Shown here: positions 1-64,000 of the stretch, one piece after another
Layout of the letters: every line of letters starts with the position of its first letter
Position numbering within the stretch: the first letter of the stretch is position 1
NCBI RefSeq assembly: GCF_025998535.1
Contig: NZ_AP024233.1
Location: 2,178,001 to 2,242,000, forward strand
From: Desulfolithobacter dissulfuricans
Lineage (GTDB): Bacteria > Desulfobacterota > Desulfobulbia > Desulfobulbales > Desulfobulbaceae
Direction of reading: 5' to 3'
DNA length: 64,000 nucleotides
Position numbers and translations under genes: made by a program
Notes under the pieces: generated by a model
The model's database searches: none
Told to the model about the DNA's origin: nothing
The model's input: the letters and a program-made list of their open reading frames with translations, nothing else

Positions 1-715
<715 letters not shown>

Positions 716-716
716 G

Positions 717-742
717 AAAAAAAACCCCGAATTCGGGGCTGA
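717..742 (-). terminator. Rho-independent terminator
   Basis: Read on the minus strand, a CCCCGAATTCGGGG hairpin (725-738) is followed by eight T residues (complement of 717-724). It lies about 40 bases after the stop of the exported protein gene at 778-1371 and would end that transcript before purA. Confidence 0.85.
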
Positions 743-777
743 AATCACCGGTGAAGAGAAAAAGCAGACAGGCAGCT

Positions 778-1371
778 CTACTGCTGACTACTCTGCATGA
801 ACTCCTGCAGAAGGGGATCGGAGGAGATGATGTAGTAGATGACCGCTGGCTCCTGGTCGTCGGCGCCGGCATTGGAAATGGTAATTGAGCTGGCGAACTT
901 GACCGTGGCCAGCACCTTGATGCTGCCGTCTTTCTTGGCAATGTTGAACTGGTCCTCGCTGATCTTGCCGTCCTTGTTCCAGGCCCAGTAGATCATCTTG
1001 TCATGGGCCATGGTGGTGGGCTCGCCAAACCGGTCAAGAAGCTCGACAATCATGGCCTTGACCTCCCCGGAACCGGCTTTTTCATTGCGGTGATACAGGG
1101 CCAGCACGGTGCCGTCCCTTTCTGCCGCTACAACCCCGGTTCCGCCATCCATGAACTTGATGGTGCCCGGGTAGGCGTCTTCCATGGCCGCATCCCTGGC
1201 CTTTTCCATCTGGGCGGCGGTCAGCTTTCTGCCAAGTATATAGTCACCGATGCCAAGACCGAGTCCGGCAACCGTCTCGACCTTTGAGGCAACAGCGCCT
1301 CCGGTGGAAGGCATCAGAAGAAACGAAGTCAACAACAGGGATACGAGACTGATGGTTTTGAAAAATTTCAT
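778..1371 (-). CDS. Exported protein of unknown function
   Basis: A 197-residue protein I do not recognise. Residues 1-26 form a Sec signal peptide: basic MKFFK, a hydrophobic stretch, and a likely cut after the small residues near GGAVA. The mature part has no cysteine or haem motif. It holds a glycine-rich segment (GLGLGIGDYILGR), a segment about regulatory-looking charge (AERDGTVLALYHRNEKAGSG) and a hydrophobic C-terminal part. The start ATG at 1371 has an AAGGAAAG ribosome site. It lies downstream of the hao-type operon but is separated from it by a terminator, so linkage to nitrogen metabolism is only positional. Another terminator follows it. Periplasmic location is inferred from the signal peptide. 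Confidence 0.75.
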   Translation of the reverse strand: MKFFKTISLVSLLLTSFLLMPSTGGAVASKVETVAGLGLGIGDYILGRKLTAAQMEKARDAAMEDAYPGTIKFMDGGTGVVAAERDGTVLALYHRNEKAGSGEVKAMIVELLDRFGEPTTMAHDKMIYWAWNKDGKISEDQFNIAKKDGSIKVLATVKFASSITISNAGADDQEPAVIYYIISSDPLLQEFMQSSQQ

Positions 1372-1399
1372 GATCAGGTTTTTCTTTCCTTTCCGTGGT

Positions 1400-1438
1400 A
1401 AAAAAGTCCCCGGACTGCGGAGGGCACAGCCCGGGGAC
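1400..1438 (-). terminator. Rho-independent terminator after the hao-like gene
   Basis: On the minus strand a strong hairpin with GTCCCCGG / CCGGGGAC arms (1406-1438) is followed by six T residues (complement of 1400-1405). It lies about 30 bases beyond the stop of the octahaem cytochrome gene and marks the end of that operon. Confidence 0.88.
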
Positions 1439-1468
1439 AGGATAGGCAGGTAAGATTCTATCTGCGGT

Positions 1469-3055
1469 TTACTGCTTATACCGGTCTGCCTGCTCGGCCT
1501 GGATAGCCTTCATGACGTCGGTCCCAAAACCTTCCTGGCGCCACTTGTGCTCGGGCCGGGACAGGATCTCGCCGATGGCCTTCTCGTACTTGGCGGTCAT
1601 GCCATGCTCGGTGGCCAGCTTCATCAGCTCGGGCAGGAACTTGAAGTAGAATACCTCGGCGACATCGTACATTCCATGCCAATGGGTGTAGTCCGGTCCC
1701 TGCATGGCTGCACCGTGCCGGGCGCGCCGTCCCTGATGGTGCCACAGCTCCCACCAGTACCAGCCCAGGTCGGTATGGAAGGTGGAGCCCTTGATCAGGC
1801 CGTCCTTTTTGGCCATACCGTACAGTTTTTTGGCAGGCTTGGCGAATTTTTCGTTGTAGGTCACAACCAGGGCGTCGAACTGCTTGTAGAAGTTATCTAC
1901 CTGCTGCATGCCGTGACAGGACTTGCAGACACCCTTCATGTTGTTACGCCGGTCCTCCCAGGAGATAACCTTCTCGACCTGCTTCTCGGCGCTGATCTTT
2001 TTCCACTTGCCGTTCTCGATAACAAAGGTCTTGTAGGTTGCCTTCTGGCCGGGCTGCGGCGGAATCTCGCCCGGAATGTCAGCCACGGTGCCGTCGGTGA
2101 AGATGGCCCGATTCAGCTTGACAGACACTTTCGGACGCAGGGTCCAGGAAATACGGTCACCAACGTTATGGGTGTTCTGGGCAATGCCGCCATCCAGCTT
2201 CACGTAGGAACCCATGTGACAGGTGGAACAGGTCGGGGCGGTGTAGTAATCCTTACCCAGTACCCAGGTGCCGTTCTTGAGGATGTTCATACCGTTCATA
2301 CCACCCTCACGGACCGCGGAGTAGTAGGCAATACCGTGCTTGGACTCCTCGTAAACCTCTTTCTGCGGATGGTCCGGGCCGAGATGACACTTGCCGCAGT
2401 TCTCCGGCTGACGGGCAACCGAAGAGCGGAAGGAATGCTTGGAATGGCAGGCCATACAGGAACCCTTGGTTCCGTCCGGGTTGAGCCGGCCAATACCGGT
2501 ATTGGGCCAGGTCATGGGATCAAGCATTACAGCCTTGGCTTCGTTCTTGAGCGGCTTGCCGTCCTTGCCCTTGAGTACCTTGACCACGGAACCGTGACAC
2601 TGCCAGCAGCCGTTGGCGGCGTCGGCCTTGTCTTCCATGGAGCAGATAACCTCACCCAGGACGTTGTCCAGGGAAGCCATAATCTGGCCGGCGGTGGCAT
2701 GATGGGAGTTCACCATCTCTTTTACCTCGCGCTCATGGCAGTACCCACAGTCACGCGGCGAGAGAATGGTCTTGATGAAGGCGCCCTCGTGCTCGTAACC
2801 GAGCGCATCACCCTTGTCGGCGGCATGGCAGTTGTAACAGCCGATCTGGCCGTCCTTGGCAGCCGCATGGGGCGAATGCTGCCACTGCTTGACCAGGGAA
2901 CCGTTTTCCTTGAGATGGCAGTTGACGCACTTGACGTTTATTGCCTTTGCTTCCTTGTTCTGGGTATCCTTGGACTGCTCGGTGGTCGCGTATGCGGCGC
3001 CGGCGGCAAAGAGTCCCAGGACAACCATGCAAAATGTTTTTTTCAAATGTTTCAT
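1469..3055 (-). CDS. hao: Octahaem cytochrome c, hydroxylamine oxidoreductase (HAO) family
   Basis: Periplasmic multihaem enzyme of 528 residues. A Sec signal peptide (about 1-23) precedes eight CXXCH haem sites with Cys at about 43, 73, 103, 150, 200, 220, 276 and 377, the count and spread of the HAO family. The C-terminal segment WWELWHHQGRRARHG then GPDYTHWHG (about 434-461) is a family block. In anaerobes such proteins are thought to work in reverse, reducing nitrite or hydroxylamine; no nrfA is in this window. The frame extends 52 codons further upstream, but the ATG at 3055 has an AGGAGG site and directly precedes the signal peptide. It is last in an operon with a tetrahaem cytochrome, ferredoxin and NrfD, under a sigma-54 promoter. 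Octahaem tetrathionate reductase is a less likely alternative. Reaction direction cannot be read from sequence. Confidence 0.88.
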   Translation of the reverse strand: MKHLKKTFCMVVLGLFAAGAAYATTEQSKDTQNKEAKAINVKCVNCHLKENGSLVKQWQHSPHAAAKDGQIGCYNCHAADKGDALGYEHEGAFIKTILSPRDCGYCHEREVKEMVNSHHATAGQIMASLDNVLGEVICSMEDKADAANGCWQCHGSVVKVLKGKDGKPLKNEAKAVMLDPMTWPNTGIGRLNPDGTKGSCMACHSKHSFRSSVARQPENCGKCHLGPDHPQKEVYEESKHGIAYYSAVREGGMNGMNILKNGTWVLGKDYYTAPTCSTCHMGSYVKLDGGIAQNTHNVGDRISWTLRPKVSVKLNRAIFTDGTVADIPGEIPPQPGQKATYKTFVIENGKWKKISAEKQVEKVISWEDRRNNMKGVCKSCHGMQQVDNFYKQFDALVVTYNEKFAKPAKKLYGMAKKDGLIKGSTFHTDLGWYWWELWHHQGRRARHGAAMQGPDYTHWHGMYDVAEVFYFKFLPELMKLATEHGMTAKYEKAIGEILSRPEHKWRQEGFGTDVMKAIQAEQADRYKQ

Positions 3056-3210
3056 ACAGTTTCCTCCTGATATGGAACTTCGTTGGGCAATCCTCTGATG
3101 GACCACCAGGTCCACCTGCAAAGTGTTTTTCTCTGCAGCTTCACCTCCTTTGTCTCTACGTTCAACAACCTCCTTGCAGTTATGTGTCTTTTTTTCTTGA
3201 TTACGGGCCA

Positions 3211-4416
3211 TTATTCCCCTGAGGCGGCGGACCCGGAGACATACGGATCATCTTCCTGCCAGAAGGGGAAAACCTTGCTCAGTATATAGAGAATCACCAG
3301 GGGCAGAACCATGATGATGATGGCCGGCAAAATACCTTCCTTTTCAAGCCACTGGGGCTGAAAGATCACCGAGCCGCGCTCGCTCTTGGACATGAGCTGG
3401 CCGCCGATGACCACGTTCCACCGCATGAGCAGAACCTGGAACAGGATCATCAGGGAGACCACCGGGGCCAGGAACTTGACCAGGCCATCCCCGATCCTGA
3501 AGAGGTTCATGAAGGTCAGGATAAAAAACGGGATCACAGAGAAGATGCCCACCTGCAGGACCCAGAAGCTAATGTACAGCGGTCCCCAGTAAAGTTCGTG
3601 CAGGGCATGCCAGTGATGGGTGGCCATATAGGCATGGGAGAAGAGCTCCAGCATCTCGAAGGTGAAGTCGAGGATGAAAAACCCCCACAGATACTTGATG
3701 CAGGTGCGGATACATTCCAGGTCCACCGGCCTCCCCTTGATCTTCATGATGAACATGTAGGCCACGATGATACCGGCGATACCGGAGACACAGGCAGAGA
3801 GGAGAAAGATTACCGGCATGAGCGGCGTGGCCCACATGGGGTTGGCCTTGACCCCGCCAAAGATAAAACCGACATAACCGTGGAGCACACAGGCCATGGG
3901 GATACCCAATCCGGCGAGGAAGGAGATGATCTTGTGGTCGAGATGCAGGGACCGGGACGACAGGTTGTCGCTCCCGATGCTGAGCACGTTATAGACCGTG
4001 CGCATGAAACCGGTGGCCTGATCCTTGAGCACCACCAGGGTAGGCCGGTAAATGAAGAGGATCTCCAGGATCAGGACAATGGCATAGGCGGAGTAGATGT
4101 ATCCGAACCCGGCCATTGCCGAGGTGGGACTCGGAGTGAGCATCATATTGAAGGCCCGCTCGGGATGACCAAGATGGTTCAGAAGCGGCAGGGTCGCACA
4201 GGCCAGGAAGGCCAGAGCGAAAACCAGGGAAAAGCGGGCAATGGGCTTCAAGGCCTTGACATGGAAGACATGATAGAGCGAGGAGACAATAAAGGCCCCT
4301 GCAACGATCCCGGTGATATAGGGATAGAGAACGATCATCAGGCTCCAGTGCACATGGAGATCGTTGGGAAACGCGTATCCGATGGCGCCGGTGGCCGTTT
4401 CAGCAAGTCCGTGCAT
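3211..4416 (-). CDS. nrfD: NrfD/PsrC-family quinone-interacting membrane subunit
   Basis: Integral membrane protein of 401 residues with about eight to ten hydrophobic helices and the family's early block, in which a glycine-rich helix (YITGIVAGAFIVSSLYHV) is followed by NHLGHPERAFNMM at about residues 79-91. NrfD proteins exchange electrons with the quinone pool and pass them to a ferredoxin-like partner. The ATG at 4416 overlaps the ferredoxin stop by one base (TAATG), so the two are probably translationally coupled, and a GGGAGG site lies just upstream. With the ferredoxin and the tetrahaem cytochrome it is likely to feed menaquinol electrons to the octahaem enzyme encoded next. A 155-base gap separates it from that gene. 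Confidence 0.92.
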   Translation of the reverse strand: MHGLAETATGAIGYAFPNDLHVHWSLMIVLYPYITGIVAGAFIVSSLYHVFHVKALKPIARFSLVFALAFLACATLPLLNHLGHPERAFNMMLTPSPTSAMAGFGYIYSAYAIVLILEILFIYRPTLVVLKDQATGFMRTVYNVLSIGSDNLSSRSLHLDHKIISFLAGLGIPMACVLHGYVGFIFGGVKANPMWATPLMPVIFLLSACVSGIAGIIVAYMFIMKIKGRPVDLECIRTCIKYLWGFFILDFTFEMLELFSHAYMATHHWHALHELYWGPLYISFWVLQVGIFSVIPFFILTFMNLFRIGDGLVKFLAPVVSLMILFQVLLMRWNVVIGGQLMSKSERGSVIFQPQWLEKEGILPAIIIMVLPLVILYILSKVFPFWQEDDPYVSGSAASGE

Positions 4417-5216
4417 TAGACAACCTCCCTTCTCAGGCCCACGTAGTGGAGCGAGGGCTTGTTGCCCATGCCCGGTTTCAGTACAGACACCACGTGTGGC
4501 TGATGCAAAATTTTGTATACTTCCGAATTTCTGTCGTTCACATCACCGAACTTGCGCGCCTGGACCGGGCAGACGTTGACGCAGGCCGGCAGGAGTCCCT
4601 TGCGGACCCGGTGGTAGCACCAGGTACACTTGTCGGCGGTCTTGGTTTTCGGATTGATGAAACGCACTGAGTAGGGACAGGCCTGAACACAATAGGAGCA
4701 GGCCACGCACCGTTTCTGGTCGATCAGGACAAAACCGTCCTTGGTCTGATAGGTGGCCCCCACCGGACAGACCTGGACACAGGACGGCTTTTCACACATG
4801 TTGCAGAGCTTGGGGACAAAAAAGGTATCCCGCACCGGATGGGGAATATCGGTGCGTGGTTTCTGGTAACCGTCCAGCCCACCGTTGGGTGAATCGACAT
4901 AGACATTGTCATGGTCGTCGATCACGTAGCGCTCCACCCAGGTGCGGTAGTTGCCGTCCGGTACCTGGTACTCGTTCTTGTCGGCCACACAGCAGGAGCC
5001 GCAGCCGATACAGCGGGTGATATCGACGATAAAGACGAACTTCTTCCCCTTGATAAAGGGACCTTCCTGCTCCCGCATCCCGGGAATCTGTTCGGGAACG
5101 TCCATGGCCCCAGCAGGAATCACAAGGAGCAGCGACCCGGCGATGGTTCCGCCAAGCACCTTCTTGATAAAGGCCCGCCGGTCCCGGCTTATCTCAGACT
5201 GAATTGCATCCATCAT
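4416..5216 (-). CDS. nrfC: Tat-exported ferredoxin-like subunit with four [4Fe-4S] clusters (NrfC/PsrB type)
   Basis: A 266-residue electron-transfer subunit. The N-terminus has a twin-arginine motif (SRDRRAFIKK) followed by a hydrophobic stretch ending in PAGAMD, so it should be exported folded by Tat. Cysteine groups CIGCGSC, CNMCEKPSCVQVCP, CVACSYCVQACP and CTWCYH with CVNVCP make four cubane clusters. The frame is open for 25 more codons, but the ATG at 5216 is preceded by AGGAGG at a spacing of seven and overlaps the stop of the upstream cytochrome (ATGA), so it is preferred; the next codon is also ATG. It is expected to dock on the periplasmic side of the NrfD protein encoded just downstream. 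Confidence 0.92.
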   Translation of the reverse strand: MMDAIQSEISRDRRAFIKKVLGGTIAGSLLLVIPAGAMDVPEQIPGMREQEGPFIKGKKFVFIVDITRCIGCGSCCVADKNEYQVPDGNYRTWVERYVIDDHDNVYVDSPNGGLDGYQKPRTDIPHPVRDTFFVPKLCNMCEKPSCVQVCPVGATYQTKDGFVLIDQKRCVACSYCVQACPYSVRFINPKTKTADKCTWCYHRVRKGLLPACVNVCPVQARKFGDVNDRNSEVYKILHQPHVVSVLKPGMGNKPSLHYVGLRREVV

Positions 5217-5761
5217 TTGCTTTCCTCCTCGACACCGACAATGGCCCTGGCCTCCAGTACCCACATCATCGGCGAGTGGACATTGTGACACTGGTTACAG
5301 TTATGATCCGTGCGCACATGCTTCTGCTCCAGATGCTCCGGCATGGAAATCATCTTGATGGCCTCTTTGGGCCGGGCCCTGATAATCTTGTTATGACAGC
5401 GCAGACAAAGGGTCTTGATCTCTTCGCCCTGCTTCTTGGGCAGTTTGGCAACGACCTTGCCGTCCTTCACATGATCGGCCACCGGCCCGTGACAGAACTC
5501 GCAGGAAACCGTGCGATGTATGCCCTCGAGATGCATTTCCCGGATATAGGGATGGCAGGAAAGACAGGCGGCGTTGGTGCCGTTGCGGATGGGCCGGTTG
5601 ACCTCGTCCTTGATGGCATCGGCGCGGTAATGGCCATACTTGCCAAAGGACTCGGGAATCACCATGGACCGGACCGTCACACCCACAACAGCGACAACGG
5701 CCAGGACCAGGACAATCCTGATCACATGTGTGTTGTATTTCGACTTATACTCTGGCTGCAC
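5213..5761 (-). CDS. Membrane-anchored tetrahaem cytochrome c (first gene of hao-like operon)
   Basis: A 182-residue protein with one uncleaved N-terminal helix (about 13-31, IRIVLVLAVVAVVGVTV) and four CXXCH sites (CLSCH, CEFCH, CLRCH, CNQCH), so it should be held at the outer face of the membrane. It probably shuttles electrons between the quinol-oxidising ferredoxin/NrfD pair and the octahaem enzyme, the place taken by HaoC/NrfH-type cytochromes in related clusters. The start is GTG at 5761 with a GGGAGG site five bases away. The stop overlaps the ferredoxin start. It is the promoter-proximal gene, with a sigma-54 element about 60 bases upstream. Confidence 0.88.
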   Translation of the reverse strand: MQPEYKSKYNTHVIRIVLVLAVVAVVGVTVRSMVIPESFGKYGHYRADAIKDEVNRPIRNGTNAACLSCHPYIREMHLEGIHRTVSCEFCHGPVADHVKDGKVVAKLPKKQGEEIKTLCLRCHNKIIRARPKEAIKMISMPEHLEQKHVRTDHNCNQCHNVHSPMMWVLEARAIVGVEEESK

Positions 5762-5821
5762 GTGAACCTCCCTGAAACTGGACTGCTTGAACCTCGGGTT
5801 ACAGTGGGTTTTCCCTATATA

Positions 5822-5837
5822 AGCAAGCCCTGTTCCA
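5822..5837 (-). promoter_or_regulatory. Sigma-54 (-24/-12) promoter of the hao-like operon
   Basis: Minus strand TGGAACAGGGCTTGCT: GG and GC are 12 bases apart as sigma-54 requires, matching TGGCAC-N5-TTGCW at nearly all informative positions. It lies 61 bases upstream of the GTG start of the tetrahaem cytochrome. It needs an activator ATPase bound upstream, and two palindromic sites are found there. Confidence 0.85.
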
Positions 5838-5889
5838 TATTCTTTTTTTCTTTTTTTTCAACACATTGCAATCCATACCAAATTGGATA

Positions 5890-5938
5890 GTTACCCGCCG
5901 GTAACACAAGGAAGCATATGGCGTTACCGATGGGTAAC
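5890..5938. promoter_or_regulatory. Tandem palindromic activator sites (GTTACC-N4-GGTAAC)
   Basis: Two perfect 16-bp palindromes: GTTACCCGCCGGTAAC at 5890-5905 and GTTACCGATGGGTAAC at 5923-5938. Their centres are 33 bp apart, about three helical turns, so both face the same side of the DNA. The near site starts 53 bp upstream of the sigma-54 element. The same pair with the same spacing is found at 29257-29305 before the nap operon. They are probably sites for an NtrC-type regulator. Confidence 0.82.
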
Positions 5939-6042
5939 CCGGGCTTTATCTCAAAATCGACCGCATGGCGGAAGGGCAAAATGCAATGAAAGTGGACGTA
6001 TGGGTGCCTTGAAAATACAATTTTGCAAGGTTGCCTTACGGG

Positions 6043-6056
6043 TTGACCTAGATCAA
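6043..6056. promoter_or_regulatory. FNR/CRP-family-like operator
   Basis: TTGACCTAGATCAA is a near-perfect inverted repeat of the FNR/HcpR type (TTGAC-N4-ATCAA) located 96 bases before the ygbA-like start. Members of this regulator family control nitrogen-oxide stress genes in many anaerobes. The match is by eye to a short motif, so it remains tentative. Confidence 0.45.
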
Positions 6057-6151
6057 GGCGCAAACCGACAAAACAGCTACCATGGACTGGTAAAACCCTA
6101 TTCCGTGATTATTTTATTTCCAGAAACGATCCCTGAAATACGAGGCTGAAG

Positions 6152-6508
6152 ATGGCAAAACAATTCAGTTCAAAACGGATGCAGCGCGAGGCCAGAACCG
6201 TGGAGGTGATGATCCGCCGCTATTGTCGGGACAAACATGGGAGTGGTCAGGGGGAGCTATGCGACCAGTGCCAGGAACTGCTTGACTACGCCTATCTGCG
6301 TCTTACGCACTGTCCTTTCCAGGATGGCAAGACAACCTGCGGCAAGTGTCCGGTCCACTGTTACAAGCCGGGAATGAGACAAGAAATCCAGGAAGTCATG
6401 CGATATGTGGGGCCGAAAATGGTGCTCACCAACCCGCTGATGGCCCTGAGCCACGCCTTGGACGGGCTTCGCAGAAAACCGGTCAAACGGCGCTCCTCTG
6501 CTGCTTGA
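6152..6508 (+). CDS. ygbA: YgbA-like nitrosative-stress protein (nitrous oxide-stimulated promoter family)
   Basis: A 118-residue cytoplasmic protein matching the small YgbA family by its layout: basic N-terminus with RTVEVMIRRYC, then LCDQCQELLDYAYLRLTHCPF, a CGKCPVHCY cluster and a C-terminal MRYVGPKM-type helix. The eight or so cysteines suggest metal or Fe-S binding. In enteric bacteria the family is induced by nitric oxide and helps recovery from nitrosative stress; its biochemical role is not settled. It is transcribed away from the hao-like operon across a shared regulatory region, which fits a link to nitrite or NO. A weak GAGGCTGAAG stretch precedes the ATG. Confidence 0.8.
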   Translation: MAKQFSSKRMQREARTVEVMIRRYCRDKHGSGQGELCDQCQELLDYAYLRLTHCPFQDGKTTCGKCPVHCYKPGMRQEIQEVMRYVGPKMVLTNPLMALSHALDGLRRKPVKRRSSAA

Positions 6509-6746
6509 CACTGGTTGGCAAATCCCGTACAGTGTGGCAGATATCGGCCGGACTCCTCTTGGGGTCTGCTGCCGGACTGGTTTTCCCGGGCAGCGCCTTG
6601 GCCCTCACCCGGCCCTGCTGCCTTGACCGTCATGACCGGCTCCTGAAACCGGGGGCCAACTCAAACAAAAGAGTACGCTTCCACAGAGGAGCCCGGAGCT
6701 GCTCCAAGCGGTGGCCCCGGCCTCTGACTTCTGAATTCGGATACAT

Positions 6747-7253
6747 ATGTTTGGCATCGGACTTCCTGAAATGATCGTGATCCTGGCAGTGGCTCTCATC
6801 GTGGTGGGCCCTGACAAGCTGCCGGACCTGGCCCGGTCCCTTGCCAAGGGGGTCTTTGAGCTGAAGAAGACCATGAATGAAGTCAAGGCGAGCCTGACCG
6901 AGGAAAGCGAGGTGCTGGGAGAAGTCCACGGCGAACTGAAAAAAACCACCGCAGAGCTGCAGGAGCAGTTGCTTGACAACGAGACCCAGACCTGGAAACG
7001 CCCTGAACCGGAAACCCCGGAAGCGAACGATCTGGGAGTAATCGACCTTCAGCCGGTGGAACAGCGGCCCTGGGAAGCCGATGCCCTGACACCCCCGCCC
7101 GGCGACGCACCAGTGGAAGAAAAGGTGGGCGTCGACGCGGGAGATCAGCAGGATCCCGATGGTGAACCCGCGGCCACCGAGACTGAAATCGCCGCTGACA
7201 TGCCCCAACACCGCAACAAAGCAGACAAAACCACCCCCGACCAACCTGCATGA
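6747..7253 (+). CDS. tatB: Sec-independent translocase TatB/TatA-type subunit
   Basis: A 168-residue protein with the TatA/B arrangement: a short N-terminal membrane helix (about 2-21) beginning MFGIGLPEMIVI, the hinge GPDKLPDLAR, and an amphipathic helix, then a long acidic, proline-rich tail without predicted fold. The tail and the GIGLPE start favour TatB over TatA. It recruits twin-arginine substrates together with TatC, encoded by the next gene with a four-base ATGA overlap. Likely clients in this window are NapA, NapG, the hao-cluster ferredoxin and the Rieske protein. A tatA gene is not in the window. Confidence 0.88.
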   Translation: MFGIGLPEMIVILAVALIVVGPDKLPDLARSLAKGVFELKKTMNEVKASLTEESEVLGEVHGELKKTTAELQEQLLDNETQTWKRPEPETPEANDLGVIDLQPVEQRPWEADALTPPPGDAPVEEKVGVDAGDQQDPDGEPAATETEIAADMPQHRNKADKTTPDQPA

Positions 7254-7981
7254 TCGCAGCGCTCGAACATTTCGCCCCCCACCACAGAGAGTTGCGCCAG
7301 CGACTGATCCGCTGCTTTCTGGCCATGGGCGTCACCACGGTGATCGCCTATCTCTTCATAGATGAGCTGGCCGGCTTCTGCATGCAGCCCCTCTTTCATG
7401 CCTACCCCGATCTCCAGCGGCTGGTCTATACCAAGCTGACCGAGGCCTTTATCTCCTATCTCAAGCTGTCCTTCATGGTCGGCCTGCTGTTCAGCTCGCC
7501 GGTGATCCTCTATCAGCTGTGGATGTTTGTGGCCCCGGGATTGCTGGATCATGAAAGACGTATCGCCCGCCAGGTCATCATCTGGGCCACCATGCTCTTT
7601 GTCGCCGGCGGGCTGTTCGCCTATTTTGTCGTTCTGCCGCGCACCCTGATCTTTTTCATGAGTTATGCCGGTGACAACCTCCAGCCCATGCCCAAACTGG
7701 GACTCTACCTCACCTTTGTCGCCCGGATGGTCATGGCCTTTGGCATCGCCTTCGAGATTCCCTTTCTCATGGTCATGGCCGACCGGACCGGGCTGGTTCC
7801 CAGGCAGCATTTCAAGGCCAAGCGCAAGTATTTCTACCTGGCCATCGTCGTCCTGTCCTTCCTGCTCACCGCCGGTGACCCGACCGCCACGGTCCTGCTT
7901 GCCTTTCCGCTTTTCGGCCTCTATGAAGCCGGTATCATGGCAGGCAGAGTCTTTGGCAAAAACAGGAAAACGAAAAAGTAA
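7250..7981 (+). CDS. tatC: Sec-independent protein translocase TatC
   Basis: A 243-residue, six-helix membrane protein that binds the twin-arginine signal of folded cargo. Family marks include the N-terminal HHRELRQRL segment, the SYLKLSFMVGLLFSSPVILYQLW block and FEIPFLMVM. The ATG overlaps the tatB stop, so the two are co-translated. The product length is normal for the family. A long inverted repeat follows the stop, between this gene and the convergent TPR-methyltransferase gene. Confidence 0.96.
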   Translation: MIAALEHFAPHHRELRQRLIRCFLAMGVTTVIAYLFIDELAGFCMQPLFHAYPDLQRLVYTKLTEAFISYLKLSFMVGLLFSSPVILYQLWMFVAPGLLDHERRIARQVIIWATMLFVAGGLFAYFVVLPRTLIFFMSYAGDNLQPMPKLGLYLTFVARMVMAFGIAFEIPFLMVMADRTGLVPRQHFKAKRKYFYLAIVVLSFLLTAGDPTATVLLAFPLFGLYEAGIMAGRVFGKNRKTKK

Positions 7982-7982
7982 A

Positions 7983-8047
7983 ACCTGAATCCTGCAGTCG
8001 TCATGCGGTCTCGTCGCTCGAATGCCGGATAACGGCAGGATTCAGGT
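7983..8047. repeat. Inverted repeat between convergent genes (CCTGAATCC family)
   Basis: Perfect 13-bp arms ACCTGAATCCTGC (7983-7995) and GCAGGATTCAGGT (8035-8047) with a 39-base loop. No T-run follows on either strand, so it is not a classic terminator. CCTGAATCC also bounds a 229-bp element at 23155-23383, and CAGGATTCAGGT recurs near 60288-60299. Confidence 0.6.
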
Positions 8048-8070
8048 GAAAAGCCAATCGAGTCGCCCCG

Positions 8071-9279
8071 TTACCCTTCCCTGATCAGGCCAAACACATT
8101 GCCCCGGATCCACTGGTCCCGCTCCTTGCGGGTGGGGACCTCTTCCCGGCAGGCCACTGTCCAGCCGGTCTGTTCGCTGACCTCTCTGATATACTCGGGA
8201 TGATAGGCATAGCGGCCACTTGGCTGCAGTTGCCAGCCCCCTTTCTCCAGGTACTCGGTGGAAAAAAGGAACAGACCACCGGGCCGGGCCCTGTCCGCCA
8301 GAACCTGGAAGAACTCCTCCAGCGCACCCATGTAGATGAGAACATCGGCGGCCAGGAAAAGATCATAGCAGACATCCACGGACCGGAGGTACTCGACGAT
8401 ATCCCCCACATGGAGATGCTGGTATATCCCTTTTCCTCTGGCCATTTCTATCATTTTCTCCGAAAGATCGATCCCGTCCAGACGGGAACAGACCCCCTGG
8501 AACGCCATACCGGCAAGACCGGTGCCGCAGCCAAGATCCAGGGCAAGTTCATAGTGGCTTCGGCGTCCATCAAAGCGGTCAAACACCGCCCGCATCTTCA
8601 GCGGCAGGTCATAACCCAGATCCAGCACCAGATGCTGCTCGAAATTATCCGAGTACTGGTCAAAAAGATCCCGGACATACTCCCGGGGCGCGGACCTGGG
8701 ATTATCGCCACTGAGTGCCCCGAACATGTGCCGGGCCGAGGGATGCCCGGGCCGCAGCTCCAGGACCCGGCCGTACAGCTTCCGGGCCTCCTCGAAATGG
8801 CCGCGAAGATGCTTTAGATAGGCCAGGTTGTTGAGGCCGGAGACATGGTCCGGCTTCAGCTCTATCAGATGTTCATAGACCTCCATGGCCCGTGATACCT
8901 GGTCGCTGTCCTTGTAACAGCAGGCCAGGTTGTACAAGACCTCCGCATCCTCTGGATGCAGAGCCAGGGCCTGGAGATACGCCTCTTCGGCCTGGGAAAA
9001 CTCATGGCACTGTTTCAAAGCCAGGCCCAGGTTATACCAGGAGTCCACATCCTCCCGGTTCAGCTCCACCGCCCGGTGAAAGGCTTCGGCCGCCTCCCGG
9101 TACAGCTCGAGTTCATAGCGCGCCAGGCCCAGGTTGTAGTACACGGGTCCGGCTTCCGGCACCATTCCGAGCAGATGTTCGTAGAGGCTGGCGGCGCCGG
9201 CGCAGTCGCCTGCCTGATGCAGGCCCACTGCCCGGCGATACATGTCTTCCAGGTCAAGGGCTTCGCTTGGTGTATTCAT
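8071..9279 (-). CDS. TPR-repeat protein fused to a SAM-dependent methyltransferase
   Basis: A 402-residue fusion. Residues about 10-190 hold five or so tetratricopeptide repeats with clear YYNLGLARYEL-, WYNLGLALKQC- and LYNLACCYKDS-type helices. Residues about 235-400 form a class I methyltransferase with motif I LDLGCGTGLAG, an acidic motif II (GIDLSEKMIEMARGKG) and YDLFLAADVLIYMG. The TPR part probably recruits a protein or cell-surface substrate, which is unknown. It is the last gene of a minus-strand run after a radical SAM protein and a deaminase, with a gap of 50 bases. The start ATG at 9279 is followed by MNTPSEALDLEDMYRRA. Soluble and cytoplasmic by composition. Confidence 0.85.
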   Translation of the reverse strand: MNTPSEALDLEDMYRRAVGLHQAGDCAGAASLYEHLLGMVPEAGPVYYNLGLARYELELYREAAEAFHRAVELNREDVDSWYNLGLALKQCHEFSQAEEAYLQALALHPEDAEVLYNLACCYKDSDQVSRAMEVYEHLIELKPDHVSGLNNLAYLKHLRGHFEEARKLYGRVLELRPGHPSARHMFGALSGDNPRSAPREYVRDLFDQYSDNFEQHLVLDLGYDLPLKMRAVFDRFDGRRSHYELALDLGCGTGLAGMAFQGVCSRLDGIDLSEKMIEMARGKGIYQHLHVGDIVEYLRSVDVCYDLFLAADVLIYMGALEEFFQVLADRARPGGLFLFSTEYLEKGGWQLQPSGRYAYHPEYIREVSEQTGWTVACREEVPTRKERDQWIRGNVFGLIREG

Positions 9280-9329
9280 GGGTTGACAGTTCGGTATGGG
9301 TTGAATTGCGATTATGGTGGCAATTAGGG

Positions 9330-10352
9330 TCAGACACAGGGCTCCATTTCCTGCTTGAGCAGACAGCAGGAGATGCGATGCCTGGGCCGGCCGCCAGGGA
9401 GATAGTCTATGTTATCGGGCTGCAGGAGTTTGTTCATCACGCACCCTTCCGGAATATTGAGGGTGAAGAACCGGTCTTCGTTGAGGCCATGGCGCCGGAT
9501 CAGCCGGTCGTTTTCGATACACATGGAATGGACCGGATAATCTTCGCACAGCGGACAGCGATAGACCCGGCCGTTGGGGAAGATGAAAAAATTTTCCGCC
9601 ACCAGGCCGGCACACTCGAAGTCCTCGTCCGGCTCGAGATAAACCTTGGGAAAGGTGACATGGATCCCCAGCCGGGCGGCGTGGGAGGCAACTTCCGGCA
9701 CCACGGCCAGCCATTGCTGCGGATCCACCTGCCAGCCAGTGGTCGGAGCCGGCTCACCGGTGGCGGGCTTACCCCGCAGGCCGATCACCTGAATGAAGAA
9801 CCGCTGGACCCCGAGAGCGGCCAGCAGTTCCGGCATCCGGTGCAGGTGTTCGATATTGAGAGCGGAAACCGTGTAGATCACACTGGTATGAAACCCTTTT
9901 TTGCCGGCTTTCTGCAGATTTTCCGTGCAGGTGGCAAAGACACCCTCACCACGGATCGGATCGTTGACCGACGGATCCGGCCCATCGAGGCTGAAACTGA
10001 GAAAATCCAGTTCGTCGGGCGCCACCCGCTCGAGCAGATCGTGGAACAGAAAACCGTTGGAGTCCACGGTCACTGCATAGCGCATCATCTTGGCCGCCCG
10101 GATAATCGAGGCCAGCTCAGGATGCATGGTGGGTTCGCCGCCAAGCAAAACAAGGTTGGTCTCCTGTTCCGGGCGGGCAAAGAGTTTGAGCCAGGTAACG
10201 GCCTGGTCCCTGTCCAGCATGGTGGTTCCGTGCTGGGATGGATTGATATAGCAGTGGCGGCAGGAGAGGTTGCAGGCGGTGAGCAGATGCAGAAAAACGT
10301 TGCGCTCGCCCGGCTTGAACTGCACCGTCCTGGCCCTGGGCTCAATGGTCAT
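9330..10352 (-). CDS. Radical SAM protein with C-terminal cysteine cluster
   Basis: A 340-residue radical SAM enzyme. The cluster motif CNLSCRHC (about 27-34) binds the SAM-coordinating [4Fe-4S] centre; LLGGEPTMHPE is the GGE motif and SLDGPD the usual later block. C-terminal cysteines (YRCPLCEDYP, EGCVMNK, SCCLLKQEMEPC) could hold an auxiliary cluster, as in SPASM-type peptide or cofactor maturases. The substrate is unknown. Its ATG at 10352 overlaps the deaminase stop by four bases, so the two are expressed together, and the TPR-methyltransferase follows. The grouping hints at a modification pathway, but nothing in the sequence names the product. Confidence 0.85.
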   Translation of the reverse strand: MTIEPRARTVQFKPGERNVFLHLLTACNLSCRHCYINPSQHGTTMLDRDQAVTWLKLFARPEQETNLVLLGGEPTMHPELASIIRAAKMMRYAVTVDSNGFLFHDLLERVAPDELDFLSFSLDGPDPSVNDPIRGEGVFATCTENLQKAGKKGFHTSVIYTVSALNIEHLHRMPELLAALGVQRFFIQVIGLRGKPATGEPAPTTGWQVDPQQWLAVVPEVASHAARLGIHVTFPKVYLEPDEDFECAGLVAENFFIFPNGRVYRCPLCEDYPVHSMCIENDRLIRRHGLNEDRFFTLNIPEGCVMNKLLQPDNIDYLPGGRPRHRISCCLLKQEMEPCV

Positions 10353-10906
10353 GATCGTTCCTCACTGGATTGCGAAAGGGTATATCTGGCCAGGAAGCTG
10401 TCCTGCCAGTAATCGTGCTCCTTGAAAAATTGCCTGAAAAGGGCCAGGCTCTCGGCCCGCAGTACCCCGGGAACAAGCTCCACCTCCATGGCAGCATAGA
10501 GTGGCGGCAGATGGTTGAGCTCCAGGCCGGTTCCACCGCCCATCACATCCTCATACCCCCAGACAAAACGCCGGATACCGGAGAGCAGCATGGTGGCATA
10601 ACACATGAGACAGGGCTCCATGGTGCAGTAGAGAGTGACCCGCCCAAGGTCAATGCCCGGTTTTTCCTCAAGCAACCGCCGCAGGGTGACCACCTCGGCA
10701 TGGTCGATCTCGTTGCGGCTCTCGGCCCGGCTGTTGCGACGGTGCCCCCGGGCCAGGACATTGTCGTCTGCTACCAGAACGCAGCCCACCGGGAATTCAC
10801 CCTCGGCCAGGGCGGCCCCGGCCTCTTCGAGGGCCAGTTTCATGAAAGCTGTATCCCGTGGATGCGGTCGAAAGCGACGCAGTCCCTGTACGTTTTGTTC
10901 GTTCAT
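10349..10906 (-). CDS. Nucleoside/nucleobase deaminase (CMP/dCMP deaminase-like zinc enzyme)
   Basis: A 185-residue zinc-dependent deaminase. HAEVVTLRRL carries the catalytic His and Glu, and TMEPCLMCYATML the two zinc Cys. These are the hallmarks of the TadA, guanine deaminase and cytidine deaminase superfamily. The GEFPVGCVLVADD block and the C-terminal extension are nearer the guanine-deaminase/TadA branch than cytidine deaminase, but substrate cannot be fixed. It overlaps the kinase gene upstream and the radical SAM gene downstream by four bases each (ATGA), so it sits inside a tight operon. A free-standing tRNA adenosine deaminase is an alternative, although the operon setting argues for another role. 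Confidence 0.85.
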   Translation of the reverse strand: MNEQNVQGLRRFRPHPRDTAFMKLALEEAGAALAEGEFPVGCVLVADDNVLARGHRRNSRAESRNEIDHAEVVTLRRLLEEKPGIDLGRVTLYCTMEPCLMCYATMLLSGIRRFVWGYEDVMGGGTGLELNHLPPLYAAMEVELVPGVLRAESLALFRQFFKEHDYWQDSFLARYTLSQSSEERS

Positions 10907-13133
10907 GAATCGTGGTTGTTTCTGTCCCGGTCCGGCACCGGCAGGGTTACGGTGAAGTTTGTCCCCTGCCCCGGCTGGGACGTAAAACTGATATCACCGC
11001 CATGTTCCTTGATAATACTGTAAGACACGGCCAGGCCAAGACCAATGCCTTCGACTTCGGACTTGGTACTGAAAAAGGGCTCGAAGATCTCGCGGTCATA
11101 GCGGGGATCGATACCAATCCCGGTATCAGAGACCGAGACTTCGATCATGTCCCGGCCATGCCAGGCCGTGGCCACCCTCAGGGTACCGCCCACATCGGCC
11201 ATGGCATCCATGGCGTTCATGACCAGGTTGACAAAAACCTGGATCATCTGATCTTCAACAACAAAAACCTCGGGCAGGTCCGGGGCGTAGTGTTTCTCCA
11301 CCCTGACTCCGCTGGTCTTGATATACTTACCGTGAAACAGCAGTACCTTATCAAGAACCTTATGAATGGCAACCGATTTTCTCACCCCGCTGGAGGGCCG
11401 GTTGAACTGCTGCAGATCGCGGATCAGAGATTTGAGCCGATCACACTCGGCCAGGGCCAGTTCCATGAGCTGGCGCTGCTCGGAATCGAGATTGGTGGCC
11501 TGAAGGACATCCTTTATGGCAAATCGGATCCCGAGCAGGGGGTTACCGAACTCATGGGCAACCGAAGCCGAAAGTCGACCGATGGCCTCCATCTTCTGGG
11601 CATGGTTGAGCTGATCCTGGAGTTCCATCTCCCGGGTCACATTCCTGGCCAGGTAGACAATCCGGTTGATGGAGCCATTATCACTGCGGATCGGTGCCAC
11701 CACGGCCTCGACCTGGAGCACCTGACCCTGCCTGGTTCGAATCTGAAAAAAACCATGCCAGAAACGCCCCCCAGCACCTGCCGCCGCATCTGCCGATACA
11801 GGTCCCGGTTCTCCGCGTCACCGGCGAGAAAATAGAGCCGCCTGCCCACCACTGCCTCGCTCTCATATCCCACCACCCGTTCAAACCATGGGTTGACATA
11901 TTCGACCAGCCCTTTCCGGTCCGCAACCACGACAAAAAGAGGGGCATACCGGACCGCGGCGCTCAAGAGACTGGCCTCCTGCTGCAGCTTCACCTGTTCG
12001 CTGATATCGGCCAGAAAGACCACCGCTCCGGTACAGCGGGATCCGGAAAAAACAGGATAGGAACGAAGTGAAATAAAAATCGAGGAGCCATCCTGCCGGT
12101 GAAGCTGACAGTCATGGTCGGCATAGGAGCGTTTCTCGGCAATGGCCCGGAACACCAGGGCCTGCAGGGGATCTTTGTCCGACCCTCCAGCATAACCACA
12201 GCTAAGGACATCACGAATATCCTTTCCCAGGATATCCTCCTGGTGCCTGGTACCGGAGATCTCAACAAAGGCCTTGTTGACAAACACACAGACGCCCTGC
12301 TGGTTGACACCGACAATCCCCTCCTCGGTGGCATCAAAAAAGAGCCTGAGCCGTTCCTCGCTCTGACGAAGCGAGGTATACGTCCTGTAGCTGCGTTCCT
12401 GCATGGAATTAATCATGGAAACCATCAGGTCCAGCTCGTCGGGATGGCTGTTCTTTTTCCGGTCAAGGCGCAGAGGAGGTCCAGGGCGGTGTATCTGCAG
12501 ATGCTGCAGATACTCCACCATATGGTCGAGATGGCGGGTAACCAGCCGCTGAAAGAGGATGATGACAAAGGCGGCGACCAGAAAGGTCTTCAGACCGTTG
12601 GTGGCCAGGATGACGATAACCCGGCGAACCAGACGGCTGTACACATTATCGAGACTGGCGGTGACCTTGAGACTGCCGATGATCTCTTCCCGACCATGCT
12701 GAACATACCTGAGGGGATACACCCGGACCACGGTGCGTCTTCCACCCGGTTGCCCATGGACCCAGCGGGGTTTTCCGTCCATGATGATCGCCGCATAGAC
12801 AATGTCAGATCCCTGGACAATGGCATCGAGCTGCAGCAGGACCTGAGTATCGTCCATGACCCAGACGCTCTGGGCTATACCGCGGAGATACCCCTGCTCT
12901 ATCTGGTCAAAATATCGCTTGATACCCGAAATATCCTGGCGATAGTCCAGAAAGAGCTGCAGCCCGGTCCCGAGCAGGGTGATAACAGAGCTGCACAGGA
13001 TAATATAGATGATAAGCTGCCGGGCAATCCGGTCGGGCTTGAAGGTTCCGTGAATGGAAAATCGTGATAACAAGGGTTGTTGTGGAGAAGTTTTTAAAAA
13101 ACCTGGGGCAGGATTCCGGCAGGAACTGGACAT
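10903..13133 (-). pseudogene. Membrane sensor histidine kinase with two PAS domains, split by one frameshift
   Basis: Two overlapping frames (13133 to about 11750, then about 11750 to 10903) together make one kinase of about 740 residues: two membrane helices around a periplasmic region (about 40-200), HAMP-like linker, PAS (FFDATEEGIVGVNQQG), second PAS (APLFVVVADRKGLVEYVN), then DHp with SVAHEFGNPL and an ATPase domain with DTGIGIDP and GIGLGLAVS. The frame breaks in a run of seven A on the plus strand (11746-11752); an eighth would join the two halves cleanly mid-PAS. A sequencing or assembly slip is therefore as likely as real decay. It overlaps the deaminase gene and follows a periplasmic binding protein that may supply its signal. 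No response regulator is next to it. Confidence 0.8.
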
Positions 13134-13172
13134 GCCGGCGTATCTGGGTCAGCTGAGCTGGGAACAGGACTG

Positions 13173-13919
13173 TCACCTCTGCATGAAGGCATCGATAGTC
13201 TTTTGAATGAAATCCGTCTGCTGCAGTTTATCGTTGGCTTCCCGGAGCCGCTGAACAATGACGTCATCGGTCTGGATGTTTGCCGCAAGATAGTACCCTT
13301 TCTCGCTCATAAGCAGGACCGGCTCGATCACGTCCGGAGAAAACCCCTCTGCCTTGAGGGCATTGAAGATGGTGTACTCATTGCCGGTGATGAGATCGGC
13401 CCGCCCCTTGAGGAATACCCGCATCTGCGTTTTCTTGTTCTTGGTTATGATCAACTCCCGGCCATCCTCAAAACCCAGGGCCTGGAGCTTCTGGGTCAGG
13501 GCATAACCGAGGATCACCGCGGTGGTGTAGTGTTTGAGATCATCCACACTGTGAACGACAATGTCCCGGCGGTCCTTGAACCTGTAGAGCGATGTCCGCT
13601 TGGAAAGAATGGGGCCGATCCACTTGAAGAGCTTTTCACGCTGGGGGGTGCGGTTGATGGTATAGATAAAGGTGCCCGGATTTTTCAGGACCATGTGATA
13701 GGCCCGTTTCCAGGGATAGACCTCGATCCGCAGATCCATGCCGGCCAGGCGAAAGATTTCCCGGACTATTTCCGTGGCAATACCGGTGACCCGGTTGTTT
13801 TCGACATAATGGACCGGAGGCAGCGGTTCGGTATAGACGGTATACGTTTCGCCGCGGCAGACAGAGGCCAGCATGACAAGACCCATAAGTACCGGGAGAA
13901 AACGCGAAAACAACACCAT
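13173..13919 (-). CDS. Periplasmic substrate-binding protein (SBP family 3 type)
   Basis: A 248-residue exported protein resembling the amino-acid-type solute-binding proteins: signal peptide (about 1-22, FSRFLPVLMGLVMLASVCRG), then YTEPLPPVHYVENNRVTGIATEIV-style opening and the two-lobe layout ending in INDKLQQ-like helices and TIDAFMQR. No transporter genes follow; the next gene is a sensor kinase 40 bases on, so it may serve as a sensing rather than uptake component. The ATG at 13919 (GGAGC six bases before) is preferred over an upstream TTG at 13937. The ligand is unknown; its TYTVYTEPLPP opening is common in such orphan binding proteins. Confidence 0.8.
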   Translation of the reverse strand: MVLFSRFLPVLMGLVMLASVCRGETYTVYTEPLPPVHYVENNRVTGIATEIVREIFRLAGMDLRIEVYPWKRAYHMVLKNPGTFIYTINRTPQREKLFKWIGPILSKRTSLYRFKDRRDIVVHSVDDLKHYTTAVILGYALTQKLQALGFEDGRELIITKNKKTQMRVFLKGRADLITGNEYTIFNALKAEGFSPDVIEPVLLMSEKGYYLAANIQTDDVIVQRLREANDKLQQTDFIQKTIDAFMQR

Positions 13920-14256
13920 TAATGCTCCGTAAGCCAACCGTCAGACCAGCAGAAACCGCAACATCGCCACGTGGTTGAATCATCAGCCAACAACCCATAA
14001 TGTCGACCAAATCGAATGCGATTTTATACCATAAACCATTACGGGACGCCAGTATCTTCTACGGACAGCCCTTACGCCGCCAGGGTTCTCCGGTTAATAG
14101 CCCTCCCCTGCCCCCTGCTGCGGACCGCCGGGAGGAGATGGCCTGATCGGTGGCCCAACCGTCGGCTCCGGCCAAAAAAAAATCTGCCAGCCTGTCGCAG
14201 GTATGCTATAGACGCAAAAAACATGTCGATCATGAACCAAACAGAGGAATGGACCG
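13920..14256. other. Intergenic region between divergent genes
   Basis: About 340 bases separating the minus-strand binding-protein operon from plus-strand genes. A run of nine A after CCGGCC (about 14160-14173) and a few short open frames are visible, but no gene, terminator hairpin or clear promoter pair is supported. Promoters for both directions should lie here. Confidence 0.4.
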
Positions 14257-14607
14257 ATGGAAAATTTCAAAGAGCAATGGACCCTGGAAGCGGCAATGGA
14301 AATCCTTCAGCACCCGACCGTTGACTCCAGGACTTGGGCCGAAGCCGTGGAATGGCTGCTGCTCCATGGTCCACCGGAGATACGCCAGCTGCTGCAGCAG
14401 GCGGCAGGTCATGCCACAGCAGAATGTTTTCCAGAACTGAAACCGGAAGGCTTCACCGCCGATGGCGAGCCCTGTTACGATATTTCCGCGGTGGCCAGGA
14501 CCCTGGGCATCAGCGAGGAAGAGGCGGCCAGGGTGGTTGCGGAAAAGGAGAGGCAGCACGGAATACGTCAGCTCTTTGACCGCAGTGAGACCAGGAAACT
14601 TCAATGA
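14257..14607 (+). CDS. Small hypothetical protein, 116 residues
   Basis: I do not recognise this family. The protein is soluble, acidic and helical. Residues about 72-98 (CYDISAVARTLGISEEEAARVVAEKE) look like a helix-turn-helix or helical hairpin with alternating charged residues, and there is no signal peptide or membrane segment. The ATG has an AGAGGAA site about ten bases upstream. It lies alone between the divergent binding-protein operon and the PAS kinase gene, 140 bases before the latter, and may be a regulator or accessory protein; that is a guess from size and the helical segment. Confidence 0.6.
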   Translation: MENFKEQWTLEAAMEILQHPTVDSRTWAEAVEWLLLHGPPEIRQLLQQAAGHATAECFPELKPEGFTADGEPCYDISAVARTLGISEEEAARVVAEKERQHGIRQLFDRSETRKLQ

Positions 14608-14747
14608 CAGTAACCTTGGACAGGCCCGAACGGTCTGATATTCATCCTTTTGCCTTTCAACACAATGTGGTATTTTAAAAAAAGATCGGATGGCCGCGCC
14701 ATAACGATCTGAATTCATAAATAAATACTTTTCGAGGTCTGTAACAC

Positions 14748-15860
14748 ATGGAGAAAGGCTGGGACCATATATGCGAGACACTGGAATACCCCCTGTTCAT
14801 TGTCAGGCCGGACGGGATCATCACCCGTGCCAACCAGGCGGCTGCCAATGCCGCCCGCAGACCTCTTGAGGAGATCATTAACAAGGGGATCTGCTATATC
14901 ATTCATGGCGGCCGCCTGCCCCATATCCGCTGCCCCCTGGAAGAATTCCTCCTGACCGCCAGGGCGTCCAGAATTATGGAGACCCGGTTGCCGGGCCTGT
15001 TCGGCGATTACCTGCTCTCCATCGCGCCGTCCCTGGATGAAAACGGCGAGGTGACCGCCTTTCTCCTCATCGCCCGGGAGCTGACCGGGGAGGAAGCCCG
15101 CAAGGTGGAGTATTACCGGACCGCCCAGCTGGCCTCCATCGGTGAACTGGCTGCCGGCGTGGCCCACGAGGTGAACAACCCCATCAACGGCATCATCAAC
15201 TTTGCCCAGCTCCTTTTCGAGGAATCGGAAGACCCCGAGGAACAGGAGATCCTCGGCCGCATTGTCCGGGAGGGCGAGCGTATTGCCTCCATTACCTCAA
15301 AGCTGCTCTCCTTTGCCCGCACCGGCGGCAGTGAACGGGAGCCCCTGAACATCAAGGATATTCTGGACAACTGCCTGGCCCTTATCCAGCATCAACTGAA
15401 AAAGGATTCCATTGCCTTTTCGACCAGCTACGAAGACAATCTGCCCGAAATCATCGGCAACAGCCAGAAACTGCAGCAGGTGTTCTTCAACCTGCTCAGT
15501 AACAGTCGCTATGCTCTGAACCAGCGCTACTCCTGCCCATCGCCGGACAAGAAAATCACCATCAAGTGCGGCACGGTGACCAATGAAATGGGCAACTTTG
15601 TCCGGGTCGCCATCAAGGACCTGGGCACCGGTATCCCCCAGGGTATCCTGGACCGGATCATTCTTCCCTTCTTCACCACCAAGCCGGCGGGTGACGGAAC
15701 CGGTCTCGGGCTCAGTATCAGCCATGGTATCATAAGGGACCATGAAGGAACCCTGCGCATCGACTCAGTCCTGCACCAGTACACCACAGTAACGGTCGAC
15801 CTGCCGGTGGCCGGCCCCCAGAATGCGATCCAGCAGCAAGAGGATACAGGTACGACATGA
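14748..15860 (+). CDS. Soluble PAS-domain sensor histidine kinase
   Basis: A 370-residue kinase without membrane helices. Residues about 8-115 form a PAS domain containing CYIIHGGRLPHIRCPLEE, a Cys/His pattern seen in many anaerobe PAS sensors and possibly redox or metal sensitive. DHp carries AAGVAHEVNNPINGIINF with the phospho-acceptor at about His140, and the ATPase domain has N-box NLLSNSRYAL, DLGTGIP and GTGLGLSIS. The gene overlaps the following sigma-54 response regulator by four bases (ATGA), so they are a cognate pair. The next operon, with two small membrane peptides and an NrfD protein, starts from a sigma-54 promoter and is the likely target. Confidence 0.92.
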   Translation: MEKGWDHICETLEYPLFIVRPDGIITRANQAAANAARRPLEEIINKGICYIIHGGRLPHIRCPLEEFLLTARASRIMETRLPGLFGDYLLSIAPSLDENGEVTAFLLIARELTGEEARKVEYYRTAQLASIGELAAGVAHEVNNPINGIINFAQLLFEESEDPEEQEILGRIVREGERIASITSKLLSFARTGGSEREPLNIKDILDNCLALIQHQLKKDSIAFSTSYEDNLPEIIGNSQKLQQVFFNLLSNSRYALNQRYSCPSPDKKITIKCGTVTNEMGNFVRVAIKDLGTGIPQGILDRIILPFFTTKPAGDGTGLGLSISHGIIRDHEGTLRIDSVLHQYTTVTVDLPVAGPQNAIQQQEDTGTT

Positions 15861-17656
15861 TTGACAACGACAAGAAGCAGGCCCACATCCTCATTGTTGA
15901 CGACGAGGAATCCATCCGGATGACCTTTGAAATCTTTCTGGTCCGGGCTGGATACCAGAATGTCTCCACAGCCACCAACATCAGTGAAGCCTTGGCTGCT
16001 GTGGAAAAACAGAAACCAGACCTGGTTATCAGCGACATTGTCCTGGTTGGAGAAAGCGGCACCGAACTGCTCCGCCGGTTGCGGGAAATGAACATCAACT
16101 GTCCGGTGGTCATGGTCACCGGTTTTCCCAACCTGGAATCGGCGGCCAAGGCGGTCCGCCTGGGAGCCTTTGATTATATCCCCAAACCGGTCAACAAGGA
16201 CACCCTACTCCACTTTACCCGCCAGGCCCTCAACCACCGCTGGCTGCAGAAAGAAAAAGAAAGACTCATTACTGAAAATGAACAGTACCGCAAATACCTG
16301 GAAGCTGTTTTCCGCTCGGTCCAGGACTGCATCGTCACTGTGGACCCGGAACTGAGCATCGTTCAGGTCAATGACACGGCCAGACAGTGCATGCTCGCTG
16401 CTGCACCCGAAGGCAAACTGCCCACCAGTCTATATGAAGTGAGCGGGCCGCTTGGAAAAGCGTGCCTGGAAGACGCAAAAAAGGTTCTCGAAACCAGGAA
16501 AGAGGTCCGTGAACACCGGATCGAGTGTCAGTTCCATGGAGGAGAACTCAAGGTTCTGAGCCTTAACGCGGCACCAATTCAGGTCAACGGCCACTCTTTT
16601 ACCGGCATCGTCCTGGTTGCCCGCGACATCACCAACACTCCTTCACCCGACAGCGGCAAGCAGCGTGATTATTTTCATGGCTACGTTGGCCACAGCCAAG
16701 CCATGCAGGAGGTGTACAACCTGATTGAAAACGTGGGCCGGGTGGATACCACAGTGCTCATTACCGGGGAGTCGGGCACCGGCAAGGAACTGGCTGCCGA
16801 AGCGCTGCATGCAGAAAGTCTTCGCCGCGACAAACCCCTGATCAAGGTGGACTGCGCTTCGATCCCCGAGGATATCCTGGAGAGCGAACTCTTTGGCCAC
16901 CGACGAGGCTCCTTCACCGGGGCGGAAAAAAATCGCCAGGGCCGGATTCTCCAGGCCGAAGGCGGAACTCTGTTCCTGGATGAGATTGGCGATATCTCTC
17001 CCCGCATGCAACTGCGGCTCCTCAGGTTTCTCCAGGAACGAACGTTCTATCCTGTGGGCCAGGACCAGCCGGTTCAGGTCGATGTCCGGGTTATTGCCGC
17101 CACCAATGCCGACCTGCGAGAAAAAGTGGCCCTGGGAGAGTTCCGCGAGGACCTCTATTATCGCCTTCGGGTTATCGAGATCAACCTGCCACCCCTGCGG
17201 GCCAGAAAAGAGGGGATCCCCGTGCTGGCCAACCACTTCCTCAAAAGTTTCCAGGAAAAACTGGGCCACAATATCAGCGGTATTTCTGACCAGGCCATGG
17301 AGGCCCTGGTGCACTATTCCTGGCCTGGGAATGTGCGCGAGCTCAAACATGTGATCGAGCGCGGCTGTGTCCTCTGTACCGGCCAAACCCTGGCCCTGGA
17401 GCACCTGCCCGAAGAAATCCGCAACAGTGAGGCCTCATTGCCCCTTACCGCCCTGGAAAAACCAGCTGCAACACCATCACCGCAACACCAGGAACCAGAA
17501 CCCCTGAAAAATGCCACAACTTCGATGAGCCCGGAAGAAAAAATCCGAGCCGCGCTAACGCAGGCAGGGGGCAACAAGTCCAAGGCTGCCCGTCTACTTG
17601 GCATCGATCGCTCTACCCTCTACCGGAGAATGCGACGCTACAACATCAGCGACTAA
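15857..17656 (+). CDS. Sigma-54-dependent response regulator (receiver-PAS-AAA+-Fis HTH)
   Basis: A 599-residue NtrC-type activator. Receiver (about 8-125) with ILIVDDEES and phospho-Asp in VISDIVLVGESG; a PAS domain (about 145-260) between receiver and ATPase, which is unusual for the class; AAA+ with Walker A GESGTGKE, sigma-54 contact loop GSFTGA (Ser for the usual Ala at position 2), and Walker B GGTLFLDEIGD; Fis-type helix-turn-helix at the end (GGNKSKAARLLGIDRSTLYRR). It would open sigma-54 promoters when phosphorylated by the kinase just upstream. A sigma-54 element lies 56 bases beyond its stop, so its nearest target is the small-peptide/NrfD operon. The PAS domain may add a second input. 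Confidence 0.93.
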   Translation: MIDNDKKQAHILIVDDEESIRMTFEIFLVRAGYQNVSTATNISEALAAVEKQKPDLVISDIVLVGESGTELLRRLREMNINCPVVMVTGFPNLESAAKAVRLGAFDYIPKPVNKDTLLHFTRQALNHRWLQKEKERLITENEQYRKYLEAVFRSVQDCIVTVDPELSIVQVNDTARQCMLAAAPEGKLPTSLYEVSGPLGKACLEDAKKVLETRKEVREHRIECQFHGGELKVLSLNAAPIQVNGHSFTGIVLVARDITNTPSPDSGKQRDYFHGYVGHSQAMQEVYNLIENVGRVDTTVLITGESGTGKELAAEALHAESLRRDKPLIKVDCASIPEDILESELFGHRRGSFTGAEKNRQGRILQAEGGTLFLDEIGDISPRMQLRLLRFLQERTFYPVGQDQPVQVDVRVIAATNADLREKVALGEFREDLYYRLRVIEINLPPLRARKEGIPVLANHFLKSFQEKLGHNISGISDQAMEALVHYSWPGNVRELKHVIERGCVLCTGQTLALEHLPEEIRNSEASLPLTALEKPAATPSPQHQEPEPLKNATTSMSPEEKIRAALTQAGGNKSKAARLLGIDRSTLYRRMRRYNISD

Positions 17657-17731
17657 TGCAACACAACTGTAGCAATGCAACACCGTGGTAGTGTTGCATT
17701 GCTACACATTGTGGCACCACTCCTGCAACAC
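17657..17731. promoter_or_regulatory. Cluster of TGCAACAC half-sites with a 15-7-15 inverted repeat
   Basis: TGCAACAC occurs at 17657-17664, 17676-17683 and 17724-17731, and inverted (GTGTTGCA) at 17691-17698. The two central copies belong to a perfect inverted repeat, GTAGCAATGCAACAC (17669-17683) and its complement (17691-17705). The last copy overlaps the -12 box of the sigma-54 promoter. No T-run follows, which argues against a simple terminator and for a binding site, perhaps of the adjacent regulator. Confidence 0.6.
17712..17727 (+). promoter_or_regulatory. Sigma-54 promoter of the small-peptide/NrfD operon
   Basis: TGGCACCACTCCTGCA has TGGCAC and TGCA with GG and GC 12 bases apart, a strong sigma-54 element. 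It begins seven bases after a perfect inverted repeat and lies about 209 bases before the first small gene, giving a leader of roughly 200 nt. The activator is probably the regulator encoded just upstream. Confidence 0.82.
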
Positions 17732-17935
17732 ATCAGCATCATTCCCACACGACCCCCACCCACCAATTTAAAAAATTCTTGTTTATTTTCAAGAAGATAC
17801 CCCCAAAACGCAACAGAAAAAAACGCCCTGCCCCAATTCTGGCCCCCAACTTGCTACATAAGAGACAAACGCAACAACACCTGTGCAAACGGAAGGAGCT
17901 GTACAGGATCAGATGTGCACCAGGAGGACAGAAAG

Positions 17936-18157
17936 ATGATGAACAGAGAATCCATAATCCAGAGAGAAAAAGGAAAGATACTGACGCGCCCCGAGGCGGT
18001 GGACACAGAGGTCAACAAGGTAACCATGGGCGCCCTGGGCATGTTTGCCGGTCTCGTCGGCGCCTGGGCCCTGGCATGTATCATTGGCGGCATTGTGGCC
18101 AGCACCGAAGTCACCGGACTGCTGGACGGCTGGTTCCATGCCGTGAGCGGACTTTAA
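17936..18157 (+). CDS. Small single-pass membrane protein, paralogue A (73 residues)
   Basis: No known family recognised. A charged N-terminal half of about 28 residues precedes one glycine- and alanine-rich membrane helix (about 31-55, GALGMFAGLVGAWALACIIGG), then a short C-terminus LLDGWFHAVSGL. The next gene encodes a second 73-residue protein with the same plan, the same WALACIIGG/WGLACFIGG core and the same GWF/SWF-x-AVSG ending, so the two arose by duplication. The ATG at 17936 (a second follows directly) has an AGGAGG site eight bases away. It is first in a sigma-54-driven run that ends with an NrfD protein. It could be a small subunit of that membrane complex; this is inference from context. 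Confidence 0.8.
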   Translation: MMNRESIIQREKGKILTRPEAVDTEVNKVTMGALGMFAGLVGAWALACIIGGIVASTEVTGLLDGWFHAVSGL

Positions 18158-18229
18158 GAACCAAGTACTACGACGTAGCAATAAAACAATTGACACGAAG
18201 CATCTATTCACAATCGAAGGAGGAACATC

Positions 18230-18451
18230 ATGGCCAAGACAGCAAACGTAAAAACCCGCACTCAGACTGGCGTCCAGGCAAAGGATATCACCCCGGCATC
18301 CGAAATATCAAAAGTCGGCGTCTACGCAGTCGGTATCGGCGCGGCCCTTATCGGCCTCTGGGGCCTGGCCTGCTTCATCGGCGGCATGATCAGCGCCGGC
18401 GGTCCCCTGGCTCTGATCGGCAGCTGGTTCAAGGCTGTCAGTGGAATGTAG
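18230..18451 (+). CDS. Small single-pass membrane protein, paralogue B (73 residues)
   Basis: Same length and design as the preceding gene: charged N-terminal half (MAKTANVKTRTQTG), one membrane helix (about 30-55 with GIGAALIGLWGLACFIGG), and the C-terminus ALIGSWFKAVSGM. Shared positions include the L-ACIIGG/L-ACFIGG helix core with a conserved Cys and the W-F-x-A-V-S-G tail. The N-terminal halves have diverged. An AAGGAGG site precedes the ATG. The kinase-like sensor gene begins at or just after its stop, so the genes look co-transcribed. A pair of small paralogues could form a heterodimer in the membrane. Function unknown. Confidence 0.8.
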   Translation: MAKTANVKTRTQTGVQAKDITPASEISKVGVYAVGIGAALIGLWGLACFIGGMISAGGPLALIGSWFKAVSGM

Positions 18452-19517
18452 GAGAGCAGACAGTTCTCTGCAACGTACTGGATTTACAGGAAGGGTGACA
18501 GGTATCAAGGAACAACAGGCAGTGTATGGTGATGGCAGCCAGCAGCCTTCCAGCCGCCAGGCACCGGGCAGCAGCACCCTGCCCGGTGCCGCAGCTGGAA
18601 AGAGCGGGGCTGGGTCACGCTCCCTGGTCTCCACGCGGAAGATACTGTACTCCGTATTCTGTGGCATAACCGTGCTGCTCTCAGTGGTCATCATCATGGC
18701 TTTTCTGCAGTATCGGCTAACGGCCCAGTATAATGAAATTATTGACCAGGGGGAAAAAATTGTCTTTCGTTTTTCCTCGCTCAGGGAGTATCTCACCCGG
18801 GCAATACTGGAGAGAAAATGGAATCAGCTAGAAGGGTTCGAGGCTAAAATCGAAACCCTTAACAGCGATTTTTCCAAGCTCCTTGACCATCAACTGATAC
18901 CGACCCAGTACAAACTGGCCCTCATCGACAAAGTTGGCATAGGTGAAATCGCCCTCCTGGCCCGGCAACTGGCAAATGAGGACGATAAGCTTGCCCCGGC
19001 CCTCAAACTGCACGACAGGCTCCGGGCCATGTCCGACCAGCTCATGCAGTTCGACCGGGTCCTGATAGGCCAGATGAAGAGCAACCTGGTGCGGTTCCAG
19101 AACCTGATCATAGGCACCCTGGCCCTGATCACCGGAGCTATCAGCCTGCTCTTTGTCTTCCTGTACCGCAAGGCCCTGCTTCCTCTCATGGATCTCTCAA
19201 AACAGGTGCATGAGACAGACCGGGACCGGGAGTTGGCCATAGCGCCAGGGGCCTGTCAGGAACTCAAGGATCTGACCGAGAGGCTGAATTTTCTTCTGAA
19301 CAGCAGTGAACCGGGACATCCGGGGGAAGGAAATGTTTTTTCACCCCACGAGGTGAATGTCCTGAGTAATCAGCTCAACGCCATCATCAACTACACTCAG
19401 TTGCTGCTGGACAACGACACCCACCGGGAGAACCATCCCGAAGAGGTAAAAATCCTCCGCAGCATCATGATGTCCGGCGAACAGATCGGCCTGATACTCC
19501 AGGAAAAACAACGCTGA
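18441..19517 (+). CDS. Membrane sensor with degenerate kinase dimerisation domain and no ATPase domain
   Basis: Up to 358 residues. After a low-complexity N-terminus come a membrane helix (about 70-90), a helical periplasmic region (about 91-221), a second helix (about 222-242), a HAMP-like linker and a C-terminal segment (about 300-352) resembling a kinase DHp domain: LNAIINYTQLLLDN parallels INGIINFAQLLFEE of the soluble kinase at 14748-15860. In a gap-free alignment the phospho-acceptor His is Asn (about 306), the HEVNNP motif is lost, and no ATP-binding domain follows. It cannot act as a normal kinase. The start is uncertain: the ATG at 18441 overlaps the previous gene, and a GTG near 18522 is another option. 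It may modulate the soluble kinase. Confidence 0.75.
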   Translation: MECRRADSSLQRTGFTGRVTGIKEQQAVYGDGSQQPSSRQAPGSSTLPGAAAGKSGAGSRSLVSTRKILYSVFCGITVLLSVVIIMAFLQYRLTAQYNEIIDQGEKIVFRFSSLREYLTRAILERKWNQLEGFEAKIETLNSDFSKLLDHQLIPTQYKLALIDKVGIGEIALLARQLANEDDKLAPALKLHDRLRAMSDQLMQFDRVLIGQMKSNLVRFQNLIIGTLALITGAISLLFVFLYRKALLPLMDLSKQVHETDRDRELAIAPGACQELKDLTERLNFLLNSSEPGHPGEGNVFSPHEVNVLSNQLNAIINYTQLLLDNDTHRENHPEEVKILRSIMMSGEQIGLILQEKQR

Positions 19518-19668
19518 CCGGTATCGCGCCGCCCGCATATTCTGTTAGCCGGCGGCCCTGGCAACGCATACCGGCACTCTCTGTCAGAGACCAGTTACTA
19601 CGTATTTAATTTTAAAGGACCATAAAATTATTCAAATGTACCACAGGTAACCCAAGGAGGAGGAATCA

Positions 19669-20868
19669 ATGGACAATGTTCGACCAATGGACAACAAAAT
19701 AGGTATTGCCGGAATAGAGATCCCGTTTCCGGTTTTTATCATCCTGATTGCGTGCGCTTCCATGGCCGTAACCGGAATACTTTTCGCTGGCCATGCACTT
19801 TACATAGGTCACCATCATGCCCTCGGCACATCCCGCGAGGTACCCTGGGGTATTCTTATTGCCGGTTATGTCTTTTTTGCCACCTTCTCCACCGGACTGT
19901 GCATCATTGCCTCCCTGGGGCAGGTTTTCGGCATCAAGGCATTCAAGCCCATTGTCGGCCGGACCTTGTTCCTGGCTGCGATCACCATTGCCGCCGGACT
20001 GATGAGTATCTCCCTGGAGTTGGAGAACCCGTGGCGGGTCCAGATATGGGCCCTGCTTTCGCCCCATCCGGAATCAAATATCTGGTGGAAGACCTCAATT
20101 TACTCCATGTACCTGATGCTGCTCATCTTCAACCTCATCCTTCTCAACCGGGGCAAGGTCAAGGCTGCATCACGGGTTGGCCTGGTGGCCCTTCTCGCCT
20201 GCCTGGCAGCAGTCCTCAACATGAAGGAAGACATGAGCATCCTCGGAGCCCGGGCCTTCTGGCCTGACCAGTACATGCCCATCTACTTCCTGACCTTTGC
20301 CACTTTGCTGGCCTGCTTTGGAATTTTCTTCTTCAACTGGGCAGCAGCCAGGATCAGCGGCGAAGAGATAAGCAGTGAAGTAAAGTCTGCCCTTTCGGCC
20401 ACGAGCAAGCTCACCATTGTCCTGCTGCTGATCTACGGCCTGTTCACCGCAGCCAAGATCATGGCTGGATACGCCGGAGAAGGCGTCAACAATCCCGACG
20501 CCATGAGCCTCCTGCTGACCGGTCGATTTGCCGGTAATTTCTGGGTAGGAGAAGTAGGCATGGCCTTTATCATTCCCCTGGCTCTCCTTCTTATCGCCCG
20601 GCGCAACGTTGATATCAACGGCTTGTTTACTGCCGCCCTCACCGGCCTGGCAGGACTGTTCATCAGTGTCTATGACCTGATCATGGCCGGCCAGCTGGTG
20701 CCCCATTTCGCCCAGTACAATATCGTCGGCCTGCCGAAATATTACAGCTACACCCCGTCCCTGCACGAGTACATGATGCTGGCCGGAGGTTTCTTTCTTG
20801 TCTTCACTCTCTTTATCCTGGGCGAGCTGCTCCTGCGGCCCGACCGCCTCTCCGTGGATGAACAATAG
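19669..20868 (+). CDS. nrfD: Stand-alone NrfD/PsrC-family membrane protein
   Basis: A 399-residue membrane protein with about ten hydrophobic helices. Family features include the opening helix after IPFPVFIILIACASMA, the NrfD-like SLELENPWRVQIWALLSPHPES loop with WWKTSIYSMYLMLL, and late helices ending with LGELLLRPDRLS. NrfD proteins oxidise or reduce quinones and normally sit beside a ferredoxin subunit and a catalytic subunit; neither is encoded here. Instead it follows two small membrane peptides and a sensor-like protein in a sigma-54-controlled run. The ATG has an AAGGAGGAGG site. A strong terminator follows. Its electron partner must be encoded elsewhere or be one of the small proteins. 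Confidence 0.88.
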   Translation: MDNVRPMDNKIGIAGIEIPFPVFIILIACASMAVTGILFAGHALYIGHHHALGTSREVPWGILIAGYVFFATFSTGLCIIASLGQVFGIKAFKPIVGRTLFLAAITIAAGLMSISLELENPWRVQIWALLSPHPESNIWWKTSIYSMYLMLLIFNLILLNRGKVKAASRVGLVALLACLAAVLNMKEDMSILGARAFWPDQYMPIYFLTFATLLACFGIFFFNWAAARISGEEISSEVKSALSATSKLTIVLLLIYGLFTAAKIMAGYAGEGVNNPDAMSLLLTGRFAGNFWVGEVGMAFIIPLALLLIARRNVDINGLFTAALTGLAGLFISVYDLIMAGQLVPHFAQYNIVGLPKYYSYTPSLHEYMMLAGGFFLVFTLFILGELLLRPDRLSVDEQ

Positions 20869-20902
20869 CATCCGCCGGCAAACCTGATCAGGCAACAAAA
20901 AA

Positions 20903-20938
20903 ACAGCCCGCTGCGTTCGCAGCGGGCTGTTTTTTTTA
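20903..20938 (+). terminator. Rho-independent terminator after the NrfD gene
   Basis: ACAGCCCGCTGCG (20903-20915) pairs perfectly with CGCAGCGGGCTGT (20918-20930), followed by eight or nine T. It ends the sigma-54-driven plus-strand run. An A-run before the stem would let it work from the other side as well. Confidence 0.95.
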
Positions 20939-21030
20939 TCCAAAAATCGTCCCAGGGCAAGATATTGCCAAGGTACTTTTCATGGTTCGAAGTCTTCGCT
21001 ATCTGTTGTGGCAGGGCCGTGCCAAAACCT

Positions 21031-21105
21031 GGAGTCTCCCTTCAGTCGCTTACCCGGAGTCTCCCTTCAGTCGCTTACCCGGAGTCTCCCTTCGGTCGCT
21101 TACCT
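21031..21105. repeat. Three tandem 25-bp repeats
   Basis: GGAGTCTCCCTTCAGTCGCT plus TTACC-type ends is repeated three times without spacing at 21031-21055, 21056-21080 and 21081-21105, the third copy differing at two positions. With the terminator and the shared 20-bp motif at 21104-21123 it fills most of the 320-base gap between the NrfD and ftsH genes. Three unspaced copies are not a CRISPR array. Confidence 0.85.
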
Positions 21106-21123
21106 GGTCCAGCCATGCTGGTT
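21104..21123. repeat. 20-bp motif shared with 33076-33095
   Basis: CTGGTCCAGCCATGCTGGTT occurs here and, identically, at 33076-33095 before aroB. Both copies lie near GAGTCTC-type sequence, suggesting fragments of one dispersed intergenic repeat. The motif is partly self-complementary (CCAGC/GCTGG). Confidence 0.65.
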
Positions 21124-21191
21124 TATCCTGATATTCCTAATCAGCTCAGCCTGGAGCAGCCCGACAGACAGCATCCCAAATCCATGCGACG

Positions 21192-23012
21192 TTAAATCTG
21201 GCAGGCCTTGTTCTTCTCCTCGCGCGCTTTCTGAGTGGTGCACTCAAAGATGATATCGAGTTCCTCATTGTCCAGGGTTTCTTCTTTGAGCAGAACTTCG
21301 GCCACCTGGTTAAGGTAGTCCCTGTTCTCGGTCAGGATATCCCGGGCCTTCTGGTAACATTGCTGCAGAATATCGTTTATCTCCTGATCGATCTGCCGTT
21401 CCGCCTCGTCACTGTGCAGCAGCATGGTCATGGGATCGCCTAGAAAACCACCTCCCTCCCGGACATACGCCCGCGGCGCCAGGGTATTGGCCATACCCCA
21501 CTTGCATATCATTGAGGTGGCGATTTCCGTCGATTGCAGAAGATCATCCTGAGCCCCGGTGCTCCGCTGGCCGAAAATAATCTCCTCTGCGGCCCGGCCC
21601 CCCATGAATATGGTGATCTTGTCGAGCAGGTATTCCCGGGAATAGGCGTGCCGGTCATTGAGGGGCAACTGCTGGGTCTGGCCCAGCGCCCTGCCCCGGG
21701 GAATAATGGTGATCTTCACCAGAGGATCTGCCTCGGGCAGCCTTTTGGCGACAATGGCGTGTCCGGCCTCATGAAAGGCCAGGATCTTGCGGTCTTTTTC
21801 TGAAAAGACCATCCCCTTGCGCTCCACTCCCAGAAGAATCCGGTCCCGGGCCTCATCGAAGTCCTCCATGGTTATGTACTGCCGTCGTTTCCTGGCCGCC
21901 AGCAGGGCCGCCTCGTTGACCAGGTTATGCAGTTCAGCCCCGGTAAAGCCGGGGGTCGTCTGGGCGATTAGCTTGAGATTGATATCCGGGCCGAGCTTCA
22001 CCTTCCTGGTATGGACCTCCAGAATTTTTTTCCGTCCCTTGACATCGGGCGGCAGAATGGTGATCTGGCGGTCAAACCGCCCCGGTCTGAGCAAGGCTGG
22101 ATCAAGAATATCGGGCCGGTTGGTTGCCGCCAGGACCAGGACCGTATCATCGGTGCCAAAGCCATCCATCTCCACCAGCAGGGCATTGAGGGTCTGGGCC
22201 CGCTCATCCGTTCCTCCGGCCACCCCGGAGGCGGCCCGACTCCCCCCCACCGCATCGATCTCGTCGATAAAGACGATACAGGGGGCATTCTTTTTGGCCT
22301 CCCGGAAGAGGTCCCGCACCCTGGAGGCGCCGACCCCGACAAACATCTCGACAAAATCAGAGCCGGAAAAACTGAAAAAAGGCACTCCGGCCTCACCGGC
22401 TATGGCCTTGGCCAGCAACGTCTTGCCGGTTCCCGGAGGCCCCTGGAGGAGGATACCCCTGGGAATGGTGGCGCCCACGGCCTTGAACGGCTCGGGATTC
22501 TTCAAAAATTCGATCACCTCCACCAGCTCTTCCTTGGCCGAGGAGATCCCGGCCACATCGTCGAAGGTAACCCGGTTCTCCTTGGTGAAGCGGATCATCT
22601 TTTCACTGGCAAAGGGCTCATCTTCAGCATTTTTTTCCTGTCGTTTCAGGTTTGCAGCCCAGACAAGAAGGACCACGGTCAAGGCCACGGCAAACAGGAC
22701 AGTGAACCAGATCAGCTGAGTATTGTCACGGCTGACAGTGACCCGGATTCTCTTGCTCTCCAGCTTCGGGACCAGGGAGGATATATCCGGCGCAATAGTC
22801 GTATAGAGCCGGCCATCATTGCTGGTCACCATCAGGGTATTGCCGCGGATCTCCACCGCAGCGACCCGATCCCGGTGCAGATTTTCAAGAAAATCCGTGT
22901 AACTCTGGGTCGGCAGGGCCGTCTTATGTTCAGCCCGCCAGAAGATAAAAAGGGTGCCGAGCACAAAGATAAAAATAAAGAAAATGAAAATATTACGGGC
23001 AAAATAAGCCAT
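21192..23012 (-). CDS. ftsH: ATP-dependent zinc metalloprotease FtsH
   Basis: Membrane-anchored AAA+ protease of about 606 residues that degrades damaged membrane proteins and short-lived regulators. Two membrane helices (about 5-24 and 100-120) flank a small periplasmic domain; then come Walker A GPPGTGKT, Walker B IVFIDEID, the arginine-finger region RPGRFDRQ, and the zinc site HEAGH. The C-terminal end is shorter than in enteric FtsH. The ATG at 23012 is chosen; an upstream TTG at 23024 next to GAGGA is an alternative. It stands alone, between the NrfD operon and the nap operon. Confidence 0.97.
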
Positions 23013-23154
23013 AAGTGCGACCAATCCTCAATAGAGCGTGGGTTATGGAAACAATTCTTCCGCTGTCTGTCCCGGCCATTGTAGGAAATCAGGAAAAAAA
23101 TGTACAGCACTACCACCCGGTACCCTGCCCACAATGGTCTGTTTTTTACATGAA

Positions 23155-23383
23155 CCTGAATCCGTGAAGCTGTAATTTCGCCGCATGCGCAAGGAAGAGA
23201 CCCGTTGATTAGAGTGATGCTCTATCAAGGGGTTGATGACGCAGCGTATGCGGTGAAACTACAGCTCCCGAAGGGCGGCTTCATAGCAATGGGTGAAAAG
23301 AAACATCTCAGGTTATCTTTTCTTTTTGATGGTTATTCAAGGCAGATAACAAAGAAACAATATTTTTCCGTCACGGATTCAGG
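23155..23383. repeat. 229-bp structured element with 13-bp terminal inverted repeats (MITE-like)
   Basis: Ends are CCTGAATCCGTGA (23155-23167) and its exact complement TCACGGATTCAGG (23371-23383). Just inside the left end is a long imperfect hairpin: AGCTGTAATTTCGCCGCATG (from 23168) pairs with a segment ending at 23267, with a smaller TGATTAGAG/CTCTATCA stem at its tip. No credible gene is inside. The gap 23013-23510 between ftsH and napH holds nothing else that I can support. Confidence 0.7.
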
Positions 23384-23510
23384 ATGAAAGGAGTTCTCCG
23401 GGTTGAATAGGCGTGGAAAAAGCCTGCGGATTGAGGCTCGACAGGTGCAGAAGGAATCAGAAATCTTATCCGGGGGGAAATCAAGAAGGACAGACAGGCC
23501 GGGCAGACGC

Positions 23511-24335
23511 CTATCGCACGCGCCAGGTAAAATCCAGCGCTCCTGGCCGGCAGGAGTCTACACAGGCACCGCAGTTCCAGCAGTAGACAGACCGGCCCTC
23601 ACCAAGACTGGGATTGAGACCAAGGGGACAGGCGTGATCACAGAGACCACACTGGGTGCAGGCCTCCAACTCCTGATGAATGACCAGCCGACGCCGGGAA
23701 CCGATCAGAGCAAGGAGACCGCCCAGAGGACAGAAATAACGGCAGTAGAATCGACGGGTCAGAAGTTCAAGCAGGAGCACTGCCACCAGCACAACCCCCT
23801 CGACCGCCAGTTTATGAAAAAACACCGCCATCATGATCTCGCGGCCCACCAGTCCCGGTGGTGACATGATGACAAAAATCGGCGCCCCCAGGATCATGGT
23901 CAACAGAAACTCGCCGATCAGGGCAAACCACAGAAGTCTTCGGGCCAGGACCAGCCGGTCTTGGAGGCGTTTTTTCCTGGAGATCAACCGTCGCAGCCGG
24001 TCGAGCAGTTCTCCGAAAAAATTGATCGGACAGATCCAGCCGCAGAACACCCGGCCCAGCAGCAGGGCCAGCAGGACAGGCGGCAGCATGCCGATGAGGG
24101 CGGGGAGGTAGAGTTTTTTGGTGACCAGGATACTTTCCAGCCCTTCCAGCGGCGAGACAAACCAGAGCTCGCCGATGCCAAGCGACTGATACCATCCCTG
24201 GACCAGGGTTATGGCTTTATAGTAGTTAAGAAACGGATTGAGCAGGATAACAAGAAAGGCCGCCAATAGAACCGCAAAGCGCAGGGTGTTGTAGCGTCGC
24301 CTGCGGCCCTGCCCATTCCCCCGGTGTTCAGTCAT
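23511..24335 (-). CDS. napH: NapH, quinol-oxidising membrane Fe-S protein of the nitrate reductase system
   Basis: A 274-residue membrane protein with about four helices, cytoplasmic motifs CGWICPINFF and CRYFCPLG, and two C-terminal [4Fe-4S] groups, CTQCGLCDHACPLG and CWNCGACVDSCRPG. In known Nap systems NapH with NapG takes electrons from menaquinol and passes them toward NapC or NapA. Its ATG shares one base with the napG stop (TGATG), so they are coupled. It is the last gene of the napCMADGH run; a 229-bp repeat element follows the stop. Confidence 0.95.
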   Translation of the reverse strand: MTEHRGNGQGRRRRYNTLRFAVLLAAFLVILLNPFLNYYKAITLVQGWYQSLGIGELWFVSPLEGLESILVTKKLYLPALIGMLPPVLLALLLGRVFCGWICPINFFGELLDRLRRLISRKKRLQDRLVLARRLLWFALIGEFLLTMILGAPIFVIMSPPGLVGREIMMAVFFHKLAVEGVVLVAVLLLELLTRRFYCRYFCPLGGLLALIGSRRRLVIHQELEACTQCGLCDHACPLGLNPSLGEGRSVYCWNCGACVDSCRPGALDFTWRVR

Positions 24336-24931
24336 CAGTATTTCACCTTGCCTCCGGAGTACAACGGCTCCACATTGATCCCCTTCCGACCGTCAACACT
24401 GGTCACCGGGCAGGCATGGGTGCAGAGACCGCAGCCCGTACAGTCCGTTTCGTCCACCACCGGTTTCAGGGCCTCCAACCGGATCGCCCTGTTCTTGAAA
24501 GGACATTTGTCATAACAGGTCCGGCACAGTGCCCTACCGTTCCAGGCCGCACAGATAAATTGGTTGATGACCGCAAGTCCCATTCGGGTTTCGGCCATTT
24601 CCACCCGCTGCAGGGTTCCTGTGGGACACACATCCACACATTTCATGCAGAGATAGCAGGGGATTTTCTCCACCGCAATCAAGGGCGTTCCCGCATGGAG
24701 TCCATGACGGATATCCAGCAACTCGATACAGTGATAGGGGCAGACCTCCACGCAGCGGCCGCAGCGTAGACATTTGCCGGCAAAAATCTCTTCCGGTACC
24801 GCCCCCGGAGGCCGCAGTCTGTTGGTGGTGACCGGTGAGCGTACCAGGGCGGCGGAGGTCTCAGCGCTGCTGGAGACCAGCGCGGTGACCGTCACCGCGC
24901 CGGCCAGCTTGAGAAAACCTCGGCGTTTCAC
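24335..24931 (-). CDS. napG: NapG, periplasmic ferredoxin-type subunit
   Basis: A 198-residue Tat-exported protein (RRGFLKLAG twin-arginine motif at the start) with four [4Fe-4S] clusters: CLRCGRCVEVCPYHC, CYLCMKCVDVCPTG, CAAWNGRALCRTCYDKCPF and CTGCGLCTHACPV. It works with NapH as a quinol dehydrogenase for periplasmic nitrate reduction. The ATG overlaps the napD stop by four bases, and its own stop overlaps napH, so D, G and H are tightly coupled. Confidence 0.95.
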   Translation of the reverse strand: MKRRGFLKLAGAVTVTALVSSSAETSAALVRSPVTTNRLRPPGAVPEEIFAGKCLRCGRCVEVCPYHCIELLDIRHGLHAGTPLIAVEKIPCYLCMKCVDVCPTGTLQRVEMAETRMGLAVINQFICAAWNGRALCRTCYDKCPFKNRAIRLEALKPVVDETDCTGCGLCTHACPVTSVDGRKGINVEPLYSGGKVKY

Positions 24932-25236
24932 ATGCCTTGCCCCTTTTCATCCCGTCGGCGGCCAAATATCTGCGGCACATACTCGCCCCGGGCGATTTTT
25001 TCGGCTTCATCCTCGGTGTTAAGATAGGTCAGGCCGACACTGAGCACGGTTTCCATCTTCTCGATGTCCCGCATCAGCTTTTCCATGGCATCGGTGGTCC
25101 TGCTCTCCAGCACGACCACGATATTGCCCTTGTCATCGGCTCCATAGACCTCGACCTGGCTCATCCGGTGCAGCGCCTCCAGGGTCTGATCCCGGTCTTC
25201 CGGCCATGTCGATATCACCACTCCACCAATAGGCAT
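24928..25236 (-). CDS. napD: NapD, chaperone for NapA maturation
   Basis: A 102-residue cytoplasmic protein of the NapD family, which binds the NapA twin-arginine signal until the molybdenum cofactor is in place. The family opening GGVVISTWPED with alternating strands is clear, and VYGADDKGNIVVVLE matches the ferredoxin-like fold of NapD. The open frame continues 69 codons upstream without family likeness; the ATG at 25236 with AAGGA eight bases before it is the start used here. A 273-base gap separates it from napA, containing a GGGGGG/CCCCCC hairpin at about 25474-25496 that could stabilise or attenuate the message. Confidence 0.92.
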   Translation of the reverse strand: MPIGGVVISTWPEDRDQTLEALHRMSQVEVYGADDKGNIVVVLESRTTDAMEKLMRDIEKMETVLSVGLTYLNTEDEAEKIARGEYVPQIFGRRRDEKGQGM

Positions 25237-25509
25237 AATCAGTCCTTTGCTAAGATCAGCCGTCCCCGGCCATCCGGCCTTGAAGGGACAGCAGAAAAAC
25301 ACAACCCTGTGACTGCATAACCCTCTCCAGAACCCGAATTTCCGGAACCGGATACCGTCTGCACCGATCTTCGGAAGAGGCAACAAACAGGTAAGAAGGA
25401 GAAGTCCGCGCTTTTGGCAGGAAAGCGGCAAACATATCGACACTCCGGTATCCGGTCCCGGAAATCCGGGATGGGGGGCGGTTTTCCACCCCCCGTACTA
25501 TGGAGGTAG

Positions 25510-27897
25510 TTACACAATCAGTGGTTTCAAGGGCACAGGCCCGGAAACACGTTTCACTTTGACCGCACAGATCTTGAACTCGGGTTCCTTGGAGCCGGGA
25601 TCAATGGCATCCTTGGTCACCTTGTTGATCATCCGTTCCGGGTGCTGATCGTGCCAGTAGACAAAGACCATACCTTCGATGGGCCCTTCGTACACCTTGG
25701 CCGGCAGAACATTCACCCCGCGGCGGGAACGAACCTCAACCATGTCGCCAGGCTTGATGCCAAGCTTTTTCGCATCGTTCGGGTTGATCTCCACGTAGGC
25801 ATAGGGATTGGCTCTCAGCAGCTCGGGTACCCGACCGGTCATGGACATGGTATGCCAGTGGTCGATGATCCGTCCGGTGGAAAGATAGAACGGATATTCG
25901 GCATCCGGCATCTCCTCGGGATCCGCCTGCGGCCGCAGCCAGACCCACAATTTCCGGTCCTTGTGGGCCGGTCCGTAGAACTGGTAGGGCAGGTCACTGG
26001 TAGCCTCGCTGTCGGCCATGGGATCCATACCACGGACGAATTTTTTGACGGTACCGCCCTTGAGCGCATGCGCTCTGGTCGGGGCCGGCCACTGAACACC
26101 ATCGTACATCTGTTCCAGGACCTCGTAGGTGGCCCCCTGCAGGTCATTGTCGCGGCCCTTGGTCAGCTTCTGGGTATATTCGTTCCAGATGGCCCTGGGA
26201 AGCTCGTAGCCCTCCTCCAGGCCGTCAAAGGGCTTGACGCACTGGGCAATGACCGGATCGTTCAGCTTGCTGGCCAGTTTCTTGGCCCATTCACGGACGA
26301 TCCATACCTCGGGTTTGGCGTCGCCAGGCGGGTCAATGGCCTTCCTGGTCAGCTGGGAGCGCCTTTCCGTGCAGCCATAGACCCCGGTCTTCTCGAAATG
26401 AAAAGCCGTGGGCAGAATCAGGTTGGCGTACTCTGTGGTCCGGGTTGGGAAAATATCCGAGCAGACGATGAAGACATCCTCACGGGCCAGTCCCTTGTTG
26501 TATAGATTGCAGTTGGGTAGACTCTGGGCAGGGGAGGTGCAGTTGATCCAGATCGCCTTGATTTTGCCGGCATTGACGGCCGAGAACATGGCCATGGTAT
26601 GATAGCCGGGCTTGGGCGGAATCCGTCCCTTGGGAATACCCCAGGCCTCCTCCACCTGGTTACGCAGTTTTTCCTTCTTGACCAGCCGGTGACCGGGCAG
26701 AATATGGCACAGACCACCGCCTTCACGGACACCGCCGCAGGCGTTGGGCTGACCGGTGAGCGACAGAGAGTCGGCACCGGGCTTGAGCAGCTGGCCGGTG
26801 AGGATATGGAGATTATGGATCAGGTTGTTGGCCCATACCCCTCTTTTGCGCTGGTTGATACCCATGGTCCACAGGGAAACCGTACCCTTGGAGGTGGCGA
26901 ACCAGCGGGCGACTTCGCGGATATCATCGGCTGTCACCTTGCCGCCCATGATGCGGGCGGCCTTTTCCGGCGGATAATCGGCGACAAATTTTTTATACTC
27001 ATCAAAAGAAACTTCCTTTTTCTCCTTCCCCTTACGGAAGGTAGCGTAGGTGGAGAAAAAGGACTGGTCATAGAGTTTTTCCTCGATAATCACGTACGCC
27101 ATGGCATTGAGCAGGGCCAAGTCGGTACCCGGTTTGAACTGCAGGTGCTTGTCGGCGATTCTCGAGGTCTGCGACAGGCGCGGATCGGCGTTGATCACCT
27201 TGACCTCGGGATTGTCGAGTTTACGGCGCATGATCCGGCGAAAGAGGACCGGATGGGCCTCGGCGGTATTGGAACCAATAATGAAGAAGCAGTACGCCTT
27301 TTCCAGGTCGTCATAACCGCCGATGGGCTCATCGGCCCCGAACGAGGTCAGGTAACCACCCACGGCCGAAGCCATGCACAACCGCGGATTGCCCTCCACG
27401 TTGTTGGTCTGCAGCCCGCCCCGCATCACCTTCTGGAACAGGTAGGTCTCTTCAGTCAAAGCCTGGCCTGAACCGTAATAGGCCACGGAATCGTTACCAT
27501 GGGCGGTGACAGCTTCGGCGAATTTGCTCGCCGCGATATCCAGGGCCTTGTCCCAGGATATCTCGCGGAAGGTACCGGTTTTTTTCTCGCGGTACAGTGG
27601 TCTGGTCAAGCGGTCGGCATGGCGCATGCATTTCCAGAAATGCATGCCCTTCATGCACACATAGCCAAAATTGGTCCGTGCCTGGGGCACACCGCGTAAC
27701 CCGACCGGCTGACCGTTTTTCACTCCCAGTTCAACCCGGCAACCCACCCCGCAAAGCCTGCAGGAACCGCGATGCCACCGAATGCCTTCTTCGGCCCGGG
27801 CTACGGAATTCTTGTCCAAAGGCAGGTTCATCCCCACATACGAAGCAGCGGAAAGAGCTGCTGTTTTCTTGAGAAAATCTCTTCTTGTCTGAGCCAT
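25510..27897 (-). CDS. napA: Periplasmic nitrate reductase catalytic subunit NapA
   Basis: A 795-residue molybdenum enzyme reducing nitrate to nitrite in the periplasm. A Tat signal (TRRDFLKK, residues 4-11) leads; a [4Fe-4S] cluster is held by Cys 46, 49, 53 and 81 (CRLCGVGC and GYVCMKG); the Mo ligand is Cys174 in PRLCMASAV. Length and motifs fit the monomeric Nap of Desulfovibrio rather than assimilatory Nas, which lacks a Tat signal. A formate dehydrogenase would have selenocysteine or Cys in a different setting. The ATG has AGGAGG nine bases upstream. Partners NapC and NapM lie upstream and NapDGH downstream; no napB is present. Confidence 0.95.
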   Translation of the reverse strand: MAQTRRDFLKKTAALSAASYVGMNLPLDKNSVARAEEGIRWHRGSCRLCGVGCRVELGVKNGQPVGLRGVPQARTNFGYVCMKGMHFWKCMRHADRLTRPLYREKKTGTFREISWDKALDIAASKFAEAVTAHGNDSVAYYGSGQALTEETYLFQKVMRGGLQTNNVEGNPRLCMASAVGGYLTSFGADEPIGGYDDLEKAYCFFIIGSNTAEAHPVLFRRIMRRKLDNPEVKVINADPRLSQTSRIADKHLQFKPGTDLALLNAMAYVIIEEKLYDQSFFSTYATFRKGKEKKEVSFDEYKKFVADYPPEKAARIMGGKVTADDIREVARWFATSKGTVSLWTMGINQRKRGVWANNLIHNLHILTGQLLKPGADSLSLTGQPNACGGVREGGGLCHILPGHRLVKKEKLRNQVEEAWGIPKGRIPPKPGYHTMAMFSAVNAGKIKAIWINCTSPAQSLPNCNLYNKGLAREDVFIVCSDIFPTRTTEYANLILPTAFHFEKTGVYGCTERRSQLTRKAIDPPGDAKPEVWIVREWAKKLASKLNDPVIAQCVKPFDGLEEGYELPRAIWNEYTQKLTKGRDNDLQGATYEVLEQMYDGVQWPAPTRAHALKGGTVKKFVRGMDPMADSEATSDLPYQFYGPAHKDRKLWVWLRPQADPEEMPDAEYPFYLSTGRIIDHWHTMSMTGRVPELLRANPYAYVEINPNDAKKLGIKPGDMVEVRSRRGVNVLPAKVYEGPIEGMVFVYWHDQHPERMINKVTKDAIDPGSKEPEFKICAVKVKRVSGPVPLKPLIV

Positions 27898-27942
27898 GAA
27901 TATTGTCCTCCTTACAAACTGTCTGAGCGTGATTGGCTGCTC

Positions 27943-28311
27943 TTATCTGGTCTTGAACGCATGCGGACTGTGGCATTTCCAGCAGTCTTTATCCTTGGGA
28001 CATTTCTCCAGCATCTTGGCATGGCAGACCGCACAGTCCTCTCTGGATGGCGTCAGACGGAATGTTTCAAAGGTTCCATGGCACTGGTAGCATTTCACCA
28101 TGGCGATGCCATGGGCTGAACCATACCACTCCTTGTAGACATCGGGTGTTGCCTCCTGATGACAGTCAGCGCAGGCAACATACATCTCCTCCTCACTCAG
28201 CTCTGGATGACCATTGACCGATTTGTCTCCTGCTGCCCCGGGGGATGCACCCCAGACCATCATGGCAAGAAACACCATGACACAACACGTCACGAACATT
28301 TGTCTCTTCAC
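27943..28311 (-). CDS. napM: NapM-like tetrahaem cytochrome c
   Basis: A 122-residue periplasmic cytochrome with a Sec signal peptide (about 1-27) and four haem sites (CADCH, CYQCH, CAVCH, CWKCH). Its place between napC and napA is that of NapM in the Desulfovibrio desulfuricans napCMADGH operon, where it replaces NapB as electron donor to NapA. The start is GTG at 28311, with AGGAGG six bases before it. About 180 bases separate it from napC. Confidence 0.9.
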   Translation of the reverse strand: MKRQMFVTCCVMVFLAMMVWGASPGAAGDKSVNGHPELSEEEMYVACADCHQEATPDVYKEWYGSAHGIAMVKCYQCHGTFETFRLTPSREDCAVCHAKMLEKCPKDKDCWKCHSPHAFKTR

Positions 28312-28489
28312 GGTTCACCTCCTGAAGATTTTCTTCTTCCGGGCAGCCCCTCCCTTGGTCTTACGCCCGTTTCCTGGCTTATAGGCAGAGGCGGTGATTC
28401 CTACCGGCATGACAGGAAGCACTGACGACTCTGCACAAAAGTTCGAACCTGAACTGAGTGATTTTCAAATGGTTCCCCGCAGGGGATGC

Positions 28490-29059
28490 TCAACCTCCTT
28501 TGTGCAAATAAAAAAACTTCTCTGCCGAACTGAGCCCGTTCCGGTGCCCGACCCTGGGATGACATCCGGTGCAGCTGCTCTCCTGGCGACCGGCCAGGTA
28601 CTCCCGATGGGCCTGGACGCCTGCTTCGGATAACCCAGGCGGCTCAAGTTCCCCGTGACAATCCATGCATCCTGAATCATGAACGAAACGGTTGCGGTTC
28701 TCCCGGGCATTGCCGGCCCAGTCATAATTCCTGCCCTCGATGAAGAGATTATTCACTGCCATCCGTACACCGGAGGTAATCTTGCTCTCCAGGAAAGACA
28801 GCAGGTTGTCGTGGGGCAGATGACACTGATTGCAGTGGGCCACACTACCTGTCCGGTTCTGCCCGCCATGCACATCCTCCTGCCAGGACATCACAAAAGG
28901 TTTCATGACATGACAGCTCCCGCAAAAGGAGGCCCGGTTACCCAGATCAAAGACAAAGCCCGAGGACATCACAACAACCACACCGGCGACCAGGGCCCAG
29001 ACAAGCAAACAAACCAGGGTTCCTGTCAGATGGTTCTTCTCCCCTTCTTCACACTGCAC
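28490..29059 (-). CDS. napC: NapC/NirT-type membrane-anchored tetrahaem cytochrome c
   Basis: A 189-residue quinol dehydrogenase. One N-terminal helix (about 12-33) anchors it, and four haem sites follow: CGSCH, CNQCH, CMDCH and CTGCH. The CGSCH-VMKPF and VAHCNQCHLPHD segments are NapC/NrfH family marks. It takes electrons from menaquinol and passes them to NapM or NapA. The start is GTG at 29059 with AGGGAGA upstream. It is the first gene of the operon, about 120 bases after a sigma-54 promoter with two upstream activator sites. Confidence 0.93.
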   Translation of the reverse strand: MQCEEGEKNHLTGTLVCLLVWALVAGVVVVMSSGFVFDLGNRASFCGSCHVMKPFVMSWQEDVHGGQNRTGSVAHCNQCHLPHDNLLSFLESKITSGVRMAVNNLFIEGRNYDWAGNARENRNRFVHDSGCMDCHGELEPPGLSEAGVQAHREYLAGRQESSCTGCHPRVGHRNGLSSAEKFFYLHKGG

Positions 29060-29188
29060 GGGCCCGTGTCTCCCTGATGCCGAAGAGTTTTTTCAGTGGC
29101 TCTTAAAAAAGAATTATTGTCTAACGAGAATCAGTACAGTGCCCTGGAAAATTTTCCAGACAGTCTTATGGTGTACTGCAGAGAAAGA

Positions 29189-29204
29189 AGCAAAGAGCAT
29201 TCCA
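29189..29204 (-). promoter_or_regulatory. Sigma-54 promoter of the nap operon
   Basis: Minus strand TGGAATGCTCTTTGCT, with GG and GC 12 bases apart, matches the -24/-12 consensus. It lies 130 bases before the napC start. Its near activator site begins exactly 53 bp upstream, the same distance as in the hao-like operon. Confidence 0.85.
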
Positions 29205-29256
29205 GTTTAATAACTTGTGAATTTCACATAGATATTCGCTGCCGCCAGGGCGCACC

Positions 29257-29305
29257 ATTACCAGCAGGTAACAGTCATGGCATAGAAATGATACCGCCAG
29301 GTAAC
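29257..29305. promoter_or_regulatory. Tandem palindromic activator sites before the nap operon
   Basis: ATTACCAGCAGGTAAC (29257-29272) and GATACCGCCAGGTAAC (29290-29305), two slightly imperfect copies of GTTACC-N4-GGTAAC with centres 33 bp apart. The layout equals that at 5890-5938. The sites also lie 40-90 bases before a plausible promoter of the divergent kinase gene, so the regulator could influence its own expression. Confidence 0.82.
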
Positions 29306-29344
29306 GTTTTTCCGATACTGCCACAATCTTAAACCACTCCCCTG

Positions 29345-29372
29345 TTGCAAGGCGCGACTGGTCGGGTACAAT
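29345..29372 (+). promoter_or_regulatory. Putative sigma-70 promoter of the haem-c kinase gene
   Basis: TTGCAA (29345-29350), a 16-base spacer and TACAAT (29367-29372) lie 25 bases before the ATG at 29397. It is a moderate match, picked by eye. Confidence 0.5.
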
Positions 29373-29396
29373 ACAGGTCGGGAGAGATGTACAGTT

Positions 29397-30989
29397 ATGC
29401 GAAAAATATCCATGAGACTTCGATCTAAATTCATCCTGGCCATCGGCGCCATTCTGGCGGCGTCCTACGGTCTGCTGTTGGTTTATACCTCCATCCTTCA
29501 GAACAGACTGGTTATCGGCCAGGCCCGCCAGGAGGCCCGGATGCTGCGCCAGCAGATTCTCCTGACCAGACAATGGGTGGCGGATCACAGGGGCCTGTTC
29601 ATCGTCAAGACAAAGAAGGACCATGCCAACCCCTTCCTGCCCGATCCCATACTGCAGACCAGGGACGGAACCATCCTCGTCAAGAGAAATCCCGCCATGG
29701 TCACCCGTGAATTATCCGAATATGCCAGTCGATCTGGCTTCTGCTGGTTCAGGGTCACCAGCCTCAGGCCGATCAATCCGGCCAATGCGCCCGATCCCTT
29801 TGAGCGTTCCAGCCTCCAGTTGCTTGAGGAAGGCGTTCCGGAGATTATCAAGATCATAGAGGGAGACAATGGCCGGATCCTGCGCTACGTGACCCCACTG
29901 CAGGTCAAGTCATCCTGCCTTTCCTGCCATGCGGAACAAGGCTACAGGATCGGCGACATCCGGGGGGCCCTGTCCATCTCCATCCCCATCAACTGGGCCG
30001 ACGAGGCCATCAGGCATAACAACCAGTCAATTATCATCTTCGGCCTGTTATCGGTCTGCTCGGTGGCCATGGTGCTCTACCTGCTGTTCAACAACCTGGT
30101 CGCCAGACCCATCAATCAACTGGCCGATGCCATGGATGATTTCCCCGAAAAAGACCCGGATACATTCAAGCTGCCGGACACCAACGATGAAATCGGTTTC
30201 CTGTCCCGCCGGTTTGTCAATCTCTGCGAACGCCATAAACGGTCCCAGGAGGCCCTGGAACAGGCCAGAAAACAGGCCTTCCGCAGCGAAAAGCTGGCTG
30301 CCCTTGGCCAGCTGACCGCGGGTATTGCCCACGAGATCAACAATCCCCTGGGCGGGATGCTCAACTGTATCCGCACCATCCGCGAGGAACCGGACAACCG
30401 GGAGCTGCACGACCGCTACCTGCCGCTCATCGACAAGGGGTTGCACCGGATCGAACACACCATGCGCCAGCTTCTCAACTACGGGCGAAGCGAACCGCTG
30501 CAGCTCATGCGGGCCAGCATTGACGAAATTATCCGGGAATGCCTGGAACTGCTTGAATACAAGCTGAAAAACATAAACGTGGAACTGGACCTCCAACTCG
30601 ATGAAGCCTACTGCATTGACACCGAGGCTGCCAAACAGATTGTCATGAACATCTGTCTCAACGCCATCCAGGCCATGCGCGACGGGGGCACCCTGAAGAT
30701 CACCACCTACCGGACCGACGACGACCTGGTTCTGGTCTTCACCGATACCGGTTCCGGTATCCCGGGAGAAATCATTGACAAGATCTTTGATCCCTTTTTC
30801 ACCACCAAGGAGGTAGGCGAGGGTACCGGGCTTGGGCTGGCGGTCACCGACTCCCTGGTCCAGCAGCTTGGCGGCCATATCGAGGTGGAATCCGAGCCGG
30901 GCCGCGGCAGCCGGTTTATCATCTATCTACCCATCAAACTGTCCTGCCCACGTCCGGGAGAACACCAATCCAAGTCCCAGGAAACATAA
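29397..30989 (+). CDS. Membrane sensor kinase with periplasmic haem-c (DUF3365/Tll0287-like) domain
   Basis: A 530-residue histidine kinase. Membrane helices at about 12-33 and 211-232 enclose a periplasmic domain with a single CLSCH site (about 174-178) in the VKSSCLSCHAEQGYRIGDIRGALS block typical of DUF3365 sensors, which hold haem c. Then come HAMP, DHp with AGIAHEINNPLGGM (acceptor about His319) and an ATPase domain with DTGSGIPG and GTGLGLAV. It is transcribed away from nap and followed after three bases by its response regulator. The haem could sense redox state, nitric oxide or nitrite; which one cannot be read from sequence. The nap and hao-like operons, which share activator sites, are the likely targets. 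Confidence 0.9.
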   Translation: MRKISMRLRSKFILAIGAILAASYGLLLVYTSILQNRLVIGQARQEARMLRQQILLTRQWVADHRGLFIVKTKKDHANPFLPDPILQTRDGTILVKRNPAMVTRELSEYASRSGFCWFRVTSLRPINPANAPDPFERSSLQLLEEGVPEIIKIIEGDNGRILRYVTPLQVKSSCLSCHAEQGYRIGDIRGALSISIPINWADEAIRHNNQSIIIFGLLSVCSVAMVLYLLFNNLVARPINQLADAMDDFPEKDPDTFKLPDTNDEIGFLSRRFVNLCERHKRSQEALEQARKQAFRSEKLAALGQLTAGIAHEINNPLGGMLNCIRTIREEPDNRELHDRYLPLIDKGLHRIEHTMRQLLNYGRSEPLQLMRASIDEIIRECLELLEYKLKNINVELDLQLDEAYCIDTEAAKQIVMNICLNAIQAMRDGGTLKITTYRTDDDLVLVFTDTGSGIPGEIIDKIFDPFFTTKEVGEGTGLGLAVTDSLVQQLGGHIEVESEPGRGSRFIIYLPIKLSCPRPGEHQSKSQET

Positions 30990-30992
30990 CGT

Positions 30993-32338
30993 ATGCCGAG
31001 AATACTGCTTGCCGAAGATGATGAAATAATGCGTATCACGGTGGAGGACCGGCTGCGCCGGGAAAACTGGACCGTGGATGCCGTGGACGATGGCCTGAAG
31101 GCCAAGAAATGCCTTGAACACAACAACTACCACCTGGTGCTCTCGGATATCCGCATGCCCGGACTTTCCGGGGTGGAACTGCTGGAACAGGTGCGCCAGC
31201 TGACCCCGCCCCGGATATTATCATGATGACAGCCTATGGCAGCGTGGATGATGCGGTCAGCTGCATGAAAAAAGGGGCCGTGGATTACATCCTCAAGCCG
31301 TTCAACATGGATGACCTGGTGATCCGCATCAAGCGGGTCCTGGAAATGCAGTCGGTCAAGGCAAAATGTGCCTCTCTGGAAGAGCACTGCCTCCTCACCC
31401 AGAAGCACATCATCGGCGAAAGCCCGGCAATCAAGAAGGTCTACAGGATAATCAGTCAGGTGGCGCCTACCGACTCTACAGTGCTGGTTACCGGTGAGTC
31501 AGGTACGGGCAAGGAGCTGGCCGCGGCTGCGATCCATCGCTCCAGTACCCGGGCCACTAAACCCTATGTCCGGATCAACTGCGCGGCCATCCCGGAAGGA
31601 TTGATCGAATCCGAGCTCTTTGGCCACGAACGGGGGGCCTTCACCGGCGCCCACAGCAGAAAACCGGGCAAATTCGAACTGGCGGATGGAGGGACACTGC
31701 TGCTCGATGAAATCGGTGACCTGCCCCTGCCGCTGCAGGCCAAACTGCTCAGAGTGATCCAGGAGGGTGAGTGTGAGCGGGTGGGCGGCACCAGGACCAT
31801 CAAGGTGGATGTGCGGCTCATATGTGCCACGGCCAAGGATCTCGGTGTGGAAGTGAAGGAGGGCCGGTTCCGGGAGGATCTTTATTACCGCCTCCGGGTG
31901 ATTCCGGTGACCATGCCGCCCCTGCGCGAGCGGCGGGAAGATATCCCCATCCTTATCGACCATTTCCTGGCGGAATTCAGCCAGAAACGGGGGATAACCC
32001 TGAAGCTGTCTCCAGAGGCCATGGCCTGCATGCTGGAGTATGATTTCCCCGGCAATGTCCGGGAACTGAAAAACATCATCGAACGGGCCTCTGTCCTGGC
32101 CCCGAACCCGGTGATAACTCCAGCGGACCTGCCGGCGGACCTGCATTCAGGCGATGACGTCGCGGAGTCGTTCGAGGGGCCGGTTATCCTCAGTGAGGCC
32201 CTGGCCCAGACGGAAAAACGATGTCTTTTAAGTGCGCTGGCCCGTACCGGCGGTAACCGGACAAAGGCTGCCGAGTTGCTCGGCATCAGCAGGAAAAATC
32301 TGTGGGAAAAGATGAAACATTACGAAATCACCCTCTGA
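30993..32338 (+). pseudogene. NtrC-type sigma-54 response regulator, frameshifted inside the receiver
   Basis: Two frames, 30993-31226 and 31223-32338, together encode one regulator of about 448 residues. The first has LLAEDDE and phospho-Asp in LVLSDIRMPGLSG; the second continues with MMTAYGSVDDAV and the KPF receiver end, then AAA+ with GESGTGKE, the sigma-54 contact loop GAFTGA and GGTLLLDEIGD, and a Fis-type HTH (GGNRTKAAELLGISRKNLWEK). One extra C in the CCCC run at 31209-31212 would restore PPPDIIMMTAYG. So it may be intact in the cell. It follows the haem-c kinase and is the best candidate to bind the GTTACC-N4-GGTAAC sites before nap and hao. If the shift is real, the second frame could still yield a receiver-less activator. 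Confidence 0.85.
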
Positions 32339-32397
32339 AAGGGTACCGGCCCCGGCCAGTTTCGGGCTGAAAAATCGATTACCACCCGGGGGTTACC

Positions 32398-32443
32398 AGG
32401 CTGTTGAAAAAACGTAGCGAACACAGTAGGTTTTCAACGGCCT
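32398..32443. repeat. REP-like hairpin between convergent genes
   Basis: AGGCTGTTGAAAA (32398-32410) and TTTTCAACGGCCT (32431-32443) pair with one mismatch. It lies between the ends of the response regulator and the fmdB-like gene and could protect or end both transcripts. Confidence 0.55.
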
Positions 32444-32444
32444 G

Positions 32445-32939
32445 TTACATTTCATAGAGTTTCTCGTCCCGACGCGGGGTTTTTCGATGTCCCCGCAGTT
32501 TTTTCTTCACGCCGTCAAGGGAAAAGGCGTCATCACCATCGAGCAGGTCACCCATCTCCTGTTCAATCTGATCGGGATCCTCCCCCGCCTCCATGCGCGC
32601 CAGGGCCTCCTCCATCTGCTCTCCAAGGGATATCCCGGTCTTTTCGGTGAACTTGCGCATCAGGCCGGCCATCTGGCGGGGATCATCTTCATTGATGTTT
32701 TCAGCCTCCCGCATCAGACTCTCAAAGGCCTTTTCCATCCTGCTCTCGTCGAGTCCTGCCAGCGGATCATCGCTGTCTTCCTCTTTGGCCTTGCCGATGG
32801 TGGCAAAGGGGGACATCATCTTCTGCAACTCTTTCCGACCGCATTGCGGACAGTCTGGCCGAGTCTCCGTGTTGATCCGACGGGAGAAAAAATTAAAGAT
32901 AGTGTTGCACTCTTCACAGAAAAACTCGTAGATAGGCAT
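32445..32939 (-). CDS. FmdB-like zinc-ribbon protein
   Basis: A 164-residue cytoplasmic protein. The N-terminal MPIYEFFCEECN and CPQCGRKEL make the small CxxC...CxxC zinc ribbon of the FmdB family. The rest is acidic and helical with many Glu/Asp and Met residues and no recognised domain. The frame stays open 36 codons upstream, but MPIYEF is the invariant family start, so 32939 is used although its ribosome site is weak. The family is often called a regulatory protein on thin evidence; role unknown. It is followed by a REP-like hairpin. Confidence 0.85.
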   Translation of the reverse strand: MPIYEFFCEECNTIFNFFSRRINTETRPDCPQCGRKELQKMMSPFATIGKAKEEDSDDPLAGLDESRMEKAFESLMREAENINEDDPRQMAGLMRKFTEKTGISLGEQMEEALARMEAGEDPDQIEQEMGDLLDGDDAFSLDGVKKKLRGHRKTPRRDEKLYEM

Positions 32940-33246
32940 GGCGTACTCAATCCGATGTTTTTTATATGAAAGAGTCTCCGAGTCTCCGGCCGGGTTCAAA
33001 TCCGGCCATGCCCGGTAAGCGAGCCATACGAGACTCCGAGCGACCAACTTTCATGTTTCGTTGTGGTTGGCCGGTCTGGTCCAGCCATGCTGGTTAGAAA
33101 AAACGATCTGCGGCCACAGGTCAATTCTTGAGCAGAGAAGGGGGGGGCAGCGCCTGGTGTGGCGGAGATCCGGAGGGACCCCGACCGCTTGCGACCTGCT
33201 CCGCACCCTGAAAGCGGCAACGATACCTGCCGCATTGTCCCTGAAA
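32940..33246. other. Intergenic region with dispersed-repeat sequence
   Basis: About 300 bases between the fmdB-like and aroB genes. It contains GAGTCTC/GAGACTC elements (about 32970-33045) and, at 33076-33095, the 20-bp motif also found at 21104-21123. An open frame on the opposite strand has no support. I see no gene here. Confidence 0.5.
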
Positions 33247-34325
33247 TTAATCACTGTTCAGGACTGCGTCAACATCAGCGGGCCGGACCTGATCCGTGAC
33301 AACAACCTCACCGATACCTGTAGGCAGAACAAAGAATACCCGACCACCGACGGTTTTCTTATCCGTGAGAAGAAACTTTTTTATTTCTTCCCGGCCAAGC
33401 TCCGGCGGTATGGTGGTCGGCATGCCATAGGCGGCGATGAGATCACGGATTTCCCTGGCCTCATCTTTGCCGAGCAACCCTGTCCGGACCGCGAGATCCG
33501 CCGCCGCGCACATGCCGATGGCCACAGCCAGCCCATGGATGATCTGAAAATTCGAGGCCGCCTCCACCGCATGCCCGATGGTGTGCCCGAAATTGAGGAT
33601 TCTCCGCAGGCCCCCTTCCCGTTCATCCTGCTCCACCACCCGGGCCTTGATCTCACAGCACCTCGCTATCATCTGGCTTATGATCTCTTCCTGGAGAGAA
33701 AAAATGTCCTGCCGGTGCTGGCGGAGAAAGTGGAAAAACTCCTGATCGGCGATTACCCCGTACTTTATGACTTCAGCCAGACCGCCCTGGAGCTCTGATT
33801 CCGGCAGGCTGCGCAGGACATCGGTGTCGATATAGACACTTTTCGGCTGATAGAAAGTACCGACCAGGTTCTTACCCTCCGGAATATCGACCCCGGTCTT
33901 CCCCCCACCGAACTGTCCACCTGGGCAAGCAGGGAGGTGGGAGCCTGGACAAAGGGAATGCCACGCATGTAGATGGAGGCCAGAAACCCGGTGATATCGC
34001 CGGTGACCCCGCCACCCAGAGCAATAAGGCCATCGGCGCGGTCAAATCCACGCCTGGCCAGCTCACTGGCCAGGGACGCGATGATCTGCAGGTTCTTGGA
34101 CGCCTCTCCGCGGGGAAAGGTAATCAACTCGGCTGGTACCGAGGCCTGACCCAGCGAATCCAGGACCTTGTCACCATAGAGCCGGGCCACATATTCGTCG
34201 GCAATGACCCCGTACCGTTTGGCCACGTTCCGCGCCCTGAGATCAGGGCCAATTTCGGCAAGCATGCCGGAACCGATCATGATCGGATAGCTTCGCTCAT
34301 CCAGACCGACCTGTACTGTTTTCAT
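33247..34325 (-). pseudogene. aroB: 3-dehydroquinate synthase, split by one frameshift
   Basis: Shikimate-pathway enzyme (DAHP to 3-dehydroquinate, NAD- and metal-dependent). From 34325 the frame gives the NAD-binding part (ALGGGVTGDITGFLAS, APTSLLAQVDSSVGG) and then fails. The rest of the protein continues in another frame: KTGVDIPEGKNLVGTFYQP, then LAEVIKYGVI, and LRRILNFGHTIGHAVEA with metal His, to the stop at 33247. The break lies in the run of six C at 33899-33906 of the plus strand; a seventh would repair it. Joined length is about 359 residues, normal for AroB. Sequencing error is likely because the rest is intact and the pathway is usually essential. Confidence 0.88.
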
Positions 34326-34473
34326 ATTTTGTTTTTCTTTTTTCTTTTTCTATCTTGTTTCGAGAGGTTGGCGTGTACCGAAAAAGGTACCATCAGGGTA
34401 CCAGATTATCTCACCGCCCGGGAGAGCAAATTTTTCTTTTCTCTTATCCTGGAGACAGAATTTTCATCCAGAA

Positions 34474-36564
34474 ATCGAGTAGGGTGAGGCAAGTTAATTA
34501 CGCTTGCCTCATCCCTCTCACAGAACCGTACGTACGGGTCTCGTATACGGCTCCTGTTTATTTTCCTTCATATTGAAACAGAGATTCCAGTAGATACAGC
34601 ACCAAGATCAAAGAGACCCAAGCCCCGGTGTAAATATCCGTTGGGCAGGGCATAATGGCTCAAAGGACTTGCCGCATTGGCCCAGGAGTTCATTTTGATC
34701 GCATCAAACTTCCCCCTGTATCCAAGCTGCCTCAGCCTGCGGTGAAGCCGATTGGGCTTCTTCCACAATTTCAGCTGGATGGCTCGCAGTCTTCTCCGAA
34801 TCCATCTCATCAGCCTTGAAAATTCTCCTGTGCAGTTCGCTATCCGGAAGTAGTTGGCAAATCCCCTCAAGAGCGGATTGAGATCTGCAATCACTTTCTC
34901 AAGATTCACCGGGGAATTACGCCGGGTCATTGCCTTGACCTTTGCCTTGAAAGACTTAATCTTGCCTCGCTGGATTTGCGTATACTGAGAGCATACGGAT
35001 ACTCCCAGAAAGTTTACGCCCCGACTGCTGTGGCAGATATGGGTCTTTTCACGGTTGACAGTCAGCAGCAATTCTCCTTCAAGATAGTGCCGTGCCTGCT
35101 CAAGAGCATTCTCGGCCGCTTTCTTTGATTGGCACAGAATCAGGATATCGTCCGCATAGCGGACTATTCGGTGGCCACGATTCTTCATGAATTGATCAAA
35201 AGAATCGAGATACACATTGGCTATCAGAGGGCTGATCACGCCGCCCTGTGGACTGCCGATCTCGCTAGCCGTAAATCCCGAATCCGTCATTACACCGCTC
35301 TTCAGAAACTTCTCCAGGAGACCGAGGATACTCCCGTCCCTGATCCGGCGACGAAAGGCGCTGAGGATGAGATCATGGTCCAAGGTGTCAAAGCATTTGG
35401 ACAGATCCATATCAACTACCCACTTTCGATCGTAGTCACGGATAAACATCGTCGCCTTGGATATCGCCTGATGACAACTGCGGCCTGGGCGATAGCCATA
35501 GCTCGACGGGTGGAAATCCCGATCGAATATCGGCAGGAGAATGTCGAGCAGTGCCTGCTGCACTACACGGTCACGGACTGCTGGAATACCGAGCAACCGA
35601 ACTCCTCCGGTTGGCTTGGGTATCTCTACCCGGCGCACGGCCAGTGGCTGGTAACTCTTTTCCCACAGTTCCTTCAGGAGACAGTCGATGTTGGCTTCGG
35701 CTGATGCGGCAAAGTCCTTGATGGACTGGCCGTCTATTCCGGCAGCTCCCTTCGCAGACCTCACCTTCCCAAACGCCTTGTGCAGAGCGTCCCTGCTCAG
35801 CATCCGGTCATACAGACTGTACCAAACGTCAACCATGCTCCTGTCCTGCGTCCCCATCCCTCCACTTCTGCCTGGAATCCCCGGGTCTTCACCCAAATGA
35901 GAGCGCCTTCTATCCCAATGGGCAATGTACGCTCAACTGTTCAGGTTACTCCGATGAACGGCCAAAATCAGCAGACGGCCTCTCACAGCATACCGCCGAA
36001 AATGTGCCCCGCCCCGTCGGGCAGCTTGTGTTCTGACTCCAGACCTCCATGATCTTCAGGGAACCTTCAAATAAACTTCATCCCTTCGCAACTGATACCG
36101 CTTTTGGCAAATACCAGCCCCTGTCAAACAACGCTGACAGGTCATCCCGGTTTTATCCTCCACGCTGTTACCAGGCTTCTCCGGCCGGGATTTCATCACT
36201 ACTACGGAATCATCTGCCACCTCCCACCGCTTCGGTAGGCCTTGGATCTCTCCTTGAACCTTCCTTAACTCTCGTACTGCAAGTACGCTAGGAGGCTTCC
36301 CCGGTTAAGGCGAACTCCCGGTGAGCAATCCCATCCTCAATCACGCCAAAGGTCTGACCAGGTATCGGGCTTCACGCTATTGTGCACGCTTACCCACCTA
36401 TGACGCCGAATCAGGTTCACTTACGCTATGTACCGCTCACTTCCTATCGCTTCCTTCAGACCCTGCCGTTGCCAGCAACGCCCTTGCGATTCGGATTGTC
36501 TTCCCCCTGGTCGGGGTGACGCCTGCGTTCCGCAGGCTGGGTTTGCCCGCCATGCCGGGCAAAC
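34474..36564 (-). mobile_element. Group II intron, copy 1 (2091 bp)
   Basis: Retroelement whose RNA lies on the minus strand. The 3' end carries a domain V-like sequence (GAGCCGTATACGAGACCCGT then ACGTACGGTTC) and a domain VI-like GAGGCAAG...CTTGCCTC hairpin; the intron ends at ...CTCGAT (34474). The 5' end begins GTTTGCCCGGC at 36564. It abuts copy 2 with no bases between. The edge is ambiguous by one base. It encodes one reverse transcriptase/maturase. Insertion after a terminator (see copy 2) points to group IIC. Confidence 0.88.
34568..35896 (-). CDS. ltrA: Group II intron reverse transcriptase/maturase (copy 1)
   Basis: A 442-residue protein that splices and mobilises its own intron. 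RT blocks are clear: GIDGQSIKDF, RRVEIPKPTGGVRLLGIPAVRDRVVQQAL, SYGYRPGRSCHQA, the catalytic VRYADDILIL (YADD), SPQGGVISPLIANVYLD, and VNREKTHICHSSRGVNFLG. The C-terminal maturase (X) domain has the GFANYFRIANC and RRRLRAIQLKLWKKP blocks. No HNH endonuclease domain follows, as in group IIC elements. The first codon is a TTG; ATG codons 13 or 20 residues later may be the real start. It is identical to the copy at 36659-37987. Confidence 0.95.
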   Translation of the reverse strand: MGEDPGIPGRSGGMGTQDRSMVDVWYSLYDRMLSRDALHKAFGKVRSAKGAAGIDGQSIKDFAASAEANIDCLLKELWEKSYQPLAVRRVEIPKPTGGVRLLGIPAVRDRVVQQALLDILLPIFDRDFHPSSYGYRPGRSCHQAISKATMFIRDYDRKWVVDMDLSKCFDTLDHDLILSAFRRRIRDGSILGLLEKFLKSGVMTDSGFTASEIGSPQGGVISPLIANVYLDSFDQFMKNRGHRIVRYADDILILCQSKKAAENALEQARHYLEGELLLTVNREKTHICHSSRGVNFLGVSVCSQYTQIQRGKIKSFKAKVKAMTRRNSPVNLEKVIADLNPLLRGFANYFRIANCTGEFSRLMRWIRRRLRAIQLKLWKKPNRLHRRLRQLGYRGKFDAIKMNSWANAASPLSHYALPNGYLHRGLGLFDLGAVSTGISVSI

Positions 36565-38655
36565 ATCGAGTAGGGTGAGGCAAGTTAATTACGCTTGCCT
36601 CATCCCTCTCACAGAACCGTACGTACGGGTCTCGTATACGGCTCCTGTTTATTTTCCTTCATATTGAAACAGAGATTCCAGTAGATACAGCACCAAGATC
36701 AAAGAGACCCAAGCCCCGGTGTAAATATCCGTTGGGCAGGGCATAATGGCTCAAAGGACTTGCCGCATTGGCCCAGGAGTTCATTTTGATCGCATCAAAC
36801 TTCCCCCTGTATCCAAGCTGCCTCAGCCTGCGGTGAAGCCGATTGGGCTTCTTCCACAATTTCAGCTGGATGGCTCGCAGTCTTCTCCGAATCCATCTCA
36901 TCAGCCTTGAAAATTCTCCTGTGCAGTTCGCTATCCGGAAGTAGTTGGCAAATCCCCTCAAGAGCGGATTGAGATCTGCAATCACTTTCTCAAGATTCAC
37001 CGGGGAATTACGCCGGGTCATTGCCTTGACCTTTGCCTTGAAAGACTTAATCTTGCCTCGCTGGATTTGCGTATACTGAGAGCATACGGATACTCCCAGA
37101 AAGTTTACGCCCCGACTGCTGTGGCAGATATGGGTCTTTTCACGGTTGACAGTCAGCAGCAATTCTCCTTCAAGATAGTGCCGTGCCTGCTCAAGAGCAT
37201 TCTCGGCCGCTTTCTTTGATTGGCACAGAATCAGGATATCGTCCGCATAGCGGACTATTCGGTGGCCACGATTCTTCATGAATTGATCAAAAGAATCGAG
37301 ATACACATTGGCTATCAGAGGGCTGATCACGCCGCCCTGTGGACTGCCGATCTCGCTAGCCGTAAATCCCGAATCCGTCATTACACCGCTCTTCAGAAAC
37401 TTCTCCAGGAGACCGAGGATACTCCCGTCCCTGATCCGGCGACGAAAGGCGCTGAGGATGAGATCATGGTCCAAGGTGTCAAAGCATTTGGACAGATCCA
37501 TATCAACTACCCACTTTCGATCGTAGTCACGGATAAACATCGTCGCCTTGGATATCGCCTGATGACAACTGCGGCCTGGGCGATAGCCATAGCTCGACGG
37601 GTGGAAATCCCGATCGAATATCGGCAGGAGAATGTCGAGCAGTGCCTGCTGCACTACACGGTCACGGACTGCTGGAATACCGAGCAACCGAACTCCTCCG
37701 GTTGGCTTGGGTATCTCTACCCGGCGCACGGCCAGTGGCTGGTAACTCTTTTCCCACAGTTCCTTCAGGAGACAGTCGATGTTGGCTTCGGCTGATGCGG
37801 CAAAGTCCTTGATGGACTGGCCGTCTATTCCGGCAGCTCCCTTCGCAGACCTCACCTTCCCAAACGCCTTGTGCAGAGCGTCCCTGCTCAGCATCCGGTC
37901 ATACAGACTGTACCAAACGTCAACCATGCTCCTGTCCTGCGTCCCCATCCCTCCACTTCTGCCTGGAATCCCCGGGTCTTCACCCAAATGAGAGCGCCTT
38001 CTATCCCAATGGGCAATGTACGCTCAACTGTTCAGGTTACTCCGATGAACGGCCAAAATCAGCAGACGGCCTCTCACAGCATACCGCCGAAAATGTGCCC
38101 CGCCCCGTCGGGCAGCTTGTGTTCTGACTCCAGACCTCCATGATCTTCAGGGAACCTTCAAATAAACTTCATCCCTTCGCAACTGATACCGCTTTTGGCA
38201 AATACCAGCCCCTGTCAAACAACGCTGACAGGTCATCCCGGTTTTATCCTCCACGCTGTTACCAGGCTTCTCCGGCCGGGATTTCATCACTACTACGGAA
38301 TCATCTGCCACCTCCCACCGCTTCGGTAGGCCTTGGATCTCTCCTTGAACCTTCCTTAACTCTCGTACTGCAAGTACGCTAGGAGGCTTCCCCGGTTAAG
38401 GCGAACTCCCGGTGAGCAATCCCATCCTCAATCACGCCAAAGGTCTGACCAGGTATCGGGCTTCACGCTATTGTGCACGCTTACCCACCTATGACGCCGA
38501 ATCAGGTTCACTTACGCTATGTACCGCTCACTTCCTATCGCTTCCTTCAGACCCTGCCGTTGCCAGCAACGCCCTTGCGATTCGGATTGTCTTCCCCCTG
38601 GTCGGGGTGACGCCTGCGTTCCGCAGGCTGGGTTTGCCCGCCATGCCGGGCAAAC
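36565..38655 (-). mobile_element. Group II intron, copy 2 (2091 bp), directly behind the sat terminator
   Basis: Same length and apparently the same sequence as copy 1, joined head to tail without spacer. On the minus strand its 5' end (GTTTGCCCGGC, at 38655) follows the T-run of the sat terminator within two bases. Group IIC introns characteristically insert just behind terminator hairpins. A second insertion at the same terminator would push the older copy downstream and give exactly this tandem. An assembly duplication cannot be ruled out from sequence alone. Confidence 0.85.
36659..37987 (-). CDS. ltrA: Group II intron reverse transcriptase/maturase (copy 2)
   Basis: Identical in amino-acid sequence to the enzyme at 34568-35896: seven RT blocks with the YADD active site and a C-terminal maturase domain, 442 residues, no endonuclease domain. 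It lies in domain IV of the second intron copy. Complete identity implies a recent event or gene conversion; the reading frame is intact, so the element may still be active. Confidence 0.95.
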   Translation of the reverse strand: MGEDPGIPGRSGGMGTQDRSMVDVWYSLYDRMLSRDALHKAFGKVRSAKGAAGIDGQSIKDFAASAEANIDCLLKELWEKSYQPLAVRRVEIPKPTGGVRLLGIPAVRDRVVQQALLDILLPIFDRDFHPSSYGYRPGRSCHQAISKATMFIRDYDRKWVVDMDLSKCFDTLDHDLILSAFRRRIRDGSILGLLEKFLKSGVMTDSGFTASEIGSPQGGVISPLIANVYLDSFDQFMKNRGHRIVRYADDILILCQSKKAAENALEQARHYLEGELLLTVNREKTHICHSSRGVNFLGVSVCSQYTQIQRGKIKSFKAKVKAMTRRNSPVNLEKVIADLNPLLRGFANYFRIANCTGEFSRLMRWIRRRLRAIQLKLWKKPNRLHRRLRQLGYRGKFDAIKMNSWANAASPLSHYALPNGYLHRGLGLFDLGAVSTGISVSI

Positions 38656-38657
38656 AC

Positions 38658-38691
38658 AAAAAAGGAGATGCCACCTGGCACCTCCTTTTTT
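38658..38691 (-). terminator. Rho-independent terminator of sat; intron insertion site
   Basis: Minus strand AAAAAAGGAG...CTCCTTTTTT, with an inner TGCC/GGCA stem, then GTG. It lies 25 bases beyond the sat stop. Group II intron copy 2 begins immediately after its T-run. Confidence 0.9.
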
Positions 38692-38716
38692 CTAATTCCA
38701 GCTGAAGTGGAAAGAA

Positions 38717-39997
38717 TTACATGGCATCGCCGGAAGCGGCACCCTGCATCTTGACCTCAACTTTCTCGGTGAGACCCTCGTAGTACTCGCGAAGCAGAGC
38801 GAGAACTTCGTCACGACCAAAGTGATCCGGAATCTCGGCACCCTCGGAAAGGGCCTTACGCAGCTTGGTACCGGAGAGGATGACCCGATCTTCCTTGCCA
38901 TGCGGGCAGGTCCGCAGGGATGCCATGCCGTCACACTTGTAGCAGTAGAAGGTCCAGTCGATCTTCATGGGCTTGCAGAGCAGGTCCTTGGAAGAGTCAC
39001 CGGTTTTGGGGATCCGGTCAAAAATTTCCTGGGCCTCGAACAGACCGTAGAAATCGCCGACACCGGCATGGTCACGACCGATCAGCATGTTGTTGACACC
39101 GTAGTTCTGGCGGAAGGTGGCGTGCAGCAGACCCTCACGCGGACCAGCATACCGCATGTCCAGCGGATAGCCAGCGTTGATGACGTTATCTTTGACAAAG
39201 TAGTTGTCGATCAGTATCTGGATGGCCTTGACACGGACGTTGGCCGGAATGTCACCGGGCTTCAGGTTACCGATCAGGGAGTGAATCAGAACGCCGTCAC
39301 ATACCTCGATGGCGATCTTGGCCAGATACTCGTGGGAGCGATGCATGGGGTTACGCAGCTGCAGTGCGGCTACATCGGCCCAGCCACGCTCGTCGAACAT
39401 ACGACGGGTCTGAGCAGGGGTCAGGTACACACCCGGGTACTCCTCGGGATACTCACCCTCGGACAGGACCTTTACAGGACCGGCGATATTGTACTCTTTC
39501 TGAGCCATAACCATCTGGACGCCCGGGTGATCTTCCATGGCAACTTCCCAGAAACGGCCACCAACAGAGTCCTCGCCCTGGCCCTTGAAGACCATTTCAC
39601 ACTCCCACTTCTTGTCAGCCTCGGTCATCTCATATTTTTCCATGACCTTCATGGTGGCGTAGATCTCGCCGCCATTGACAAGAGCGATCTCGTCGCCTTC
39701 CTTGATGGAACCAGCATCGTCGGCAGAGACATCCAGGGTGATCGGTACAGGCCAGAAAGTGCCATCAGCCATCTGGAAATTTTCACAAACTCCCTTCCAG
39801 TCTTCGCGGGTCATGAAACCATCCAGCGGAGAGAAACCACCGATACCCATCATGATCAGGTCGCCCTTTGCCCGGTCGGAAACCTCGACCTGCTTCAGGC
39901 TCTTTGCTTTTTCCAGCTCTGCCTCACGCTCCTCTCCATGAAGCAGGGCACAAACAAGACCTCTTCCGCCGTGGGGTGGTACCAACTTTGAGAACAT
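38717..39997 (-). CDS. sat: Sulfate adenylyltransferase (ATP sulfurylase), dissimilatory type
   Basis: A 426-residue cytoplasmic enzyme that makes APS from sulfate and ATP in sulfate reduction, or runs in reverse in sulfur oxidation and disproportionation. [12 protein letters not shown] is the QxRNP-type substrate loop with the nearby Hxx[13 protein letters not shown] the GRDHAG block; near the C-terminus, [16 protein letters not shown] holds the Cys residues that bind zinc in dissimilatory and archaeal enzymes. The ATG at 39997 has a GAGAGGAAAAATT leader. It is monocistronic: a strong promoter about 140 bases upstream and a terminator, now followed by two group II introns. It ties the organism to a sulfur-based metabolism. 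Confidence 0.97.
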
Positions 39998-40133
39998 AAT
40001 TTTTCCTCTCTCGTTAAGTTTAGAATTACCGTTTAGTTCAACATAACCTACTTTCAGACCGGATACATCAATCGCCTTGAAACTCCTCCTTCCTCGGGCT
40101 GATGTTACTGAACCGGCATTCAGAAATCACTGT

Positions 40134-40163
40134 TATATAAAGACCAGCATCAGAGTATGTCAA
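40134..40163 (-). promoter_or_regulatory. Strong sigma-70 promoter of sat
   Basis: On the minus strand, TTGACA (40163-40158), a 17-base spacer and TTATAT (40140-40135) form a near-consensus promoter, giving a leader of about 130 nt before the ATG at 39997. The leader contains a purine-rich GGAAGGAGGAG stretch (about 40083-40096) not near any sat start codon. Confidence 0.8.
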
Positions 40164-40319
40164 GCAAAAAAATCCGTTTCACGATCCATGGTTCTGCAAA
40201 TCCGGGAAGGCCGAACATTTCGAAACTCGGAGGTGTTCGACCGCGGCTGGTTCGAAACGGAGTGAAGGCCGACACGAAGAGCTTTGCGGCAGCGCGCATG
40301 GGAGGCTGACGACATAGAA

Positions 40320-40358
40320 AGGCTCTGACAGGGTGCAACCCGCACCCTGTCAGAGCCT
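40320..40358 (-). terminator. Terminator-like hairpin after the pilus operon
   Basis: Perfect 17-bp arms AGGCTCTGACAGGGTGC (40320-40336) and its complement (40342-40358) with a five-base loop. Only TTTC follows on the minus strand, so it is a weak intrinsic terminator or an mRNA-stabilising end. It lies about 50 bases after the last gene of the pilus run. Confidence 0.65.
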
Positions 40359-40407
40359 GCAGGCCGGCCTGCCACCAATGGATGGATCAGGCCGGATATA
40401 GTTACTG

Positions 40408-40917
40408 TCAGTTGTGCCAGACCCCGTTTTCAAAAATAATCTTGTCGCGCCCCTTCCGCACGCGGTCGGCACGATCGGGAGAGGATCCGGAAGAAGGAGT
40501 ATTCCGCAGCCGGGTGGCATCAATTCCCGGCACAGCGAGAGGCAGGACCACCTTGAGCTGCCCTGCGATTTCTGTTTGCGCGGCACCCCTGTAGACGACC
40601 ATTTTCCTCGCGACCCACATTGATCTCTCACGATCCGTATCTGTTTCGTCTATGGCGACCAGATCGCCAGGATGCAGATCCTTCATGGAACCCGGTTTCT
40701 CCACTCCGTCTTCGCTGTCAACCACAACTACCTGCTCGACCCGGTAGCTGCGATCACCAACCTGGACCAGGGAGTGAGTCGGTGAGACCTCAAGCACATA
40801 ACCAATTACTCCGTGGGCAATGAGATCCTCGTTATCTTCGCCGGCGACTGCGGCCAGGCAAAGTGTCGGCAGCAGCAGCGGCAAGATCAGGGGAACAATG
40901 CATAACAACCTGGTCAT
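40408..40917 (-). CDS. Exported hypothetical protein at the end of the pilus operon
   Basis: A 169-residue protein with a clear signal peptide (about 1-22, RLLCIVPLILPLLLPTLCLA). The mature part, starting near AVAGEDNEDL, has strand-rich sequence (GVIGYVLEVSPTHSLVQVGDRSYRVEQVVVVD, then LHPGDLVAIDET) resembling small beta-barrel or OB-like domains seen in proteins next to pilY1. No family assigned. The ATG at 40917 has GGGAGGA six bases upstream; a GTG seven codons earlier is less likely. It follows pilY1 by about 100 bases and may be its last operon partner. Confidence 0.7.
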   Translation of the reverse strand: MTRLLCIVPLILPLLLPTLCLAAVAGEDNEDLIAHGVIGYVLEVSPTHSLVQVGDRSYRVEQVVVVDSEDGVEKPGSMKDLHPGDLVAIDETDTDRERSMWVARKMVVYRGAAQTEIAGQLKVVLPLAVPGIDATRLRNTPSSGSSPDRADRVRKGRDKIIFENGVWHN

Positions 40918-41020
40918 CGTTCGTCCTCCCACAGGCACCCATGGTACCTGTATTGTGTTATCGTCGTGTTAGAAATCCGTTCGACATCGGTTATCGTCAC
41001 CACCCCTCCTTCACCGCCGC

Positions 41021-44000
41021 CTACTGAGCGGACAGATCCTGCCAGTAACGCATCTGCGCTTTCATGTCCGGCAGATTAACTGGCAGGCCGCTTCCAGGGG
41101 TGTCTGTCGTATTGACAAAAATTATATCATCTTCAAGAATAGGCGAAGTGGGGATCCCCCTGCCAATGGGCACCGCGGCGACCTGATACAAATCAGCTCC
41201 CACAAGTACCTGGTCATCGTCGTTGAATTCCCCGTCGCCGTTGATATCAAAGACCGGATCGTCCGGAGGCAGGCCTGTCTCGTAATCCAGGGCATACAGC
41301 CATGCCTCACCATTGCCGGCACAAACATCGTCATCTGGCCGGAAGGTGGTGAAGAACACTACCCCGCCGACCACCATCGGCCTGGCAATGACCCGCTCGC
41401 TGGGATTGGTGTCCGCGATCAGTTGCACATACCATGGCTCGTTGCCAGGGTTGCTGCCAACGATCACCCTGTAGGTGGCCGGTTCTCCGCTGATGGACGA
41501 AGTCACCTCGGTGGAGACCAGGGACACCAGGCTGTCGAGACCGACGGTTTCCGTCGGCGAGGCAAGGTTGTCCTTGAGGCCGAAAAAGTACTGCTGTTCT
41601 GTGGTGTACTTATCGACCTGCTCCTCGTACTGGCCGGTCCCGAAATACAGCCAGACTTCATTGTCTGTTTCACTGTAGGCATAGGCTCCACCGGCACGAA
41701 TTGGGGTGTCGTGGCTGGCGGTGCCGATATCGAAGAGCAGAGACACCTGCGGTTCCTGATCCTTGCCGATATCGGTCAGCCGGAACATCCTTCCATACAG
41801 GTCGCCGAAATAAAGCGTATCACCATAGTCATCGTAGTCTATATCGACCACCAGCGAGTCGGACAGGGCATTGTCCAGGGACGTACTGCTCAAGGTCCCG
41901 TTCACCAGAGCGACCCCGCCACCGGAGCCGGTTATGGTCTCATTGTCCTGGAATGTGCCTGAGATAGAGTTCGACACTAAAATGAGAGAGCCGGTATCAC
42001 CCTCGTCAAGCACGGTACCGATGGTCGCTGTGGCTCCGGAAGTGGAACCGGTGACCACCGATCCGGCGACAAATTCCGCTGTCTGGCCATCATAGGCCAG
42101 GGTGTTGGCTACCTCGAGCTTGACCCGATTGATATCCACACCGCCCGACTGCCACAGTGGATCTCCGGTGTACGCCTCAATACCGTAGGCATAAGCCTCC
42201 TTGGTCAACTGGTTCGAGCCGATATCGAAACCGGAGCCAAAGAAAGCCGCCCAGCCACCAAAATCGGTGATCGCAGTCGAATCATAGGAAACCCGCTCAA
42301 TCCCCGGGGTGCTTGTCGAAAAGCCGAGTTCGGTATCTTCGAACTGCCAGAGATAGGTTATGGGATCAACATCGTCAAAATTGGTCGCAGTGGTAATATC
42401 CAGGGCAAAGTAGGCGCTCCCTCCGTTGCCCAGGCCATTGACCAGGACAGTCCGCCAGCCCGGATCAGTGATATTGCCGTCCGCGTCCGTGACCACATAC
42501 GCACTGCCCAGGTAGACATCGGCCACCACCGGTGAACCATCGACAGTGTACCTGTGGCAATAGTTGAACAGGTCACAGGAATCATAAGTTGGATCTGAAG
42601 CGGCCATATTCAGGGTATCATGGACAGCTTCCGGATAGAAGCGCCACTGTTCCACCCCGGTGGCCAGATCCAGGGCATGCAGGGCTCCGTCGTTGGATCC
42701 GACGTAGACCATGGAAGAACGGCTGGCCGCATCTCCGTATTTGAAATAACGATAATTATCAAAGGAGTAGTACTTCCTGGGCGCCTCGACGATAACCGGC
42801 GTCGACCGGATGATATCACCGAGGTCCTTGCAGATGTAGTTATCCCCACTGAGAGTAGCGTCCAGGTACTCCACGGCCGGACCGGCACCGCCACCTCCTG
42901 GTGTGACAGTCCAGGCACTTTTCACGGTCGGCATCATCTCGCTCGCGGTCCAGCAGATGCAGTCGCCCACGATCAGGTCAGGATCGCAGGTTTCGTTGCC
43001 ATCGCTGTCGTAGCATTTTTTTAACGCTCCGGTATCAGGGTCATAGGGTGTGGCGATGAGATCGCCGGACCAGTCGGCGGCATTGAACTGGGCATTGATG
43101 ACAAAGGTCCCATGGTCCACCGAGGTCGACGGAGCCGGTGAAGACCCGTAGAACAGCTGTTTCTTGACGCCGGTGGTCACCAGGTTCAGGGCCTCCTCGA
43201 GCGCCTGGCCACTCATGGCGAGGAACGGCAGACCGACGCCGTTCTCGTCTTCCTCGTGCAGGGCGTAGAGATCATCCTCCGCATGCCCGCGTTCATTTGA
43301 AATTTTCGCTATTTCCTGGATCTGGGTCGCATCATCGATACCAAAGCCGATGGCCACTGTGGTGACTTTATCATCGGCCAGGGCATTGGTCTTGGCGATT
43401 ACCCCGTCAAGGGTCGTTTCGATATTGCCAAGACCATCGGTTATCTCAATGAGAAACTTCGGCTGGCAGTCCTTGGTGTAATCGAAATATGTACCGTCCA
43501 GAGCGCCCTTGGTACCGTTGAAATACTTCTGTGCCGCCAGTAGCGACGGTTCCAGAGGTGTCATGCCGCCCGCGCTCACGGAATCAATTGTCGTCTTCAA
43601 GGTCTCTGTTTCGGTCACGGTCCGCTGTTTTACTCCTTCGTGAATCCTGGTATAGTCGTCCGCCGGACTGTAATTGCCGGTCCAGCTACCAAACCCCCAG
43701 GATATGGCCCGGTCCTCGACCAGGTTTTTCAAAACATCCTGGGCGATCTTGAGCCGGGTTTCCCTGGTCGCCACCGTCCAGGCCGGGATGCTGCTCCAGG
43801 ATACGGAGCTCGAGGTGGTGGTACGACTGGAGATATCGTTACTGGCCGTGGTGAAGGACGCCGCGTCGGGTACCAACTCACCGTATATCACCGCATCGGT
43901 TGTACTGCTCAGGCTCGACTGGGAGGTGAACTGAAGGTAGGCGCTCAAAATGGTCGCCCCCTGGGGGATGGTGACGTCCTGGAATCGGATACCGCTGAGA

Positions 44001-45346
44001 TAGGCCCCGATGTCAAGATCTATCGAAGTCAGGGACATGTTGCCGTAATCATACTCCTCGGCATCGTCCTGGGAAGCGATCACCCTGGTCTCGAAGATCT
44101 CAACCGTACCGCCGTTATCATACTCCACGTGGAGCAGGGGAGAGGCATACCAGGCCTGATCGTAGGATATGGCCTCCCGCTGACCGCCAAGGTCGTCGAT
44201 CATAAAAACCATGGCGTTGCCGCTGACCCATGATGCCTGGTTGACGATCTCCTGGACAATGGGCTGCAGGTCCGGGGTCTTAGGGTCATTGGCCGAATCG
44301 AGCACATACATGGTACTGTCCATCGAACCGGAAACATCAAGCTCGATGAGCATGGCGGGGTTGACCAGGTTCTGGGCATACAAAGGCACATCGCCACAGA
44401 TGGGCCCGGTCACCAGTTCCTTGACCAGGAGAGTGGCGGTGAGCTCGTAATCGGCAAGTATACCATCGTCGTCATGGATGGTGATGATTCCCTGATAACT
44501 GCCGACACTTTCCAACTCCGAGCCCGCATACTGAACAGGAATGACGACGGAATCCCCGGCAGCCAGAGTACCGGAGGTGACACTGCAGCTCAGCCAGGTC
44601 ACGTTGTCGCTGATGGAGAAATTCAACGGCGCGCTACCGGTATTAGTCAAGACGAAGCTGGTATCCGAGGCCTGGATTCCCTCATAGGTGCTGACGCCAA
44701 CCTGATCTGCGGGATCCGTGGTTATCCTCGGGACCGCCGTCAGTTCATACTCTATCACAAGCCGCGGGATGCTTGAGCCGTCGCCGTACCCCTTCACCCG
44801 GGCACTGCCTGTACCTGTGAAAATAAATGCCATTGCGTTGCCGCTTGACCAGCCCGGCTGGTCAACGAGTTCCTGGACGATGGCTGCAAGGTCCGGAGTG
44901 ACGATATTATAGTTACCCGGAACCCATCGGTCCGGTTTCCAGGCAACAGTAGCCGCAGTCTGCACACGGGAGGTAATATCGTTGGTGATGTATTCGAATG
45001 TCGCCGGATCGGGATCGAGCTGTCCGGCGATGACCACATCCAGATTGTCGTTGCTGGACTTCCTGGTCAGCTCTATGCGCGCCGAAGTTATAAACGCTCC
45101 CGCGGGCACAGTGACGTTGGTGAACCGAATGCCAGTTGCGGAGAGAGCATAAGAATATCCTGCATAGAGTCCGTAATCACCGAAGTAGAGATCGAGGCTG
45201 TACTTCCAGATATTGCCTGCAGAAAGTTCAACGGCATCGTCAGAATCCTGGATGACTTTCCTGGTAAACGTTGTAGCGTCACCGGTACCGGCCGAAACAA
45301 CAAGCACGCAGAAAACGACTAACCACAAGATATACTTCGGTTTCAT
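41021..45346 (-). CDS. pilY1: PilY1-like type IV pilus tip protein with rearranged vWA domain
   Basis: A 1441-residue exported protein (signal peptide about 1-24). A beta-sandwich repeat (about 25-202) and a BACON-type domain (about 205-308) come first. A vWA metal site starts at LIELDVSGSMDS (about 333-344), and the vWA fold resumes near 525 (TRETRLKIAQDVLKNLV); between them lies a second sandwich-like unit whose halves seem swapped. The C-terminal half matches the PilY1 beta-propeller, with VYVGSNDGALHALDLATG, a Ca-loop-like DIDYDDYGDTLYFGDLYGRM and FDINGDGEFNDDD. PilY1 acts at the pilus tip in adhesion and pilus assembly. It follows minor pilin genes in one run. Confidence 0.9.
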   Translation of the reverse strand: MKPKYILWLVVFCVLVVSAGTGDATTFTRKVIQDSDDAVELSAGNIWKYSLDLYFGDYGLYAGYSYALSATGIRFTNVTVPAGAFITSARIELTRKSSNDNLDVVIAGQLDPDPATFEYITNDITSRVQTAATVAWKPDRWVPGNYNIVTPDLAAIVQELVDQPGWSSGNAMAFIFTGTGSARVKGYGDGSSIPRLVIEYELTAVPRITTDPADQVGVSTYEGIQASDTSFVLTNTGSAPLNFSISDNVTWLSCSVTSGTLAAGDSVVIPVQYAGSELESVGSYQGIITIHDDDGILADYELTATLLVKELVTGPICGDVPLYAQNLVNPAMLIELDVSGSMDSTMYVLDSANDPKTPDLQPIVQEIVNQASWVSGNAMVFMIDDLGGQREAISYDQAWYASPLLHVEYDNGGTVEIFETRVIASQDDAEEYDYGNMSLTSIDLDIGAYLSGIRFQDVTIPQGATILSAYLQFTSQSSLSSTTDAVIYGELVPDAASFTTASNDISSRTTTSSSVSWSSIPAWTVATRETRLKIAQDVLKNLVEDRAISWGFGSWTGNYSPADDYTRIHEGVKQRTVTETETLKTTIDSVSAGGMTPLEPSLLAAQKYFNGTKGALDGTYFDYTKDCQPKFLIEITDGLGNIETTLDGVIAKTNALADDKVTTVAIGFGIDDATQIQEIAKISNERGHAEDDLYALHEEDENGVGLPFLAMSGQALEEALNLVTTGVKKQLFYGSSPAPSTSVDHGTFVINAQFNAADWSGDLIATPYDPDTGALKKCYDSDGNETCDPDLIVGDCICWTASEMMPTVKSAWTVTPGGGGAGPAVEYLDATLSGDNYICKDLGDIIRSTPVIVEAPRKYYSFDNYRYFKYGDAASRSSMVYVGSNDGALHALDLATGVEQWRFYPEAVHDTLNMAASDPTYDSCDLFNYCHRYTVDGSPVVADVYLGSAYVVTDADGNITDPGWRTVLVNGLGNGGSAYFALDITTATNFDDVDPITYLWQFEDTELGFSTSTPGIERVSYDSTAITDFGGWAAFFGSGFDIGSNQLTKEAYAYGIEAYTGDPLWQSGGVDINRVKLEVANTLAYDGQTAEFVAGSVVTGSTSGATATIGTVLDEGDTGSLILVSNSISGTFQDNETITGSGGGVALVNGTLSSTSLDNALSDSLVVDIDYDDYGDTLYFGDLYGRMFRLTDIGKDQEPQVSLLFDIGTASHDTPIRAGGAYAYSETDNEVWLYFGTGQYEEQVDKYTTEQQYFFGLKDNLASPTETVGLDSLVSLVSTEVTSSISGEPATYRVIVGSNPGNEPWYVQLIADTNPSERVIARPMVVGGVVFFTTFRPDDDVCAGNGEAWLYALDYETGLPPDDPVFDINGDGEFNDDDQVLVGADLYQVAAVPIGRGIPTSPILEDDIIFVNTTDTPGSGLPVNLPDMKAQMRYWQDLSAQ

Positions 45347-45359
45347 GGACCGATCCCCT

Positions 45360-45842
45360 CTATTTTGAAACCTTTTCCACGCCGACAGTCACCTGCCTGC
45401 TGGCACTCTGACCACGGGTTCCAGTACTTGTAATGATATAGGAAAACTTAAGATACTGTTTGCTGTAGCCGGGAACCTTCCGGGGCGTCGAACTTCTGGC
45501 CACGGTATATGAATACGACGCACCGCCGAAGTCCTGGTCGGTCACCTCGGCCACCAAGGGAAAATCCTGGGCTGCATTGATACCGTTGAGCAGAGGCGGC
45601 GCAGAAGAGGATCCCCAGTTCTCAAGCCACTGAAAAGCCCGCATCCAGCCGCTTTCCGCCGCATAGAAAACATCCCTGCTCACCCGCTCATTGCCTGCTA
45701 TCTGCAGCTCAAACGTCGTGTTCCTTGTGGCAAAGGTTCCCAGAAGGGTCAGGACAAGCAACATGACCAGGGCAAGAACAAGGACAAAACCATTCTCGTT
45801 ATCGACCACGGGAAAATGGCCATCATGCTCTTTCTCGCTCAT
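45360..45842 (-). CDS. pilX: Minor pilin PilX-like
   Basis: A 160-residue protein with a single N-terminal hydrophobic helix (about 14-35, ENGFVLVLALVMLLVLTLLG) of the PilX_N type and no class III Phe-Thr-Leu site, then a small globular part with repeated aromatic and Ser/Thr strands (GGASYSYTVARSS). PilX with PilV, PilW and FimT helps prime pilus assembly at the inner membrane. It overlaps pilV by four bases and lies 13 bases before pilY1, so the run is one operon. Confidence 0.85.
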   Translation of the reverse strand: MSEKEHDGHFPVVDNENGFVLVLALVMLLVLTLLGTFATRNTTFELQIAGNERVSRDVFYAAESGWMRAFQWLENWGSSSAPPLLNGINAAQDFPLVAEVTDQDFGGASYSYTVARSSTPRKVPGYSKQYLKFSYIITSTGTRGQSASRQVTVGVEKVSK

Positions 45843-46294
45843 TGAAATATTTCCGCCTTGATAAACTCTATACTGTGTGTCTTCTGGCCGGCAATGGTAT
45901 TATAGATAACGGATAGATTGATAGTTTTAAGGCCCCGTTCGTCATATTCATCCACATCGGCATCACCGTCGTTGTCAATACCGTCACTGCTCCAGGCTGT
46001 CACTGTCCACGACAGAGATATCACACCTTCAGGCAAACCGGTGGTAATGGTATGTGGATTGTTCGCCGCATCGGTATCAAGTTGGCTGTCGTCGTAGGAA
46101 AGATAGATAAGTTCCTCCAGTTTGTCGGCAAGTACGGTCGACGACACGGTCATTGCCTGAGCCGCGGAATTTCCCTTGAGTGTTGTCGTAACCATGGTGT
46201 AGAGCGACAAAATTCCGATCGCAAGTATCAGCAATGCAACGATCGACTCAACCAGGGTAAAACCGGCTTCATCGTATCCTGCTTGAAACTTCAT
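45839..46294 (-). CDS. pilV: Minor pilin PilV-like
   Basis: A 151-residue type IV pilin-like protein. The prepilin peptidase site is DEAGFTLVESIVALLIL (cleavage after Gly, then FTLVES with the Glu at mature position 5), followed by a hydrophobic helix. It overlaps the pilX gene and is one base from pilW, a standard minor-pilin order. Acidic loops DNDGDADVDEYDERG could bind calcium. Role: part of the priming complex for pili. Confidence 0.9.
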   Translation of the reverse strand: MKFQAGYDEAGFTLVESIVALLILAIGILSLYTMVTTTLKGNSAAQAMTVSSTVLADKLEELIYLSYDDSQLDTDAANNPHTITTGLPEGVISLSWTVTAWSSDGIDNDGDADVDEYDERGLKTINLSVIYNTIAGQKTHSIEFIKAEIFQ

Positions 46295-46295
46295 A

Positions 46296-47006
46296 TTACA
46301 ATCCCAGATTTCTACACTGCACCGACATGATCAGAAGACGGCGTCGATAATTATCATTAAAAGGTCCCCAACTGGCTCCAGATGCTGTCGTATAAGTCCT
46401 GCTATTGGTGAAATCCGGATCAGGGTAGCCGGCCCGAGCAAGCACTGAAACCCGTACCGCCCGGATCTGATCGAGTTGGGCCGGCGCGGTCGTCTCGGTG
46501 CCATCGGCAAGGAGATAATAAAATTCGATGGCCTGAATATTGTCGGCAATGGACTGATACCCGCCACCGGTATCTTTACCCAGGGAGGCAGCATCGTCAT
46601 TACGGCCGTTCTGATTGAGGTCATCGACCATGCCGTCCCCGTCAGCATCATCGGCATCCCGAAAGCCGAAACTGATCGATTCGCTCGTTCCACCCAACGA
46701 ACCGTCGCCGTCCCTGTCCAGAGTGAAGTTCAATCTCGCCACAGTTGCCGAGGTGATACCCGCCCCGGCGGTACCCTGTTCATCTAGACCGGCGATCCGG
46801 ATCTCATCGGTCATCAGCATCAGCCCCGCCCTGAGATTCTGCTGCATCTCGGAAACCGCGTTCTGTACCGTGTAGGTCCGCTGCTGCACGATGTAGGCTG
46901 AATAAATGGCTGCGACAATGATGCCGGAAATGACCAGAGTGATCATCAGTTCGACGATAGTAAATCCCCCATTGCCCAAGCCTGCCTTGAAAGTAGCGTT
47001 GCTCAT
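46296..47006 (-). CDS. pilW: Minor pilin PilW-like
   Basis: A 236-residue pilin-like protein with the class III site NGGFTIVELMITLVISGIIV and the PilW-type AIYSAYIVQQRTYTVQNAVSEMQQNLRAGLMLMTDEIR that follows the helix. The C-terminal part has Asp-rich loops (DRDGDGSLGGTSE and DADDADGDGMVDDLNQNGRNDD) like calcium-binding repeats. The ATG at 47006, overlapping the fimT-like stop, is preferred to a codon seven residues earlier. It belongs to the fimT-pilWVX-pilY1 run. Confidence 0.9.
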   Translation of the reverse strand: MSNATFKAGLGNGGFTIVELMITLVISGIIVAAIYSAYIVQQRTYTVQNAVSEMQQNLRAGLMLMTDEIRIAGLDEQGTAGAGITSATVARLNFTLDRDGDGSLGGTSESISFGFRDADDADGDGMVDDLNQNGRNDDAASLGKDTGGGYQSIADNIQAIEFYYLLADGTETTAPAQLDQIRAVRVSVLARAGYPDPDFTNSRTYTTASGASWGPFNDNYRRRLLIMSVQCRNLGL

Positions 47007-47584
47007 TGCCAGCTGCTCCCATTCCACTTCAAAAGCTTGATCACCCCACTGGACCTGGTGCCGACCGCATAGGTGGTGGAGGCATCCTGATGGACGAGGT
47101 AGACATATCCTGCGCTGCCCGTACCACGTGAGTTGAAGACTAAGACGTCACCGGCATAGGTTACGTCGTCATCGAATGTCGTGCCGACTGGGGTAGCGTT
47201 GACATTATGACCGTAGGCGACACCACTGCCATAAGATGCAAGGGTGACGGTGGCCAGGACAGTGTTATCGGCTATGGTCGTCCAGTCGTCATCCGCCCCC
47301 TTGTCCGTACAGAGGAAATAACGGTCATTGGCCGTATCAAAATAGATAGCCCGGTCCGCATTGTCGCGGACAGCCAGGCCTCGAGCTTTCTGCATATTGG
47401 CGTACAGATCTCGTGCCGCAGACTTGAGCCGCATGTTGGGCAACCAGTCCAACAGGTCAGGGGCAACAAAGGCAGCCATAATAGCCATGATCCCCAGAGC
47501 GATCATGATCTCGATCACTGTAAATCCGGATCTGTCGACCGGTATACGCTGTCTTTTTGTTTTTTGGGTGATTTCGACGAGCAC
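47003..47584 (-). CDS. fimT: FimT/GspH-type minor pseudopilin
   Basis: A 193-residue pilin-like protein with the cleavage site RSGFTVIEIMIALGIMAIMAAF, the hydrophobic helix and a GspH-like domain (LKSAARDLYANMQKARGLAVRDNADRAIYF). The open frame begins at 47665, but a GTG at 47584 with AAGGAG nine bases before it is a better start and puts the site near residue 20. It is the first gene of the minor-pilin/pilY1 run. A weak sigma-54-like box upstream was judged unconvincing. Confidence 0.85.
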   Translation of the reverse strand: MLVEITQKTKRQRIPVDRSGFTVIEIMIALGIMAIMAAFVAPDLLDWLPNMRLKSAARDLYANMQKARGLAVRDNADRAIYFDTANDRYFLCTDKGADDDWTTIADNTVLATVTLASYGSGVAYGHNVNATPVGTTFDDDVTYAGDVLVFNSRGTGSAGYVYLVHQDASTTYAVGTRSSGVIKLLKWNGSSWQ

Positions 47585-47942
47585 TGACTCAGTCTCCTTA
47601 TCTAGTACGCTGGTACGCAATCCCTCACTGATTTGTTGCCTACAAAAACAATGCCACAGAGACAAGCAGGATACAGATTACTCGACGAGAAGTTGTTTTT
47701 TCTGTCTTATCAGTCAACTGGAACCAGGCGGCCTAACATTTTCAGGCCCACACCATGTTCACCGATGACAAAAAAACGAGAGAAAATATTAAAAAAGTTT
47801 ACAACAAAAAGTTATCTATAAAAAATCTTAATACAACTCCTCTCACAATCAGCTCTCTTCCCAAAGGAGACAGAGGTCACTCCGAATCAAGCGCAAAGCT
47901 GCCGCCGACAACCGGCCATCAACACCCAATTCTACATTGACA
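47585..47942. other. AT-rich intergenic region
   Basis: About 360 bases between divergent genes, clearly richer in A and T than the rest of the window from about 47760 on. Promoters for the minor-pilin run and for the ATPase gene should lie here. No gene supported. Confidence 0.5.
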
Positions 47943-47968
47943 CTTGAAAATTTCATGATATTTTCAAG
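47943..47968. promoter_or_regulatory. Inverted repeat, probable operator of the DUF4143 ATPase gene
   Basis: CTTGAAAA (47943-47950) and TTTTCAAG (47961-47968) form a perfect 8-10-8 inverted repeat 32 bases before the ATG, overlapping where a promoter would be. Such a position fits a repressor site. Confidence 0.5.
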
Positions 47969-47999
47969 TATAACTTAAAATATCTTCAGCAGAAAATAC

Positions 48000-49148
48000 A
48001 TGATTCCAAGAAAACTCAAGCTGCCACCTGCAGGCGAAGAAACCTTTTTTTTATGGGGTCCACGACAAACCGGCAAGTCAACGCTTCTACGGATATCCTA
48101 TCCTGATGCTTACTGGATCGACCTTCTGAAAGCTGAAGAGTTCCGGCGCTATCTCACCAATCCGGAACTCCTCCGTCAGGAACTGCCAACAAACGGCCCA
48201 ATGCCCTTTGTCGTGATTGATGAAGTGCAGAAACTTCCCCAGTTGCTGGATGAAGTGCATTGGCTCCATGAAAATCGCGGCGTCCAGTTTGGACTGTGCG
48301 GATCAAGCGCCAGAAAGGTTAAACGGGGACATGCCAACCTGCTGGGAGGACGGGCGATCCGCTATGAACTTTTTGGTTTTGTTTCGGCGGAACTGTTCCC
48401 TGATTTCGACCTGAACAGACTACTGAATCATGGGTATCTTCCCAGAATATATACGTCCGAACGACCGCGCAGACTGCTTAACGCCTATGTATCGGATTAC
48501 CTGAAAGAAGAAATTGCGGCAGAGGGCCTGGTACGAAACCTGCCCGTTTTTTCGGATTTTTTGAATCTGGCGGCACTGTCGGACACGGAAACAGTCAATT
48601 TTTCCACCATTGCACGGGATTGCGGAGTATCAAGCCAGACAATCAAAGGATATTTTCAGATTCTTGAAGATACCCTGCTCGGCAGATGGCTGCCAAGTTT
48701 CCGCAAACGACCCAAAAGAAGAGTTACCGCAGCTGCGAAATTTTATTTTACAGATGTGGGAATCGTCAACTTTCTGGCAAAACGGGGAATCCTGCAACAG
48801 GGATCTCCCTTGTTCGGCAAGGCCTTTGAAAACTGGTGCTTTCATGAACTTGTCGCCTACAACATGTACAGTGAAGCGTATGCAGAGTTGTACTACTGGC
48901 GACTTGCAGGCGGCACAGAGGTGGACTTCATTGTCAATGACATGGAGATTGCCATCGAAGCAAAGGCTGCAAAAAAAATTTCATCCCAACATATGAAAGG
49001 AATGCGCAGCCTGCAGATCGACCACCCGGAAATAAAACGCAGGATCATCGTCTGCTGCGAGGACAAGCCACGGGTAACGGATGACAACATAGAAATTCTT
49101 CCCGCGCGGATATTTGCAGAAACGCTGTGGAATGGAGAACTGTTTTAG
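48000..49148 (+). CDS. AAA ATPase of the AAA_14/DUF4143 family
   Basis: A 382-residue protein with Walker A LWGPRQTGKSTLL (about 19-31), Walker B FVVIDEVQKLP, the LCGSSARKV block, and a C-terminal DUF4143 domain ending in a nuclease-like GGTEVDFIV...AIEAKA segment (a PD-(D/E)XK-like D-E-K set at about 308-322). The family is scattered by gene transfer and its function is unknown. The gene and its leader are more AT-rich than the neighbours and it separates two pilus clusters, so it is probably an acquired gene. Its stop overlaps the end of the convergent regulator gene by four bases. Confidence 0.9.
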   Translation: MIPRKLKLPPAGEETFFLWGPRQTGKSTLLRISYPDAYWIDLLKAEEFRRYLTNPELLRQELPTNGPMPFVVIDEVQKLPQLLDEVHWLHENRGVQFGLCGSSARKVKRGHANLLGGRAIRYELFGFVSAELFPDFDLNRLLNHGYLPRIYTSERPRRLLNAYVSDYLKEEIAAEGLVRNLPVFSDFLNLAALSDTETVNFSTIARDCGVSSQTIKGYFQILEDTLLGRWLPSFRKRPKRRVTAAAKFYFTDVGIVNFLAKRGILQQGSPLFGKAFENWCFHELVAYNMYSEAYAELYYWRLAGGTEVDFIVNDMEIAIEAKAAKKISSQHMKGMRSLQIDHPEIKRRIIVCCEDKPRVTDDNIEILPARIFAETLWNGELF

Positions 49149-50545
49149 TTGTTCTGCAGACCATATTCCCTGATCTTGGCCAGCAGCGAGGGATAGCTGA
49201 GTTCGAGGAGTTCGGCCGCCCGGCTCTTGTTACCGCCCACCGCCTCCAGGGCCCGGGCAATCAACCGTTTTTCCATGATCTTCTTGGCTTTTTTAAGGGA
49301 ATATGTGTTGAAGAAATCGTCGATCCGCCGGTTCTCAGGCCTGGAACCAAGGGTATCGGGCAGGTTTTCCGGGAGGATGATCTGCTTTTCAGCCAGGATG
49401 GCAGCTCTTTCGATGACATTTTCCAGTTCACGCACATTCCCCGGCCACGGGTTGGCGACCAGCCGGCTGACAGCCGAGGGTGAAATACCCTTGACCTGAA
49501 GCCCGGTCGCTGCGTTGACCTTGTGGAGAAAATGTTCTGCCAGCAGCGGGATGTCCTCCACCCGCTCCCGCAGAGGAGGTAAACGGATCTCCACCACGTT
49601 GAGACGGAAATAGAGGTCTTCGCGAAACTGTCCCGCCTGCACCTCCTTGGCAAGATCCCTGGCAGTGGCGCAGAGAATGCGGACATCCACCGGTATCTCC
49701 CGGGAGCCACCTATCCGCCGTATTGTCCGCTCCTGCAGCACCCGAAGAAGCTTGACCTGCATACCAAGCGGCAGCTCACCGATTTCATCAAGAAACAGGG
49801 TTCCGCCTTCAGCCTGCTCAAAAAGCCCCTTCCTATCCTGGTCCGCGCCGGTAAAGGCGCCGCGCATGGAGCCGAAAAATTCGCTTTCCAGCAGGTTTTC
49901 CGGGATAGAGCCGCAGTTGATGGCCAGAAACGGCCTGTCCCGGCGCGGACTTTCAGCATGGATGCCGCGGGCGATCAGCTCCTTGCCGGTTCCCGACTCA
50001 CCGGTAATCAGCACGGTGGTGGTATGGCGAGCCACCTTGAGGGCCAGGGAAAACACCTCGTGCATGGCCTTGCTCCTGGCCACCATGCCCTTGAACCCCT
50101 GCCGGCTCTCCAGATCGGCCAGCCGCTTCTTCAGGCGGACATTTTCCTGCCGCAACCGCTCCCGCTCGCGGGCCTTGTTCAAGGTCAGAAGGATCTCATC
50201 GGCCTTGAACGGCTTGCTGATATAATCATAGGCCCCCTCCTTCATGGCCTCGATCGCGCTTTCGACAGTGCCGAAAGCAGACATCATGATAATGGTCGCC
50301 CCATGGGAAATATCTCGGGATTCCCTCAGAAAGTCCATTCCATCCAGGCGCGGCATGCGGATATCGCAGAGCACGAACTGGTATTGCTTTTGGCCGAGCA
50401 TGTCCAACCCTTCCCGGCCATCGGCCGCGCAGTCCACCACATAACCATGACCGGCCAGCAGCACCGACAGCATATGCCGCATGTTTTCCTCGTCATCGAT
50501 GACCAGAATCCGTTGTCTTGAATCGCTCAACTCGCTACGGCTCAT
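49145..50545 (-). CDS. pilR: Sigma-54 response regulator, PilR-like
   Basis: A 466-residue NtrC-type regulator: receiver with ILVIDDEENMRHML and phospho-Asp in FVLCDIRMPRLDG; AAA+ with GESGTGKE, GAFTGA and GGTLFLDEIGE; and Fis-type HTH (GGNKSRAAELLELSYPSLLAKI). It overlaps the kinase gene upstream by four bases. In Geobacter a PilS/PilR pair next to pilA drives the sigma-54 promoter of pilin. Here a sigma-54 element is found before the pilin gene at the head of the same gene run, so the PilR assignment rests mainly on context. Confidence 0.85.
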   Translation of the reverse strand: MSRSELSDSRQRILVIDDEENMRHMLSVLLAGHGYVVDCAADGREGLDMLGQKQYQFVLCDIRMPRLDGMDFLRESRDISHGATIIMMSAFGTVESAIEAMKEGAYDYISKPFKADEILLTLNKARERERLRQENVRLKKRLADLESRQGFKGMVARSKAMHEVFSLALKVARHTTTVLITGESGTGKELIARGIHAESPRRDRPFLAINCGSIPENLLESEFFGSMRGAFTGADQDRKGLFEQAEGGTLFLDEIGELPLGMQVKLLRVLQERTIRRIGGSREIPVDVRILCATARDLAKEVQAGQFREDLYFRLNVVEIRLPPLRERVEDIPLLAEHFLHKVNAATGLQVKGISPSAVSRLVANPWPGNVRELENVIERAAILAEKQIILPENLPDTLGSRPENRRIDDFFNTYSLKKAKKIMEKRLIARALEAVGGNKSRAAELLELSYPSLLAKIREYGLQNN

Positions 50546-52068
50546 GACCCTTGGCCTTTCGGTTCCATATCACCTGCCTGTTTCACGGCCACAGGCAGCT
50601 CGATTTCGACAGTCACCCCCTCGCCTTCCCGGCCCCGAAGCCTCATGCCCCCCCCTGCCCCCTCGATAATGGCAAGAGAAACCGCCAGGCCAAGACCGGT
50701 ACCCTTGCCAGGCTCCTTGGTGGTAAAGAAAGGATCGAAAACAGTATCAAGCATACCAGGTGCAATCCCCACGCCGTTATCCTCAATGGTTATCAGCACA
50801 ACCTCCCTCTCATCGTCTTCGGAAGAAACCGAGCGGTTTTCCGTCCGCAGCACGATGTGCCCTGACGGATCCGTCTCCTCTTTTGCCGCTACAGCATCGG
50901 CGGCATTGACCAGGCAGTTGAGAAATACCTGGCGCAGCTGCCCGGGATCGGCAACCACCCTGTCTCTTTCCGCATCCAGATGACAGGCAAGTGTCATTCC
51001 ATGAAAAAGCGGCAGGTCCCGGACCATCGCCCTTTCCGCCGCCAGCAGTTCGTGGACAGATACCTCACGCCGCTCACCTTTTGATACCCGTGCGAAATCG
51101 AGTAGTTGACGGATAAGACGAGTGACCCTCTCCAGTTCCTGTTCAGCCCGGCGGAGATATTCCTTCTGGTCTCCGCCCATGGCCTCAGTCTGCTGCAGCA
51201 ATCCCAGGTAGCCCTGGACGATCCCCAGGGGATTGCCTATTTCATGGGCAAGCCCGGCAGCCAGACGGCCCACAGAGGCCAGCTTTTCCGCCCGGATCAT
51301 TTCCTGCTGCTTTTCCTTGAGCCTGCGGTTCGCCAGGCCCAGTTCCCGCACCGACTGCTCGAGGGCAGCCCGGTCCCGTCCGATGCGGGCCAGCATGCTG
51401 TTCAGGCTCGTGGCCAGCCGGGCGAACTCGCTTGCACCACTCTGTTCTGCAAAGAGCCTGGTCTCGCTGTCCTCGTACCGGTCCGCCAGCCGGGCCAACC
51501 GCCCCACCGGACGCAGGACATAGTTACTGATCCGAAAAAAACCTATGGTACCAAGTATCAACAGGTTGACGCCCATGTAGACCAGCATGACCCTTTCAGC
51601 CCGCCCCAGGGCCGCGGCCAGCTCATCCAGAGCCACGGCAACACCGATTGCTCCACCTGAGGTATCACCGGGGATCGGCCTGGCCAGGACAACGACAGGC
51701 CGACTTCCCTGCAGCAGACCCTGCAGGGGGCTCACGGCCCTGATCACCTCCCGGCCGGTGACGGCCGCCTCGTCAAGCACCTGGGTCAGTGCTCCGGCCC
51801 GGCACCAGCTTTCTCCCGAGACCCTGGCTTTGCGGCCATCCAGGCGGTAACCGGCGCAGTCGGCTTTCCCGCCGAAGACCAGACGCCCAAGGAGAGCGTC
51901 CATCCCCGACCGCCCCTGGTCAAGGGCAAATTCCACCATGGTTTCAGCGTGCCGGATCTCCTGATGCATCCCCTGCCGCTGCCAGAACATGATCAGCACC
52001 AGGTTGACAAGCCCCATGGCCAGGACAAGAAGCACCACCAGGGTAAGGGTTATCTTGATTTTGAGCAT
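50542..52068 (-). CDS. pilS: Membrane sensor histidine kinase, PilS-like by context
   Basis: A 508-residue kinase with two membrane helices (about 5-28 and 180-200), a periplasmic domain containing two Cys (KADCAGY and ESWCRAG), HAMP, a coiled linker, DHp with AGLAHEIGNPLGIVQGY and an ATPase domain with EDNGVGIAPG and GTGLGLAV. Classical PilS has six helices, so this is a different sensor architecture in the same genetic place. Its start overlaps the O-antigen ligase-like gene by 19 bases and its stop the regulator gene by four. Confidence 0.85.
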   Translation of the reverse strand: MLKIKITLTLVVLLVLAMGLVNLVLIMFWQRQGMHQEIRHAETMVEFALDQGRSGMDALLGRLVFGGKADCAGYRLDGRKARVSGESWCRAGALTQVLDEAAVTGREVIRAVSPLQGLLQGSRPVVVLARPIPGDTSGGAIGVAVALDELAAALGRAERVMLVYMGVNLLILGTIGFFRISNYVLRPVGRLARLADRYEDSETRLFAEQSGASEFARLATSLNSMLARIGRDRAALEQSVRELGLANRRLKEKQQEMIRAEKLASVGRLAAGLAHEIGNPLGIVQGYLGLLQQTEAMGGDQKEYLRRAEQELERVTRLIRQLLDFARVSKGERREVSVHELLAAERAMVRDLPLFHGMTLACHLDAERDRVVADPGQLRQVFLNCLVNAADAVAAKEETDPSGHIVLRTENRSVSSEDDEREVVLITIEDNGVGIAPGMLDTVFDPFFTTKEPGKGTGLGLAVSLAIIEGAGGGMRLRGREGEGVTVEIELPVAVKQAGDMEPKGQGS

Positions 52069-53582
52069 GACTGATGATCCTGGCGGTTTCCACCGATCCG
52101 CGGGTCAATAATGTCCGGAACTCCGAGACAGATTTTGCCCTGCTGCCAGAACCTTGGCATCCGGTGGACATGGGCAAAGGGTGAGCTAAGGAAGCGCTGC
52201 CGGGCCTGGTCACCAGGCCATGAAAGCACTGCCAGGCCGGCAAACAGGAAAACTGGCACCAGGACCACCAGGACACATATTTTGCCTTTTCTCCAGATCT
52301 CACCGGCCCAGCGGGAAGGCTCCTGCATCTCCCCTTTGTACAGAGAGAGCATCCATCCGGCAACCAGAACAAGCATCACCTGACTCAAAGGCATGACAAC
52401 AAGTCCGCTTACAAGAGCATGTACAGCCGCGCCGCTCAGCGAAGCAAGCAGGGCCGGACACAAAACCATTTTTTCCTGGTCTTCCTCCCTGTTCAGTACC
52501 TTTTGAGCGCTCTGTATCCACAGAAAAAGCGCCCGGACAAAAAAGAGCAGCACGGTAACGGCCACCGGCATCCCCCATTCACTGGCCAGCTGAAGGAGAG
52601 CGTTGTGCGGATGGGAGGCCACCAGGTTGGAATCACAGGCGAAATGCATTGGACCCAGCCCGAGCAGAGGATGCTGCCGGATCATATCCAGCGCCAGAGC
52701 CCAGAGGGTCATGCGACCCGGGGAATGGACAAGATCGCGCCTGATGCTCCGGGCCAGCACCGAAGAGGTGTCCACAGAGAGGATCTCGGGCAGAACCAGA
52801 AAAATCAGGACATAGGCCACAAGCCCTGCCAGAAGCACGAGCGCCTGCAACTTGAACCATGGCCAGGACCGACGACCGAAAACCACGGCCACAAGCACTC
52901 CTGCCGCCAGCATTGCTACCAGGGTGCCCCTGGTTCCGGAAACAAAGAAAAGAAACCACCAGGACGAACCAGCAAGCACGGTAATCAGCTTTACCAGGGG
53001 GTACCTGCCCAGGAAAAACCAGGGCAGGACCACCAGGGGCAGGGTCCAGGTCTGGAACTGGCTGAAAAAGCGAATATTGGAAAAAGACCAGAACAGGGCC
53101 CGCTGTTCAAAGGACAGTGACCCGGCAAGAACACTCACATAAAAAGCCACGAAACCGGCCAGGTAGGCCCAGCCAACCACCAAAACACTTAGAACTATCA
53201 CTCGGTCAAAGAATCGGCCCAACTCCTGCCGGACAACCGCCATGGAAAGAGAGGCGATAAACAGACAGACAAAGAGAGTCAGCTCCAGGAGAGCGTAGCG
53301 AACGGAAACAGCGACCAGGGAGGAGAGAAAACCCAGCAGCACGCAAGCCCCGAGAACAGCCCGGGCACCAGGGGAGAGGGAGAAAAACAGCCGCAGCCAA
53401 GCGCGGCACAGGGGTGGGGTGGTGGCAACGACCGTGCAGACCAGCACAAGGAGGATGCATTCAAGGACCCGTTTCTCGTCATAGGTCCCTAAAGCAGGAA
53501 GCAGCCTGGTGGTCGGAACCAGGGCAACATAGAGAAAAACCAGACAGAGGATCACCGCCGACGAAAACCAGGACCTGTCCAT
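52050..53582 (-). CDS. O-antigen ligase/polymerase-like membrane glycosyltransferase
   Basis: A roughly 510-residue membrane protein with about 11-12 helices and the Wzy_C (O-antigen ligase) block: SGTRGTLVAMLAAG, then a large periplasmic loop ending HPLLGLGPMHFACDSNLVASHPHNALLQLASEWG, in which the H-P-H-N motif is typical. Members move lipid-linked sugar to lipid A or, as PilO/TfpW, to pilin. Its place in a run with PilSR, pilin and ABC genes favours pilin glycosylation, but that is inference. The ATG at 53582 is preferred over an upstream TTG. Confidence 0.85.
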   Translation of the reverse strand: MDRSWFSSAVILCLVFLYVALVPTTRLLPALGTYDEKRVLECILLVLVCTVVATTPPLCRAWLRLFFSLSPGARAVLGACVLLGFLSSLVAVSVRYALLELTLFVCLFIASLSMAVVRQELGRFFDRVIVLSVLVVGWAYLAGFVAFYVSVLAGSLSFEQRALFWSFSNIRFFSQFQTWTLPLVVLPWFFLGRYPLVKLITVLAGSSWWFLFFVSGTRGTLVAMLAAGVLVAVVFGRRSWPWFKLQALVLLAGLVAYVLIFLVLPEILSVDTSSVLARSIRRDLVHSPGRMTLWALALDMIRQHPLLGLGPMHFACDSNLVASHPHNALLQLASEWGMPVAVTVLLFFVRALFLWIQSAQKVLNREEDQEKMVLCPALLASLSGAAVHALVSGLVVMPLSQVMLVLVAGWMLSLYKGEMQEPSRWAGEIWRKGKICVLVVLVPVFLFAGLAVLSWPGDQARQRFLSSPFAHVHRMPRFWQQGKICLGVPDIIDPRIGGNRQDHQSCSKSR

Positions 53583-53692
53583 GTCTTTTCCGTGGCACCT
53601 CAAGAAAAGCCCTCTTTTGTCATCCGCCCTCGAAAAATGGCCCTGGACCCAGTCGCGATTCCACCAGAACAGACAAGCACCGAAACACAGGT

Positions 53693-54559
53693 TTATTCAT
53701 CTTTATTCTTTTTTTTATCAACCAGTTTGCTGGTGGTGTAGACCCGACCATTTTTCAGGAGCACAAATTGTCCGCCATAGGGATCCCGGGGAATTTCAGT
53801 CAACAGACCGACCCCAACCAGGTCCTCGAGAGAAGCGGGCATCGTGCCATATTTTTCCTTGTAGGCCGCCACTTTCTGTTCGAGGAAAAATATCCTTTTC
53901 AACGCCTCCAGCCTTTTGCCAAGATACGCCTTGATCCGCGGATCACTGGTGTTCTGCAGCAGATCGGAGAGAAAACCGATGCCCAGGGCTGTCTGATTGC
54001 CATAGAGGCTAAACCGGCCGGCAAGCCCTTTTATGTATGCCGGAGCATCCGTATATTGCGCCGCCTTTCGCAGGTACTTGGCTGCAACCGCTGGTTTTTT
54101 CTGAAAGTAAAAGGCATTGAAGCCGAGAAAATAATAGGGTCGATAGTCGTCTGGACGGTGCCGGATCGCCTTTTCCAGCAGGGCGGTTGTCTCGTCGAAC
54201 ATTCCCGCCTGCCAGGGAAGCATCATTTCGGCGAACAGGTACGGGTCCCAGAACCGGGGATCCAACTCGGTGATCAACTGCAGCATTTCATGAATACGCT
54301 GCCACTCCTCGCGGGTCGGCTGGCCGTGTTCTCCGATCTTAAGCCCCATAAAGGATATGGTCTTCAGAAAGAGCAGGTCTGCCACCACTCCCGGGTATTC
54401 CAGGGTCAGCAGCCTGGCCACCGGCGGTGGCAGCTCACCGATCCGGCTGATGGTTTCATGGAAATATGTTCCGCGGACGCGGTAGACGGACGGCGTCAGC
54501 AGGACAAAACCAGCCACACCAAGCAGCAGTATGACACATGCCCGACAGGTTGCTTTCAA
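53693..54559 (-). CDS. TPR-like exported or membrane-anchored protein of the pilin cluster
   Basis: A 288-residue protein with an N-terminal hydrophobic segment (about 7-25) as signal or anchor. The rest is helical with tetratricopeptide-like pairs (WDPYLFAEMMLPWQAGMFDETTALLEKAI then RPYYFLGFNAFYFQKKPAVAAKYLRKA). The C-terminal part (YGTMPASLEDLVGVGLL then DPYGGQFVLL) resembles the end of pseudopilin-like proteins. It overlaps the ABC permease gene by four bases. Function unknown; a similar gene lies beside the ABC genes of pilin clusters in other Deltaproteobacteria, as far as I recall. Confidence 0.7.
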   Translation of the reverse strand: MKATCRACVILLLGVAGFVLLTPSVYRVRGTYFHETISRIGELPPPVARLLTLEYPGVVADLLFLKTISFMGLKIGEHGQPTREEWQRIHEMLQLITELDPRFWDPYLFAEMMLPWQAGMFDETTALLEKAIRHRPDDYRPYYFLGFNAFYFQKKPAVAAKYLRKAAQYTDAPAYIKGLAGRFSLYGNQTALGIGFLSDLLQNTSDPRIKAYLGKRLEALKRIFFLEQKVAAYKEKYGTMPASLEDLVGVGLLTEIPRDPYGGQFVLLKNGRVYTTSKLVDKKKNKDE

Positions 54560-55371
54560 ACGATATCTCTCCGTTTAAAAACAAGTACCGCCAAAGCCAG
54601 CACTGCGGCGGTATAGGTGGTTCCATAGCCAACAAGGGTCAGGAGCTCCAGAGGGGCCATGACAATGCCGTGCGCAGCTTGCATCTTCATATCAAAGGCA
54701 GCAAGGTTGGGAAATACATAACGGGCCGCGGTAACGACACCACGGGTGACTGGCGAAATCTCCACCCCTGGTATGTCCGCAGCAAGAAAACGGGTGACAT
54801 CGTCGATGGACTGGCCGATCAGATAGGTGGCGATGGTGAGCAAGGTGGCAAGAAAGGAGCTGGTGGTTAGCGTGCACCAAAGCACCACAAGCGCGGTCAG
54901 CAGGGCTACCCCGAGCCAGCTACCCAGCACCCCGACCAACACGGCACCAGGGGAAAACGAGGCGAAAAAACGGGCCCCGTACAGCAACCGGCCCAGCCAG
55001 ACAGCTGCAAAGGTGGCCCCGGTCAGGAGCACCATCACCAGTGCGGCCAGGACTAGCAGGCCGCAGTACTTGCCAAGAATATATTCAGCCCGGGAAACGG
55101 GACGGGAGAGAATGGTGAAGATTGTCTTGTGTTCAATATCCTTGGAGAGCAGATTGATTGCCAGGAAGAAAGGAATCAGAAGTCCGCCCAGGGTTACGGA
55201 AGCCAGGCAGAAATCAAGAATGATCTTGGAGAGATCACGCATGAAAAGCCCGCTGAGCAGGACCGCGAAGCAGCAGACCCCCAGGGCGAACAGGAGCGCA
55301 CCGTAAAGAATCCGCTGACGGATCCCTTCCTTGACTGTCAAGAGCGCTGTGGCGCAGATTCGTTGTATCAC
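54556..55371 (-). CDS. ABC transporter permease
   Basis: A 271-residue membrane protein of the ABC-2 type with six helices; the start [23 protein letters not shown] and the cytoplasmic [36 protein letters not shown] block are typical. It overlaps the ATPase gene upstream and the TPR gene downstream by four bases each. With the ATPase it would form an exporter; the cargo is unknown, and its location suggests a role in pilin or surface glycan handling. Confidence 0.9.
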
Positions 55372-56144
55372 GGGGATTTGGAAACAATTCTAAAGAAAAA
55401 GGATTCCAGCGGGGAGATATCCGCCCCGCCTGCCGGTGTCAGCCGCTCCTCCTGCTCCCGGAGTTCGGCCGGGGATTTTTCCGCCACAAGCTCTCCCCGG
55501 TGCATGATGCCGATTCGGTTACAGATCCGTTCCACATCGGTCAAAATATGGGAGCAGAAAAGGACCGTATGCCCTTCTCGGTTATACTCCCGGATCAACT
55601 CCACCACCAGCTGCCTCCCGAGCGGGTCCAGTCCGGACATGGGCTCGTCGAGAATAAGAATCTCCGGTCGATGGAACATGGCATAAGCCAGCGCCGCCCG
55701 CTGAGTCATCCCCTTGGAAAAGCGACGAATCGGTGTTTTCGCAGCATGCTCCAGGTCGACCCGTTGCAGAAGTTCCAGGGATCGTTCTCTGATTTTCTTT
55801 TTGGAATAGCCGGCCAGAGTCCCGGCATAGATAAAATGATCAGAAAGGGTCAGGTGACCGTAAAGACAGGGATTTTCCGGCAGGTATCCGACTACGGCGT
55901 GGCTGGCGGGATCCTCGGGCCCATAACCTGCCAGGGTCACCGAGCCTTTGTCCGGACGGACAAAACCCATGAGGATCTTGAGGGCTGTACTCTTACCGGC
56001 ACCGTTGGTCCCGACAATACCGAAGACATCACCGGAAAAAACTGAGAGAGAAAGATCAACGAGAGCGGAATTTTTTTTCCGCAGCCCGGCCGGGTAGGTC
56101 TTCCTCACATGCTTGAGAGCAACAATCGATGCAGGCGAGTTCAT
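55368..56144 (-). CDS. ABC transporter ATP-binding protein
   Basis: A 258-residue ATPase with Walker [13 protein letters not shown], signature [17 protein letters not shown] (an SKGMTQR variant of LSGGQ common in ABC-2 exporters), Walker [15 protein letters not shown] and the switch His. It energises the permease encoded next. The ATG at 56144 is used; a TTG at 56162 is possible. A 440-base region with an intron remnant separates it from the pilin gene pair. Confidence 0.92.
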
Positions 56145-56377
56145 GGCGTTATAGCTACTCAAGTTTCGGAGTTGACGACACTACAGGTACATCTCACCAA
56201 CGAACCAAAAGAATGAGAGTGCAAAAGATTTCCAAAAAATCCTGTCAAGCATTCTTTTTTAGTGGGAGGAAGCAGTCAAGATCAGAGAGCAGCAAACCTT
56301 GAAGCATGAGCCTTGCACGGAGTAAAGAATAAGGCCCGCGGCAGGGCACATAATCAAGTGAGACGTTACACTTTTTC

Positions 56378-56526
56378 ACGCCATGTACCACTCACTTCCT
56401 GTCGCTTCCTTCAGACCCCGCCGTTGCCAGTAACGCCCTCGAAGTCTGCGCTTATCTGCGAGTCGGATTTCTTCGCCCTGGTCGGGGTGACGTCTGTGTA
56501 CCGCAGGCCGTGTTTGCCTGGCAAAC
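56378..56526 (-). mobile_element. Truncated 5' end of a group II intron
   Basis: Minus-strand sequence from 56526 (GTTTGCC) parallels the first 140 or so bases of the full introns at 34474-38655, including GTCACCCCGACCAGGG and GTCTGAAGGAAGCGA, with several differences and small insertions. The match fades near 56378. It lies directly behind the T-run of another terminator, repeating the insertion rule of the intact copies. The remaining gap to 56145 shows no gene or clear promoter. Confidence 0.8.
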
Positions 56527-56570
56527 ACAAAAAAGCTCATTCCACAGCAAGCGGAAAGAGCTTTTTTGTG
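56526..56570 (-). terminator. Rho-independent terminator of the pilin pair
   Basis: Minus strand CACAAAAAAGCTC (complement of 56558-56570) pairs with GAGCTTTTTTGTG (complement of 56526-56538), with an inner TTCC/GGAA stem. It lies 20 bases after the PilA-C-like stop, and an intron remnant begins directly after it. Confidence 0.92.
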
Positions 56571-56590
56571 TTGATTCTTGTTATTCTTTA

Positions 56591-56992
56591 TCAGGTTCCG
56601 GAGCTACTGCTGCCCATGTAAGTCCAACTATCGTTATCGAACGGATCAGATCCGTCAGGATCAGCACTGTCCCACTCAGTTTCATCAGCCGTGTTGTCAT
56701 TTGTCGCCTGATAATATCCAGTTGTGCCGGAATAAATAGCGTACTCAAGGCGATTATCTGTATCAGCATTAGTGTTGGTTGTAGTGAAGGCGTACTCATC
56801 ATCTGCCGAATAATAACTCATTATGACACCCGGCGACAGATCAACAGAGATACCGTTACCGCCACCATTTGTATCAGCAACGGTCACGGTGCCGCTCTGA
56901 TCATCTGCATTAACATCTGCAAAGGCCAGAGAATAGGGACCCACAATAATACCAGCTGCAAGAGCAATCAAGACTATTTTTTTCTTAATCAT
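56591..56992 (-). CDS. PilA-C-like secreted partner of the short pilin
   Basis: A 133-residue protein with a signal peptide (about 1-25, KKKIVLIALAAGIIVGPYSLAFA). The mature part is rich in Asp, Thr, Ser and Gly, strand-like, and has no Cys; it includes GTVTVADTNGGGNGISVDL and the tail FDNDSWTYMGSSSSGT. In Geobacter sulfurreducens a short pilin (PilA-N) is followed by a similar secreted protein (PilA-C), and the two assemble as a heterodimer. Position, size and the GVIMSYYSADDEYAFTT segment suggest the same here. It follows the pilin gene by about 60 bases and ends at a strong terminator. Confidence 0.75.
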   Translation of the reverse strand: MIKKKIVLIALAAGIIVGPYSLAFADVNADDQSGTVTVADTNGGGNGISVDLSPGVIMSYYSADDEYAFTTTNTNADTDNRLEYAIYSGTTGYYQATNDNTADETEWDSADPDGSDPFDNDSWTYMGSSSSGT

Positions 56993-57053
56993 AGGTTTTC
57001 TCCTGTACTATGTAACAATAGAGCAATCTGAATGTTTTTTCCACGTCAACTCA

Positions 57054-57281
57054 TTAATTGGGGTAATGCTGCCATTCTGCAAAGTACCCTTCCATATCGG
57101 TACGAAAATTTCTGGCATCAGACAATGCTGCAGAGTTGTTCGCCCGGGCCCGGTACTTGGTAAACTGCGGGATGGCGATGGCGGCCAGGATGCCGATAAT
57201 CGCGACAACGATCATGAGTTCGACAAGGGTGAAGCCTTTCTCACCGTTCTTCCTTTTGTGGTTCCTTATCTGCTTCAGCAT
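57054..57281 (-). CDS. pilA: Short type IV pilin, PilA-N-like
   Basis: A 75-residue prepilin. After a basic 16-residue leader ending in GEKG, the mature protein is 59 residues starting [20 protein letters not shown] with Glu5, then [31 protein letters not shown]. This is close in size and pattern to the 61-residue PilA-N of Geobacter, which lacks the usual globular domain. Mature aromatic residues number about ten (F1, F24, Y27 and a C-terminal F/Y/F/W/Y cluster). The ATG has AAGGAGG upstream, and a sigma-54 promoter lies 100 bases before it. Confidence 0.9.
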
Positions 57282-57380
57282 TGGTTCCTCCTTGATTAGA
57301 GTAGGTTGACTGCGTATTCAAAGTTTGTCTGTTGATTGGTTTGGTTTCCAGGTTGATAACTTGTGACTTGCCCAAGATGT

Positions 57381-57396
57381 AGCAACAGGCATGCCA
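57381..57396 (-). promoter_or_regulatory. Sigma-54 promoter of the pilin gene
   Basis: Minus strand TGGCATGCCTGTTGCT is nearly a perfect sigma-54 element (TGGCATG, N4, TTGCT; GG and GC 12 bases apart), 100 bases before the pilA start. It supports control by the PilR-like activator encoded in the same gene run. Confidence 0.88.
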
Positions 57397-57513
57397 GAAA
57401 CAGAACCCAGAAAACCGTTTCTTTATTTCCTTTAATTTTGTAAGGTTAAGCGAACCTTATTTTAGCCTCCCCCAGCCACATCCATCCAGACCACAAAAAA
57501 CGGCAGCTTCTTT

Positions 57514-57557
57514 GTGACAATTTTTCTCAACTTGACAAAATTTGTCACCTGTTGACA
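57514..57557. promoter_or_regulatory. Cluster of TGACA/TGTCA boxes upstream of pilA
   Basis: TGACA at 57515, 57533 and 57553 and TGTCA at 57543; the central pair forms a perfect 7-1-7 palindrome TGACAAAATTTGTCA (57533-57547). They lie about 120-165 bases upstream of the sigma-54 element, a normal distance for an activator. TGTC-type repeats have been reported as PilR sites. Confidence 0.6.
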
Positions 57558-57629
57558 GGTAACGGCCTTCTCACAAAAAACATCCCGGCTGCAGTTGGGA
57601 AATTTTATCACAAAACAAGGGGTTCCTGC

Positions 57630-57658
57630 TTGACAGCACCCAGCAACCTATATATATT
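57630..57658 (+). promoter_or_regulatory. Sigma-70 promoter of ilvB
   Basis: TTGACA (57630-57635), a 17-base spacer and TATATT (57653-57658), a near-consensus promoter. The leader to the ilvB ATG is about 170 nt. A small CAGCC/GGCTG hairpin with CTTTTA near 57772-57793 could be an attenuator, but no leader peptide rich in branched amino acids was seen. Confidence 0.75.
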
Positions 57659-57836
57659 TCAGGGCTATTCTCCACCGGCACCGCTGGTCCGGAAGTTCCC
57701 GCTGACAACGCCCGCCACTGGTCTGGCCTCCTGCCGGACAGGGTTTGGGCCCGTCGCAGTTTGAACGAAATACAGCCTCGGGCTGCTGCTTTTACTACCA
57801 TATACTTTCACGTCAAATCGAAGAAAGGATCACTCG

Positions 57837-59537
57837 ATGAGCAAAATGACAGGTGCGCAGGCAATCGTTAAATGCCTGAAAGAGGAAGGGGTTGATCTCA
57901 TGTTCGGTTTCCCGGGCGGTGCGGTCATCGATCTGTATGACGAACTGCTGGATTCCGACATCAAACACATCCTGGTCCGGCACGAGCAGGGCGCCGTGCA
58001 TGCGGCCGACGGCTATGCCCGGGCCACCGGCAAGGTCGGAGTGGCGCTGCTGACCTCCGGCCCCGGAGCCACCAACGGCGTTACGGCCATTGCCACAGCC
58101 TACATGGATTCCATTCCCATCGTAGTGCTCACCGGCCAGGTACCACGGGCCCTGATCGGCAACGACGCCTTCCAGGAAGTCGACATTGTCGGTATCACCC
58201 GCCCCTGCACCAAACACAACTACCTGGTCAATGATCCCAAGGATCTGATCCCGACCATCCGTGAGGCCTTTTACCTGGCCTCCTCCGGTCGGCCCGGCCC
58301 GGTCCTCATCGACCTGCCCAAGGATGTTGTGGCAAGCATGATCACCTATCCGGAGAAAAAGCCGGTCAAGATGCAGACCTACCAGCCCAACGTCGATCCC
58401 CATCCCGGCCAGGTGGAAAAGGCATGCAAGGCCATGCTCAAGGCAAAGCGGCCGATCCTCTATATCGGCGGCGGGGTCATCCTCTCCAATGCCAACAATG
58501 AGCTGACCGAGCTGGCCAGGAAGCTGACCATTCCGGTCACCATGACCCTCATGGGTCTGGGCGGCTTTCCAGGCACAGATCCGCTGTCGCTTGGTATGCT
58601 CGGCATGCACGGCAGCTATGCCGCCAACATGTCGGTGGCCAAGAGCGATCTGCTGATCGCTGTGGGCGCCCGCTTTGACGACCGGGTGACCGGCCGGCTC
58701 GATGCCTTTGCCCCGCACGCCAAGATCATTCATATCGATATCGACCCCACCTCCATTTCCAAGAATGTCGTGGTGGATATCCCCATCGTCGCGGACTGCA
58801 AGCATGCCCTGCGGGCCATGAATTCCTGGTTCGACGACTACCCGGAGTTTGACGGCAAGGCCATGTCTGAAAAGCATCAGCCCTGGCTGGAGCAGATCGC
58901 CGAGTGGAACAACAAGCATCCGCTCTCCTATGTGGATGAAGGCGATATCATCAAGCCGCAGTTCGTCGTCGAGAAGATCAACGAGCTCACCGGCGGGGAC
59001 GCCATCATCACCACCGAGGTCGGCCAGAACCAGATGTGGGCTGCCCAGTTCTATAAGTTCAACAAACCGCGGCACCTGCTGACCTCCGGCGGCCTCGGCA
59101 CCATGGGCTACGGTCTGCCGGCGGCCATCGGCGCCAAGCTGGCCATGCCGGATGCCACGGTCATCGACATCGCCGGTGACGGTTCCATCCAGATGAACAT
59201 CCAGGAGCTGGCCACGGCCAAGCAGTGGGGAGCACCGGTGAAGATCGCCATCCTCAACAACAACTACCTTGGCATGGTTCGCCAGTGGCAGGAACTGTTC
59301 TACAACCGCCGCTACTCCGCGACTCCCATGGAGGTGACCCCGGACTTCGTTGACCTGGCCAAGGCGTACGGGGCCGTTGGACTGCGGGCCACGACCAAGG
59401 ATGAAGTTGAGCCGGTCATCAAGGAGGCCCTGGCGACGGATAATGTGGTCATCATGGATTTCCACATCAACCGCGAGGAAGGAGTCTTCCCCATGGTACC
59501 GGCAGGCAAGGCCACCACTGAGATGCTGCTGGTGTAA
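57837..59537 (+). CDS. ilvB: Acetolactate synthase, large (catalytic) subunit
   Basis: A 566-residue TPP enzyme condensing two pyruvates (or pyruvate and 2-ketobutyrate) at the start of branched amino-acid synthesis. Motifs: FGFPGGAVIDLYDEL, the catalytic Glu in VRHEQGAVHAADGYARATGK, the FAD-region VGARFDDRVTGRLDAF, and the TPP-binding GDGSIQMNIQELATAKQWGAPVKIAILNN. Length is normal. The ATG follows GAAAGGAT. The small regulatory subunit gene follows after about 60 bases. Confidence 0.97.
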   Translation: MSKMTGAQAIVKCLKEEGVDLMFGFPGGAVIDLYDELLDSDIKHILVRHEQGAVHAADGYARATGKVGVALLTSGPGATNGVTAIATAYMDSIPIVVLTGQVPRALIGNDAFQEVDIVGITRPCTKHNYLVNDPKDLIPTIREAFYLASSGRPGPVLIDLPKDVVASMITYPEKKPVKMQTYQPNVDPHPGQVEKACKAMLKAKRPILYIGGGVILSNANNELTELARKLTIPVTMTLMGLGGFPGTDPLSLGMLGMHGSYAANMSVAKSDLLIAVGARFDDRVTGRLDAFAPHAKIIHIDIDPTSISKNVVVDIPIVADCKHALRAMNSWFDDYPEFDGKAMSEKHQPWLEQIAEWNNKHPLSYVDEGDIIKPQFVVEKINELTGGDAIITTEVGQNQMWAAQFYKFNKPRHLLTSGGLGTMGYGLPAAIGAKLAMPDATVIDIAGDGSIQMNIQELATAKQWGAPVKIAILNNNYLGMVRQWQELFYNRRYSATPMEVTPDFVDLAKAYGAVGLRATTKDEVEPVIKEALATDNVVIMDFHINREEGVFPMVPAGKATTEMLLV

Positions 59538-59600
59538 CCCAGCCGGCGAACCGAAACGGCCCTTTTACGACTAAGCTTCAGTCTACTACAGGATAGATCC

Positions 59601-60083
59601 ATGAAACATACACTCTCAGTACTGCTTCAGAATAAACCCGGTGCTCTTTCCCGGGTCACCGGTCTCTTCAGCGGCCGGGGTTTCAACATCGAAAGCCTCT
59701 GCGTGGCAGAGACCCTGGACCCCAAGGTATCCTGCCTGACCCTGGTCACCCGCGGAGACGAGGCCATTATCGAACAGATCTGCAAACAGCTGCACAAGCT
59801 GATCGATGTCATCAAGGTTACCGACATCAGCGAAGGCGAGTATGTGGAGCGCGAGATGGTCCTTATCCGGGTCAAGGCCGAGGCCTCCACCCGGGCCGAG
59901 GTTTTGCGGATCATCGACATCTTCCGGGGTAAGGTCGTGGATGTCAGCCCCACCACCTATGCGGTGGAAGTCACCGGATCCGAGTCCAAGATCAAGGCGG
60001 TTATCGATATTCTGCGCCCCATCGGCATCAAGGAGATCATCCGCACCGGAACCATTGCCATGGCACGGGCCCCGAAAAAATAA
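59601..60083 (+). CDS. ilvN: Acetolactate synthase, small (regulatory) subunit
   Basis: A 160-residue protein with an N-terminal ACT domain (KHTLSVLLQNKPGALSRVTGLFSGRGFNIESL) that binds valine for feedback control, and the second ALS small-subunit domain (EMVLIRVKAEASTRAEVLRIIDIFRGKVVDVSPTTYAVE). It activates the IlvB subunit. The name ilvH would fit as well. A terminator lies 28 bases after the stop. Confidence 0.95.
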   Translation: MKHTLSVLLQNKPGALSRVTGLFSGRGFNIESLCVAETLDPKVSCLTLVTRGDEAIIEQICKQLHKLIDVIKVTDISEGEYVEREMVLIRVKAEASTRAEVLRIIDIFRGKVVDVSPTTYAVEVTGSESKIKAVIDILRPIGIKEIIRTGTIAMARAPKK

Positions 60084-60110
60084 TCCCGTGTTCCTGCAGA
60101 TCTCAGAAAC

Positions 60111-60141
60111 AAGGCATGGCCGACCGTGGCTGTGCCTTTTT
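60111..60141 (+). terminator. Rho-independent terminator after ilvBN
   Basis: AAGGCATGGCC pairs with GGCTGTGCCTT, followed by a T6 run. It ends the ilvBN transcript. The rest of the gap to psd (60142-60333) contains the CAGGATTCAGGT repeat fragment near 60288. Confidence 0.85.
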
Positions 60142-60333
60142 TCTTTGCCTGCAATCCCTTATAGCCCTGGCACTCGAGAACTCCCTGAAATCAACCAGAA
60201 GGGAATGAAAATCCCGGGCCATGACAACCAACCCGGTCGCGAGTCGGGCAAGGCTTTGCAAAATTCCCTCTCTGCCCGGCCCTGAAACAGGATTCAGGTT
60301 GTGCGCATGAAACGACTTTGCTAATCTGTAGTA

Positions 60334-60975
60334 ATGAAGAAACCTGCCCTACCTCTTGCCAAAGAAGGCGTACCATTTATTTGTTTCAGTGGATTTGCCA
60401 CCCTGGTACTTGCCTTGCTCGCCTACGACATGGCGGCCATCATCGGCCTGCTCTTCACCGGATTTGTCACCTTTTTTTTCCGGGATCCGAGCCGCATAGT
60501 CCCGGAGGAACACAACGCGGTGGTGGCGCCGGCAGATGGAAAGATCATTCTCATCGAAGAGACCGAAGACCCCCGCTTTGCCCAGGGAAGAATGCTCAAA
60601 CTTTCCATCTTCATGGATATATTCAACGTCCATGTCAACCGGATTCCTTATGGCGGCGTGGTCGAGCGGATTTCGCTCCAGCCGGGGAAGTTCTATTCGG
60701 CGGATAAGAACAGGGCTACCCTGCACAACGAGTACTGTGCCCTGACCATCAGGACCGACACCGGACTTGAATATGTTGTCGTCCAGGTGGCCGGTCTCAT
60801 TGCCAGGCGCATCGTCTGCTGGGCGGAAAAGGGGGACCGGGTCCGTCCTGGTCAGCGGTATGGCCTGATACGGTTTGGTTCCCGGGTTGATCTCTACCTG
60901 CCCCCGGAGACCCGTCTCGAGGTTACCAAAGGCCAGAAAGTACGGGCCGGGGAGACCAGACTTGGTACAATGTAA
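60334..60975 (+). CDS. psd: Phosphatidylserine decarboxylase, short form
   Basis: A 213-residue membrane-associated enzyme making phosphatidylethanolamine. The proenzyme cuts itself in LIRFGSRVDLYLP, where Gly-Ser gives the pyruvoyl group. VHVNRIPYGGVVERI and HNEYCALTI are family blocks, and two N-terminal hydrophobic helices (about 15-45) anchor it. The length matches the short bacterial/archaeal class. No good ribosome site is seen. pssA follows, so the phosphatidylethanolamine pathway is encoded together. Confidence 0.95.
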   Translation: MKKPALPLAKEGVPFICFSGFATLVLALLAYDMAAIIGLLFTGFVTFFFRDPSRIVPEEHNAVVAPADGKIILIEETEDPRFAQGRMLKLSIFMDIFNVHVNRIPYGGVVERISLQPGKFYSADKNRATLHNEYCALTIRTDTGLEYVVVQVAGLIARRIVCWAEKGDRVRPGQRYGLIRFGSRVDLYLPPETRLEVTKGQKVRAGETRLGTM

Positions 60976-61035
60976 AAAAAAGACCACCGAAACCTGCATC
61001 TCCTAACCCATAACCCGACAGTAGCGGAGCCCGCC

Positions 61036-61785
61036 ATGGACACGTCCCATACAAACAAGTTTTATCCGCTGCCCTGCATGCTGACCTGCAGCAGCCTCTT
61101 TTCCGGTTTCTATTCGATAGTGGCCTCCATCAACGGCAACTTCTTTGCCGCAGCCATTGCCATCCTGGTGGCCGCCATCTTTGACGGACTTGATGGCCGG
61201 GTGGCGCGTATGACCGGCTCCACGTCCAGGTTCGGCATGGAACTGGATTCGCTCTGTGACCTGGTCTCCTTTGGCGTGGCCCCGGCCCTGCTCGCCTATC
61301 TCTGGGCCCTGCTGCCCTATGGCCGCTACGGCTGGCTGGCTGCCTTCCTCTATGTGGCCACCACTGCCCTGCGACTGGCCCGGTTCAACTCTGCTGTTGA
61401 AGACAACTCTGCCAGCCACGATTTCGTCGGCCTTCCCTGCCCGGCTGCCGCCGGAATGATCGCCACCACGGTCATGTTTGCCCATTTTCTCGGCGCCACC
61501 GAGACCGTCAAGCATCTTTCCCTGCTCCTGCTGGTCTACGTCCTCTCCTACCTGATGGTCTCCACCCACCGGTACCTGAGCTTCAAGCAGCCGACCTACC
61601 GCAAGGGCAAGAGCTTCCAGATGGTTGTGGGCATGATCCTGTTCATCATCCTGCTGGCCACGGAACCACCTGTCACCCTTTTTGCAGTGGCCTTTCTCTA
61701 TGTTCTCTCCGGCCCAGCCATGGCCATGTACCAGTTCGCCACCCGGGCAAAAAGCCGCGACCTGGAAGACTCAGAGCCGTTATAG
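61036..61785 (+). CDS. pssA: CDP-diacylglycerol-serine O-phosphatidyltransferase
   Basis: A 249-residue membrane enzyme that makes phosphatidylserine, the substrate of Psd. The CDP-alcohol phosphotransferase motif is DGLDGRVARMTGSTSRFGMELDSLCD (about 53-78) with the expected Asp set, and there are about seven to eight helices. It is 60 bases after psd and probably in its operon. The ATG has GCGGAGCCCGCC upstream. Confidence 0.95.
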   Translation: MDTSHTNKFYPLPCMLTCSSLFSGFYSIVASINGNFFAAAIAILVAAIFDGLDGRVARMTGSTSRFGMELDSLCDLVSFGVAPALLAYLWALLPYGRYGWLAAFLYVATTALRLARFNSAVEDNSASHDFVGLPCPAAAGMIATTVMFAHFLGATETVKHLSLLLLVYVLSYLMVSTHRYLSFKQPTYRKGKSFQMVVGMILFIILLATEPPVTLFAVAFLYVLSGPAMAMYQFATRAKSRDLEDSEPL

Positions 61786-61824
61786 GGAGCTTATTTCTCC
61801 CTGACGAACGACTGCAAGCCCTCC

Positions 61825-62415
61825 ATGCGCGTTACAGGCGGCACAGCCAGAGGCCGGAAACTGCACGGTCCTGCGGGAGGAAAGGATACCATCCGACCCA
61901 CCTCGGACCGGGTCCGCGAGGCCATGTTCAACATCCTTGGCGATCGGGTCAACGGGGCTCTGGTCCTGGATCTCTTTGCCGGTACCGGTGCCCTGGGCAT
62001 AGAGGCGCTGAGCCGGGGCGCCCGACATGCGGTGTTCGTCGACCGCTCCCGCCACGCCCTGACCCTGACAGCTGCCAACCTGGAACTATGTTTTGCCTCT
62101 CCCCGGGCTACACTGGTCCGCCTCGATCTCTCAAAAGAGAAACATTTCAGGAAACTCCACCGGCCCCTGGCCGATTCACCCGGGTTTGACCTGATCTTTC
62201 TCGATCCTCCCTATGAAAAAAACCTGGCACACCACTGTGTGATGATGGTAGAAAAAGCCGGTATTTTGGCTCCTGGAGGGTTGCTCGTGGCGGAAGAACG
62301 GCATAGTGTTGTGCTGCCCGAAGTCACAGCCGCTCTCAAGCTCAGAACCAGTCGCCGATATGGAGAAACCGGAATCTGGATCTATGAGGCGGCCACCCAG
62401 GCGCCCAACCGCTAA
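61825..62415 (+). CDS. rsmD: 16S rRNA (guanine-966 N2)-methyltransferase
   Basis: A 196-residue SAM methyltransferase of the RsmD family: RVTGGTARGRKL opening, RPTSDRVREAMFNIL, motif I LVLDLFAGTGALGIEALSRGA, and the catalytic DPPYEK. It methylates a guanine in the 30S subunit. coaD follows, a common bacterial gene pair (rsmD-coaD). Confidence 0.95.
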   Translation: MRVTGGTARGRKLHGPAGGKDTIRPTSDRVREAMFNILGDRVNGALVLDLFAGTGALGIEALSRGARHAVFVDRSRHALTLTAANLELCFASPRATLVRLDLSKEKHFRKLHRPLADSPGFDLIFLDPPYEKNLAHHCVMMVEKAGILAPGGLLVAEERHSVVLPEVTAALKLRTSRRYGETGIWIYEAATQAPNR

Positions 62416-62491
62416 CCTCAAAGACCCTCAAAAGCGGGTGTTGCCCGCAACCAGATAACTCGTGGAAGACAAATAATTTTTCTTATTTTTT

Positions 62492-63058
62492 ATGACAGGA
62501 ACCCAGGAGTCAGGCTCGAAAACCATGACCACGCCCCACACCAGTGAACAGACAGTGTGTCGAACACAGCCGAGTTCCATAGCCATCTATCCCGGTACCT
62601 TTGATCCCATCACCAATGGCCATGTGGACATAATCAAGCGGGCGCTGCGGCTCTTTGACAAAATCATCATCGCCGTGGCCATCAACGCCCAGAAAACCCC
62701 GCTCTTTACCCTGGACGAACGCATCGACCTGATCAGGAGATGCTTCAGCAAGGAAAACGACCGCATAGAGGTGGATGCCACCAGCGGCCTGACCGTGGAC
62801 TATGCCATGGAACGCGGGGCCTGTGCCATTGTCCGGGGCCTGCGGGCAGTATCCGATTTTGACTACGAGTTCCAGCTGGCGCTGATGAACCGGAAACTGC
62901 AGCGAAAAATCGAGACGGTCTTCCTGATGACCGGTTTCCGCTGGATCTACATCTCCTCGTCCATCATCAAGGATGCGGCCAAACATGGCGGCGATGTTAG
63001 CGGAGTGGTGCCGGCCCATGTCCAGGCCGCTCTGAAACAGAAATACAGCCAGCACTGA
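62492..63058 (+). CDS. coaD: Phosphopantetheine adenylyltransferase
   Basis: Coenzyme A pathway enzyme transferring AMP to 4'-phosphopantetheine. The core AIYPGTFDPITNGHVDII has the nucleotidyltransferase (T/H)xGH site; RGLRAVSDFDYEFQLALMN and YISSSIIKDAAKHGGDV are conserved later blocks. The listed 188 residues include about 28 more at the N-terminus than usual; starts at 62525 or a later GTG are possible and none has a convincing ribosome site. Two bases separate it from the Rieske gene. Confidence 0.94.
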   Translation: MTGTQESGSKTMTTPHTSEQTVCRTQPSSIAIYPGTFDPITNGHVDIIKRALRLFDKIIIAVAINAQKTPLFTLDERIDLIRRCFSKENDRIEVDATSGLTVDYAMERGACAIVRGLRAVSDFDYEFQLALMNRKLQRKIETVFLMTGFRWIYISSSIIKDAAKHGGDVSGVVPAHVQAALKQKYSQH

Positions 63059-63060
63059 TC

Positions 63061-63501
63061 ATGGGCTCCCGGGAGGCCCGGCGGGGCCAGAACCGCAGAA
63101 CATTTCTCGGTCGCCTGCTCACCTGGGCCACCACCGTTGCCGCTGTGCTCCTGTCCTGGCCGCTTTTCCGCTTCCTTGGCTTTTCCGTCCCGCCAAAACC
63201 GCGCTACGTCACCGTCAAGGCCCCTCTGCCTGCCAGCGGTGTCCATATCGACCGCGACTTTCTCCTCTTTGGCGACAACAAAACCAAAGCCCATGCCGTA
63301 TCGCGGATCTGCACCCATCTCGGATGCCGGGTCAACTTTCTTGAAGACAGGCAGCTCATAGAATGCCCCTGCCATCAGAGCCGATTTACCCCGGAGGGTC
63401 GGCGGATAGCCGGTCCGGCCAGGCGGGACCTGCCCTCCTACCCGGTGGAGATAAAAAGAGACAGTGACGGAACGGTTATCAGCTATATCGTGACCCTATG
63501 A
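63061..63501 (+). CDS. Rieske [2Fe-2S] protein of a cytochrome bc complex
   Basis: A 146-residue protein with a twin-arginine membrane anchor (NRRTFLGRLL, helix about 22-42) and the Rieske cluster motifs CTHLGCR and CPCHQSRF (Cys-x-His and Cys-x-x-His ligands, with the disulfide Cys pair). It carries electrons from quinol in a bc1/b6f-like complex. It overlaps the cytochrome b gene by four bases (ATGA), so they form one complex. Confidence 0.94.
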   Translation: MGSREARRGQNRRTFLGRLLTWATTVAAVLLSWPLFRFLGFSVPPKPRYVTVKAPLPASGVHIDRDFLLFGDNKTKAHAVSRICTHLGCRVNFLEDRQLIECPCHQSRFTPEGRRIAGPARRDLPSYPVEIKRDSDGTVISYIVTL

Positions 63502-64000
63502 GGACCACCGCACCGCCAGTTCTTCGCCGCCTCCTTGCCGCCCTGCCACGACCCGTCCTCACCGGGCTGACAGCCCTTCCCTGGGGTGGCATGTCGCTGA
63601 TCAGCCTCTATATTTCAGTACTCTCCGGCATTGTCCTTTCCCTCCAGTACGACGTTGCCGAGCCCTTCTATTCCACTGCCACCCTGGAGCTGATCATTCC
63701 CTTCGGTTCCTTCTGGCGGGCCCTGCATTATTTTTCCAGCCAGGCCTTTTTTCTCCTCCTTGTCTGTCATTTCGCCGCCATCCTGGTGAACAACCGGGAA
63801 ACCATATTCAACCGGGCCAGCTGGATACGACTCACCCTCTCCCTGCCGGTGGCCATTCTCCTCCTGTTCACCGGCTATATCCTCCGCGGAGACGCCACGG
63901 GCATGGCTGCCGGGACCATTGGCGAGCACATCGCCCTGGCCGTGCCGGGGCTCGGCCCCCTGATCAACAACCTGCTCTTTGCCCTGTCCACCGGTGGCTT
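63498..64000 (+). CDS. Cytochrome b subunit of the bc complex (cut by window edge)
   Basis: The first 167 residues of a membrane cytochrome b, running off the window. ALPWGGMSLISLYISVLSGIVLSLQY, then LHYFSSQAFFLLLVCHF with two His 14 residues apart as haem b ligands, and LSLPVAILLLFTGYILRGD match the b6-type N-terminal half. Its partner Rieske gene overlaps it. The rest, and any cytochrome c subunit, lie outside. Confidence 0.9.
   Translation, partial: MRTTAPPVLRRLLAALPRPVLTGLTALPWGGMSLISLYISVLSGIVLSLQYDVAEPFYSTATLELIIPFGSFWRALHYFSSQAFFLLLVCHFAAILVNNRETIFNRASWIRLTLSLPVAILLLFTGYILRGDATGMAAGTIGEHIALAVPGLGPLINNLLFALSTGG

Follow-up and report, generated by a model that had tools for sequence, protein, structure and literature searches.

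A shared sigma-54 promoter layout before hao-like octahaem and nap operons points to a nitrate-to-ammonium regulon in the Desulfobulbales

The hao-like octahaem operon and the nap operon of Desulfolithobacter dissulfuricans lie in one 64,000-nucleotide stretch of DNA, referred to here as the window, and each is preceded by a -24/-12 element and two palindromes. The question raised by this locus is whether both are complete sigma-54 promoters belonging to one regulon and, if so, which regulator controls it. The initial annotation had described the two operons as sharing base-for-base the same sigma-54 promoter and operator layout. The elements are listed below; both sites are read on the minus strand.

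5823..5837, minus strand: sigma-54 -24/-12 element of the hao-like (octahaem) operon, TGG-N10-GC, TGGAACAGGGCTTGC
5856..5868, minus strand: IHF-like site of the hao-like promoter, 1 mismatch to YAANNNNTTGATW, read from the sequence
5890..5905: proximal operator palindrome GTTACC-N4-GGTAAC of the hao-like operon, 0 mismatches, 53 bp from the TGG
5923..5938: distal operator palindrome of the hao-like operon, 0 mismatches, 33 bp from the proximal one
29190..29204, minus strand: sigma-54 -24/-12 element of the nap operon, TGG-N10-GC, TGGAATGCTCTTTGC
29257..29272: proximal operator palindrome of the nap operon, 1 mismatch
29290..29305: distal operator palindrome of the nap operon, 1 mismatch

The arrangement is exact to the base at both operons, with 53 bp from the TGG to the proximal palindrome and a palindrome spacing of 33 bp. 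The spacers are identical at only 1 of 17 and 18 of 52 bases and are therefore unrelated, not copies of each other, so that 'base-for-base' is true of the layout and not of the sequence. A lone palindrome at 3 mismatches has 16 matches in the window against 14.45 expected, which is not significant. No claim is therefore built on single sites, and the evidence comes from the pairs and the composite of pair and -24/-12 element. The nap spacer (window 29204-29256) contains an inverted repeat, TGTGAAATTCACA, that is possibly a site for a Crp/Fnr-type regulator. Compared with what we take to be the HcpR motif, this HcpR-like repeat has its half-sites closer together.

In the 3.6-Mb genome to which the window belongs (G000), the palindrome is found with no more than 1 mismatch in 10 places, these being the four sites above and six singletons, against 2 in the reversed control. 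When pairs are sought with a loose pattern (spacing of 22-52 allowed), only the hao-like and nap loci match. One of the singletons is part of a weaker third composite at G000:C1:1122429, found by a whole-composite scoring model trained on other families, where it scores 31.8. Its spacing is 33 and its gap 54, the palindromes have 1 and 2 mismatches, and AGG replaces TGG.

L273 7430-13776 (G000:C1:1122429 on): third composite, from the composite model, and canonical NapA operon

This promoter precedes a NapD-like ORF (Pfam NapD 26.8 bits, below the cut-off of 28). The operon behind it encodes a NapA that passes the NCBI NapA cut-offs, then a NapB-family cytochrome, with another cytochrome, an iron-sulphur protein and an NrfD-family protein as further genes. 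Relatives of this NapA (77-90% identity) follow strict composites in L107, L118 and L237. With this weaker promoter ahead of a canonical nap operon, three or more operons probably belong to the regulon in the source genome, and the earlier proposal of a two-operon regulon is probably too narrow. A second octahaem cytochrome of this genome, about 45% identical (L274 6246-7589; G000:C1, about 1282 kb), has no composite above score 10 within the 14 kb examined, and no match to NrfA was found in the genome. Genes resembling this paralogue (41-42%) are present in L126, L027 and L238, each with a composite just upstream.

Among the 73 genomes of the family, the loose pair pattern identified 23 pairs in 16 genomes, against 5 in the reversed control, and the spacing is 31-35 in every pair though 22-52 was allowed. 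A gene-blind search for a pair plus TGG-N10-GC in 257 genomes of the order identified 61 places in 46 genomes, against 1 in the reversed control, spread over 7 of the order's 15 families. All 61 have a spacing of 31-35 (29-37 allowed) and 59 have a gap of 51-57, measured to the best-scoring TGG-N10-GC within the 42-64 bp allowed. Their sigma-54 elements carry consensus bases beyond those searched for. These narrow ranges bear out the earlier suggestion that the geometry is under selection. Of 395 genomes sampled across the phylum, none of the 379 outside the order has the composite; of the 16 inside the order only the source genome matched, the other 15 having none. The composite is far beyond chance. 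With just two sites visible in the window, chance or simple duplication of one promoter might have accounted for them, however the unrelated spacers, the order-wide counts and the phylum null rule out both, leaving this explanation with next to no probability.

Weaker composites were scored with a relaxed model whose training set was composites from other families. The null for this model, from 20 first-order Markov resamples per locus at 20 loci, has a largest score of -2.9, and a real-DNA background of 80 named kinase loci has two scores above 20 (L027 and L091). Composites over a score of 40 number 73 as listed, one of which is a duplicate (L257), leaving the 72 used below. The loci L253-L272 were picked by gene and are outside the gene-blind count of 61. 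For 20 family loci picked by gene, some of them cut by contig ends, 6 score at least 41, 3 score 2.8-11.2 and 11 are below zero. The composite-like site at L091 13607-13724, in a betaproteobacterial MAG, scores 32.5 and was set aside as probable background; it precedes an ORF that by eye resembles a porin, and a sigma-54 regulator ORF lies some 1.4 kb off. At L027 5281-9944 (MAG Modern_marine.mb.199), a degenerate composite with a score of 38 is flanked by octahaem (42%), kinase (52%) and regulator (61%) genes.

The genes of the two window operons and the neighbours of the hao-like promoter are as follows.

778..1371, minus strand: protein without a Pfam match, next after the octahaem gene in many relatives
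1469..3211, minus strand: hao-like octahaem cytochrome, 8 CxxCH, no CxxCK
3211..4416, minus strand: NrfD-like membrane subunit
4416..5291, minus strand: NrfC-like iron-sulphur protein
5213..5761, minus strand: tetrahaem cytochrome, first gene of the octahaem operon
6152..7981, plus strand: divergent YgbA-TatA-TatC genes, neighbours of the promoter slot in relatives
23511..29059, minus strand: nap operon, with NapC/NrfH-like tetrahaem, NapM-like cytochrome, NapA, NapD, NapG-like and NapH-like genes

The best solved-structure match of the octahaem cytochrome by sequence is 4qo5, over residues 120-356 (E 2e-42), with hydroxylamine oxidoreductases next. NapA of the window operon is below the NCBI NapA cut-offs. 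On the minus strand, at 34568-35896 and 36659-37987 (window 34469-36859 and on), lie two ORFs of equal length for group II intron reverse transcriptase/maturases, 2091 bp apart, with a repeat that is at least 99% identical over the 300 nt listed.

One of the 61 places is the hao pair of the window read as its mirror image, which leaves 60 distinct operator pairs. Of these, 53 lie ahead of a hao-like octahaem, nrfHA/nrfA, nap or other multihaem operon. The octahaem class has 21 places. The nrfA/nrfHA class has 15, in 14 genomes (L243 and L246 by 29-33% identity only), and the nap class 12, of which three are the canonical NapA operon and L111 and L119 are placed by a NapD-like match alone. Other cytochromes with 7-8 haem motifs account for 5, and the remainder are 1 before the regulator gene, 2 at contig ends and 4 without a recognised gene. 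With the window's own three places left out, 51 of 58 stand before N-oxide reductase or multihaem operons. Scanning the genome and its relatives gave no large set of such sites before unrelated genes, the 4 of 61 without a recognised gene being the exceptions, and the sites are present at relatives' hao-like and nap operons. The regulon had been described as one for nitrate and nitrite/hydroxylamine reduction; the 53 of 60 pairs uphold nitrate and nitrite, while for the octahaem enzyme hydroxylamine is just one candidate substrate among others. Two successive composites are found in one nap region, before NapD and before NapM-NapA, in L123 (9746-9861 and 10505-10620) and L261 (8107-8222 and 8521-8637).

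Strict promoters of the octahaem-operon and nrfA classes do not occur together in any one genome among the 61 places, and four octahaem-promoter genomes carry an nrfA gene (G070, G096, G098 and G128). In the family, octahaem orthologues are found in 16 genomes and NrfA in 26, with G070 as the only overlap. The start of the octahaem operon is on a contig in 13 of these 16 genomes, contigs ending first in G007, G009 and G011, and a composite is present at all 13. Eight of these are strict, and five have degenerate palindromes recovered with the model (G004, G012, G013, G044 and G065). G041 has its operon start on one contig and its octahaem gene on another. In G031, G034, G017, G022, G032 and G033, nrfA/nrfHA lies beside YgbA and TatA, which is the slot of the octahaem operon here. 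This slot is also kept in genomes that have neither the regulator nor the composite, such as G025, G026, G027 and G030, and is therefore not by itself evidence for the regulator.

The IHF consensus is YAANNNNTTGATW. A sequence with no more than 1 mismatch to it lies between the proximal palindrome and the -24 in 22 of the 72 composites, against a mean of 6.8 and a largest value of 15 in 200 resampling rounds. Twenty of these 22 are 21-24 bp past the operator and in a single orientation. The nap promoter of the window, as read from its sequence, has a poor IHF match at best and no clear site.

Kinase and sigma-54 response regulator genes are divergent from nap, and this adjacent pair had been named as the natural candidate controller.

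29397..30989, plus strand: sensor histidine kinase, Tll0287-like (c-haem Cache) sensor, CxxCH at residue 174
30993..31226, plus strand: response-regulator receiver, first part, where the frame stops
31223..32338, plus strand: rest of the response regulator in another frame, with receiver end, AAA+ with GAFTGA, and Fis-type HTH

Regulator orthologues, judged throughout by similarity only and not by trees, are present in 105 of the 257 genomes of the order; identity is at least 58% in 103 and 53-54% in the other two. They are found in 42 of the 46 genomes with the promoter, against 63 of the 211 without it (Fisher p about 5e-15, uncorrected for kinship), so that 63 of the 105 regulator-bearing genomes are without a strict promoter. 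A kinase or regulator gene lies within 4.5 kb upstream of 29 of the 72 composites. A small comparison within the family covers 18 of its 26 nrfA genomes, leaving out G003, G031, G034, G018, G023, G024, G035 and G070. Eight of these have the regulator, and with G021 and G067 removed (contig ends beside nrfH) six are readable. The composite precedes nrfHA in five (G017, G022, G029, G032 and G033) and not in G066, which has the regulator and nrfA. Among the ten without the regulator it is found in one, G038, where it is degenerate with a poor sigma-54 element; this is 1 of 8 if G028 and G036, with little upstream DNA, are removed. The co-occurrence and the nrfHA comparison favour the candidate named earlier, and the adjacent regulator is probably the controller. 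The segment of its recognition helix is near-invariant in 42 orthologues. Related regulators have similar letters there, however, so this is not proof of specificity.

The architecture could be real and still answer to another sigma-54 activator, the adjacent pair having a different job. The source genome has at least 27 related AAA+ regulators, this one included, and another could therefore bind. Promoters are also found without a detected orthologue in G034, a genome selected by the pattern search, where a strict one stands before nrfHA, in G120 and G143, and by the relaxed model in G004 and G013, while G031 has a fragment of the regulator. Several of these exception genomes are fragmented assemblies, although G013 is 97% complete. 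The frame break of the adjacent regulator would also fit a different controller. The co-occurrence across the order, the closeness of a kinase or regulator gene to so many composites, and nrfHA mostly lacking the composite where the orthologue is absent all argue the other way, making control by another activator distinctly improbable. The frame break itself, which is absent from the initial annotation, offers a further explanation that is unlikely but deserves rather more weight: the break may be real and the regulon uncoupled from the kinase, with the activator either lost or restarted at the ATG at 31223 as a receiver-truncated, possibly constitutive protein. The two frames do meet within the receiver, with the expected phosphorylation-site segment in the first part and the AAA+ and HTH in the second, and the ATG of the second ORF overlaps the stop of the first. 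Both parts are nevertheless 64-77% identical to four relatives, as conserved as intact relatives predict. No decay is therefore visible, and the break is either recent or an assembly error. Open frames of some 440 aa or longer are the rule for orthologues among the matches listed; the exceptions are G010 with 411 aa, G031, whose fragment of 344 aa lies where a contig begins, and G232, whose match is interrupted by one TAG. The eight G000 paralogues among the matches listed have open frames of at least 454 aa, and the loss or gain of one base in assembling a C-rich stretch would be the simpler account.

Control by the neighbouring kinase-regulator pair stands as the preferred reading, and the domains of the kinase bear on its signal. 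A Tll0287-like domain (PF11845) with CxxCH is fused to HisKA and HATPase. The CxxCH is kept in all 38 related kinases that cover it, three further matches falling short of it, and 20 of the 38 have a Cys, a putative haem ligand, at residue 116. Searching the 395-genome phylum sample with the kinase (E 1e-70) gave only three matches outside the order, at 33-34% identity, with no composite in the short stretches examined. The c-haem Cache (Tll0287) sensor makes NO or nitrite plausible candidates for the signal. Of the two proteins described in the available part of a 2026 preprint, the one of signalling type held NO stably like a sensor and the stand-alone one did not (PMC12889525). The stand-alone Tll0287-type protein behaved in a redox-like manner in the same source, which could point to redox state as the signal, and nitrate could be proposed because nap, a nitrate-consuming operon, is among the targets. 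Nitrate or redox state in place of NO or nitrite is a doubtful alternative, if one to be taken seriously, given that the only signalling-type protein covered in the available part of PMC12889525 held NO stably, and that the CxxCH is kept throughout the 38 kinases and the Cys at residue 116 in 20 of them.

The original paper on NrfR reportedly appeared in J. Bacteriol. in 2015. In the passages available, NrfS-NrfR of Desulfovibrio is described as regulating nrfHA, and probably nap, in the manner of a sigma-54-dependent two-component system (PMC5701242, PMC12285233, PMC4641369). It shares with the system proposed here both this kind of control and its targets, nitrite reductase and nap (PMC5701242, PMC12285233, in the parts available), and nrfHA and nap are both behind sigma-54 composites in the order. 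The 16-bp motif of NrfR is said, in the available part of PMC6456213, to be very similar to LurR sites such as GTCCGCTTTTCAAGAC. Taking the NrfR motif from this description, the operator GTTACC-N4-GGTAAC is unlike the LurR-type sites of that paper, and the rigid two-site layout and the octahaem targets are absent from the available passages on NrfS-NrfR. Traits of NtrC-type sigma-54 systems are present in the form of the GG-N10-GC -24/-12 at the target promoters, with AGG for TGG at the third, and of the AAA+ (GAFTGA) and HTH of the regulator, whose receiver is split over two frames in the source genome.

The sensor domain PF11845 with CxxCH links the window kinase to the sCache_heme (DUF3365/Tll0287) sensor kinases, for which the available main text of PMC12889525 gives no nitrate/nitrite regulon, the words nitrite and nitrate occurring 0 times. 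The window octahaem protein is like the HAO-like octahaem cytochromes, as its 4qo5 match indicates, and differs from the CXXCK octahaem nitrite reductases, as described in the available part of PMC12285233, in that all eight motifs are CxxCH. It lacks the CXXCK active-site haem of the ammonifying octahaem nitrite reductases, which does not exclude nitrite reduction. In Desulfurivibrio, Nap and octahaem proteins are reported as up under nitrate (PMC12142623) and nap as expressed with nitrate (PMC5516251). These operons for DNRA are alike in combining Nap and octahaem proteins, and the parts of both papers available give no promoter or operator. No description of this regulon was found in the open-access literature searched. 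As far as the literature searched shows, the principle is known from Desulfovibrio NrfS-NrfR, and the operator code, the rigid layout and the octahaem targets are new.

The architecture, its conservation, its target genes and its co-occurrence with the regulator are established at the level of sequence statistics, and the idea of a regulon is strongly supported by them. The reading favoured here, with a probability of about 0.78, is that both sites are full sigma-54 promoters of one nitrate-to-ammonium regulon under the neighbouring kinase-regulator pair. The membrane kinase would detect an N-oxide, either NO from nitrite or nitrite itself, with its periplasmic c-haem Cache sensor, and would phosphorylate the neighbouring NtrC-type regulator. 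Dimers of the regulator would sit on the two palindromes, which at 33 bp apart, or about three helical turns, would be on one DNA face, some 85-120 bp ahead of the transcription start. IHF probably bends the DNA in between, a role suggested by the IHF-like sites, and the AAA+ domain would open sigma-54 polymerase at the -24/-12. We infer that the regulator binds the palindromes and that it activates rather than represses. The regulon would in this way couple nap to the nitrite reductase of the lineage, be it nrfHA, the hao-like octahaem operon or other octahaem enzymes.

A broader reading is put forward tentatively, as one with rather more chance of failing than of holding. It takes one promoter code to define the nitrate-to-ammonium regulon of the order, with non-homologous nitrite reductases swapped in place behind it, nrfA/nrfHA occupying the octahaem slot beside YgbA-TatA-TatC in G031, G034 and relatives, and the code being read through a c-haem NO-sensing kinase. 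Were this true, the uncharacterised octahaem cytochromes behind the code would be nitrite, NO or hydroxylamine reductases, and the source organism would be a natural receiver-broken variant.

The code groups HAO-like octahaem cytochromes without CXXCK, which are not known to have an assigned role in such bacteria, with nap, in the slot that nrfHA holds in relatives; this makes a role in nitrite reduction testable and predicts more members. It also suggests how respiration genes could be linked to a c-haem sensor whose family reportedly binds NO, and may serve as a genome-level test of which bacteria are likely to induce nitrate-to-ammonium respiration.
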